Part shown: one piece after another, positions 1 to 41,837 of the stretch
Numbering within the stretch: position 1 is the stretch's first letter
Layout: each line of letters begins with the position of its first letter
From: Thiotrichaceae bacterium
Lineage (GTDB): Bacteria; Pseudomonadota; Gammaproteobacteria; Thiotrichales; Thiotrichaceae
Direction: 5' to 3'
Assembly: GCA_023144895.1 (NCBI GenBank)
Contig: JAGLEV010000040.1
Location: forward strand, 1 to 41,837
DNA: 41,837 nt
Program-made: the position numbers and the translations under genes
Notes under the pieces: model-generated
The model's input: only the letters and a program-made list of their open reading frames with translations
What the model was told of the DNA's origin: nothing
Databases searched by the model: none

Positions 1-78
1 TTCTTAGGCTCCGTTGACGTTTTACAAAACAAATATTTTTTGATATAAGTGTCTAATTTCAGGTGATAAAATAAGCTT

Positions 79-256
79 ATGGATTGGCTAAAAGCGCGTA
101 AAATAAAAGCAATCCTTCCTCCAAAACCCAATCGAAAAGATGATATTTCCTGTGATTTTTGGCATTATTAAAGAGCGACATGCTATTGTGGGTGAAGTTT
201 ATGTGATCGACCAAATTCAAGCCTCAATCATGGTCAGTTTGGCAAAGCTATACTGA
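79..256 (+). pseudogene. IS5-family transposase remnant (3' end)
   Basis: Positions 79-171 read as LKARKIKAILPPKPNRK plus a short tail, then stop. Shifting by one base at about position 169, reading resumes as KERHAIVGE followed by DQIQASIMVSLAKLY and a stop at 254-256. The blocks 'IPPKxNRK', 'YKERH' and a final 'YD/QLxASFxxxIxLA' are characteristic of the C-terminal catalytic part of IS5-type DDE transposases. The frame break, an internal deletion (the usual KxKxFRRIATRY block is missing) and the absent 5' part show a dead remnant. No intact terminal inverted repeat was identified. The family assignment rests on recalled motifs, not on an alignment. Confidence 0.5.
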
Positions 257-445
257 GCCTATAATAAAAATCAGTTATTGAAACCAGAGATACAATTGAC
301 CTGATAACAATACATTAGTAGACTCACATTTCTTGAGGTAGCTTATTTTCATCAATGTGATATTGATGCTTCACAGGATAGTGATTACACTGACTTTAGG
401 TGAAAATACTAACAAGAATAAATTTAATTTTTAAAAGGAATTTTT

Positions 446-949
446 ATGAAGTTGTCTAATAAGGCTTTAGTTGTTATTGGTGCGTCTCTTACTGTTTTGG
501 GTATGATGAGTAGTAATGTCCAAGCTCGTGATTTTGGTGATATCTATATGGAGTGTGGTCTTGGAGCCGCTATTTTTAAGAAGAACCCAACAATGGCAGC
601 TATTTCAAATGTAACATGGGATTTAGGTACTACTGCTATACTTTCTAATGCCTCTTCTGCGGAAACTGCTTGTAAAGGAAGTAAAGTTGTTGCTGCTACA
701 TTTATTAATGATTCATACATAACATTAGAACAGGATATTGCAAAAGGTGAAGGTCAACATCTTAGTGCTTTGATGGACATTATGAGCTGTGATGCTTCTG
801 CACGTGCTGGTATTGTGAATACAATAAGAGCAGATTTTGGAACAGCAGCTTCTAAGAAAGGTTTTGCTGAGTCTTCACAATATAATAAGTCTGAAACACT
901 TTATAACATCATGAATTCAAGTAAAGTATCAGCTTCTTGTAGTACATAA
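446..949 (+). CDS. DUF3015 family periplasmic protein
   Basis: A 167-aa exported protein with a clear signal peptide (about residues 1-27, ending SNVQA) after a good ribosome binding site (AAAGGA, 8 bases before the ATG). The mature part has the DUF3015 signatures: an early CGLGAAIF block, a helix with DIAKGEGQHLSALMDIMSC, and four cysteines that could form two disulfides. The family's biochemical role is unknown. Members are small periplasmic proteins of proteobacteria. The gene stands alone between an IS remnant and a convergent outer-membrane-type gene, so context adds nothing. I am fairly sure of the family. Confidence 0.8.
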   Translation: MKLSNKALVVIGASLTVLGMMSSNVQARDFGDIYMECGLGAAIFKKNPTMAAISNVTWDLGTTAILSNASSAETACKGSKVVAATFINDSYITLEQDIAKGEGQHLSALMDIMSCDASARAGIVNTIRADFGTAASKKGFAESSQYNKSETLYNIMNSSKVSASCST

Positions 950-1096
950 ATAAATTGATTAAAGTAACGACTCAGCATGTTTTAATTTCATCATTTATTT
1001 ATACTATTAGCAAGGTGGGTTATGTAAGCTTCACCGACCCTACTAAAGAATAAATTGTTGATTTTACTCTGTGAAAAAGCGGAGTCGTTCTGTAAT

Positions 1097-1133
1097 AAAA
1101 TACATCTTATCATTTGGTAAGGTGTATTTTTTT
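1097..1133. terminator. bidirectional intrinsic terminator
   Basis: A 13-bp stem (1097-1109 with 1118-1130, one G:T-type mismatch) closes an 8-base loop. The plus strand runs into T-rich sequence and the minus strand leaves the stem as TTTTATTAC. It sits between the DUF3015 gene (plus) and the DUF4105 gene (minus, stop at 1136-1138), so it probably ends transcription from both sides. Confidence 0.65.
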
Positions 1134-1135
1134 GT

Positions 1136-3100
1136 TTACCAATTGTGAAAAAAAGAAGCTTTAAACTCTTCTCCTTTGTTTTTTTCAAAAGAGAGTCTAA
1201 AGGAATTGTTTTTAGTTAAAAGATAACGCGTTTCAAATTTTAAGCGTTCAGTCCTCTCTCCCGTTGTGACATCAAACCGAGTACCAGCTTCTAAAACGGA
1301 TTTCATGCGATTATTATGTGTTGTAATTAAACCTATATTGGGTGAAATGTTAAACGTGTTTTCCTCTACATGATATCGTGTATCAAGCATGCCATAGGTG
1401 ATTAAATTATCAGAAACTTTATAGGTATGCCCTAAGCCCCCTTTCATAAAGAAATTAGTGCAGTTTTTACAGCTTAAATCGCTACGTTCAAAACCTGTAG
1501 AAAGTCGCCATGAAAGGTTATTTTCGCCTAAGAGCTTGGTGCTATTAAGCCCTAATTTTTGAATACTAAGGATCGTTAACTTTTTTAATGAAAGGCTTTG
1601 TTTTTTATCAATATTTAGTTCTAACTCAAAAGCCTTTAATTCTGAATTTTTAAGTGAGCCTTTGCTATAACTCAGAAAGTCATAATGAATGGCGGTTAGC
1701 CCTAATTCCAGCACTTCTTTATGTGATTTATTGTGTGCAATACCAATATGAAATAATCGGGGTTTGGAACCTTTAGCTGGAGATGTTATTGCTGGAATAT
1801 TACTTAGTTTTTTCCCATGTTGTATGGGGAGTTGTAATCTTTTTAAAACCAGTGCATTTTTATAGTGTTGGAGTTTGTTTTTTTCAACTTTGCTTTTATC
1901 TTTGTCTGCTAGTTTATATTGGTAGTAATCAAACATAACTTCAATCATGCGAGCTTTTCTGTCTGTCGTAAAATCATCAAGAAAGTGTGAATTGAGTAAC
2001 TTGGGCTTGGCAAGTATTTTGTTGACTATGGTAGCCTCTTTATTACTTAATTGATTAAAATCATGGTATAGCTTGCGTTGGCTGGAAGGAATGAAGGTAA
2101 TCTTTTTTATATAACGAGAGTTCTCTACTTCATCTAGTTCTTGAAAGACAGTAATAGGGAGATACCAAGGTTGCCTGTCTGGTGTTAATGAGTGACCAGT
2201 CACAAGCTCTAGTAGTTCAGCAATGCGATAACCACAATTCTCTTTGAGAAAGTAATAGGTTGATTGCATGCCCACCATTTCCCATAAGTGATAAACCAAT
2301 AAATAGTTTTGTGCTTGATTAAGGTTTAATTCGTATTCCCACATATCCCTAAATTCATGTTTAGAATACACTAAATCTTGGGTGTAAAACTTTTTGTCTG
2401 AAAAACTTGAAACATAGCCACCAAAAATACCTTTGGCTATATAGACAGGTATAGGTTCATTTTGTGGAACTTGTGCGCCATAATTAATACTTTGATCCAG
2501 TAAATTGCCACTACTCGATTTGAATTCACTATTATTGAGTTTTACCAGTAAGTGCCCAAAAGTTGAGGCAGGGTTACCAAAATAGCCACTGACCATAATA
2601 AGACTGACAGAATCTAAACTCTGAAATTTAGCCCATTTATTTAAGCGATCACATTGTACTTTTGGTTGATAATTTTTTTGAAAGTGTAGCTTCTTATTAA
2701 GCCAAAAAAAGCGTGCAGGAAAACGACATTGTGCATGTAAATTATGGTCTTTTTGGACGGGCATTTGAAACGCTTTTAATGTTGCTATTAACTCTTGTTT
2801 TGCAGTAATACTACGTGTTGCTAGTTTGGGGGGGAGTTTTGCATGTTTGGATTTATCGTAAGCATTAAAAAATTCAGGGGAAATGATATCGCTATGCTTT
2901 GCAACATGAGGAGTCACACGAAAATGCAATAGTCGTAACCATGTGGGGTCACTATATAACTTCATGTCTTTAGCTTTTTCTACTAAAAGAGTGAGATTCT
3001 TCTGCTGGTTTGTATTATCTTGAGCCGAATAAGCAATATTGAAAGAAAAAAAGAGGAAACAATAAAAGCTCATGGATGAAAATTTTAATAGTCTGTGCAT
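1136..3100 (-). CDS. DUF4105 (Lnb N-terminal-like) domain protein with C-terminal beta-barrel-like region
   Basis: A 654-aa exported protein. Residues 1-25 form a signal peptide (hydrophobic core, then IAYSAQ), and the start has an AGGAT binding site. The middle carries the DUF4105 signature: VSGYFGNPASTFGHLLVKL around residues 170-190, and KENCGYRIAELLELV near 285-300. The invariant H and C/N residues suggest a cysteine-peptidase-like fold. The last 200 or so residues alternate polar and hydrophobic in beta-strand style and end in an aromatic residue (FFHNW), as in outer-membrane beta-barrels. Substrate and role are unknown; the family was first noted as the N-terminal part of a lacto-N-biosidase. 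It is a single gene with its own terminator downstream. Confidence 0.8.
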   Translation of the reverse strand: MHRLLKFSSMSFYCFLFFSFNIAYSAQDNTNQQKNLTLLVEKAKDMKLYSDPTWLRLLHFRVTPHVAKHSDIISPEFFNAYDKSKHAKLPPKLATRSITAKQELIATLKAFQMPVQKDHNLHAQCRFPARFFWLNKKLHFQKNYQPKVQCDRLNKWAKFQSLDSVSLIMVSGYFGNPASTFGHLLVKLNNSEFKSSSGNLLDQSINYGAQVPQNEPIPVYIAKGIFGGYVSSFSDKKFYTQDLVYSKHEFRDMWEYELNLNQAQNYLLVYHLWEMVGMQSTYYFLKENCGYRIAELLELVTGHSLTPDRQPWYLPITVFQELDEVENSRYIKKITFIPSSQRKLYHDFNQLSNKEATIVNKILAKPKLLNSHFLDDFTTDRKARMIEVMFDYYQYKLADKDKSKVEKNKLQHYKNALVLKRLQLPIQHGKKLSNIPAITSPAKGSKPRLFHIGIAHNKSHKEVLELGLTAIHYDFLSYSKGSLKNSELKAFELELNIDKKQSLSLKKLTILSIQKLGLNSTKLLGENNLSWRLSTGFERSDLSCKNCTNFFMKGGLGHTYKVSDNLITYGMLDTRYHVEENTFNISPNIGLITTHNNRMKSVLEAGTRFDVTTGERTERLKFETRYLLTKNNSFRLSFEKNKGEEFKASFFHNW

Positions 3101-3373
3101 AAAAATCCTGTATTTTAATCTCAGATTTTACGCACGACAATGGTTTTATTCCATCTTTTTAACTGAGAAGCAATAAGGAAATAATAGGGCAGTGGGTTAA
3201 ATCTGTTGGTTAAGCGTGAATATCAAAACCAAATTCAACTTTGTTTATCATTAAAGCAATGACCGTATGACCATCAAAAGATAAGTAGTCTGCCTCATCG
3301 TCATGGGCTTGGATAATAATCAAGGTCGTTTGAAAAAGGTTTTAACTCATTACTATATCATGATCTTATTGGC

Positions 3374-5107
3374 TTAGTGGTGTTGAAAAAGCCACTGATC
3401 TAATATCATTTTAAGCTGATCCAGCTCAATCGGTTTAGATAAATAATCATCCATACCATCTTCAATATAGTTTTCTGCAGCGCCGACCATCACATTGGCG
3501 GTTAATGCAATAATAGGAACAGAATGCTTTTGTTCTTTCATTATCACTTGTAACTTCTGAGTCGCTTCAATCCCACTCATAATCGGCATATTGATATCCA
3601 TGAAAATAAGGTCAAAACCTTCTTCTTGCTGATATATTTTAATAGCTTCTGCACCATTATTAGCAATAACAACATCAAGGTGATGTTTTCCTAGTAAGCC
3701 AATTCCTACCATCTGATTCACACGATTATCTTCAACTAATAAGACTTTACCGCGTTGACTGTTTGTCGGTGGAGTATGATCAAACTCTGCTTGATTGGTA
3801 CTCGGCTGGGTAATGAGACGCTGTATTTTTATTTGGCTAATCGGTTTGATAAGAATAGAAGCATTGAGCTGATTTAAGTGTTGGCTGATTTTACCATTGT
3901 TGCTATTGATGCTGAAAATAAAGATCCAGTGTTTTAGAGTGCGACTATCGATAGTATTGATATGCTTTAGTAATTCATGACATTTCTTTTTACTAAGGTA
4001 TTCAATATCAACAATATAAGTGGTACTAGTCGTCTGAGTGGTTGATAGTGAGCAAAGTGTTGATAACTCATTAACGACGGTAACATCATTACTCAGTGCC
4101 TCAAGCTGGGCCTTCATGATACTTCGTATATCAACACGGGGTTGGTATAGGGCGATAGCGCCAATTGATTGCCCTTCAACAGATAAATCACTGTGTAAGG
4201 TAAAGGGTAGCTCTAGCCAAAAACGGCTCCCTTTGCCTTCTTCACTTTCTACACCAATATTCCCTTTCATCAGTTTGCTAAGATTTTTACTAATCGATAA
4301 GCCTAATCCAGTACCTTGATTTTCTGGGCGCTTATCATCGTAATCCGTCACTTGGTTGAAAGGTTGGAATAGCTTTAGCTGTGCCTTTTTGGGAATTCCC
4401 ATACCCGTATCGATAATATCAAAACAAAGTCTGACCGTCTTATCCTTATGGGATTGCTGGCTTACTTTCAGCAGTATGTAACCCTCTGATGTAAATTTAA
4501 TTGCATTGCCTAGCAGGTTGACAATGATTTGGCGTAGACGAATCGCATCACCAGTGAGTGCAATATAAACTCCTCGCTCAACAAGGCAGAGTATTTCAAG
4601 CTTTTTTTGTGCCGCAGTAATCGCCAATGAACTAAGAATACTATCGAGTAGCTCACATAAAATAAAGTCTCTAGATTGTAAGTCAAACTTGCCTGATTCT
4701 AGCTTGGAAAGATCAAGAATGTCATTGATAATCCGTAATAAGGATTCAGCCGATGAGCGAATCACTGAGGCTTGGCGTTTTTGATCAGGGGTTAATCCTG
4801 AATCCATTAACAAGGTTGTCATGCCGATGACTCCATTCATGGGAGTGCGTATTTCATGACTCATATTAGCTAAGAATATGCTTTTGGAGCGACTAGAGCA
4901 GAGTGCTTGATCATGGGCAACTCTTAACTCAGTCGTACGATCAGTGATTTGATGCTCTAGGTTGTTGGCTAGGTTTTGTAATTGTTGGTTGCTGGCATAA
5001 AGCTCACGGCTTTTTTTTTCGAGTAATCCCTCTGCCTGTTTACGAGCATTCTTTTCTCTATTTAAACGACGTTCTAATAGCTGGTAGTGTTTATCCTCAT
5101 GACTCAT
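3374..5107 (-). CDS. soluble hybrid sensor histidine kinase (H-NOX-coupled)
   Basis: A 577-aa cytoplasmic hybrid kinase with no membrane span. Order: N-terminal coiled coil (about 1-70); HisKA with the phospho-acceptor H84 in FLANMSHEIRTPMNGV; HATPase_c with N, G1 (DTGMGIP) and G2 (GTGLGLSISK) boxes; a degenerate receiver-like linker around 310-440; and a true receiver from about 450 (VLLVEDNRVNQ) with phospho-acceptor D504 in FMDINMPIMSG. It starts 9 nt after the stop of the H-NOX gene, so the two are almost certainly co-transcribed. In known H-NOX/kinase pairs, NO-bound H-NOX inhibits kinase autophosphorylation; applying this here is inference. No DNA-binding or EAL output partner is adjacent, so phosphate probably passes to a distant protein. 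Confidence 0.9.
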   Translation of the reverse strand: MSHEDKHYQLLERRLNREKNARKQAEGLLEKKSRELYASNQQLQNLANNLEHQITDRTTELRVAHDQALCSSRSKSIFLANMSHEIRTPMNGVIGMTTLLMDSGLTPDQKRQASVIRSSAESLLRIINDILDLSKLESGKFDLQSRDFILCELLDSILSSLAITAAQKKLEILCLVERGVYIALTGDAIRLRQIIVNLLGNAIKFTSEGYILLKVSQQSHKDKTVRLCFDIIDTGMGIPKKAQLKLFQPFNQVTDYDDKRPENQGTGLGLSISKNLSKLMKGNIGVESEEGKGSRFWLELPFTLHSDLSVEGQSIGAIALYQPRVDIRSIMKAQLEALSNDVTVVNELSTLCSLSTTQTTSTTYIVDIEYLSKKKCHELLKHINTIDSRTLKHWIFIFSINSNNGKISQHLNQLNASILIKPISQIKIQRLITQPSTNQAEFDHTPPTNSQRGKVLLVEDNRVNQMVGIGLLGKHHLDVVIANNGAEAIKIYQQEEGFDLIFMDINMPIMSGIEATQKLQVIMKEQKHSVPIIALTANVMVGAAENYIEDGMDDYLSKPIELDQLKMILDQWLFQHH

Positions 5108-5116
5108 GGATATTGC

Positions 5117-5659
5117 CTAATGAGCACTTAGCGTAAATTCAACATGAGTATTTTCACCCCCTGATAGATCAGATATTTTCAGATCAATCTTTTCTTGGAA
5201 ATAACAAATAGCACCACAGATTAAACCTTCTGCTAAAGGGGCAAAAGGGCGCTCTGAATGATAGGTCATGACGAGAGTATTGTTGTTGGGTTTATGTGTT
5301 TTAAAGGTAGGAAGCTCAGCATCAGGGTAGAGTTTACGAACCTCACAATGCACATGATTATCAATGAGTTCTAAAAATGGAAAGCAGGAGGTGGTATTGG
5401 TAAAAAACTCAGGATACAGTTTTACAAAGCTACTAAATAAATATTCACCAAAAGTTTTGATGAGTAAGGCGCTGTCTAAGCCTGATATTTTGCTTAGATT
5501 AACCACCATTTCAATTAATTCAGCGTGATGATAAGTGCCAACTGAGGTATAAGCCCCTCCTGTTTCAGTGTGAGAAGCTTCAATAATTTTATCAGCGACT
5601 TCAGGGGAAAACTTATCTTCCACCATTTCTAGAAATTCGGTAAATACGACACCTTTCAT
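5117..5659 (-). CDS. H-NOX (heme NO-binding) sensor protein
   Basis: A 180-aa stand-alone H-NOX domain (HNOB). The proximal heme ligand is H104 in DNHVHCEVRKLYPDAELP, and the heme-propionate motif Y133-x-S135-x-R137 is intact (YHSER). Both lie two residues after the corresponding Thermoanaerobacter positions (H102; Y131/S133/R135). I see no obvious distal-pocket tyrosine at the expected place, which would favour an NO sensor over an O2 binder; this is inference without a structure. A strong binding site (GGGGAAG) precedes the ATG. It is the first gene of a two-gene operon with the hybrid kinase and would act in the cytoplasm as its inhibitory partner. Confidence 0.92.
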   Translation of the reverse strand: MKGVVFTEFLEMVEDKFSPEVADKIIEASHTETGGAYTSVGTYHHAELIEMVVNLSKISGLDSALLIKTFGEYLFSSFVKLYPEFFTNTTSCFPFLELIDNHVHCEVRKLYPDAELPTFKTHKPNNNTLVMTYHSERPFAPLAEGLICGAICYFQEKIDLKISDLSGGENTHVEFTLSAH

Positions 5660-5759
5660 TGCTTCCCCTTGTAATATTTTGTGAGAGTTCCCACGGTGAC
5701 ATGGTATTACACAAATTAGTAGGGGAAGAATTTTGTAGTATGAGTGGCAGGTTTAGCTC

Positions 5760-6017
5760 TTAGTTATCGCAAGGCTCTGGCTTGGATGCTTTCATTTCAC
5801 AACCGGGATCAGCGCCAAAGTCAATGCTATCTAAGCCATCACTTGTTGATGTAGTTTCATCCAGTGCGATAGCTTCATTAGCTAGCATTTTATCCGTTGT
5901 TGTCTTTGCTGTTTTATTGTCGGTTATTTTCACGGCGATTTCAGTTGTTGGTGTTTCCTTATCAGTACATCCAGCCATTAATAAGGTAGCAGTGATTATC
6001 AAGATAAAGTCTTTCAT
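5760..6017 (-). CDS. small hypothetical lipoprotein
   Basis: An 85-aa protein with a type II signal peptide. The hydrophobic stretch ILIITATLLMAGC ends in a lipobox (LMAGC, acylated Cys about residue 16). The rest is acidic, rich in T/D/E and low in complexity, with two further cysteines near the C-terminus (PGCEMK, EPCDN). No family was recognised. The opposite-strand frame here is a shadow, because the lipobox makes the minus frame convincing. The binding site is weak (GGGCC). Confidence 0.6.
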   Translation of the reverse strand: MKDFILIITATLLMAGCTDKETPTTEIAVKITDNKTAKTTTDKMLANEAIALDETTSTSDGLDSIDFGADPGCEMKASKPEPCDN

Positions 6018-6251
6018 TTGAGGCCCATAGTAGTCTAGAAGGAATTATTATTTATAGTATAGTTAGTATTTTTAATATATTATTTCACTATAAAAGAACT
6101 GCTTATATTCTGTTCTATTCTTATTGAGCCGTTGCCGTTTTAGTGATAAAGCAAGAGAGTTGCAATCTCTTAGCAACAGAAAATCAAGATTTTAAACTTA
6201 AATAGTCATCAATTTATTTTATAGAGACTATAAAACAAGAACGACAGATTC

Positions 6252-6986
6252 TTATTGAGTGTTGTTTTTTCGCTTTGAAAATAACCAGACTACGGGGCCA
6301 GAGAGCATATAAGCAAAAAAGGCTGCAAATAAAACTCTGGCAGGGTCAATAAATGTAATGGCAAAAATAAGCGCAATAATAAGCACAGTAGTGTAGGGCA
6401 CTTGGTTTTTGAAATCAAAGTCTTTAAAACTTCTAAATTTGAAGTTACTGACCATGAGTAAGCCTGTGGTTAAGGTAATACCAACCACCGCTATTTGGAT
6501 AGCAATATGATGGCTGTCTGTTTCATGAAAAACCCACAACATTCCTGCAAGTACAGCTGCCGCAGAAGGGCTGGGTAAACCAATAAAATAGCGTTTTTCA
6601 GAAATATTACGTTGAGTGTTAAAGCGGGCGAGACGAATAGCCGCACAAACAACATAGAGAAAAGCAACCATCCAGCCTAGCCGACCCCACGACAGGCTAA
6701 GTTCTTTCATAGGACTAAGAGCCCATAGATAGACGATAATGGCAGGAGCAAGGCCGAATGAAATCATATCAGCAAGGCTATCAAACTCTGCACCAAAGTC
6801 ACTTTGAGCATTAATCATACGAGCGACACGACCGTCAAGCCCATCTAATATCATGGCAACAAAGATAGCAATCGCTGCAATTTCTAATTTACCATTCATT
6901 GCTGCTAGAATTGAGTAGAAACCACAAAATAATGCAGCCGTCGTTAATAAGTTAGGTAGAAGGTAGATGCTTTTTTTAGCAGTCAT
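6252..6986 (-). CDS. pssA: CDP-diacylglycerol--serine O-phosphatidyltransferase
   Basis: A 244-aa inner-membrane enzyme that makes phosphatidylserine from CDP-diacylglycerol and L-serine, the step towards phosphatidylethanolamine. The CDP-alcohol phosphotransferase motif is complete: D48-x2-D51-G52-x2-A55-R56-x8-G65-x3-D69-x3-D73. Six or more hydrophobic segments follow the usual topology. Length is typical of the type II (integral membrane) PssA family. It appears monocistronic. An intrinsic terminator in the same direction lies about 67 bp upstream (7053-7077), so pssA must use a promoter between that hairpin and its start, or be read through it. Confidence 0.93.
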   Translation of the reverse strand: MTAKKSIYLLPNLLTTAALFCGFYSILAAMNGKLEIAAIAIFVAMILDGLDGRVARMINAQSDFGAEFDSLADMISFGLAPAIIVYLWALSPMKELSLSWGRLGWMVAFLYVVCAAIRLARFNTQRNISEKRYFIGLPSPSAAAVLAGMLWVFHETDSHHIAIQIAVVGITLTTGLLMVSNFKFRSFKDFDFKNQVPYTTVLIIALIFAITFIDPARVLFAAFFAYMLSGPVVWLFSKRKNNTQ

Positions 6987-7052
6987 GTGAAGTGCCAGTA
7001 GTTGGTGAGATCTTCTTGTCTTAATATTTCTTATTAGAGCATAAATTTGAGC

Positions 7053-7077
7053 AAAAAAAAACGGGCCGTAGCCCGTT
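7053..7077 (-). terminator. strong intrinsic terminator with no annotated upstream gene
   Basis: A perfect 7-bp GC-rich stem (AACGGGC 7060-7066 with GCCCGTT 7071-7077, loop CGTA). On the minus strand it is followed at once by a run of nine T (7061-7053). The only region that could feed it on the minus strand is 7078-7300, where no protein gene is visible. It therefore implies an unannotated small RNA or a leader/attenuator for pssA. Confidence 0.75.
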
Positions 7078-7283
7078 GTAAAATAACACTCTGTATTTTG
7101 TTGTTATTATTATTATTTAGTAACCTGTATAAATCAGTTACAAGCCCCAGAGTGCATAGATGCATCTTATGGGATGACATCTGAACGAGAGTTTAATTTG
7201 TAAGCTATTGAGATAAGCGGTAGTCTTTGTTAAGAGCACATAGTCATTAATAGATAGATAGTAGTCATTTATGGGTAGTTTTC

Positions 7284-7297
7284 TTGATATCAATCAT
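7284..7297. promoter_or_regulatory. FNR-like box at the fnr start
   Basis: TTGAT-ATCA-ATCAT matches the FNR consensus TTGAT-N4-ATCAA at nine of ten defined positions. It lies 4-17 bases before the annotated ATG of the Fnr-like gene, a position suited to autorepression. If the box overlaps the promoter, the transcript would start at or after about 7300, favouring the internal ATG at 7320 as the translation start. Confidence 0.5.
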
Positions 7298-7301
7298 CTA
7301 A

Positions 7302-8060
7302 ATGGTTAAACTATTAAACATGAATGATCTATCAAAAAAGCAAATTTCAAAATGTGAACATTGTAGCCTGAGACATGTTTGTTTCCCTGGTGGCTTAAGT
7401 GACGATGAGCTTGGTATCTTTGAAGGCTCTATCAGCAAGGTTATCAAGATAAAAAAGAAGCAAAAACTTTTTGGTCGTGGTGATAAGCTTCATGCGGTCT
7501 ACGCTATTAAGGCTGGAAGTGTAAAGTCATTTTTAACCAACCCTGAGGATGAGCAAACTCAAGTTCTTGGTTTTCATTTGCCCGGTGACCTACTAGGCTT
7601 TGATGGTTTTGCTAACCAATTACATAGTTGTGATGTTGTTGCGATGGAAGATTCACAGTTATGTGAGTTACCTGTTGATAACTTTGAGCAACTTTGTGAA
7701 ATTCTGCCAGGTTTGCGTAAAGTCATGATGCAACAGGTAGGTAATGAAATCAGTCGTCATCATTCTTTAGTATTAACGCTAGGTAAGATGCAGACAGAAG
7801 AGCGTCTTGCGACTTATCTTCTACGTTTATCGTGTTATTACAAGTCTCGTGGTTATTCTTGTACTGAATTTAATCTTCCTATGCCAAGACATGACCTTGC
7901 TAATTTTTTAGGTATGGCACCAGAAACACTCAGTCGTATGTTTGCTCGCTTGGAAGCAGCAAAGGTAGTCACCATTTTACGCCGTCAGGTAGTGATTCTT
8001 GATGTTCAAAAGTTGCATGATTTATCACATGAGTTATGTCGTCAACCAGCATCAGATTAA
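7302..8060 (+). CDS. fnr: Fnr/Anr-type oxygen-sensing transcription regulator (Crp/Fnr family)
   Basis: A 252-aa regulator. The [4Fe-4S] cluster ligands are present: N-terminal C18-x2-C21-x5-C27 and a fourth, C110, as in E. coli FNR (C20, C23, C29, C122). A cyclic-nucleotide-like beta-roll (about 30-150), a dimer helix and a C-terminal winged HTH follow. The recognition helix has E208-x2-S211-R212 (APETLSRMF), the residues that read TTGAT half-sites in FNR. When oxygen is low it should switch on anaerobic or microaerobic genes. The first ATG (7302) has no clear ribosome binding site; ATG 7320 (MNDLSKK) is a possible alternative. A near-consensus FNR box just upstream suggests self-control. 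Confidence 0.9.
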   Translation: MVKLLNMNDLSKKQISKCEHCSLRHVCFPGGLSDDELGIFEGSISKVIKIKKKQKLFGRGDKLHAVYAIKAGSVKSFLTNPEDEQTQVLGFHLPGDLLGFDGFANQLHSCDVVAMEDSQLCELPVDNFEQLCEILPGLRKVMMQQVGNEISRHHSLVLTLGKMQTEERLATYLLRLSCYYKSRGYSCTEFNLPMPRHDLANFLGMAPETLSRMFARLEAAKVVTILRRQVVILDVQKLHDLSHELCRQPASD

Positions 8061-8319
8061 GCTTTATTCCCATACCTTTAGGATTCTCAGATAATAGAGA
8101 ATCCATCGCTCTGTATAGTCCATCGACATTATCAGCGAATCCTTATACACTACCACTCCCCATTTAAAGGTCATTGCTATCCCTTCTTATAGAGAGATGC
8201 CATTGCTTTAATCCCCGTTTGAATCAATAATTGATGACTACGAATCTTCAGGGCTGATGATGAGTGAAGGTTAGCATTTATATTTTTCAGATTAATATTT
8301 TCTTCAAGGTATTGTTTTT

Positions 8320-11136
8320 ATGACAAACACAAATCATTTTGATGTTAGCGAACTCGAAGGGCAGGTTCGTAAAGTTGGTATTCTTTTAGGTGAGGTCTTA
8401 ATAGAACAAGAGGATTCTGTACTTTTTGATGTTGTGGAGAAGCTAAGGTCTGGCTATATTGGATTGCGTAACCCCGATCAAAATGACCCTGAAGTTCGTA
8501 AGGAAATGATGGCATTAATTGCTGGGTTTGATACGAATTTGTTAGAAAAAGTCATTCGTGCTTTTAACGTATTTTATATGCTTGCCAATATTGTTGAGGA
8601 AGATTTTTTACACCGAGAGCGACGTAGTAAGTATCGTCTCTCTGAAGGTAAAGATCTCTGGGAAGGTTCTTTTCTCAGTACTCTACAAGAGCTGAAAAGA
8701 GAGGGCTTTAATGCGAATGAAGTACAAGAATTAGTCAATTCCTTACAGTACATTCCTGTCTTTACGGCACACCCTACTGAAGCACGTCGTCGTACGATTA
8801 TGGATATTCATCGACGGATTTTCTTATTAGTTGATGGTCTTTATGACTCAGAAATGATTGAAGAAGAGCGTGGTGCACTTTGGCGACAAATAAAAGCAGA
8901 GATTCAATTATTATGGCGGACTGATGAAGTGCGAGTCAGTAAGCCATCCGTTGAAGATGAAGTGAGTTATGGTTTGTACTACTTCCGCGCCAGCTTATTT
9001 AAATCCATTCCTGTGGTATATCGTTATTTTGAGCGTGCGGCACGCAAAATATATCCAGAGCAACGTATCCTTATTCCTAGTGCCTTAAGTTTTGGTTCAT
9101 GGATTGGTGGTGATCGTGATGGCAATCCCTTTGTTACACCAACAGTGACGCGTCGAGCAGTACGTTTACATATGCAGGCTGCGCTACAGGAATATATTGG
9201 GCGTACTCATGATTTATTGCTCTCCTTAACACATCACAGTGATTTTGTGACAGCCTTGCCAGAATTAGTATCGAGTCTGGATGATGAACATGGCTTATTT
9301 ACTCACTCTGTTTCTAAGAAAAAACCAAATTTATATGAGAAAGAGCCTTATCGTCGTAAATTATTAATAATGCAGTACCGCTTGAAGCGTTTATTAAAAG
9401 TGGTTAATAAGCGTCTTAATGGGGAGTCTGCTCAATCTTCTAGTGCTTATCAATCATCGGCTAGTTTTTTAGCGGATTTGAAATTAATTCGTCAGTCTTT
9501 GATTTCTCACAATGATAAGTCAGTCGCTAATCGTGAACTAAAGGATCTCATTCGACTAGTCGAAACTTTAGGCTTTTCTCTTTATCATCTGGATGTTCGT
9601 CAAGAGTCTACTGAGCATACGAATACGGTGATTGAAGTCTTGGAGCAATTGCAACCAGAGGCTGATTATCAAAGCTTATCAGAAGATCAACGCTTATCTT
9701 TATTGAGTGACCTTGTTGCTAGAGAGAAGTTACCCAAAATTAATAGTGAGTTATTGAGTGCTGATTCAGCTAATGTGGTTGAAGTCTTTGATGTGATTCG
9801 TGAGATGTCAGCCGAAACAGGTGAGGCTGTTTTTGGTACTTATGTCATTTCTATGACTCATGTGTCGAGTCATGTGATGGAAGTTATGTTGCTTGCTCGA
9901 ATGGCTGGATTGGCAGGAAAGGATAAAGAGGGAGTGTTATTTAATCATATTAAAATATCACCTCTTTTTGAAACGATTGAAGATTTACGTCATATCTCTG
10001 AAGTATTGACCAATTTACTAGAAAATTCAGTCTATAGTCAATTATTAAAAGTATCAGGCAACTTACAGGAAGTGATGCTGGGTTATTCTGATTCTTGTAA
10101 AGATGGTGGTACTTTAGCTTCACAATGGAATTTATATAATGCACAAAATGAAGTGGTTGCATTAACAAATAAATATGGTGTGAAGTGTCGATTATTTCAT
10201 GGTCGAGGTGGAACAGTGGGTCGTGGTGGTGGTCCTACACATCGTGCCATTATTTCTCAGCCTGCAGGAACAGTACATGGGCAGATTAAATTTACAGAGC
10301 AGGGTGAAGTTCTTTCCAATAAATACAGTAATGAAGAAACCGCAGTTTATGAACTAGGTGTTGGTCTGACAGGTTTGCTAAAAGCAAGTTCTGGGCTGGT
10401 TAAGCCACAACAGCAGTCTAGTGATGCCTTTAAAGAAGTCATGGCTACCTTGGCACGTGTCGGCGAAGAAAGTTATCGTGACCTAACAGAGCAAACAGAA
10501 GGTTTTCTTGATTACTTCTATGATATTACCCCTGTACAAGAAATTGGTCAGCTTAATATTGGTTCACGTCCATCACATCGGAGTACGGGTAATCGTTCAC
10601 GCTCATCCATCCGAGCTATTCCATGGGTCTTTGGTTGGGCGCAAGCACGGCATACTTTACCTGCATGGTTTGGGATTGGTACGGCACTAAAGACTTATTG
10701 TGAGCAGAATGACAATGGCGAACAACAGTTACAGCAAATGGTAAAAGACTGGCCATTTTTTGGTGCTTTACTCAGTAATGTTCAAATGGCATTGTATAAA
10801 GCTGAAATGGATATTGCTAAGGAATATGCTGAGCAATCACCAAAGCAGGAGCAAGCACAGAATATTTATGGAAAAATACGTGCAGAATATCATTTAACCT
10901 GTGTTCAAGTGCTTAAAGCCACTCAGCTAGATGTATTGATGAGTGATACACCTTTCTTACAGTATTCTTTAGAGCGTCGCAATCCATTGTTAGATCCTTT
11001 AAATCATATTCAAATTATGCTGTTAGAGCGTCATCGTCATACGATTGAAGGAACGGATAAGGTTGAGTCACCCTATCTTGATGCTTTATTACGAACGATT
11101 AATGCCATTGCTGCAGGAATGCGTAATACAGGCTAG
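8320..11136 (+). CDS. ppc: phosphoenolpyruvate carboxylase
   Basis: A 938-aa enzyme that carboxylates phosphoenolpyruvate with bicarbonate to oxaloacetate, replenishing the TCA cycle. Catalytic signatures are intact: H151 in VFTAHPTEARRRT; FGSWIGGDRDGNPF near 262-275; the glycine-rich HGRGGTVGRGGGP loop near 627-640; and SRPSHR further on. The C-terminus ends in the usual ...AAGMRNTG, the conserved terminal region near the allosteric aspartate site. It is somewhat longer than E. coli Ppc (883 aa), through small insertions. It is monocistronic with a modest binding site (AAGG) and a terminator at 11213-11237. Confidence 0.98.
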   Translation: MTNTNHFDVSELEGQVRKVGILLGEVLIEQEDSVLFDVVEKLRSGYIGLRNPDQNDPEVRKEMMALIAGFDTNLLEKVIRAFNVFYMLANIVEEDFLHRERRSKYRLSEGKDLWEGSFLSTLQELKREGFNANEVQELVNSLQYIPVFTAHPTEARRRTIMDIHRRIFLLVDGLYDSEMIEEERGALWRQIKAEIQLLWRTDEVRVSKPSVEDEVSYGLYYFRASLFKSIPVVYRYFERAARKIYPEQRILIPSALSFGSWIGGDRDGNPFVTPTVTRRAVRLHMQAALQEYIGRTHDLLLSLTHHSDFVTALPELVSSLDDEHGLFTHSVSKKKPNLYEKEPYRRKLLIMQYRLKRLLKVVNKRLNGESAQSSSAYQSSASFLADLKLIRQSLISHNDKSVANRELKDLIRLVETLGFSLYHLDVRQESTEHTNTVIEVLEQLQPEADYQSLSEDQRLSLLSDLVAREKLPKINSELLSADSANVVEVFDVIREMSAETGEAVFGTYVISMTHVSSHVMEVMLLARMAGLAGKDKEGVLFNHIKISPLFETIEDLRHISEVLTNLLENSVYSQLLKVSGNLQEVMLGYSDSCKDGGTLASQWNLYNAQNEVVALTNKYGVKCRLFHGRGGTVGRGGGPTHRAIISQPAGTVHGQIKFTEQGEVLSNKYSNEETAVYELGVGLTGLLKASSGLVKPQQQSSDAFKEVMATLARVGEESYRDLTEQTEGFLDYFYDITPVQEIGQLNIGSRPSHRSTGNRSRSSIRAIPWVFGWAQARHTLPAWFGIGTALKTYCEQNDNGEQQLQQMVKDWPFFGALLSNVQMALYKAEMDIAKEYAEQSPKQEQAQNIYGKIRAEYHLTCVQVLKATQLDVLMSDTPFLQYSLERRNPLLDPLNHIQIMLLERHRHTIEGTDKVESPYLDALLRTINAIAAGMRNTG

Positions 11137-11145
11137 AAATAACGG

Positions 11146-11177
11146 TACTCAGATAGCTTCGCATGGCTATCTGAGTA
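11146..11177. repeat. perfect 12-bp hairpin after ppc
   Basis: TACTCAGATAGC (11146-11157) and its exact inverted copy (11166-11177) surround an 8-base loop, ten bases after the ppc stop. It lacks a T-run on either strand, so it may stabilise the ppc transcript 3' end rather than terminate by itself. A second small hairpin (GGGTTA/TAACCC, about 11192-11207) and a terminator follow. Confidence 0.55.
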
Positions 11178-11212
11178 AGTTAAAATAAGGCGGGTTATCC
11201 ATAACCCTTGTT

Positions 11213-11237
11213 GATGTCCATCCTTGGCATCTTTTTT
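11213..11237 (+). terminator. intrinsic terminator of ppc
   Basis: GATGTC (11213-11218) pairs with GGCATC (11226-11231, one G:T pair) around a 7-base loop. It is followed directly by TTTTTT (11232-11237) and a T-rich tract. It is on the plus strand, about 75 bp after the ppc stop. Confidence 0.6.
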
Positions 11238-11288
11238 ATTATTATTCTTTTAGTCTAGTAAGTTTTTATATAATTGTGTGAAAATTTA

Positions 11289-11837
11289 TTAAAGATTGTA
11301 ACGAGATGGCTTTATTGCTTGTAAAGCAAAGCGTATTTGGTGCTCATCTTCTTCAAAAAAATGTAAAGAAAAATCATCCTTATATAAATATCTAAAATCA
11401 GACATGGGTGTTACGCCAACTTGTCGTGTGTATTCATTTTGATCAAGGAAGACAAAGTTTTCTTTTTGGACAATCCGTGTATGTGATGGATCGCCCCATG
11501 CCCATGGAGAAACTCTAGAGGGACAGGTTCCGATTAAGAAGCCAGAGGGCTTTAATAAACGATAAAACTCACTAAATTGTAAAAAGAATTTTTCATAATC
11601 ACCTTGTTGTCCGAGATGTTCAAGTACTTCATAGGCATGTATCTCATCAAAAGTGCTTTCTTCAAAAGGTAGTGGTAGTTCTCGTAAATCCCATACTAGG
11701 CTGGGGTTATGATCGGCATTGATATCGAGCGTGAGGAGGTTAGTCCAATTATAATTATTATCAATGCTAATTCTTTTGCTGTGCTCGCTCCCACAGCCTA
11801 TAAGTAATTCATTGATTTGGTCACGTTGAATTTTCAT
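11289..11837 (-). CDS. class I SAM-dependent methyltransferase (Methyltransf_11-like)
   Basis: A 182-aa soluble protein. Residues 11-16 (LLIGCG) are a variant of the SAM-binding motif I, followed by an acidic end of strand 2 (LTLDIN), motif II-like DEIHAYEVLEHLG, and LKPSGFLIGTCPS as motif III. The fold is a minimal Rossmann-type methyltransferase, and the substrate cannot be told. Similar short proteins also occur in phage genomes, but nothing phage-like lies nearby. It has a good binding site (AAGGAA) and stands alone after ppc, in the opposite direction. Confidence 0.75.
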   Translation of the reverse strand: MKIQRDQINELLIGCGSEHSKRISIDNNYNWTNLLTLDINADHNPSLVWDLRELPLPFEESTFDEIHAYEVLEHLGQQGDYEKFFLQFSEFYRLLKPSGFLIGTCPSRVSPWAWGDPSHTRIVQKENFVFLDQNEYTRQVGVTPMSDFRYLYKDDFSLHFFEEDEHQIRFALQAIKPSRYNL

Positions 11838-12181
11838 GGTTTTCCTTAGTAATGTGATGGTTTTTTAAGTCATGACATTGTTTATAAAAATAAATAGAGA
11901 CCTTTTTATACCAAGTAATTATTGTGATAATAAGGAAAACTGATCAATAATTTATTAGGAGAATGAGAATTAATTATTAATATTATCATCATAAGATTAG
12001 TTAGTGAAAAGGTCTCTCTAGACAGAGTGTAGGGCTGATTTTTAATGATTTACTGAGTTTATGAGGAATGGTATTAGCTTGAGGAGTGAGTGGTACGCCT
12101 ATATTCAGGCTTCAGCCCATGACTTGACAGGCTGAAACTGAGACTGCTTAAAATTAAAATGATTTGTTAATTCAGGTCATT
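11838..12181. other. gene-free stretch with nested inverted repeats
   Basis: No reading frame of note. It contains an 11-bp inverted repeat (AGAGACCTTTT at 11896-11906, its complement at 12007-12017). A second, inner pair (TGATAATA / TATTATCA) is nested inside, so 11896-12017 could fold into one long, AT-rich hairpin of about 122 nt. This looks MITE-like, but no target duplication was found. Confidence 0.4.
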
Positions 12182-12625
12182 TTATTGTTCATTGAGTATT
12201 TTAGTACGAATGGTTTCTTTGATGGCAATGCCTGTGATGTTGTGAATCGCTGGATATAATTGCTCAGGTCGAACGGCTTGATTATTAATAAACATTTTAT
12301 CAGGTACAGTTTGATAGCTTTTTTCTATTTGTAGGTTGAAGTCTTCACCTGCATCATCCGCATCACTAAGATAAATACAACGTGCTGTCATATTTAAGGG
12401 CTTATCTCCTTGTTTTTTATCTTGCCAGTTAATATAGACACTGAGCGTTTGATCACTATTTTCCTTTTGGGTCACTTTACTTTGTGTTTTTAGGTGCTGA
12501 ATACCCATTAGGTGTTCGGTAAGTTTTAAGCAAAGTGTTTCTGGTGGCTGACCTTCATTTAAGGTGCAAGCAGTTAAACTGATAGTGAGTCCTACCATAG
12601 TCAGTGTTTTAAATTGCATATTCAT
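12182..12625 (-). CDS. hypothetical lipoprotein
   Basis: A 147-aa protein with a type II signal peptide: MQFKTLTMVGLTISLTAC, lipobox LTAC with the modified Cys at about residue 20. The mature domain is small, mixed alpha/beta, with two more cysteines (ETLCLKL, ARCIYLS) that could pair. No family was recognised. It starts at the first of two close ATGs (the second is two codons later). It lies downstream of uvrA on the same strand but is separated by 184 bp holding two repeat copies, so co-transcription is uncertain. Confidence 0.6.
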   Translation of the reverse strand: MNMQFKTLTMVGLTISLTACTLNEGQPPETLCLKLTEHLMGIQHLKTQSKVTQKENSDQTLSVYINWQDKKQGDKPLNMTARCIYLSDADDAGEDFNLQIEKSYQTVPDKMFINNQAVRPEQLYPAIHNITGIAIKETIRTKILNEQ

Positions 12626-12726
12626 TCTCTTACTATTTAATGATTATTTAGAGACAGTCGTTCCTGCCTCTGTGGTCTGTATGACAGCAGTCATTCTTGT
12701 TGCCCTGTGAACCGTATGATAGAAGG

Positions 12727-12815
12727 CTCTAAAATGTAGTGAGGTTGACTCTTTTTAGAGGAATAGTAGCTATCAAGGTCTAAAATAAAATCTAGTGGGG
12801 TTGACTGATTTAGAG
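12727..12815. repeat. two copies of a 34-37-bp repeat after uvrA
   Basis: Copy 1 (12727-12760) and copy 2 (12779-12815) share TCTAAAAT, then TAGTG-GGTTGACT, and end in TTAGAG. Each copy has ends that are inverted repeats of one another (CTCTAAAA...TTTTAGAG in copy 1), so each can form a hairpin. Copy 2 runs into the uvrA stop codon (12810-12812). They may serve as tandem terminator hairpins or be a small dispersed repeat. Confidence 0.5.
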
Positions 12816-15641
12816 CATAGCCTTCAGAAATTGACCTGTATAGGATTCTGCTATTTTGCTTACTGCCTCAGGAGTGCCCTCAGCGACTAAAGCCCCTCCA
12901 CGACAACCCCCTTCAGGACCTAAATCTATAATCCAGTCTGCTGTTTTTACCACATCCAGATTATGCTCAATAATAATGACGGTATTCCCTTCATTGCGTA
13001 GTCGATGTAACACCTTAAGTAACTGATCAACATCATGAAAATGTAATCCTGTGGTGGGTTCATCAAGGATGTATAAAGTACGACCCGTACTACGTTTTGA
13101 TAATTCTTTTGCTAATTTAATACGTTGCGCCTCGCCACCAGAGAGGGTTGTCGCATTTTGTCCAAGCGTAATATAGGAAAGACCGACAGCCATTAAGGTG
13201 TCTAACTTGGCAAAAATACTGGGAATCGGTTGAAAGAACTCATGTGCTTCTTCTACTGTCATCTCTAGTACTTCATTAATATTTTTGCCTTTATAATGTA
13301 CATCTAAGGTTTCACAATTGTAGCGTTTGCTAGAACACACATCACAGGGGACATAAACATCAGGTAAAAAGTGCATTTCAACTTTAATCAAGCCATCACC
13401 ACGACAGGCTTCACAACGTCCACCTTTGACGTTAAAGCTAAACCGCCCTGGGGTATAACCTCGTGAACGTGCTTCTTGTGTGGCTGCAAATAATTCACGA
13501 ATAGGGGTGAAAACACCTGTGTAAGTCGCTGGATTTGAACGGGGTGTTCGTCCTATAGGGCTTTGGTTTATATCGACTATTTTATCAAAATATTCTAAGC
13601 CAGTTATTTTCTTATGGGGAGCAATGTCAAGTGAGCTACGATTAAGATGTTTGGCAATACTGGGGTATAAAGTACGATTAATGAGTGTCGATTTTCCTGA
13701 ACCTGATACCCCTGTGACACAGGTTAACAAGCCCACAGGAATAGCCACATTGATATTTTGGAGGTTATTTCCTGTCGCACCTTCTAGTTTTAGCCAATGC
13801 TTATTGGTTGGAGTGCGTTTTTTAGGAACACTAATTTTTCGTCGTCCTGATAAAAAATCAGCAGTACAAGAACCTTTAGTCTCGGCAACTTTCTCAGGAG
13901 TACCCTGTGCAACAATTTCACCCCCATGTTTGCCAGCACCTGGACCAATATCGATGACATGATCAGCCATACGAATAGCTTCTTCATCATGCTCAACCAC
14001 AATCACGGTATTGCCTAGCTCGCGTAAGTGCTCTAGTGTTTTTAACAACCGTGCATTATCACGTTGATGTAGCCCAATGGAAGGTTCATCTAAGACATAC
14101 ATAACCCCCACTAATCCTGCACCAATTTGTGAGGCAAGGCGAATACGTTGTGCTTCTCCACCTGATAGGCTATCAGAGCTTCGATTTAAACTAAGATAGT
14201 CTAGCCCGACATTGACTAAAAACTCTAAACGCGCTCGAATTTCATGAATCACTTTTTCTGCAATGGTTGCTTGCTTACCCGTGAGCTTAATGGCATTGAA
14301 TGATTTTAATGCATCACCAATGGGTAGCTCAGTAATCTGTGGTAAGTTGCTATCAGCAAGAAAAACATGACGTGCAGATTCGCTCAGTCGTGTACCGTGG
14401 CAATCAGGGCATTGTTCGCTGGACATATATTTTGTCATATCTTCACGCACACTGTTAGAGTCTGTCTCTCTATAGCGACGTTGCATGTTATTAATAATGC
14501 CCTCAAAGCTATGTTTACGTGAATAAATTTGTCCTTTCTGACCAATATAAGTGAAGTCAATTGAAGTCTTACCACTACCATAGAGAACAATTTTTTGGAT
14601 TTTCTTCGGCAGAGATTCATAGCTTGCTTCAATATCAAACTGATAGTGCTTTGCTAACGAGGTGATCAGTTGGTAGTAATAAGTATTACGTTTATCCCAG
14701 CTACGAATAGCACCTTCTGATAGGCTTAACTCAGGTTTGGCGACCACTTTTTCTGGATCAATTTTTTGATGGATACCCAAGCCATCACAGGTTTGGCAAG
14801 CACCTGCAGGGCTATTAAAAGAAAATAACCGAGGTTCTAGCTCTGCTAATGAATAGCCACAATGGGGGCAAGCATAGTTGGCAGAAAAGAGTTGGTCATA
14901 TTCATTATTCTTTTCATCCATACTGCGAATAGATGCCAAGCCATCGGCAAGTTTTAATGCCGTTTCAAAAGATTCTGCTAAACGGAGCTGTAGATCAGCA
15001 CGTACTTTGATGCGATCAACAACGACTTCAATGGTGTGCTTTTTTCGTAGTGCTAGCTTGGGAAGCTCATCGATATCATAAACAACATCATTAATACGCA
15101 AACGTAAAAAACCTTGGCTACGTAATGATTCAAATAGTTGGATATGCTCACCTTTACGTTTACGTACAACGGGAGCTAGTAGCATAATACGGCTACCCTC
15201 TGGTAGGTTTAATACACTATCCACCATTTGGCTAACGGTTTGTGCTTCTAAATCTTGACCATGTTCAGGGCATCGCGGTATACCTGCACGCGCAAAGAGC
15301 AAGCGTAGATAATCATAAATTTCGGTAATTGTACCAACGGTTGAACGCGGATTGTGAGAGGTCGTTTTTTGTTCGATAGAGATAGCAGGGGATAAGCCTT
15401 CGATATGATCAATATCAGGCTTTTCCATTATCGATAGAAATTGACGTGCATAAGCAGAAAGCGATTCGACATAACGCCGTTGCCCTTCAGCAAAAATAGT
15501 ATCAAAGGCGAGTGATGATTTTCCTGAACCTGATAGACCAGTAATAACAATTAATTGATTTCGAGGGAGGTCTATATCGAAATTTTTCAGGTTATGAGTG
15601 CGTACACCGCGAAGACTGATCTTTTTCACAATTAAAGCCAC
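12810..15641 (-). CDS. uvrA: excinuclease ABC subunit A
   Basis: A 943-aa DNA damage recognition ATPase of nucleotide excision repair, acting with UvrB. Two ABC modules are complete: Walker [10 protein letters not shown] at 35-43 and GVSGSGKST near 640-648; signature LSGGEAQRI twice; Walker [13 protein letters not shown] and its partner [10 protein letters not shown]. Zinc-finger cysteines occur in both halves (CPHC...CQTC and CEAC...CDVC). The annotated start is GTG (MALIVKK); another GTG at codon 5 (15629) would give a start closer to E. coli UvrA, and neither has a clear binding site. I found no LexA-type operator (CTG-N10-CAG) upstream, so SOS control is not evident. Confidence 0.98.
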
Positions 15642-15700
15642 AACTTAGAGAGGTATCTCATAGTAGGGTGTTTGATTGTGAATAACAATAGTCTAAAAAT

Positions 15701-15727
15701 AATTAATTGATTGCTTATCAATTAATT
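15701..15727 (-). terminator. 27-bp palindrome, possible AT-rich terminator
   Basis: An exact 11-bp inverted repeat (15701-15711 and 15717-15727) with a 5-base loop. On the minus strand it exits into ATTTTTAGAC, so it may terminate the small membrane-protein gene that ends at 15770. It also lies 60-86 bp upstream of uvrA and could be an operator. The half sites TTGAT...ATCAA resemble an FNR box, but the spacer is 5, not 4. Confidence 0.4.
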
Positions 15728-15769
15728 TGAACCTAATTTACTCATACCTAAAGAGAAAGATTAAATGCT

Positions 15770-16129
15770 CTATATCCAGAAGCTACTAAAATAGTAATCA
15801 ATTCCCAAAATAATGCTAGTAAATATGAGTAATCCACCAAAGATAAGTTTAGTTATTGTATAGTAAGGTTTATGAGTCAAAGTAGAAGTGGTAATAATAT
15901 AAAATATAATACCTATAAGACCAACCATGAACCCAATCAGGGGAGGTATTATTCCCAAAGTCTTTACTGGTTCGCCTGTTATTATTACTGTTGATAAAAA
16001 AAACCAAGCAATAAAACTATAAATTAGTGGTTGAGCTAATATAAAGCCTTGAAATAAGGTAAAATTGCTGTCTTTGGTCTGTTTTTTATTGGAAGATTTC
16101 CAATGTTCATGTGCAGAGAAAAATTTCAT
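15770..16129 (-). CDS. small hypothetical membrane protein
   Basis: A 119-aa protein with a polar N-terminus (about 24 residues, basic) and three predicted membrane spans at roughly 28-50, 57-80 and 92-113. No family motif was recognised. The start lacks a visible ribosome binding site (only A/T before the ATG), so the start may be wrong. It lies alone between uvrA and a long gene-free stretch. Confidence 0.5.
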   Translation of the reverse strand: MKFFSAHEHWKSSNKKQTKDSNFTLFQGFILAQPLIYSFIAWFFLSTVIITGEPVKTLGIIPPLIGFMVGLIGIIFYIITTSTLTHKPYYTITKLIFGGLLIFTSIILGIDYYFSSFWI

Positions 16130-16860
16130 TTTATTATTTTATTATTTTAGAAATTAAACAAATACTAGTGTGTAAAATATATTAGGCTTTATGTCAATTT
16201 ATTCTCTAACAAATGCTAACCATTTAAATCATATGAATAATGATATTTAAGAGGGGGTATTTAATCCTCTTGTATTGATTGCTTTGTTAGATAGCAGCTT
16301 TCCTTTGCCTTTATCGATGTCCAGTATCTATCTATTCATATTTTTACCAGTATACCCATATAGCCTTCAGGAGTAAGGATTAAATAGCACCTATTGTACG
16401 GACACTATTTAATCCTCATCCTTATCATACGATTCGGGTTCACTACAACTTTTATGAGCACGATATTATTCCCCAGCCATTTGCTCATGAATCGATGACG
16501 ACTAGGATCTTTTATATCAGTTCTTATCTTAATTAAAGCTGAACAACAGGAAAAATAAAAAGTGAACTTTTTTTAGACAAAAAATATATTATCTTTATCA
16601 GTTATTTATAGGTATTTTTATTCAAATAACTCTGCCCATAAAGTTTTACTAACTACCTGTCTCTTACATACCACTAATCAGGTATATTTAACTTTAGTGT
16701 CGTATTTTAGTTATCTTTACCCTATAAGCATTCAGAGCATATTAACTCAGAGTTAATAGAAAAACTGAAGGTTAGGGGAGGTAGGTTTATATCTAAAGAG
16801 TTAACCTACATGATGTTTTGTTGGATTTAGCTTATTCTATTATGCTGAAGGATTAAAATA
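16130..16860. other. 731-bp gene-free stretch with hairpins
   Basis: No credible coding frame. It holds a perfect 11-bp inverted repeat (GGATTAAATAG 16377-16387, complement 16405-16415). A third, direct copy of the same word (TATTTAATCCTC) lies at 16258-16269, inside a smaller AAGAGG/CCTCTT hairpin. Another hairpin (GTAGGTT...AACCTAC, about 16781-16810) lies just before the ankyrin gene. These could be terminators or remnants of a small repeat element. The rest is featureless AT-rich DNA that presumably includes the ankyrin-gene promoter. Confidence 0.5.
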
Positions 16861-17409
16861 ATGAAAAAAATAATACTTTTATCTATGATGAGTTTAGTGA
16901 TTTTATTTTCAAGCAATAGCTTTGCACTGAGCAAGGCAGAAGCAAATAAAGTGCTATTAAGTGTTGTAAGTGAAGGAAATACTGAGGGTGTACATCAAAT
17001 GTTATCACAGGGTGCCAATGTTAATGTTCGTGATCAACAAGGTAAAACTCCCCTATTAAAAGCCATTTATGCAGGGCAAATTGAAGTAGTTTCTATTTTG
17101 CTATCCTATGGTGCCAATGTGAATGACACTGATAAAGAAGGCTCTACTGCATTGATTGTTGCCTGTGAAAATAACTACCCAGTGATCACGGAGATGATTA
17201 CTAAGCATAAGGTCAATTTACATCATAAGAACAAACGAGGCTATTCTGCATTAATGATTAGTTCGATGCATGGTCGCGATGATATTGTTAAGCAATTAAT
17301 ACTTGCTGGTGCAGCCAATGGATCTCTTAAAGATTCTGCAGGTAATGTTTTAGCGGCAAAAGGGGAAAAAGAACCTCTAGTGACTTCTCGATTTTATGCA
17401 GGTCTTTAA
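16861..17409 (+). CDS. exported ankyrin-repeat protein
   Basis: A 182-aa protein with a signal peptide (1-22, ending SFALS) and about four ankyrin repeats. Typical phrases are QGANVNVRDQQGKTPLLKAI, YGANVNDTDKEGSTALIVAC and HKNKRGYSALMISSMHGRDDIVKQLILAGA. It should be a periplasmic protein-binding scaffold; the partner is unknown. A good binding site (AAGGA) precedes the ATG. Its stop overlaps by 4 bp with the stop of the convergent response-regulator gene, so the two transcripts overlap. Confidence 0.8.
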   Translation: MKKIILLSMMSLVILFSSNSFALSKAEANKVLLSVVSEGNTEGVHQMLSQGANVNVRDQQGKTPLLKAIYAGQIEVVSILLSYGANVNDTDKEGSTALIVACENNYPVITEMITKHKVNLHHKNKRGYSALMISSMHGRDDIVKQLILAGAANGSLKDSAGNVLAAKGEKEPLVTSRFYAGL

Positions 17410-18098
17410 GGCTCATATCGATAACCCACACCATGTACTGTAATAATCCATTGTGGTTGCTTGGGGTCAGGTTCTAAACGCTTCCGAAGTTTAGCAATAT
17501 GCTGGTCTAATGTGCGACTGTTGGGACTGTGATCATAGCCCCAACAGTGATCAAATAAACGATCACGATGAATGACGGTTTCAGGATGATTGCTTAATTG
17601 TTTTAAGATACACACTTCACGCAAACTTAAATCAACACTATTGAGACCATCATTTGTCTTAGCACGGAGTTGATTAGGAAATATCATCCAGTGACCCAGT
17701 TTAAAATGGCTCACTTCTACAGTGCTAACTTGGCTGGCTAAATAACGCCGACGCACTGCACGAATTCTTGCAACAACTTCACGTATACCAAAGGGTTTGC
17801 TGATATAGTCATCGGCTCCCATTTCCAAACCAATCACCCGATCAATTTCCTCACTTTTTGCACTCAGAAAAATAATAGGGATTTGCTCATCATTTTTACG
17901 AATGGCACGACAGACAGAGTAACCATCTAACTCTGGCATCATAATATCTAAGATAATTAATTGTGGCTTGTGTTGTTGATATTGAGCCAAGGCAACCTTA
18001 CCATCTTCTGCACCCGTCACTTGATAGCCTTCTTGAGTTAATAAATCAGTCAGACCTTGTCTAATTAATGGGTCATCTTCAGCAATTAATATGTGCAT
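17406..18098 (-). CDS. OmpR-family response regulator
   Basis: A 230-aa two-component regulator. The receiver has the acidic pocket (AEDDP), phospho-acceptor D51 (IILDIMMPELDG), a switch Ser (FLSAK) and K101 (SKPF). The C-terminal winged helix (about 140-228) ends in the usual TVHGVGYRYEP. It starts 3 nt after the stop of the cognate sensor kinase and is the last gene of a VWA-kinase-regulator operon. A tandem 11-bp repeat upstream of that operon (21265-21286) is a plausible autoregulatory binding site; this is inference. Confidence 0.9.
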   Translation of the reverse strand: MHILIAEDDPLIRQGLTDLLTQEGYQVTGAEDGKVALAQYQQHKPQLIILDIMMPELDGYSVCRAIRKNDEQIPIIFLSAKSEEIDRVIGLEMGADDYISKPFGIREVVARIRAVRRRYLASQVSTVEVSHFKLGHWMIFPNQLRAKTNDGLNSVDLSLREVCILKQLSNHPETVIHRDRLFDHCWGYDHSPNSRTLDQHIAKLRKRLEPDPKQPQWIITVHGVGYRYEP

Positions 18099-18101
18099 CG
18101 T

Positions 18102-19751
18102 TTAATTTAGATCCTTAATTGGGAGTTTAAATTCAAAACAAGCCCCTTGATCAACAGGGGTTAAGCTCAATGTTGCACCCATACGTTCAGCTTGTTGTAG
18201 GGCAATGCTTAAGCCGATACCTGTACCACTAACACCTTCACTAATGTGATCATCCACACGATAAAATGGTTTGAAGATATGCTTCTGTGCGTGCTGAGTA
18301 ATACCTTTGCCATAGTCACGAATTTTTAGAATAAAATAAGCACTTGAGTTGGGTTCTAGTACAGGAATGATCTCAGTGATAATATCAACCTGCTTACCTT
18401 TCACAGCATACTTTTCAACATTGCTGAGTAGATTATTAACAATTTGATCCAAACCGTCACTATCGGCAAAAATGGGTTGATTAACATTGAGTTGAAAATT
18501 AACCTGTAAATGACGCAATTTAAAACCAGGAATAAAATATTCTACCGTTTGATGAATCTCTTCATCAATATTGATGGCACTTAAGTGTACTTTGGCTTTG
18601 CGTGAAAAACTCAATACATTATTAATCAAACGGGTGAGACGCTGGCTTTCATTAACAATAATCTGGCTATATTGTTGTGATTTGGGTTCATCGTCAAGAC
18701 TATCTTCTAACATCTCAGCATAGAGCCGAATATTCGTTAAGGGCGTTTTTAGCTCATGTGATACTTGGCTGACAAAACTGACACGTTGAGCAGCTAGATG
18801 GACTTCTCGATGATATTCTTGGTAGAGGTAATAGCCCATAGAGAATAGTAATATCGCAAAAATACCTAGCAATAATAAGCTGATTAAACCGAATGCTTGT
18901 TGCTGATCAGGGCTGGCAAAGTACTCCAATTGCCATGTGCTTAAAGGGTAGGGAAGTAGTGTAGAATGAAGGTTTTTTTGTTGGGTGAAATTGAGTTTTT
19001 TATCACCCCATTCATAGGCAATTTGACCATTCCCATTGATTAAGCGTTGTACATAATGTTGTTGCTCTACACTACCATCAGTGTCGGGTAATAAAGCAAT
19101 AATATCAGCCATTAATAGACTACTATTGAGTTCAATGCCAATAATCTTATCGTCAGCATATTGGTGCCAATAAATAACAATAACGCTACTTTCCCAGTGC
19201 CACATTGCCCAGCCTGAACGAGTACTGGGGCTGGCATTTTTGGTCACAGTTTTGACGGGGGTGCTGGAGAGAAAATTGCTTGTTTTGCGTTTGAAATTTT
19301 TAGTGTTTGGGGGCGCGATAGTTTGTGACTCTTGATCGTATTGTTGATCATTAGAGAATAAGCGTTCAGGGTCATCCCATATTGTTTGCATTCTTTGAAT
19401 AAAATGATGGGTGCTTTTAGAATATTGAGTGCTTTCTATTGGATAATCACGTTGCTTATCAGTACCTATTAAGAAGAGTTGGTTGATTTTAGGTGATTGA
19501 TGAATGATTTGGTTAAGAGAGGACTCTGTTAGTGACCATTGTGGGATTTGTGACTGCCATTGGTTAGCATGCTTATTGAAATAATCCTTAATAATATTGA
19601 TGCTTTGTTGTTGTCGTAGCTTGGCAAGCTGGGTAAATTGTGCCTGTTGTACTGCTTTTTCATTATTCAATAAGCGATAACTCTGCCACGCTAATAAGAG
19701 CAATGGCAGAGTGATTAATAAAACAAGAATGATCGGGAGGCGATATTTCAT
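18102..19751 (-). CDS. membrane sensor histidine kinase
   Basis: A 549-aa kinase with two membrane spans (about 4-27 and 286-309) enclosing a periplasmic sensor region of about 260 residues with no recognised domain. The HisKA helix carries phospho-acceptor H332 (SQVSHELKTPLTNIR). HATPase_c has the N box (NNLLSNVEKYA), G1 (DYGKGI), F box (FKPFYR) and G2 (GTGIGLSIA). It lies 32 nt downstream of the VWA gene and 3 nt upstream of its response regulator. The pairing suggests that the exported VWA protein either feeds the sensor or is controlled by it. The stimulus is unknown, probably an envelope signal. Confidence 0.9.
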   Translation of the reverse strand: MKYRLPIILVLLITLPLLLLAWQSYRLLNNEKAVQQAQFTQLAKLRQQQSINIIKDYFNKHANQWQSQIPQWSLTESSLNQIIHQSPKINQLFLIGTDKQRDYPIESTQYSKSTHHFIQRMQTIWDDPERLFSNDQQYDQESQTIAPPNTKNFKRKTSNFLSSTPVKTVTKNASPSTRSGWAMWHWESSVIVIYWHQYADDKIIGIELNSSLLMADIIALLPDTDGSVEQQHYVQRLINGNGQIAYEWGDKKLNFTQQKNLHSTLLPYPLSTWQLEYFASPDQQQAFGLISLLLLGIFAILLFSMGYYLYQEYHREVHLAAQRVSFVSQVSHELKTPLTNIRLYAEMLEDSLDDEPKSQQYSQIIVNESQRLTRLINNVLSFSRKAKVHLSAINIDEEIHQTVEYFIPGFKLRHLQVNFQLNVNQPIFADSDGLDQIVNNLLSNVEKYAVKGKQVDIITEIIPVLEPNSSAYFILKIRDYGKGITQHAQKHIFKPFYRVDDHISEGVSGTGIGLSIALQQAERMGATLSLTPVDQGACFEFKLPIKDLN

Positions 19752-19783
19752 AAAGTGATAGATAATCCTTGTTTTACTGCTTA

Positions 19784-21187
19784 TTAATACTTCTGTTGTT
19801 TCTCTAGTTTATACTCACGTGCTTTTAAAGACTTGCGTTTTTTGTTCCAATTCTCAGTGTTAACAATATCTTCAGCATCATTGCTAATCTCTTCACTATA
19901 GACGTTTAACTCTGCTCTATTTTTAGAATCCAGTGTGCTGTTTTTTTCTTTAATAAAGTTCACACTTTTGCTGAGTAAAAGACCCGCTTCTTTTCTTTGA
20001 CCTTTGTCGCGTAGTTTTACCGCTTTTTTACGATACTCATTGACGACTTGCTTGGTAGCTTCTATGACAACAGGTTGATTAATCGCTTGTTTAACTTCCT
20101 TTGCAACAGCACTATAAGTTACGCTGAGTTGATTGTCTAACTGCTCACGTTTTTTATAACGCATATTTTGATAATCAACTTTAACGGATGCCACTGCTTT
20201 AATTTCTTTGGCTTTACCTTCAGGAATTTCCACTTCGAGTAAAATATATTTTTCTTGCTCACTATACAGCTGATTTAAACGTGTTTTAATGATATTACCT
20301 TTAATATCACCTTCACGACCAAGGAGGCGAATGGGTTTGACACCCTCTGATAAGGTAATATTAATCATTACATCTTGTGCAACAACGGATAGTACATCAC
20401 CAAATTCATATTGAAAAACTTTAGCAAGGTCAGCAGCATTTTCAACAAAGGCATGATTACCATCACTATAACCTGCAAGCTGAGTCATTAAGTCTTCATT
20501 GTAACCCACTCCTAAGCCAATAGTGGTGACACTCATACCTTCTTTACTTAATGCTGCACCTAGCTGACCTAACTCAGAAGGAGAGCTAGGACCTTGATTC
20601 GCCTGTCCATCAGAAAGCAAAATAATACGATTGATCCGCTCTTTATCTAGAAATTTACGAATCTCACCTGCACCTTTACTCACTCCTGCAAATAAGGCAG
20701 TAGAACCATCGGCTCGAATACGTTGAATAATAGATTTAATGTGTTTTTTATCACTGACCTTAGTGGCAGGAACAAGGACACCCACTCGTGTGTCGTAGCC
20801 AATAATCGATAAAATATCATTCTTATTCAGCAGGTCAACAGCTAGTAGTGCAGCCTCCTTTGCCCGCTTCATCTTTTCACCATTCATGGATCCCGAACGA
20901 TCTAAGACAATAGCAATATTAGCAGGAGTACGATCTGCTTTGCTATCGAGTTTAAAACCAGTCAAAGAGACTTTAATAAATGTTTTATCTTTTTGACCAC
21001 TCAGCATAATCGGTGCACTGAGGTCTGCTTGTAGATGGATTTGTGTGGCTTTTTTTGAATGCATTTGTGGTGCTTCACGCGCAGCGCTATTGAAGCTGAA
21101 ACTTGCAAGTCCCGTTATTAGTAAAAAGTTACCTAGATTTTTTCCTAGATTGAGTAGTATTTTGTGTTTTTTCATTATTGATCTCAT
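19784..21187 (-). CDS. exported von Willebrand factor A (VWA) domain protein
   Basis: A 467-aa protein with an N-terminal signal peptide (within 1-37, ending FNSAARE). The central VWA domain (about 88-265) has a complete metal-ion-dependent adhesion site: DRSGS (DxSxS), the Thr in GSTALFAG, and the Asp in LLSDGQANQG. A C-terminal beta domain and a Lys/Glu-rich helical tail follow. The protein resembles the VIT/VWA proteins encoded beside marine sortase systems, but I see no sortase gene and no sorting motif. The first ATG lacks a binding site; ATG 21175 (MKKHKILLN) follows GAGAT and may be the true start. It is the first gene of an operon with the sensor kinase and regulator. Confidence 0.85.
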   Translation of the reverse strand: MRSIMKKHKILLNLGKNLGNFLLITGLASFSFNSAAREAPQMHSKKATQIHLQADLSAPIMLSGQKDKTFIKVSLTGFKLDSKADRTPANIAIVLDRSGSMNGEKMKRAKEAALLAVDLLNKNDILSIIGYDTRVGVLVPATKVSDKKHIKSIIQRIRADGSTALFAGVSKGAGEIRKFLDKERINRIILLSDGQANQGPSSPSELGQLGAALSKEGMSVTTIGLGVGYNEDLMTQLAGYSDGNHAFVENAADLAKVFQYEFGDVLSVVAQDVMINITLSEGVKPIRLLGREGDIKGNIIKTRLNQLYSEQEKYILLEVEIPEGKAKEIKAVASVKVDYQNMRYKKREQLDNQLSVTYSAVAKEVKQAINQPVVIEATKQVVNEYRKKAVKLRDKGQRKEAGLLLSKSVNFIKEKNSTLDSKNRAELNVYSEEISNDAEDIVNTENWNKKRKSLKAREYKLEKQQKY

Positions 21188-21846
21188 TTTGATTAATTAG
21201 GTTGGTGATCTATGAGGTCTATTGTGCCTAGCTGAAAATAAGAGTGGTGAGATAGGTGTATTGAGTTTGTAAAAGGTTTGTAAAAGTGAAATAAAACTAT
21301 CGTCATCGTTTTGCTATTGTCTTATTCACTTAGAGCTTATTTAACTTCATCAGCACTGCCTTTAAAATAAGTAATAAGTCGGTCTTAATTATTTGTTTGC
21401 AAACCCTGTGGTGCTTAATTAACTAGCATAGCACGGTGTTTTTTAGTCTATTTGGATTAATATTTATACATAGTATCCATTTGTTTTATTGGCATTTTTA
21501 TAAATTATCAACTAAGTGATCAGAATATTTTTTGGTGTTTTTCTGAACTTTTGGTTTGCTTTTTTGATCCAATAGCTTGTAAAACTAGCTAGGGGCTTAG
21601 TTTTGTTGGGAGAATGGGCAAGACCAATAGGGCAAGTCATTATGGCTTCTTTTCATAAAGATAAGCGTCATAGGGGTATAACAAAATTATTATCAATGCG
21701 TCTGAATGCTAACAGGTATTGGTTTAAGTCATACACGTTATGCTGAGGAGCAACTAGAAGGGCTAATGTAAGTTTTAAAACAATCGGTATTCGATATGTT
21801 TGAGAGACATCATTAATTAGAAATACTATCGTTGGGGCGATGGCTA
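21188..21846. other. 659-bp divergent intergenic region
   Basis: This region separates the minus-strand VWA operon from the plus-strand STAND-caspase operon and must hold promoters for both. The left part holds the tandem 11-bp operator-like repeat at 21265-21286. A 45-codon frame beginning with TTG near 21606 has no binding site or recognisable product, and I do not call it. Confidence 0.5.
21265..21286. promoter_or_regulatory. tandem direct repeat, CpxR/OmpR-type operator candidate
   Basis: GTTTGTAAAAG occurs twice in immediate succession (21265-21275 and 21276-21286). This gives GTAAA-N6-GTAAA, which fits the CpxR-type box (GTAAA-N4-8-GTAAA) and the 10-11 bp period typical of OmpR-family dimers. 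It is 78-99 bp upstream of the VWA-kinase-regulator operon, whose last gene encodes an OmpR-family protein. Confidence 0.55.
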
Positions 21847-24800
21847 ATGAAAGATAATAAAAAACCAGTGATTATGTTGCTGGGGGCAGTGAGTGGGGGG
21901 AAGTCTGGGCATACAGCGTTATCTTCTGTACCTAAAGAATTGAGTGATATTAATGACTTATTTAATCACTTTAAAGACAAAGAGGATTCTTTTAACGTTG
22001 AATATGAGCCCTATTTAACTTCCAGTCGGCTCATTCATTTGTTAAATAAACATGTTAATAATTTAGCAATGATTCATTTCTCTGGTCATACAAATGATGA
22101 ATCTATTGTACTTAATGATCATGTGATTCATTCTGACTATCTAGCTGAAATCTTTGCAACATGGGAGCATAAACCTAGTTTATTTTTTCTCAATGGTTGT
22201 GATAATGATGAGCAAGTTGCGCCTTTACTTGATGCTGGCTTATTAAGCGTAATTTATACTACAAGCCTCATTAATGATGCATTAGCTGCTAATTTTTCAG
22301 AAGAATTTTATAAATCACTCTTTTCTAACCAAGGGGTCACTAGTTTAAATAATGCTTTTTTACGAGCAAAATCCTCAGTAAAGATAATAAGTGATGAGAC
22401 ATCTCGTTCATTTTCTTTAAGCTCCTCATCGCATCATAATAATGAGCTTAAAACAGGAGAGTCTTGGAATATTGCTGTAAAGTGCGATAAATATCAAGAC
22501 TGGACACTACAACAAATTTTAACAAATTCAGAGTCAAATTTTGATAAAGAGGGTGTGCCAGAAAACCCCTATCAAGGTCTATCAGCCTTTACTGAGGAAG
22601 AGAGTCAATTTTTCTTTGGTCGAAGTGAAGTGGTCGCAGAAATACATCAGGAAATAATCAAAAAGCCAAGGTTGTTTTACTTATCGGGAGCGAGTGGTAC
22701 AGGGAAAACATCGATTATTAATGCGGGACTTATTCCACTATTACGTCAGGAAGAAGAGTGTTTAATAATAAAATTTAGACCTTTAGAAGATCCTTATAGC
22801 CAGTTGGCAGCTTGTTTAAGTGATATTTATTATCCCGATAGCGTCACTAAAAGGCTCAAGCAACAAGTTAATCTGACCGTCATGCTAAAAAATGATGATG
22901 TTGAACTAAGTCAAATCATTGATGATATTCTAAGGAAAACGACTAAACGGCATGTCTATCTCCTATTAGATCAGTTTGAGGAGTTATTCACCTATAGCAC
23001 CGCACCTACATTTATTCCAACACTATTATCATTGCTTGCCAGCGATGCTCTTGCCACCGTTATTATTTCAACAAGAGCAGGGTCATCAACTCATTTTTAT
23101 CAACACCCTCATTTTGCATCATTTTTAGATAGTAACCCTAAGAAAACACTTTGCCAAATGAGTCATTCTGAACTGAGAGAGGCAATAGTTCAGCCAGCGA
23201 AGATGCTACAAGTGAGCTTTGAAGCAGGAGTTGTTGAAAGGCTTATTAAAGACCTTGATCATAAGTCGGGTCAGCTTCCTTTGCTTGAATTTTGCTTGAC
23301 TCAGCTTTGGGATAAACAAAAGTATTTTGAATTAAGTAATGAGAGTTTGACAGAAATTGGTGGAGTTTCTGAGGCTATTTCTAATCATGCTGAACAATTT
23401 TATAAAAGCTTAAACCCCGTTGAGAAGGAAAAATTGCGCTCTATATTATTGCTTATGGTGCACCTGAGTGATTCAGCAGAGGCAACACGACAAATATCGG
23501 ACTATTTGCCTGAAAATAAAGTAGAAAAAGACTTATTTCATAAGCTGTTAAAAGCGCGAATAATCACTTCTAATATCAATTCATATAAACATACCCAGCA
23601 ATATGAACTAGTACATGAGGCACTGATTGATAAGTGGCCAAGAATGCAACGCTGGATACATGAATCTAATGACCTGATTGTTTTTAAAGGGGATATTAAT
23701 CCTGATATTTCAAAATGGAAAAAGCATGGTAATTCTAGGAAAGCTTTCCTTCATGGTTTTAGGTTGTCTGAAGCGAAGTTATTGATAAAAAAGTATAGAG
23801 ATGAGTTTAGTGAAGTGGAAATTAATTTTATTGAAAAAAGTATTAATTATAATAGGCAGTGGAAATTTTTACTGTATTTAACAACTTTTATTTTTGTTGT
23901 GTCATTAGTGCTTATATCATATAAGGGGGAGAAAAAAGAGGCTACGATGAGAAAAACAGCGGTTGTTGCTTCTAAAAGTATGATGAACACTCTTCATAAG
24001 CACTTGGAGCCTATGGCAAAACTATCAGAAATTGTTAAAGCTAATCAAGATTTTATGGAGTCTTATAATATGTTTAACCTTGGGGAAGTTGATAAACAAA
24101 GTAATAATTCTATCCTATTACTTTCAACTGCTTTTAGACGTGCTGCTGAGGCATTACTGTTACAAAGAGAATATACACTGGGAATGAAGCATATTAATAA
24201 AAGTATTCTATTATTAGAGCGTATTAAAGGTTTGGGTATTAATAATGACTTTAAGCTTAACTTAGTTAAGACATACACCATTAAGAGTCAGTTATATAAA
24301 GCAAGAAAACTTTATACTCAGGCTGTTGAGTATCAGAGTAAAGCACTGGAGATTATTAAGAAATTATCTGATAAAGAAATAGAAGGGTCAAAGTATAAGT
24401 ATAATCATTTTTATTCAAAAAGTTTATCTTATTTAGCCGATGTCCAGTCTAAAGAAAGTCAATCTATCACGGTATTACAATCATCTTTAAAGAAAATAAA
24501 ACAAGCAATCGATATTGATAGAAGTATACCGAAAAAAAATATTGAAGATTATAATCGTGATTATAAATATCCTAAACTCAGTGCGTATAACCTATATCGT
24601 TATGCACAAGTTTTGGGTAAATTAAAACGATATGATGAGTCTCTTCAGTTTCATCGTAAGTCGCTAGCGATTAGAGAAGATCTTATGGATAAGTGGCATC
24701 ACTATGTTTGGATTAAGATTGATTCTATTGCGTCATATTATGCTATTGCTAAGTTATATGAAAGACAGGGAAGTTTAGCAACAACAAGATCTTATTTGGA

Positions 24801-24990
24801 AAAATGCTTGTTAATACTTAGAGGGCTAAAAGAGCAGGGCTTTCTTGCAAAGCGCTATGAAACATGGATCACTACTGATGAAAAATATCTCAACTGTATC
24901 AATAAAAAACTAGATGGCGAGAGTGTGTCAGGCTTTTGCTTTGAAAAATCTAAAAGGCTTAAGTTAAAGCAAGCTGTTATGTCGGAATGA
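21847..24990 (+). CDS. membrane-anchored CHAT/caspase-like protease - nSTAND NTPase - TPR protein
   Basis: A 1047-aa protein from ATG 21847 (a TTG at 21832 would add five residues; GGGGCG precedes the ATG). Domains: (1) residues about 5-215, caspase/CHAT-like, with candidate catalytic H81 (IHFSGHTN) and C118 (FFLNGCDN). (2) A STAND NTPase from N240 (NPYQGLSAFTEEE...FFFGR), with Walker A at 281-288 (GASGTGKT), Walker B ending at D375 (YLLLDQFEEL), and winged-helix phrases QLPLLEFCLTQLW and ELVHEALIDKW. (3) One membrane span, about 671-693. (4) A TPR-like helical region, about 765-1010. STAND proteins oligomerise on sensing a trigger. Here oligomerisation could activate the protease head and the caspase encoded next, whose ATG overlaps this stop codon by 4 nt. 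The TPR part may be the sensor. Function is inferred from architecture only. Confidence 0.85.
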   Translation: MKDNKKPVIMLLGAVSGGKSGHTALSSVPKELSDINDLFNHFKDKEDSFNVEYEPYLTSSRLIHLLNKHVNNLAMIHFSGHTNDESIVLNDHVIHSDYLAEIFATWEHKPSLFFLNGCDNDEQVAPLLDAGLLSVIYTTSLINDALAANFSEEFYKSLFSNQGVTSLNNAFLRAKSSVKIISDETSRSFSLSSSSHHNNELKTGESWNIAVKCDKYQDWTLQQILTNSESNFDKEGVPENPYQGLSAFTEEESQFFFGRSEVVAEIHQEIIKKPRLFYLSGASGTGKTSIINAGLIPLLRQEEECLIIKFRPLEDPYSQLAACLSDIYYPDSVTKRLKQQVNLTVMLKNDDVELSQIIDDILRKTTKRHVYLLLDQFEELFTYSTAPTFIPTLLSLLASDALATVIISTRAGSSTHFYQHPHFASFLDSNPKKTLCQMSHSELREAIVQPAKMLQVSFEAGVVERLIKDLDHKSGQLPLLEFCLTQLWDKQKYFELSNESLTEIGGVSEAISNHAEQFYKSLNPVEKEKLRSILLLMVHLSDSAEATRQISDYLPENKVEKDLFHKLLKARIITSNINSYKHTQQYELVHEALIDKWPRMQRWIHESNDLIVFKGDINPDISKWKKHGNSRKAFLHGFRLSEAKLLIKKYRDEFSEVEINFIEKSINYNRQWKFLLYLTTFIFVVSLVLISYKGEKKEATMRKTAVVASKSMMNTLHKHLEPMAKLSEIVKANQDFMESYNMFNLGEVDKQSNNSILLLSTAFRRAAEALLLQREYTLGMKHINKSILLLERIKGLGINNDFKLNLVKTYTIKSQLYKARKLYTQAVEYQSKALEIIKKLSDKEIEGSKYKYNHFYSKSLSYLADVQSKESQSITVLQSSLKKIKQAIDIDRSIPKKNIEDYNRDYKYPKLSAYNLYRYAQVLGKLKRYDESLQFHRKSLAIREDLMDKWHHYVWIKIDSIASYYAIAKLYERQGSLATTRSYLEKCLLILRGLKEQGFLAKRYETWITTDEKYLNCINKKLDGESVSGFCFEKSKRLKLKQAVMSE

Positions 24991-26915
24991 TTAAAGTCCT
25001 CCTCATCGGTATAAACCACTACTTATCTCCAAAGATAAACGCTCTACGTGGATGCACCAATGATGTAAAACTCCTACACCAGCTCTATACCGACCGCTTT
25101 GCCATCCCTGAGAATCAAATAAAAGTTCTCATTAACGATGAAGCGACGAAAAATAATATAGTCACTACATTCCAATCCCATCTCCAAACGGCGAAAGCAG
25201 GGGACTCTGTTGTTTTCTATTTTTCGGGTCATGGTTCCCGCGAGCCTGCCCATAAAGATTTTTGGACAATTGATACGGATAAAGCACTGGATACTTTGGT
25301 TTGTTATGACAGCGGGGTCGAGGCAACGCTCTTAGCCGACAAAGAGCTACGCTTTCTACTATCAGAATTACCCCAAGATTTATCACAGGTAGTGGTTATC
25401 ATTGATAGCTGTCATTCAGGCTCGGTAACACGGACAAGCAAGGATATTCGTTCTCGCCATACTTTTTTATTGACTCAACCAAGACAGTCAGAAGATTTTA
25501 TTTTCTATCGTAAAGCCAAAGAAGAAGGCTGGGCAGATAACTTAGGGCAAGTGCCACAAGGCAAGCATATTTTGCTATCAGCCTGCCGTAGTACAGAGAC
25601 TTCGATTGAAAAATCGATTCGACGCCGACCTTATGGTGTGTTTACCTACTCACTTGCTTCCCTTTTAAATCGTCAGAGCAATGGTTTGAATTATTTTAAT
25701 CTATTCAATCATGTGCGTCGTTTGACTCGACAACATAATTTATTACAAACACCACAAATATATTCATCAAAATCAGAAATTAAACAACTATTTCTAGGTA
25801 ATGAAAAGCGTAGCATTGGTATAATAGCAAGCTATGAAAATGATGCTTGGTGGTTGAGTCAAGGTTTTATGCAGGGGCTAGGTGAAGAGGATCAACTGAT
25901 TCTAACGGTCGATCCTGAGTTGTCTTTTTCCAGCAAAATAGTGACCGTGTGTGAGTCCTTGGCAGGGAAAAGCAAGCTATATGACTCTACCGTATTACAA
26001 AAATTGGATAAAAAACAAAATTATCCTGCAACACTCATCTTATCACAGCAGAGTAAACTTAAATTTAGTATCAATGCTCCTAATGATTGTTACCTCAGTC
26101 TATTGAGTGAACTAGAGACTTTACACAAAAAATTATCGCCTTCATTATTTATTACTCATGATGAATCTGCCGCTGAATATCAGATAGTTTATGAGGAAGG
26201 GAAGTTTTTCATTGGTATTGTGAATGAGCTGTCATTTAAGCCACTCTTTGAACCCAAATTACAGGCACGAGAAACGCTATTCGCACTAGAGCATATTCAA
26301 CGATGGGAGCAAAAGCTAGCACTTGAAAATATTGAAGAAGGTGACTTAAGTCGGGACAGTGTGCAATTATTTATTACCGTTAATGGTCGAGAGTATTGTA
26401 ATGAAGATATTGTCTTGGATTTTGATGGTAAGCAGGGAATAAAGATAACAATTTCAGCTCGCTGTAATCCTGATAACTTGCCAGCAATTAAGCTATATGG
26501 TGCATTATTACTATTTGATAAAGGTCGTCGGAAAATAGTGGTTGATGCTAATGAAGCCTTATTAATTCCTTCCTCTGGTGATTCAGAAAAGTGTCAGTTT
26601 AACTTTCTAGAAGGTCGCACTTTAACGTGGATTATTTCTGATGCTTTATTGAGTCAAGGTATTCAGGAAACAACGGACTATATCAAGCTTATTATCAGTG
26701 ATAGCCCCTTTGATGCAAACTTGTTGGAGCAAGGTGCAATTGAAGAATTTAATGGTGAATATAATAAAAAGGCAGTGACTCGTTCCTCACTTAATCACCT
26801 GCTCAATCAAGCGATAGATTATAGCCAAATGCGTAGCTCAGTAAATCATACAATTGACCTTGCTCCTCAATGGTTCTGTCAAACGATTGAAGTAACAACG
26901 CGTTTAGTCGTATGA
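24987..26915 (+). CDS. caspase-family (C14-like) cysteine protease
   Basis: A 642-aa protein. The N-terminal caspase domain (1-225) has the clan CD dyad H82 (YFSGHGS) and C142 (IIDSCHSGS), the usual opening VLLIGINHY, a second-strand block LRGCTNDV, and LLSACRSTETS...GVFTYSLASLL towards its end. Residues 230-642 have no recognised domain. They are largely beta-rich and contain the phrase TDYIKLIISDSPFDANLLEQ, which I recall from C-termini of other bacterial caspase-family proteins. No signal peptide or membrane span. The ATGA overlap with the STAND gene indicates translational coupling and a matched pair. Arg/Lys substrate specificity is likely if it behaves as a metacaspase, but this is not shown. 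Confidence 0.9.
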   Translation: MIKVLLIGINHYLSPKINALRGCTNDVKLLHQLYTDRFAIPENQIKVLINDEATKNNIVTTFQSHLQTAKAGDSVVFYFSGHGSREPAHKDFWTIDTDKALDTLVCYDSGVEATLLADKELRFLLSELPQDLSQVVVIIDSCHSGSVTRTSKDIRSRHTFLLTQPRQSEDFIFYRKAKEEGWADNLGQVPQGKHILLSACRSTETSIEKSIRRRPYGVFTYSLASLLNRQSNGLNYFNLFNHVRRLTRQHNLLQTPQIYSSKSEIKQLFLGNEKRSIGIIASYENDAWWLSQGFMQGLGEEDQLILTVDPELSFSSKIVTVCESLAGKSKLYDSTVLQKLDKKQNYPATLILSQQSKLKFSINAPNDCYLSLLSELETLHKKLSPSLFITHDESAAEYQIVYEEGKFFIGIVNELSFKPLFEPKLQARETLFALEHIQRWEQKLALENIEEGDLSRDSVQLFITVNGREYCNEDIVLDFDGKQGIKITISARCNPDNLPAIKLYGALLLFDKGRRKIVVDANEALLIPSSGDSEKCQFNFLEGRTLTWIISDALLSQGIQETTDYIKLIISDSPFDANLLEQGAIEEFNGEYNKKAVTRSSLNHLLNQAIDYSQMRSSVNHTIDLAPQWFCQTIEVTTRLVV

Positions 26916-26949
26916 TGGTGTACTAGACTTACTGCTAAAGGAAACACAA

Positions 26950-27606
26950 ATGGAATCTACATTTTGGTATGAACGTTGGAAACAAGGTCAAATCGGTTTT
27001 CATGGACTAGAGGTTAATACATGGCTAATAAAATATTGGCCACATGTTACCAAGTCAATGGAAAATAAAAAAGTATTTGTTCCATTGTGCGGTAAAACGC
27101 TAGATATGTTGTGGCTACAAGATGAAGGCTATGAGGTTATTGGCTGTGAAATTAGTCCCATTGCTGTACAAGATTTCTTTAGCCATAATAAGCTTGAAGT
27201 CAGTCGCACAATAGAAGGTGAGTTTGAAGTCTGGCAATCAGGTAATATTACCCTTTATTGTGGTGATTTCTTTGCATTAAAGCCAGAGCAATTAGAAGGC
27301 TGTGGCATCATCTATGATCGAGCTTCCTTGATTGCTTTGCCAGAGTCTATGCGTAACCAATATGCTAAGCATCTTCTACGATTAGCGCAACCTCAAAAGA
27401 CTCAGATCTTATTAATCACCCTTGAATATGATCAAGAAAAAATGAGTGGACCTCCATTCTCTGTGAGTACTGAACAGATTAATGATTATTACCAACAGCA
27501 CTTTACTATTGAATGCTTATCATCAAAAGATGTACTGAATGAGGCTCCAAACTTTAAAAAGCGTGGTTTAACGCATCTTACTGAGAATGTATTGTTACTT
27601 TCTTGA
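26950..27606 (+). CDS. tpm: thiopurine S-methyltransferase (TPMT) family protein
   Basis: A 218-aa SAM-dependent methyltransferase. The N-terminal FWYERWKQGQIGFH and the SAM block VFVPLCGKTLDMLWLQDEGYEVIGCEIS are diagnostic for the TPMT family. A late RASLIALPESMR block (about 125-136) also fits. Bacterial members methylate thiopurines or selenium and tellurium compounds; the physiological substrate is unknown. It lies 34 bp after the caspase gene with a strong binding site (AAGGAAA), so it may be read with the STAND-caspase pair. It looks like a housekeeping or detoxification passenger rather than part of that system. Confidence 0.9.
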   Translation: MESTFWYERWKQGQIGFHGLEVNTWLIKYWPHVTKSMENKKVFVPLCGKTLDMLWLQDEGYEVIGCEISPIAVQDFFSHNKLEVSRTIEGEFEVWQSGNITLYCGDFFALKPEQLEGCGIIYDRASLIALPESMRNQYAKHLLRLAQPQKTQILLITLEYDQEKMSGPPFSVSTEQINDYYQQHFTIECLSSKDVLNEAPNFKKRGLTHLTENVLLLS

Positions 27607-28043
27607 GGTCTTCAAATATGTCAATTGCGTGTCACATTCTTCGGGGCATAGTCTTTAACAGTCAATCCCTTTAATGCTGAGTATCAAATATGTTGCTTTA
27701 GAATATATCTTTAGCATAATTATTTGATTGCTGCCGAAATTAGAATACAAAAAGTATTAAAAATTAGGGTGGGGTATCTAGAGCTAAGAACTTCAAAATG
27801 GAGCTTCTGAATAAAGTGAATATTTGGTAATACCATCTCTACTCGTTTGCAAGTGTAAGGGATTGTTGAATAAGCTCTTTTCCAATATGAGTTTCGGATT
27901 GTTGAATTAACTCAAGATAAGGTTTCATGCTTTGTGTTTTATAAATAAAGATAACTCACCAAACTCTCTATTACTATAAATGCCAGTGAATAGGTAAGTT
28001 ACTAAAAATAATACGATAATAATAAGTTTCTTCACCAGAGAAT
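27607..28043. other. 437-bp convergent intergenic region
   Basis: This lies between the plus-strand TPMT gene and the minus-strand HExxH-protein gene. The right half holds a small broken reading frame on the minus strand (27839-28035). I see no clear terminator for either side and nothing in 27607-27838. Confidence 0.5.
27839..28035 (-). pseudogene. possible small membrane peptide gene, frameshifted
   Basis: Eight nucleotides after the stop of the HExxH gene, a GTG opens a 36-codon frame (28035-27925) starting KKLIIIVLFLVTYLFTG, which looks like a signal or anchor segment. Its stop overlaps (ATGA) a second frame (27928-27839, 29 codons) containing ELIQQSETHIGKELIQQS. The two may be one gene split by a frameshift, or two coupled mini-genes; the operon position makes some coding role plausible. 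The conserved-looking N-terminus is the only positive sign, so confidence is low. Confidence 0.3.
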
Positions 28044-29879
28044 TCAAGGCTTGAGTTCAGGTACGCTACGTTCAAATAAAGCCTCATACGTCATTTGTGC
28101 TAATAGACGTATTTCTTTATTACTATAGTTGCTCAGTTTTTTGTAGATTTTAATTTTCTTATTGACGCTCGCATCGTAATGGGGTGTTACCTTTCCTGTC
28201 TGATCCATAGAATCCATTGCATTGAGTATCATGCTAGAGGCAAAATATTCTGCTTGCCCTTTGGTCATAGGGTTAAGAGAGAAGATAAGTATTTTACTCA
28301 GCCATATATTGTGTCCTTTTTCCGTACTGGCAAGTTGCGAAAGATAAGCACCTAATTCTTCCAAAGTATGATCAATCCCGTCAGCCGTTAACTCCTCTTT
28401 AAATAATGTTTTTATCCACGCTAAATCTTGCCAATGCTTCTTATCAATCTGATGATAAGCCTCATGGTATTCAATGCTGGGTAATATGACATCATTAAGC
28501 TTTTTTAATAGTGCCTTAGTTTTATTATCAAGTACTAATTCAGCAGGTTTCTGATCGGTTGGTTTTTTATCTAATTGAGTTAATAAAGTGCTAATTGCAT
28601 CAAAACTACCCCCAAATAAATTACTACGACTTGTATTGTCCTTAGGGCGTTGCAAAGTTTGTTCTAGCTTGGCATTGAGCATTCGTTCTTTATTTTTAAT
28701 AATTTTCTTAATGGTTACTTTTATCTTAGTACGCTCATCAGGCTCTGTGTAAATACTAAAAAGATCTTTTGTATAACCCTTAGTAATCGCTTCTTCTATT
28801 TCATAATCACCCTGTATCCAATAGGGGATGATATATTTACGTCCTTGGAAGGTGAGTGCGGGTAAAACCGATTCTTCTTCAAAGTGAGAAATTCTATCGT
28901 TAAGAATAATAGAGCCATGACCTAAATCTTTAAAGGTTAATCCTAGAGCACCATCAACGGCAGGAACCTTGTCAATTCGCTCTACATGAAAAAGAGGTAG
29001 CTCTATTTTCTTTGTCGCTTTATCTGAACTTGTATCCCTATAATAAAGCTGATTTCGCTGGCTTACCTTGTAGGCGGTCATCATCGTTGTACGGCAAAGC
29101 TTTAGCTTCTTACCAAGACCCTCCATGCGCTTTTCTATCTTTTTGATGATTATCTTTTCTTCCTTAGTGCTTTCAATTAATGATGAGCATTGGACAGAAA
29201 ATGATTTTGGCGAGAGATAAAAAGGTATCCCTTTTTCATCAAAGAGTTTATTCACAGACTTGAAACCTAAGAGAATCTCCTTGCTAGTCGTTGTAGGGTC
29301 TTTAAGCTTAATAATTTGTTCAGCAATACGATCTTTTATGCCATAGCGTTCGGGTAGCTCATCCAGTATCTCTTGCTGTATTTTGTCTATCAGAAGATCA
29401 AAACCTTTATGCTTTGCTTCACTATTGCCATCACTATATTTTAATAATAGCTTTTGGTGTAATAAGTCAGAAAAATAAGGTAGCTTGTGGGTAATAACAT
29501 TTTCTATCTGTTGTAATTGCTGTTGATTATAAAAGTGATAACCTGCTAATGCTAAAGTAATTAGTAGTAGAGGATAGATAATAATGGGTTGAAATATTTT
29601 TACTAAAAAGAATTGACTCTGGGTATTGTACTTCCCCCCACCGATAAGCTCTTGTGTTAATAGGCTCTGGTAATCTTCATTCGCTATAGGATAAATTTTA
29701 TTGAGGCGAAAGGATTGTAGTATTTTTAGCTTTAGCTTTTGATAGCGCAGTGCTAATAAATAGCGTAGTGGATAAATGATCCCTGTATAAGTGCTCGGGT
29801 TTTCAAAGATATCCGTCGTCATCGCATTGAGACTATGGGGTACTTTTTGAATGCTTGAGAAGATAATTTTATTAAGCAT
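28044..29879 (-). CDS. membrane-anchored HExxH putative metallopeptidase
   Basis: A 611-aa protein from ATG 29879, which overlaps the previous stop as TAATG; a GTG at 29897 would add six residues. One membrane span lies near 100-122 (IIIYPLLLITLALAGYHFY), after a cytoplasmic N-terminus of about 95 residues. The large remainder includes H472-E-A-Y-H476 (IEYHEAYHQID) with a possible third ligand at E507/E508 (HTLEELGAYLS), a spacing and context like gluzincin metallopeptidases. No known family was recognised. It ends a five-gene operon with a proton-channel subunit, two ExbD-like proteins and a TPR protein, so it may be the effector or load driven or gated by that complex. The catalytic claim rests on the motif alone. 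Confidence 0.65.
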   Translation of the reverse strand: MLNKIIFSSIQKVPHSLNAMTTDIFENPSTYTGIIYPLRYLLALRYQKLKLKILQSFRLNKIYPIANEDYQSLLTQELIGGGKYNTQSQFFLVKIFQPIIIYPLLLITLALAGYHFYNQQQLQQIENVITHKLPYFSDLLHQKLLLKYSDGNSEAKHKGFDLLIDKIQQEILDELPERYGIKDRIAEQIIKLKDPTTTSKEILLGFKSVNKLFDEKGIPFYLSPKSFSVQCSSLIESTKEEKIIIKKIEKRMEGLGKKLKLCRTTMMTAYKVSQRNQLYYRDTSSDKATKKIELPLFHVERIDKVPAVDGALGLTFKDLGHGSIILNDRISHFEEESVLPALTFQGRKYIIPYWIQGDYEIEEAITKGYTKDLFSIYTEPDERTKIKVTIKKIIKNKERMLNAKLEQTLQRPKDNTSRSNLFGGSFDAISTLLTQLDKKPTDQKPAELVLDNKTKALLKKLNDVILPSIEYHEAYHQIDKKHWQDLAWIKTLFKEELTADGIDHTLEELGAYLSQLASTEKGHNIWLSKILIFSLNPMTKGQAEYFASSMILNAMDSMDQTGKVTPHYDASVNKKIKIYKKLSNYSNKEIRLLAQMTYEALFERSVPELKP

Positions 29880-31480
29880 TAGTGTGCCTGTATCCACTGT
29901 AAGATTTGATCGATACTCTTGATGCGTTGCTCCATAGGCTGAGGTTCTTCACAGCTAGAAACAGCGACTAACTTAATGATTTTCTCCTTCATTTCTTTAT
30001 CATAAGTCGATGTTTCTAAGCTATGAATAAAACCAGACCAATCCCAGCCACAAATAAATTCAGGGATCAGTTTATATCGGCTACGAAGGTTCTGAAGTGA
30101 AATGATAGCCGTCGCATTATCTTTATTCTGGAGATAATAAATAGCCGTTAATGTATCCTTGATTTGTTTGTAAGGATCAGTGAGTAAGCCACTACTATTG
30201 ATTTCTTCCAATAGCGCCTTAAAGGTTTCAATATCTACATTATCAGTAACATAGGCTTCCATAAGATCAAGGTTGATTTCTGAAATAACTCTAAGCATTG
30301 AGGCGGTTTTATTTTTACGCCCTTTCAGTGTTTTACGAGCGGTTATTAACTCATTCATCGCGGTGGGTAGGTCACCAAAATATAACCATGCCAGTACGGC
30401 TGACTCTCGGTGGCGTGAAGCAACTTCAGAAAGGGTGATGTCACCTATCTTTTCGGCATGTTTTAACGCATCTTGATAACATCGATAGGCAGCTTGTGCT
30501 TCCTTTATCTTACCTGCACGGTGATAGCTAATCGTTTTGTACCAGTAGATGGTATTAATATAGCTGCTATCAGTACATTGTAGCTTTCTCGCTTGTTTTA
30601 AGGTGTTTTCTATATCTTTCGCTTGAGAAAAACACTCAATAGAAAGGCTATCAAGAATAACTTTAATTTCCTTTTCTGACTCTCTAAAATTGAGTTGTTT
30701 AATAATGGTTTCTATTGATGATTCTAGTTTTTTACAGTCTTTTTCTGTTTTTAGAATAGCCCAGTAGGACTGCATTAATACTGCAACGCCTTTACGTGGC
30801 TTTCCTGAGGCAAGAGACATTTCTTGTTTTGTGCACTGTACGGGAGCTTCATGGGCGCATTGAAAACGGGCTTGAGCCTCTTTGCCTTTATTTTTACCTT
30901 TATCGAGTGATTCTTGTTGTTCACGTTTAAGCTGACTCAGTGAGTTAGGCTTCATTAATGATAATAAAAAATCCTCAGTTGACTGTGTCACTGAACCATT
31001 GGATTCAAAACTAATTTCTGGGTTTTGCTTTTTTAAGGTTGACATTATTTCTACGAGTTGTCGTTTAGCAAGCCAGTTGGTAAAGGCAAACTGCGGTTCT
31101 TTATTGCTGCCATTGAGTTCCTCTGGTTTATTTGACATATTCCAGTAAATAATGGCACTGAGTAATATCACTAAGAAAGGAAATAAAGTATATAATAGGA
31201 ATGTTTCAAATACCTTTTTACGTCGTAGTACTAACTGTTGCTCTAGTGATATTCCTCGTTGCTGAGTGCGCTGATCAGTGAGCTGTATCGTTTCTTTGTA
31301 GCTTTTTATTGCTTCTTTAGTTTCACCTAAATGACGTTGTAACTCAGCTAAAACATAAATTAATTCAGGATTATCAGGATCTTCTTTAAGCTTTATTTTT
31401 ACATAAAAAAGTAGCTCTTTATTGGATATATCTTCTTTTAGATCCCAACGTTTTCTGAGTTGTGAAAATAGTGTGCTCAT
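29879..31480 (-). CDS. membrane TPR-repeat protein
   Basis: A 533-aa protein. The N-terminal 90 residues contain a TPR (DNPELIYVLAELQRHLGETK, then EAIKSYKETIQ). A membrane span (LLYTLFPFLVILLSAIIYW) lies near 96-114. The rest, probably periplasmic, is helical and TPR/SEL1-like (for example TIYWYKTISYHRAGKIKEAQAAYRCYQDALKHAEKIG), with several cysteines. It is probably a scaffold of the complex. Its ATG overlaps the preceding stop by 4 nt (ATGA), and its own stop overlaps the next ATG (TAATG), so the products are made in fixed ratio. Confidence 0.7.
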   Translation of the reverse strand: MSTLFSQLRKRWDLKEDISNKELLFYVKIKLKEDPDNPELIYVLAELQRHLGETKEAIKSYKETIQLTDQRTQQRGISLEQQLVLRRKKVFETFLLYTLFPFLVILLSAIIYWNMSNKPEELNGSNKEPQFAFTNWLAKRQLVEIMSTLKKQNPEISFESNGSVTQSTEDFLLSLMKPNSLSQLKREQQESLDKGKNKGKEAQARFQCAHEAPVQCTKQEMSLASGKPRKGVAVLMQSYWAILKTEKDCKKLESSIETIIKQLNFRESEKEIKVILDSLSIECFSQAKDIENTLKQARKLQCTDSSYINTIYWYKTISYHRAGKIKEAQAAYRCYQDALKHAEKIGDITLSEVASRHRESAVLAWLYFGDLPTAMNELITARKTLKGRKNKTASMLRVISEINLDLMEAYVTDNVDIETFKALLEEINSSGLLTDPYKQIKDTLTAIYYLQNKDNATAIISLQNLRSRYKLIPEFICGWDWSGFIHSLETSTYDKEMKEKIIKLVAVSSCEEPQPMEQRIKSIDQILQWIQAH

Positions 31481-32112
31481 GGAGTATCTTTACCTAAATA
31501 GGCTGGCAGATAAGTACAGCTTTCATTAAATGCTTCATCACAGATAATCATCGGATTTTCTGCACTAACGGGTTGCCATCCTGTTTTTATATGATATTTT
31601 TTAAGATATTTCCTCGCTTGTCGAAAGGCTTCAAAACCATTGGATGCGGTTTCATCATCACTATCATAAACAAAAAAGTAAGCAAATTGTGTCTTAGGGT
31701 CAATATGGGTAATGCTTTTGTGTAATGCTGATGTGTTTTTTTCTAGAGCCTGAGTTTTAGACCATTGGCTAATATCATGTACATGGAATGATATTCCACT
31801 ATTTTCTTTACTATCGACTTGTCCATACAGCCCAAAATAATCCAATGGAAATATACGTTTATTCTCAGACATTCCCTGAGTGATCTGTACCGTTGTACTT
31901 TCAAATATTTTAGTCATATTTATCGGGAGAATACGATCACCTTTAGCGATAAAAAAAATAGGTTTTAACTCAGTGGCATGTTCTATTGGAATTTCTAACT
32001 GGTAAGTTTTACTATCATCATGAATCAGGTTAATAACAGCAAAAATAATCAAGATGCCAACAGAGTTGGATACAATATCGGTGAGTGAATCAAGGCTAAT
32101 TAAGTTATTCAT
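31477..32112 (-). CDS. ExbD/MotB-like single-span protein (Asp present)
   Basis: A 211-aa protein with one N-terminal membrane span (about 12-29). The segment SLTDIVSNSVGILIIFAVI resembles the ExbD/TolR pattern P-L-x-D-x-x, with D12 at the position of the essential proton-carrying Asp. The periplasmic part (about 30-211) is not recognisable and lacks an OmpA-type peptidoglycan-binding domain. It includes FYRQARKYLKKY-like and EAFRQARKY helices and two cysteines near the C-terminus. The start shares one base with the upstream stop (TAATG). It probably pairs with the neighbouring ExbD-like protein around the channel subunit. Confidence 0.6.
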   Translation of the reverse strand: MNNLISLDSLTDIVSNSVGILIIFAVINLIHDDSKTYQLEIPIEHATELKPIFFIAKGDRILPINMTKIFESTTVQITQGMSENKRIFPLDYFGLYGQVDSKENSGISFHVHDISQWSKTQALEKNTSALHKSITHIDPKTQFAYFFVYDSDDETASNGFEAFRQARKYLKKYHIKTGWQPVSAENPMIICDEAFNESCTYLPAYLGKDTP

Positions 32113-32729
32113 TATCGTTGGACACTCTTTTTAATATTCAGCGTCCAATTGGGATCAAGAGGCTCTAAGCCGATACTAATAGAACGAGCATCTTGCAATA
32201 GTGTCATCACATCACGTATTTTCTGATAAACCTGCCCACCATTGGGGTAGATACCAAAGAGTAAAAATTCCTCATAAAGATGATTAGCTTTCAGCGCAAG
32301 CTCATTAAGCACACGGATGTCATGTGTGATTTGCACAATATCAATGATATCTGCTGAACTGGCAATATCCATTGCTGATCCAGGCTGTTGTTCTAGTGTA
32401 CGAATTGCTTTTTTACGGCGCTGAATAATTTCCTCAATGGTTTTCTTATCAGTATTATCAACGGCCTCTTTTAATTTTTGTAAGTGAGTGACGGGAGGTA
32501 AGCTAATCATTCCATCAGGCAAGCTAAAAATCTGGTATGCCACTTTATAGCCATGCTCTAATTTTGCAGTCAGTTCAATTTTTTGTGGTGTGCTAAAGCT
32601 ACTCAATACATTAATAAATGACAATACACCCATAACACAAAGAAAAATGCTTAAAAAAGGAAAGAGGCTAATTTCTAGCTTTTGTCCTTGATTATAGCGT
32701 TGTGCTTTGATGGCTCGTGACATTGCCAT
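32112..32729 (-). CDS. ExbD/MotB-like single-span protein (Asp absent)
   Basis: A 205-aa protein with a basic N-terminus and one membrane span (about 20-45, LFPFLSIFLCVMGVLSFINV). When FPFLSIFL is set against the ExbD motif xPLIDVML, the essential Asp position is a Ser. The periplasmic part is helical, with no OmpA-like domain. It starts 2 nt after the stop of the channel-subunit gene. With the next gene, this forms an unusual pair of two different ExbD-like proteins beside one MotA/ExbB-like subunit. Confidence 0.6.
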   Translation of the reverse strand: MAMSRAIKAQRYNQGQKLEISLFPFLSIFLCVMGVLSFINVLSSFSTPQKIELTAKLEHGYKVAYQIFSLPDGMISLPPVTHLQKLKEAVDNTDKKTIEEIIQRRKKAIRTLEQQPGSAMDIASSADIIDIVQITHDIRVLNELALKANHLYEEFLLFGIYPNGGQVYQKIRDVMTLLQDARSISIGLEPLDPNWTLNIKKSVQR

Positions 32730-32731
32730 TG

Positions 32732-33730
32732 TTAGCTTTTATCCGTTAACTTAGAAGTGAAGATAGTTTCGTATAAGTCTTCCATGGTTTCTTGCAAGGC
32801 TTTTACTTGAGTGCTGAGTTGTTTGATCTCATTGGCAACCACTTGTGTGCTGTTATCTGAGCTACTGCTTACGCCTGTTTCTACTTCTGATCCTGTGGTT
32901 ATTACTGTATTTACTCTGTCAGACTGTGTCTGTAATAGTGGTTTAATATCGTGATACCACATTTCATCAAGATTGATGAGATAAGCTTCTTCTTCCTTTT
33001 CCAATGCGAGCATTAACATCATTAAAGGGATGCTCAGTAAAAGAGCTAGCAAGGTTGTATCAAAAGCGGTTGCTAGTGAGTTAGTGACGAGAGGAAGGTT
33101 ATCTTTCAACATAGAAGAGATATCGGTCACTGACTGGGTACTCGTCATTGCATCAGAGAAGTGAGCAATACCATTACTAATCCCCCAAACAGTACCAATA
33201 AAGCCCAGAATAGGGATAGCCCAAACCATAAAGCGTGGTAGTGAGAAAGAGCCTTTCATTTGCTCTCGTTCCTTGATACCAAAGTTGTCATCAATATCGT
33301 CTTCATGATGATTGAGGAATAGATTAATCCGCGTTAGTAGTAAGTTATTGTTAGGGATGCCTTGTTGTTTGCTTGCTGTTTGCAGACCATCGTGTAGTGA
33401 GCCATCGATGTCACCATCAAGATGATTAGTCAAAGAGGCTGGAAAAACCTGCTTAGCAAGTATATCTGCTTGTTTCTGTTCTTTTATTAACTTTTTTCTC
33501 TTTAACAATAGATGGAAAAAACTTGCCATGAAAAACCAGAGAATAATCGGTGAAATCCAGTTTCCAAAGAATAACTTAAGCGCACGTGGAGTATCACTGG
33601 AAGCACCAAAACTAAAGTATAAGGTGAGTGCAGGGATAAGTACTAGTAAGATTGTCATTACTAACGGTAATTTAAATGACTGTTCAATAGGATAGGAATT
33701 CATTGTATTTTCTATAATTTTGTTTTTCAT
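32732..33730 (-). CDS. MotA/TolQ/ExbB-family proton channel subunit
   Basis: A 332-aa inner-membrane protein with four predicted spans (about 20-42, 57-76, 167-188 and 215-243). The third and fourth carry the family signatures PILGFIGTVWGIS and the LATAFDTTLLALLLSIPLM block. A cytoplasmic loop (77-165) precedes them, and a C-terminal coiled coil (about 290-325) follows. It should form the pentameric stator-type channel around ExbD-like partners and use proton flow to do mechanical work. The C-terminal coiled coil is reminiscent of ZorA of Zorya defence systems, but it is far shorter. It is the first gene of the five-gene operon. Confidence 0.82.
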   Translation of the reverse strand: MKNKIIENTMNSYPIEQSFKLPLVMTILLVLIPALTLYFSFGASSDTPRALKLFFGNWISPIILWFFMASFFHLLLKRKKLIKEQKQADILAKQVFPASLTNHLDGDIDGSLHDGLQTASKQQGIPNNNLLLTRINLFLNHHEDDIDDNFGIKEREQMKGSFSLPRFMVWAIPILGFIGTVWGISNGIAHFSDAMTSTQSVTDISSMLKDNLPLVTNSLATAFDTTLLALLLSIPLMMLMLALEKEEEAYLINLDEMWYHDIKPLLQTQSDRVNTVITTGSEVETGVSSSSDNSTQVVANEIKQLSTQVKALQETMEDLYETIFTSKLTDKS

Positions 33731-33889
33731 ACTACCTGAGCTGTATTATTGTCGTTTTAGGTGCTGTTTATCATAGTCTATTGGCGATAAATTATCTAAC
33801 TTAGAAATATTGATGGGGGGTATTTGAGATATTAATGAGTTTTAGGGGGATTGATGATTAAAATTGATAGTGAGTATAGGCTAATGTCT

Positions 33890-33909
33890 TCGCTCTAGAT
33901 TTAGAGCGA
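33890..33909. repeat. 8-bp perfect hairpin between the two minus-strand gene sets
   Basis: TCGCTCTA (33890-33897) and its inverted copy (33902-33909) with a 4-base loop. It lies in the 264-bp gap downstream of the C25-like protease gene and upstream of the channel operon. No T-run follows on the minus strand, so termination is unproven. The rest of the gap should hold the promoter of the channel operon. Confidence 0.4.
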
Positions 33910-33994
33910 GTTATTAATAATACTCATTATTTTCAACGGGTAGGGTGTTGCTGTCAAAGATTTCTTGAATGCACTACATGAGACAACATGAAAT

Positions 33995-35410
33995 TTACAG
34001 CACTAATCGAACGGCAGGATCACCCAATACAATATAATTTCTTGCATCATTGCGACTAATATAAGTATTACTCACTTCGCTATCACTAATAGGAAATCCA
34101 TCCTCACGACTCAAGTCATCCAAAATAGCATCCATTTCTAAAGCCTGTGCAGCATGATAATCATTCATTGCTTCCATCGCATGACCAACATGTTTGCCTA
34201 GTAATATCTGATCGATACAGCTTTTAATCGACGCGGTATTGTCAGCACGCATTCGACCAATAAAAGAGCTAGACCATGCTCTATCCACATGAGCAATAAT
34301 AGCGCCAGCACCAGAGGTTAATAATCGAGTAGGGAGCTGGCTAATAAAATCTTGTTCTGCAATTTGTTCTGCTTTATTCGTTATTTTTTTACGAAAATTG
34401 TCATATTGTGGTGTCGCGCCACTGTAACAAGCAAAAATAAACACAATCATGCCTTGTAAATTAAGGTCAGTTTTTAAGTCACGACCTGCATAATAAAAGT
34501 CTTCTGGAATGGGTTTATTCCACTGGTGTCTTCCTGGCCAATCACTACAGAGTAATGCACCTTGATCATTCGCTTGGCGAGGGTCTTCTTGATCAAAGCC
34601 CATGCCGTGTGAAGCGGTGAGAAGAAAAGAGGGTGGTTTATCTTGGTGAAGTAAGTAATGCAAGGATTCTTTTGTTGCATCTGCATTCTCAACAAGCTCT
34701 AATGACCAGTTTGAATGTACGCTATTGAGCTTTTTATAGAGTGGATGGATAAGGTATTGGCTACTTTGTTGAGTTGAGCGGTCATGATTGTTTTTAACAG
34801 AAAATAAGGTCGCTTGCTTGCTCTGTGTGGTATTTTCTTTTTCACGGCGTACAACTTGCTGGGCATAGATTGCATATTCTTTAACAGTATCAAAATAAAT
34901 ACGCCCCACAGCATATTGGGTATCGAGATTATATTGAAATGAAAAGGGAATATCTTTGGGTGAGCCTACCAGCAAAATATAATAAGGCATATTTTCAGGA
35001 TCAACCGCCCCCATGCCAGCACCTTGCCGTGCTAGCCACCGACTAATACGAACTTCTGAACCACCACGATAACGCCGTTTTTTTAATAATTTTCCTGCTT
35101 GTTGTGTGCGGTGTTCAATGAGAGGGTAGAGCGCTTCGATAACTTCGCTACGATTAGCCAGACTATCAGCAATAACAATCGCCCAGCCTGCTTTTTCAAT
35201 GGGTCGAAAGCCACCTTCACCTTCTACTGAAAGGTCGACGGCTTTAGCGTTTTCTTTACTTTCTAGTAAGTCTAGTTCTTCAGAAGTCATCGGCTGACCC
35301 TGAGCCACTTTACTTATATGCTGTGCGCTTATTTCTTCAAAGAGATAAGCCCCTGTAGAGCCATTAATACCATTAAAGTGAATTAGCTCCTCATCTTCTA
35401 TACGATTCAT
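33995..35410 (-). CDS. gingipain/C25-like clan CD cysteine protease
   Basis: A 471-aa soluble protein without a signal peptide. The clan CD dyad is H268 (LLTASHGMG) followed 60 residues later by C328 (VFIFACYSGA), both at the ends of hydrophobic beta strands as in caspases and gingipains. Upstream phrases YYILLVGSPKDIPFSFQY and YAVGRIYFD, and the C-terminal NYIVLGDPAVRL, match the usual peptidase C25 outline. It differs from secreted gingipains in lacking export and immunoglobulin-like domains, so it probably works in the cytoplasm. It is the last gene of a four-gene operon and the third caspase-fold protein within 14 kb. Confidence 0.8.
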   Translation of the reverse strand: MNRIEDEELIHFNGINGSTGAYLFEEISAQHISKVAQGQPMTSEELDLLESKENAKAVDLSVEGEGGFRPIEKAGWAIVIADSLANRSEVIEALYPLIEHRTQQAGKLLKKRRYRGGSEVRISRWLARQGAGMGAVDPENMPYYILLVGSPKDIPFSFQYNLDTQYAVGRIYFDTVKEYAIYAQQVVRREKENTTQSKQATLFSVKNNHDRSTQQSSQYLIHPLYKKLNSVHSNWSLELVENADATKESLHYLLHQDKPPSFLLTASHGMGFDQEDPRQANDQGALLCSDWPGRHQWNKPIPEDFYYAGRDLKTDLNLQGMIVFIFACYSGATPQYDNFRKKITNKAEQIAEQDFISQLPTRLLTSGAGAIIAHVDRAWSSSFIGRMRADNTASIKSCIDQILLGKHVGHAMEAMNDYHAAQALEMDAILDDLSREDGFPISDSEVSNTYISRNDARNYIVLGDPAVRLVL

Positions 35411-35448
35411 AAATACCCCAATAGCCCTGTATTCTGATAGTTTGTTAA

Positions 35449-36453
35449 TTAACAGTTAGATGGATCATAAATAATCTTGGTTTTATCCTCAAATATAACG
35501 GCTAAATTAACGGCTTGGAGGATGTCTCTAGGTTCATTTGAATTGAGTGACATGATCTCTAAAATGAGATAGAACAAATCAAAGCTAAAGTTCATAATCA
35601 CCATTGCATTATCTCGACGAGAGATATTACGTTGTAGGAAGGTTTTGATTGCTTGCTCATCATTATCTAGAAAAATATTACGGTTGTCAGTAATCGTCAG
35701 CGCTCTATTGCTATCAAGTCCACGAATCGCTTCATAGGTATTGCTATTGCCTAATTCGCTGGCAATCCAGATATTGGTACCACCACCAAGACGGGTTGGA
35801 TTTAGTGTAATACGAGCATTGTCATGACATTGGTTGCTATTAATTTTACCGCTCTTTAATCCATTGAGGGCAATGCCGTGTTCGCTTGGTGTGGAGAGTT
35901 TGCAATGGCTAATCGTTATATTTTCAAAACGCCCATCGGAGCCAAAGATGCCCTGTAGCTTGGAATCACTCGCATGGATATTGGCATAAGAAATGGTTAC
36001 GTTTTTAAGTATGCCGCCTGCGAATCGATGGTACTTTGGAATAAGCTGAATACCATCACGGTGTGCTGTACCATGAGTGGCTTTATCGGTGATCTTGCCC
36101 TGTTTGGAGAACTGTATCACGCTGTCATCAGAGCGAATATGCATGGCATCAGTAGTAAAGTCATCGATTATTCTATCAACGTAGATATTATTTTTCTTAT
36201 CGATAATATAAGGACCAATATGGTTCTGAGCTTGCCGTCGTTGGAGTAAGCTTATGGGAATCTTTTTCTCACTGAGAACAAAATCATCTAAGCCAAAATC
36301 ATCGGAATCCTGATCATCAGGTATTGATGTATCCGTATCAGCGTTTTTACAAAGTGCAATGCTTTGTTGAAAAATTGCTAATAAATACTCTTCACTCCCT
36401 TCAGCTTCAATATTGACCGCACCACATTGTAGTTTGATTTTTCCTGTTAACAT
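35449..36453 (-). CDS. right-handed beta-helix protein with small N-terminal domain
   Basis: A 334-aa protein with no signal peptide. Residues 1-35 form a small beta-beta-alpha unit (KIKLQCGAVNIEAEGSEEYLLAIFQQSI), of a type I recall at the N-terminus of some bacterial conflict proteins. An acidic linker (38-58) follows, then a region (about 75-250) whose repeating short strands (GILKNVTISYANI, RFENITISHCKLS, GIALNGLKSGKI) indicate a parallel beta-helix. HRDGIQLIP is typical of pectate-lyase-like or phage tailspike folds. A C-terminal helix pair ends the protein. The binding site is strong (AAGGAG). It may bind or cleave a polysaccharide; function unknown. Confidence 0.6.
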   Translation of the reverse strand: MLTGKIKLQCGAVNIEAEGSEEYLLAIFQQSIALCKNADTDTSIPDDQDSDDFGLDDFVLSEKKIPISLLQRRQAQNHIGPYIIDKKNNIYVDRIIDDFTTDAMHIRSDDSVIQFSKQGKITDKATHGTAHRDGIQLIPKYHRFAGGILKNVTISYANIHASDSKLQGIFGSDGRFENITISHCKLSTPSEHGIALNGLKSGKINSNQCHDNARITLNPTRLGGGTNIWIASELGNSNTYEAIRGLDSNRALTITDNRNIFLDNDEQAIKTFLQRNISRRDNAMVIMNFSFDLFYLILEIMSLNSNEPRDILQAVNLAVIFEDKTKIIYDPSNC

Positions 36454-36476
36454 GTGAATTCTCCTTTTTTTATGGT

Positions 36477-37352
36477 TTAGAATTGGCGCTTAAATTGCTG
36501 AGTGATCAAATCGTTGGTTTCACTTTCTTGATCTAAAGAAAATGAAAAATTATCATCAATGAGTAAGTTTTCTTCTTCACTCAATAAACGTTGATGCCAG
36601 CGTTTGGCGAGCTTGGCAATATGATGTTGCTTGTCTCGACCATTAACCACACGACGTGCATTGACGTAATCTGTTTGGTTGGCATTAATGTATAAACCCA
36701 GTCGTTTTCCCGTAAATAATCCAGTCGCCATGCCATGCACTAAGATAAAGAGGGAGAGACTTGGATCCATGACTTTATCAGGGTTATTCAATAAATCGAT
36801 ACCCAGTAATTTGCTATATTTTTTATAGTTATAGTCATGAGTGAGTTGTACATATCCACGACCATAATAGGGGTAGTATTTGAAGTGTTTTTTGCGATAA
36901 GCATCCGATAACCAATAGGCTTCTTTAACGGGCTGGTAGGTTGCATTGGTTTCATGTTCAGTCGTTGCTAAAATATATGCCATTTGAGTTTTAAGTGGCA
37001 GACCCTGCTTCAAGCAGGTTTTTATTACAGATTGTTGAAATGAGGGTTTGTCTTGATCAAAGCTCGAAGGAATGGCTTTTTCACCAAGATGAATGCGCAG
37101 GAGGAGAAACTCTGCAACCGTCGGGGTGAGCAAATAGTCATGACTAAAATTTTCAGACTCAATAAAGTCTTGTAGTGCCGTTTTGGTGATTAAGCCAAAG
37201 TTTCCATCAATCGTGTAGAGGTAGTAGCCAAGGAGGCTCAGAATCGTTTGAATTTCTTGGCAAAGATCGGGGTCATCATAGAGTGTATTGTGATGCGTGT
37301 TGCCAAAATAGATTACTGTGTTATTGTCAATAATAGACTGTAGTGATGCCAT
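36477..37352 (-). CDS. GH19-type lysozyme/chitinase-like protein with peptidoglycan-binding domain
   Basis: A 291-aa protein. Residues about 28-85 are a PG_binding_1-like repeat (CQEIQTILSLLGYYLYTIDG, NFGLITKTALQDF). Residues about 105-260 are a glycoside hydrolase family 19-like domain with candidate catalytic E132/E134 (ATTEHETNATY), E144 and YYGRGYVQLTHDYNYKKYS. Such domains occur in endolysins and muramidases that cut peptidoglycan. There is no signal peptide, so it would need lysis, a holin or a secretion system to reach its substrate. It is the second gene of the four-gene operon, 26 bp after the hydrolase gene. No phage genes are nearby. Confidence 0.78.
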   Translation of the reverse strand: MASLQSIIDNNTVIYFGNTHHNTLYDDPDLCQEIQTILSLLGYYLYTIDGNFGLITKTALQDFIESENFSHDYLLTPTVAEFLLLRIHLGEKAIPSSFDQDKPSFQQSVIKTCLKQGLPLKTQMAYILATTEHETNATYQPVKEAYWLSDAYRKKHFKYYPYYGRGYVQLTHDYNYKKYSKLLGIDLLNNPDKVMDPSLSLFILVHGMATGLFTGKRLGLYINANQTDYVNARRVVNGRDKQHHIAKLAKRWHQRLLSEEENLLIDDNFSFSLDQESETNDLITQQFKRQF

Positions 37353-37378
37353 AATTTTTCCGTATATAATGGGTGTTA

Positions 37379-38779
37379 TTAGCGAATAGCTTCCCAGAAA
37401 GCATGGGCTATTTCAGGATGAGCAATATCGCTATGAGCACCTGCTACGCCTGATTGTGGTTTCATGTATTCACTGGTTTCTAGGTTGTAAAAGGTATTTG
37501 CTTTGAAGTGGTAAATTTCTTGGCTATTGCCCAGTGTGCGTTTTTCTATTGGGATGCCATGCCCTTGTATGCCATAAGCACCGAGACCCGCATGTTGTGG
37601 TAAGGACATGGGATCAAAGCTGTTGCCTTGGAAGAATGCTGCCTTGGCTGCTAAGGTGTAAACGGTGGTTATTGCAGTATCATTAAAGGTGTGAGTTGCT
37701 ATGATTGGACCAGAAATATGGTCACTTGAGCTTAGTGATTGATAGTAGCCTGCTGTTCCTGCATTAAGGGGAATATCATGACAATAAGCCCAGATAGAAA
37801 CCGCACCTTGTACCAAAAATAGTGTGTTAACAGGGCGTAGTGGTGATTCTTTTGCCCCTTGCCCTGTGATACAAGAGGACATAACGATAGCCCCTAAGCT
37901 GTGACCCATGAGATGAAATTGTGTATTGCTATTGGTGAGACTCTGTAATTCTCTCAGTAGTTGAGTTGCACCTTTTTCACCAAATAAGCGTGCTCTTTTT
38001 TTCATTTTCCAGAAGGAGAGCTGAGAAAGTGCGCCAAGTAATGCACCATAGGCTTTGTCCATAATGCCAAAGTCGCTAAGGTCTTCATCTTCTTGTTCTA
38101 ATAGCAAGGTATAAAATTCTTCAAAATCAAACTCAGGAATGTCTTCACCAGGTGCGGCAAACTCAGTCCCTTTTTTTAGCTCAGCTGATTGCATCAGTTG
38201 TTCAAAGGCTGCTAATAAATCATCATTTAAGTATCGAGGGCTAGCATCTTCAGCAGAAGCATCAAAGATCGTTTGAATTGCAGTCACTGCGGCGCTATCG
38301 CTTGAACCAACAACTTCTTTAGCAATGGCTTGGTAATCAAGCTTAGCAGGAGTGGTATTGGTCTTTGTTGTAGCAGTAGAAAAATCATCGAATGTGTATT
38401 CATCCTCCTCATTTTCTACTGCTATTGCACTGATAGGGCGATGTTCTTCCATTCCATAAGGTAAACTAGGCCAATGTAAGCCAACAATTAAAGGCTTAAA
38501 CCCCTGTGGTCTTGCTTCCAAACGAGCAATATCATTGCCACATTGCAACATGGTGGAAAACCATAAGTCATATTGTGCAATAGCGGCAGGAATATCACCT
38601 TTCCATCCATGGCTAGAGAAGAAAATATCAGTGTAGTCACCTTGGTTCGCCTGTTCTTTTACGACAGTGCTTAGGATGCCATTGCTGGTATCTGGGTCAT
38701 CATTTCGCTCAACGCCTTTTGCGTTATAACAGATGAGATAATAAGAAGTATTACTATTTGGTATAGTATGTATTGGCAT
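37379..38779 (-). CDS. alpha/beta hydrolase (lipase/esterase-like)
   Basis: A 466-aa protein without a signal peptide. The nucleophile elbow is GHSLG with S294 (FHLMGHSLGAIVM), and the early strand-turn DIFFSSHGWKGD (about 51-62) is the usual oxyanion region. Candidate His residues lie near the C-terminus (AGAHSDIAHPEIAHAFW). A poorly conserved acidic insert (about 120-240) separates the two halves and may be a lid or interaction domain. The binding site (AAGGGG) is good. It is the first gene of a four-gene operon with a lysozyme-like, a beta-helix and a C25-like protein. The substrate (lipid or peptide) is not predictable. Confidence 0.75.
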   Translation of the reverse strand: MPIHTIPNSNTSYYLICYNAKGVERNDDPDTSNGILSTVVKEQANQGDYTDIFFSSHGWKGDIPAAIAQYDLWFSTMLQCGNDIARLEARPQGFKPLIVGLHWPSLPYGMEEHRPISAIAVENEEDEYTFDDFSTATTKTNTTPAKLDYQAIAKEVVGSSDSAAVTAIQTIFDASAEDASPRYLNDDLLAAFEQLMQSAELKKGTEFAAPGEDIPEFDFEEFYTLLLEQEDEDLSDFGIMDKAYGALLGALSQLSFWKMKKRARLFGEKGATQLLRELQSLTNSNTQFHLMGHSLGAIVMSSCITGQGAKESPLRPVNTLFLVQGAVSIWAYCHDIPLNAGTAGYYQSLSSSDHISGPIIATHTFNDTAITTVYTLAAKAAFFQGNSFDPMSLPQHAGLGAYGIQGHGIPIEKRTLGNSQEIYHFKANTFYNLETSEYMKPQSGVAGAHSDIAHPEIAHAFWEAIR

Positions 38780-39297
38780 AGTCTTACCCCTTGTAATGGA
38801 CTATTGCGAGAAAACCCCAGTGCATAATCTACGTTGATTGTAGATGTGTCTCTTTAAGGTGAATAATATTTGTTCTTAAGTATAGATAAAAGCCAATCAA
38901 AGTGCATGTGTATTAACCACCTTATCGGCTTATATGATATTGAATTGAATAAAAAGTTCTCTAGTTGCTTAATTTAATATATCAATGCAAGTGATAAATA
39001 AAATATTATTCATAATAAAGTCAATACTATAGAGTCGATAATTAAAGCGCCAAAATGAAAACCATTAAAGGCACAGTTCAATACTATAATGGTGTTGCAA
39101 CTGTCGATAAGCAGTATCAAATGATTGTGAATGTGTCAGCGATTAGTTCAGGGCAATAATAGCAAATACTGACCCCCATGATGGTTGATAATTACTTACG
39201 ACACTATCAAGTCATTAACGACTTGAAACACCATAGAAAACGATACTTTAAACGAGTGTGCTAGTGATTTTAACATTGTTTTTAAGGAGAAATTTTA
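38780..39297. other. 518-bp intergenic region with IS remnant
   Basis: This lies between the minus-strand hydrolase operon and the plus-strand 383-aa gene. It must hold both promoters, and the right half carries the IS1182-type remnant. A short inverted repeat (ATCTAC/GTAGAT, near 38828-38846) is the only other structure seen. Confidence 0.5.
39055..39264 (+). pseudogene. IS1182-family transposase remnant
   Basis: Reading from ATG 39055 gives KGTVQYYNGVATVDKQYQMI, then VNVSAISSGQ and two in-frame stops (39139-39144). The same frame then continues QILTPMM. The phrase 'KGxxQxYNGVAxVDxKHQxIVxAxAxGxGQExxxLxPM' is the conserved catalytic region of IS1182-type transposases, so this is an internal fragment killed by stops. 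The following 26 codons to the TAG at 39262 are not recognisable. It marks the right end of the protease island and suggests past transposition there. Confidence 0.6.
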
Positions 39298-40449
39298 GTG
39301 GATACGGTATTGCTGGTCAGTATTGCGTTAATCTTTATTACGGCTCTATTTTCTAATATTTTGCAGCGTCGAAAACGAGATCGTGTATTACGTGAAATGC
39401 AAAATTTTCATATTACTATGCAGTATAAGGATGATGTCAATGTGTGGGGAAAGGCACGTATTTATGCGAATGGATTGGAGTTTATTTATACCGACTCTCA
39501 CCAGAACTCTTATGGTGATATGACAACAAGTTATATTATCCAAGAAGATGAACTCTCTAAGGTCTGGGCTTTCTTTCGTTACCACAATGAACTGTCTCCT
39601 AAGAATCAGTTGCGTAGAGAAAAAGAGGTGCGTAATACAATTAATCCTAGTTTTATTCTACGTTTTTCACGCTGGTTTCGTAATATCCTAAATGCCTTTA
39701 ATGATGCGATTAATGAGGCACTTAGTGTGTTTCTTAATCGTATGAAAAGCAGTGGGGTAGGTTCTTTAAAACAACAAAATAAATATATTCAAAATATCAG
39801 TACTTCTGCATTGGGTCTAATGGGTAATGTTTATAATCCTATTTTAGAGCGTTATATTCATCGGCGTGTTGTGATTGTTATTAATACAGGGGAACGAAAA
39901 CAAACCTATTGTGGTTTTCTAAAAGAATATTCACCGCATTGGATTTCCTTGTTGGATTGTCAAATTAGACAAAAGCATAGTTTGGAGCTGGATGATGTTG
40001 AGCGTTTACGTTTACAACGTGATATTGATATGGAGATTTTAATCACTGAGGAAGAGGGTGATATTAAGATTGATTTTCTTTTGAGTTACTATGGTGTTTA
40101 TCGCTTAAAAATCATCGAGATACAAAGTTCAAAAAAAGGTGGAAAAGGTGACTATTACCAACGTATTAATCAAATGATTAGTTCTAAAGGTTCTTTCTCT
40201 ATGCGGGTTGAGAATTTGCCAAAAAAATTAACAGAATCGATTGATATTGAGCAGTTGCCTGTTGAGTTTAATATGATTGCAGAGGAGCGTAGTGGTGAAG
40301 AATTTTCACCCATAGAGAATGAGATTTATCGTGATTTAATTCCAGCATTGAAGCTGAATTTTTTCACTATGCGAATTGCTGATATTTATGCGCCACGATC
40401 GACGACGATGTTGCGTAGTGGAGCTGATTATATTGATGATGATGATTAA
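39298..40449 (+). CDS. hypothetical N-terminally membrane-anchored protein
   Basis: A 383-aa protein starting at GTG after a very good binding site (AAGGAG, 12 bases before). Residues 3-22 form a membrane anchor, followed by a basic turn (QRRKRDR). About 30-75 read as a small beta domain (VWGKARIYANGLEFIYTDS). Residues about 190-225 (RRVVIVINTGERKQTYCGFL, then KEYSPHWISLLDC) resemble a PRC- or Sm-like beta-barrel. The C-terminus ends in an acidic DDDD. I do not recognise the family. It is convergent with the TonB-like gene, stops 19 bp apart. No operon partner is seen. Confidence 0.7.
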   Translation: MDTVLLVSIALIFITALFSNILQRRKRDRVLREMQNFHITMQYKDDVNVWGKARIYANGLEFIYTDSHQNSYGDMTTSYIIQEDELSKVWAFFRYHNELSPKNQLRREKEVRNTINPSFILRFSRWFRNILNAFNDAINEALSVFLNRMKSSGVGSLKQQNKYIQNISTSALGLMGNVYNPILERYIHRRVVIVINTGERKQTYCGFLKEYSPHWISLLDCQIRQKHSLELDDVERLRLQRDIDMEILITEEEGDIKIDFLLSYYGVYRLKIIEIQSSKKGGKGDYYQRINQMISSKGSFSMRVENLPKKLTESIDIEQLPVEFNMIAEERSGEEFSPIENEIYRDLIPALKLNFFTMRIADIYAPRSTTMLRSGADYIDDDD

Positions 40450-40468
40450 TCATTTTTAAGCGTATTTT

Positions 40469-41837
40469 CTATTGTAACCTGAACTGAATAGGTATTGAAA
40501 AATTCCAGCTAGCTTTGTTCAGCTGATTGGGGATGGGGATTCTACCATTAATGCTTCTAACGGCTTTCATTGCGGCTTGATCTAGTTTGTTATGGTTGCT
40601 ACTACGAGTGACTCGTATATTGGTTATTGAGCCGTTACGCAAAAGAGTGAAGCTAATAACAACCGTACCTTGTTGTCCACGACGGTGTGCTCTACGAGGG
40701 TATTTCTTATTGGTATTTATTGCTTGTTGCACAGAGTTTTTAAATCCTGCTACAAGATGTCCATTCGTTGCAGGGGCAGGGTTCGCTCTCGTCGCAGACT
40801 GTCTTGGTGCTTGAGCCATTTTTTGTTGAACGGCGACTTTTCTTGCATTTTCACTACGCTTCTTCTTTAAATCTTGCTCAGCTTGCCACTTTTTTCTTAC
40901 TTGTTCTTGTTGGACTTTTTGTTTTAGCTGATTCTGTTTTTCGTATTGTTTTTTTCTAGCGTATTCCTGCTCAGCTTTTCTTTTCTTTAGGGCTTGCTTA
41001 GCGTGCCATTCTTTTCTGGCTTGTTCTTGTTTGGCTTTTTGTTTTAGCTGATTCTGTTTTTCGTATTGTTTTTTTCTAGCGTATTCCTGCTCAGCTTTTC
41101 TTTTCTTTAGGGCTTGCTTAGCGTGCCATTCTTTTCTGGCTTGTTCTTGTTCGGCTTTTTGTTTCATCTGATTTTGTTTTTCGTATTGTTTTTTTCTAGC
41201 ATACTCCTGCTCAGCTTTTCTTTTCTTTAGGGCTTGCTTAGCGTGCCATTCTTTTCTGGCTTGCTCTTGTTTGGCTTTTTCTTTTAGCTGATTCTGTTTT
41301 TCGTGTTGTTTTTTTCTAGCATACTCCTGCTCAGATTTTCTTTTCTTTAGGGCTTGCTTAGCGTGCCATTCTTTTCTGTCTTGTTCTTGTTTGTATTTTT
41401 GTTTTAGCTGATTTTGTTTTTCGTGTTGTTTTTTTCTATCATGCTCCTGCTCAGCTTTCCTTTTTATTTTGTTTTGTTTTGCCTGCCACTCTTTTTTATC
41501 TTGCTCCTGTTTGGCTTTTTGTTTTAATTTATTCTGTTCTTCATGTTGTTTTTTTCTAGCATTTTTCTGCTCATATTTTCTTTTATTTAGGGCTTTCTTA
41601 GCTTGCCATTCTTTTCTTGATTGCTCTTGTTTTATTTTACTTTCTTTCTGATCCTGTTTTTTTTGTTTTAATTTATCCTGTGCTTTTTTATTCGCTAAAT
41701 GCTGTTTTTTTAACTGCTTTTTTTTAGTATTTTTGGAGGATTTAGTGATAGTTTTTACTGGTGGAGGAGCATATTTAATAATAGGTTTTACGGCAGGTTC
41801 TACAATAGGTTTAGGCTTAGCAATAGGCTCAGGCTTA
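40469..41837 (-). CDS. TonB/TolA-like protein with long repeat coiled coil (5' end beyond window)
   Basis: The frame stays open from the right window edge (codons from 41836), giving at least 455 residues. Order from the edge: a Lys-Pro/Glu-Pro stretch (KPEPIAKPKPIVEP); a very long Lys/Glu/Gln/Arg coiled coil made of about six and a half 40-residue units (AKQEQARKEWHAKQALKKRK, then AEQEYARKKQYEKQNQLKQK); a linker; and a C-terminal TonB domain (about the last 95 residues, YPRRAHRRGQQGTVVISFTL...NGSITNIRVTRSS). It should span the periplasm and pass energy to an outer-membrane partner. The membrane anchor is off-window. An internal ATG at 41165-41167 is inside the repeats and is not the start. 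Confidence 0.85.
   Translation of the reverse strand, partial: KPEPIAKPKPIVEPAVKPIIKYAPPPVKTITKSSKNTKKKQLKKQHLANKKAQDKLKQKKQDQKESKIKQEQSRKEWQAKKALNKRKYEQKNARKKQHEEQNKLKQKAKQEQDKKEWQAKQNKIKRKAEQEHDRKKQHEKQNQLKQKYKQEQDRKEWHAKQALKKRKSEQEYARKKQHEKQNQLKEKAKQEQARKEWHAKQALKKRKAEQEYARKKQYEKQNQMKQKAEQEQARKEWHAKQALKKRKAEQEYARKKQYEKQNQLKQKAKQEQARKEWHAKQALKKRKAEQEYARKKQYEKQNQLKQKVQQEQVRKKWQAEQDLKKKRSENARKVAVQQKMAQAPRQSATRANPAPATNGHLVAGFKNSVQQAINTNKKYPRRAHRRGQQGTVVISFTLLRNGSITNIRVTRSSNHNKLDQAAMKAVRSINGRIPIPNQLNKASWNFSIPIQFRLQ
40870..41650. repeat. tandem 120-bp repeats inside the TonB-like gene
   Basis: The sequence repeats with a period of exactly 120 bp (40 codons) for about six and a half units. The unit at 40921-41040 differs from that at 41041-41160 by one base in 120. 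Units further right (41161-41640) diverge step by step, and 41400-41640 is the most degraded. This gradient means recent unit duplication near the C-terminal side. Confidence 0.9.

Follow-up and report, generated by a model that had tools for sequence, protein, structure and literature searches.

Gene organization and domain architecture of the locus

The window (the whole 41,837-nucleotide stretch of DNA analysed) carries two genes, P1 and P2, joined by an ATGA stop/start overlap (Table 1). The start of P1 was assigned to the ATG at 21847, which has GGGGCG upstream, and an in-frame TTG at 21832 is a possible alternative. The original prediction had described P1 as a membrane-anchored protein with a caspase-fold head, an nSTAND NTPase and a TPR tail, overlapping by 4 nt with a caspase-family protein. 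Pfam, the CHAT matches of relatives and the solved chain 8tl0 bear out this architecture, hydropathy predicts one membrane helix for the anchor, and both catalytic dyads and the Walker A motif lie at the residues that had been proposed.

Table 1. Features of the P1/P2 locus and of the convergent gene run in the window
Feature	Position	Strand	Basis
P1, 1047 aa: CHAT-type head, nSTAND1 NTPase, membrane helix, TPR tail	21847..24990	+	ORF list, Pfam, hydropathy
CHAT-type caspase-fold head of P1, residues ~1-232, dyad H81/C118	21847..22542	+	profile match, alignment, predicted fold
nSTAND1 NTPase of P1, residues 241-631, Walker A 281-288	22567..23739	+	Pfam, alignment, fold
Predicted membrane helix of P1, residues 674-692	23866..23922	+	hydropathy
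TPR repeats of P1, residues 808-946	24268..24684	+	Pfam
ATGA stop/start overlap P1/P2	24987..24990	+	sequence
P2, 642 aa: metacaspase-like C14 protease (residues 3-261, dyad H82/C142) and MID region (273-642)	24987..26915	+	Pfam, alignment, solved relatives
471-aa Peptidase_C25-like protein, possible further component	33995..35410	-	Pfam, relatives
Beta-helix-like protein, possible further component	35449..36453	-	Pfam below cut-off
Peptidoglycan-binding and GH19 phage-type endolysin, possible further component	36477..37352	-	Pfam
466-aa alpha/beta-hydrolase-like protein, possible further component	37379..38779	-	GHSLG motif; Pfam E 0.05, below cut-off

The head of P1 itself falls below the Pfam cut-off for CHAT (PF12770, E 0.035, 14 bits vs 24). 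Its relatives score higher, PF12770 being above the cut-off (E 4.6e-8 to 5.1e-14) in at least seven of the eight head-bearing relatives scanned; for the eighth, L055, the 25 matches listed are mostly WD40. A 13-head profile matches 8tl0 with an E-value of 3.8e-17, aligning H81 (in an FSGH motif) and C118 (in FLNGC) to a His and a Cys, and the predicted head fold matches 8tl0_C over 228 columns at 3.8 Å. This SAVED-CHAT protease of type III-B CRISPR is the closest solved relative of the head by both sequence and fold. The CHAT label holds because the relatives pass PF12770 and because the profile match to 8tl0 and the predicted fold agree with it; judged from these comparisons, the head is a CHAT-type protease homologue with a His/Cys dyad, its own Pfam match being weak. 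In the alignment of 23 heads, C118 is kept in all and H81 in 22, the sole substitution of H81 occurring in a short extra copy in G057.

The nSTAND1 domain (PF20703) is matched in P1 with an E-value of 2.6e-86 and 291 bits vs a cut-off of 27. Its Walker A motif reads GASGTGKT, and G284, G286, K287 and D375 are invariant in 11 aligned rows. With Walker A and Walker B both discernible in the domain, P1 is, by sequence, a member of the STAND NTPases. Among the predicted-fold matches of the NTPase, Orc/Cdc6 ATPases rank above Apaf-1 (3shf), Avs4 (8dgf) and the plant NLR RPP1. A second, weaker hydrophobic stretch (residues 389-407, by hydropathy) lies within the NTPase, and a hydrophobic helix C-terminal to the NTPase domain is present in 14 of 15 nSTAND1-bearing relatives scanned. 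TPR_12, TPR_10 and TPR_8 are above the Pfam cut-off in P1, and the structure model of its tail has mostly pLDDT <50. Sensor tails vary among the CHAT-nSTAND1 relatives, being TPR, WD40 or FGE behind a TIR insert (Pfam); CHAT-nSTAND1 with variable tails is, as far as domain order tells, the plan of STAND immune receptors.

P2 matches Peptidase_C14 (PF00656) with an E-value of 4.8e-25 and 89 bits vs a cut-off of 21.4. The dyad residues H82 (in SGHG) and C142 (in DSCHSG) are conserved in 10/10 aligned caspases, so that in neither protein has the dyad been lost among homologues, a loss that would have spoken against the original prediction. Metacaspase-4 and -9 are the best solved relatives of the caspase domain. 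By domain and H/C dyad, P2 belongs to the caspase/metacaspase C14 family, as a predicted protease. The structure model of P2 is poor (pLDDT 58), and in it the MID region gives only weak fold matches, to the MALT1 caspase-Ig and other beta-sandwiches; because of both, an Ig-like MID is a guess. PADLOC returned single-protein matches only, P2 to a caspase and P1 weakly to mad8 (E 9.6e-5), and the EACC1-caspase model NF047832 scored P2 below its cut-off (62 bits vs 140). In 14 of 16 genomes the P2-family caspases bear an alpha/beta-hydrolase, which P2 lacks. We considered a hydrolase lost by frameshift and rejected it: TPMT begins 35 nt past P2, no such hydrolase was recognised by eye in the listed ORFs from P2 to 29897, and the caspase of G024 stops at the same point as P2. 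Two DUF7379 matches occur in the own genome, neither of them reaching the cut-off.

Linkage of the head and caspase genes in related genomes

Over 63 genomes of the order, the CHAT-head family occurs in 13, the P2-type caspase family in 16 and both in 10. Eight of these ten have both on one contig, seven of them no more than 10 kb apart and G057 with a spacing of 10.5 kb, the 4-nt overlap being the closest arrangement; in G017 and G024, which are draft assemblies, the two lie on separate contigs. Other genes lie in the gaps of G055 (9.3 kb) and G057, and a different CHAT gene is nearer in G055. The linked pairs span four genera (g1, g2, g7 and g8), the five g8 cases being related and not independent. 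With relatedness ignored, random placement within 10.5 kb would give ~0.11 of 10 vs the 8 observed, and the co-occurrence of head and caspase has a Fisher p of 1.3e-5. Six caspase genomes lack a strong head of the P1 family, five of them having weak CHAT matches only (57-78 bits, on other contigs), and three head genomes lack a caspase of the P2 family. The pair is therefore recurrent and not obligate, and the caspase can exist without a P1-type head. As to conservation of the pair, one of the points on which the original prediction was to be judged, the linkage is non-random. A FastTree phylogeny (midpoint rooted, with local supports) does not group the linked caspases in a single clade, which indicates repeated gain or loss of the pairing.

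Gene order also bears on whether P1 and P2 are neighbours only through conflict-gene islands, each working alone. Such islands would account for the other CHAT genes near the caspase in G055, G057 and G058 and for the 6/16 caspase genomes without a strong head, but they fit poorly with the ATGA overlap in the window, with the same order in G007 (head, 62 nt, caspase) and with the order caspase, GDSL, CHAT-nSTAND1 in G048 and, to the extent that its contigs reveal it, in G046, which belongs to another genus and where the linkage depends on a short fragment from the C-terminus of the hydrolase part, lying at the edge of a contig. We consider this explanation highly improbable.

Linkage and overlap fit equally well a sensor-effector module without a cascade, in which the STAND protein, with its CHAT head as a dock, recruits and oligomerises the caspase, or in which the head cuts substrates of its own and proximity lets the caspase activate itself. 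Caspases usually start by induced proximity, and P2-family caspases occur without the head and with a fused hydrolase. A mere dock, however, should tend to lose its dyad, and C118 and H81 are kept in 23/23 and 22/23 heads; we regard this arrangement as possible, if doubtful.

A class-wide search of 369 genomes with the caspase alignment matched eight, namely the own genome and seven others, whose matches are confined to the first 270 model positions and thus to the caspase domain only. The head alignment matched three, the own genome and two weak ones; only three members of the own family were among the matches listed in these searches. Genome-collection scans with P1 and P2 as single-protein queries gave pattern matches and no relatives, and an alignment query would reach further.

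Envelope hydrolases near the protease genes

The gene run at 33995-38779 is convergent to the P1/P2 pair and lies 7-12 kb away. Its Peptidase_C25-like protein, of a type classified in clan CD, has one relative in the 63 genomes, whose neighbours are a homologue of the 466-aa protein directly beside it and, at one gene's distance, a gene for CHAT-nSTAND1. A relative of the beta-helix-like protein adjoins a GH19 gene in G039, within a stretch that resembles a prophage, and the endolysin is the only GH19 match in its own genome at an E threshold of 1e-15. In five genomes of one genus the caspase lies directly 3' of a phage-type GH19 endolysin gene, and the envelope hydrolases linked to caspase/CHAT loci in relatives comprise alpha/beta-hydrolases, a GDSL lipase and GH19 or muramidase endolysins. 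Because of this linkage and the hydrolase-like, endolysin and C25-like run of the window, envelope lysis is hinted at as the output of the P1/P2 module.

Two other window genes were rejected as parts of the module. TPMT (26950-27606) is a thiopurine methyltransferase, above two NCBIfam cut-offs, and has no match in the relatives' loci compared. The vWA protein (19784-21187) is encoded by a divergent gene that has neither a MoxR nor a VMAP partner, Pfam finding no MoxR ATPase or VMAP family around it (28 of the 30 window ORFs of ≥100 aa scanned); by eye, it has a likely signal sequence at its start. No Rfam family was found in the window.

The endolysin and lipase neighbours, like the hydrophobic helix after the NTPase in nearly all relatives scanned, would also suit a housekeeping or developmental switch, in which a membrane STAND protease senses the envelope or nutrient state and sets off programmed lysis, filament breakage or particle release; LypABC, which has such a role for gene transfer agents in Caulobacter (PMC13236601), is a precedent. 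The patchy distribution (heads in 13 and caspases in 16 of the 63 genomes), variable sensor tails and near absence from the 369 sampled class genomes look instead like accessory conflict genes, and we think such a switch unlikely.

Comparison with known systems

Avs and bacterial NLR-related STAND proteins have an N-terminal effector, a central STAND NTPase and a C-terminal TPR sensor. P1 has a matching plan and an NTPase fold match to Avs4, but it differs by its CHAT-head effector, the membrane helix before the tail and the coupled caspase, and PADLOC gave no Avs model match for P1, mad8 being its only one.

In type III-B CRISPR, the SAVED-CHAT protease reportedly starts a CHAT-to-caspase cascade. 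It is activated by assembly (PMC11229360, PMC11417357). Besides its closeness to the P1 head, it resembles the locus in having a caspase partner like P2, and activation by assembly is also proposed for P1. The sensor there is SAVED, whereas P1 has an nSTAND1-TPR sensor and a membrane helix. Pfam and PADLOC found no SAVED match in P1, and Pfam found no cas gene among the 28 window ORFs scanned.

In the CARD-NLR-like LypABC, two peptidases and a STAND-type ATPase are needed for lysis (PMC13236601). P1/P2 likewise comprise two predicted peptidases and a STAND-type ATPase; the LypA peptidase is described there as trypsin-like, unlike P1 and P2. Pfam, which could miss remote homologues, found neither CARD nor gasdermin families in the same ORFs. 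Kaur 2020 (PMC7159879) describes a caspase coupled with an alpha/beta-hydrolase in VMAP ternary systems, as well as EACC1-caspase systems, and mentions a lysozyme-like effector for another system. Such coupling is common to the P2 relatives and the window, but it takes the form of a fusion in the relatives or a nearby gene in the window, and no MoxR, VMAP or EACC1 was found here. Canu, a caspase-activated nuclease, has an Ig-like domain behind its caspase (PMC12799240). In P2, the region behind the caspase may be beta-rich and Ig-like too (weak fold matches to MALT1 caspase-Ig, model pLDDT 58), and caspase-driven activation would be shared with the proposed P1/P2 module. No nuclease family, as in Canu, is among the Pfam matches of the genes beside P1/P2.

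A proposed STAND-gated two-protease module

We propose, with a probability of about 0.55, that P1 and P2 together make up a two-protease module for immunity or cell death, gated by the STAND domain. The original prediction of a two-stage protease cascade is supported in part, namely in its domains, the coupling of the genes and the membrane anchor, along with the non-random linkage. The domains, dyads, overlap, predicted helix, recurrent linkage and the relatives' linkage to envelope hydrolases are observed features of these loci. From them we infer proteolysis, its order of activation, a trigger and death as the outcome.

The helix would anchor P1 in the inner membrane, leaving the CHAT head and the NTPase on the cytoplasmic side, and the TPR tail would serve as the sensor. 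A trigger on the tail would lead to nucleotide exchange and assembly of nSTAND1, which would pack the CHAT heads together and switch them on, as filament assembly does for SAVED-CHAT. The active heads would switch on the co-translated P2 by cleaving it, and activated P2 would cut downstream proteins, causing cell death or arrest. In this bacterial family, the downstream machinery would probably be envelope-attacking, made up of alpha/beta-hydrolases, GDSL lipase and GH19 or muramidase endolysins. Tentatively, this could amount to programmed lysis with captured phage endolysins, in which CHAT/caspase cascades release or activate these hydrolases and the cell lyses before the phage matures, the targets in the window being the products of the 33995-38779 genes.

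The CHAT and caspase protease pair known in CRISPR would here stand under an NLR-type STAND receptor, and P1/P2 would be a closer bacterial parallel to the apoptosome than a CHAT/caspase pair or a STAND receptor alone. Few substrates of bacterial caspases are known, and envelope lysis by endolysin and lipase would give them a named, testable output.

An overlapping CHAT-nSTAND1 and caspase gene pair

The original prediction held that a CHAT-like/STAND/TPR sensor (P1) overlaps with a caspase (P2) and that the two possibly form a two-stage protease cascade. Its description of both proteins was correct to the residue: the reading frames, their overlap (the common ATGA), the H81/C118 dyad and Walker A motif (281-288) of P1, and the H82/C142 dyad of P2 were all located. 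By Pfam, P1 residues 241-631 are nSTAND1 (E 2.6e-86), TPR matches lie between 808 and 946, and P2 is a Peptidase_C14 (E 4.8e-25), whose nearest solved structures are plant metacaspases 4 and 9. A hydrophobic helix is predicted from sequence at P1 674-692, on the border between NTPase and TPR tail, and a helix follows the NTPase in 14 of 15 nSTAND1-bearing relatives scanned, the exception being locus L063. Should 674-692 be the sole crossing and the NTPase cytoplasmic, the tail would be periplasmic. The predicted P1 structure has a mean pLDDT of 65, with most of the head and NTPase at 70-90 and most of the tail below 50, and its NTPase part matches Orc/Cdc6 ATPases first, with Apaf-1, Avs4 and RPP1 ranked lower.

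The P1 head scores below the Pfam CHAT cut-off (14 versus 24 bits). Despite this score, sequence comparison and fold prediction indicate that it is a CHAT domain, given its family, its relatives and its match to 8tl0. Strong heads, defined by at least 199 bits, number 22 with the window included and occur in 13 of the 63 genomes of the order; at least seven of eight head-bearing relatives scanned pass the cut-off. A profile of 13 heads retrieved a single PDB chain at E up to 0.1, namely 8tl0 (E 3.8e-17), with H and C of the dyad both aligned. In fold, too, the P1 model resembles this entry: it matches 8tl0_C ("Structure of activated SAVED-CHAT filament") across 228 columns (3.8 Å). In the alignment of 23 heads (the 22 strong ones and a fragmentary 222-aa copy in genome G057), C118 is kept in all and H81 in 22, the fragmentary copy being the sole exception. 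H82 and C142 are invariant across 10 aligned caspases.

Coordinates and spacing of features in the window and in relatives (G, genomes; L, loci)
Feature	Position	Remark
P1	21847-24990	1047 aa
P2	24987-26915	642 aa
Window GH19 gene	36477-37352	9.6 kb from P2
Five tightly packed genes	28044-33730 (-)	
Haem-NO-binding (HNOB) sensor adjoining hybrid histidine kinase	5117-5659; 3374-5107 (-)	
TIR-nSTAND1/caspase-TIR/GH19 module	L110 9456-15191; L111 9680-15779; L125 4415-10277	
Double-GH19 protein	L102 11947-15879	1310 aa, three hydrophobic regions
Small gene after CHAT-nSTAND1, G048	L097 2811-3365	184 aa
Small gene after CHAT-nSTAND1, G046	L074 37-738	233 aa
P1-type CHAT head fused to TIR	L063 523-3981; L072 132-1193	one with nSTAND1 and FGE
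Head-caspase gaps (bases)		window -4; G007 62; G056 170; G048 1018; G046 ~1037; G058 3181; G055 9298; G057 10469

Association of head and caspase in the order

The genome itself holds one match each for the P1 and P2 families. Among the 63 genomes, strong heads occur in 13, the caspase-MID family of P2 (at least 485 bits) in 16, and both in 10 (Fisher p 1.3e-5, relatedness ignored). Head and caspase share a contig in eight of these 10 and lie on different contigs in G017 and G024; random placement expects 0.11 of 10 genomes within 10.5 kb. The G046 link consists of the last 75 model positions of a hydrolase part on the head's contig, the remaining caspase gene being on another; the G007 caspase gene is also split across two contigs. 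In G057, the fragmentary head copy lies 9804 bases from the caspase. Because the five g8 genomes do not count as independent cases, we took four genera as the tally.

An obligate pair is argued against by six genomes with a caspase and no strong head (G013, G014, G018, G019, G021, G026), all except G013 having weak CHAT matches (57-78 bits) on other contigs, and by three with a head and no caspase-MID (G031, G034, G038). Gene order varies: the head precedes the caspase in the window and G007, and the caspase precedes CHAT-nSTAND1 in genera g7 and g8. In a FastTree phylogeny of 16 caspases, the window caspase groups with g3 caspases lacking a strong head (support 1.000) and G007 with G017 (1.000), while g7/g8 caspases group with G024, apart from the window and G007 groups.

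A C-terminal alpha/beta-hydrolase part continues the caspase-MID match in 14 of 16 genomes, a few of these matches being cut or split by contig ends; P2 and the G024 caspase lack it. One such relative scanned matched PF24096 (DUF7379) and PGAP1, and the solved chains nearest to the hydrolase part are Bacillus lipase A-type lipases. Passages of Kaur 2020 (PMC7159879) describe caspase domains of VMAP proteins as always accompanied by a neighbouring alpha/beta-hydrolase gene. A GDSL lipase lies between caspase and CHAT-nSTAND1 in G048 and G046. Both genomes also have a small gene after CHAT-nSTAND1; the G048 product had no match in a Pfam scan.

Endolysins and neighbouring genes

With a g8 GH19 as query, 15 genes were found in 12 of the 63 genomes, and no match in the remaining caspase-MID genomes. 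Five lie directly upstream of the caspase, by 23-42 nt on the same strand (G048, G055, G056, G057, G058, all g8), and three in gene runs with TIR-nSTAND1 and caspase-TIR (G039, G044, G049). Four have phage genes (head, terminase or portal) close by (G052, G042, G050, second G039 copy); for the second G048 copy, two neighbours scanned had no PHROGs match. One lies in G057, two genes downstream from a CHAT gene (934 aa), and encodes the double-GH19 protein, which has predicted membrane helices; the last is in the window. Of the 15 proteins, five were scanned with PHROGs, and all five matched the endolysin family phrog_181 (E 9.7e-25 to 9.3e-30), although a family of unknown function outscores it for the window protein. 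The G013 caspase is followed, two genes downstream, by an N-acetylmuramidase (PF11860, E 6.8e-65). Lysozyme-like effectors appear in a different system in parts of Kaur 2020 (PMC7159879).

The TIR-nSTAND1 proteins have an FGE or TPR tail and form, with caspase-TIR and GH19 endolysin, a second module in relatives; two of its three loci hold an extra caspase.

On the minus strand of the window, from 38779 to 33995, follow a 466-aa alpha/beta-hydrolase-like protein (GHSLG motif; Abhydrolase_8 at only E 0.05), then the GH19, then a beta-helix-like protein that falls short of the Pfam cut-off, and a Peptidase_C25-like protein barely above it (E 3.3e-5). The hydrolase-like and C25-like proteins have one relative each among the 63 genomes, mutually adjacent in G027, where a convergent CHAT-nSTAND1 gene carrying WD40-like repeats (L090) is one gene away; thus, the unit accompanies CHAT-nSTAND1 genes in both genomes having it. 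A candidate link to P1/P2 is countered by G027 lacking both the head and caspase-MID families, and by the 7 kb and six other genes between the two sets in the window. Within the window's copy of the unit sit the GH19 and beta-helix genes, which look like a captured phage cassette; a GH19 gene adjoins a beta-helix relative in a prophage-like stretch of G039.

The five packed genes may amount to a Zorya-like or ExbB-type machine lacking its usual partners. Their products are a MotA/ExbB-like protein of 332 aa (weak ZorA match in PADLOC, E 1.5e-6), two short proteins of 205 and 211 aa whose membrane helix is N-terminal, and two longer ones that each have a membrane helix, one of 533 aa, which also gives weak TPR matches, and one of 617 aa.

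Precedents and a possible mechanism

STAND and caspase conflict systems have been the subject of earlier work. They are already known kinds according to portions of Kaur 2020 (PMC7159879) and its 2021 follow-up (PMC8195603). In the open-access literature, titles and abstract beginnings among the matches listed contained neither a CHAT-nSTAND1/caspase pair nor GH19 endolysins in caspase-STAND gene runs, which is weak evidence of absence in both cases. The CHAT-TIR fusions at L063 and L072 resemble the CHAT-TIR protein of Thiohalocapsa, which part of Dore 2024 (PMC10907252) presents as the target of a diversity-generating retroelement.

As a putative sensor and initiator, P1 would respond to a trigger acting on its tail by NTP exchange, leading to assembly and CHAT activation; active CHAT would then cleave P2, the putative second protease, which would cleave its targets. 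In the SAVED-CHAT cascade, the next protease is reportedly a caspase. In a separate system, LypABC, two peptidases and an ATPase are required for lysis (PMC13236601).
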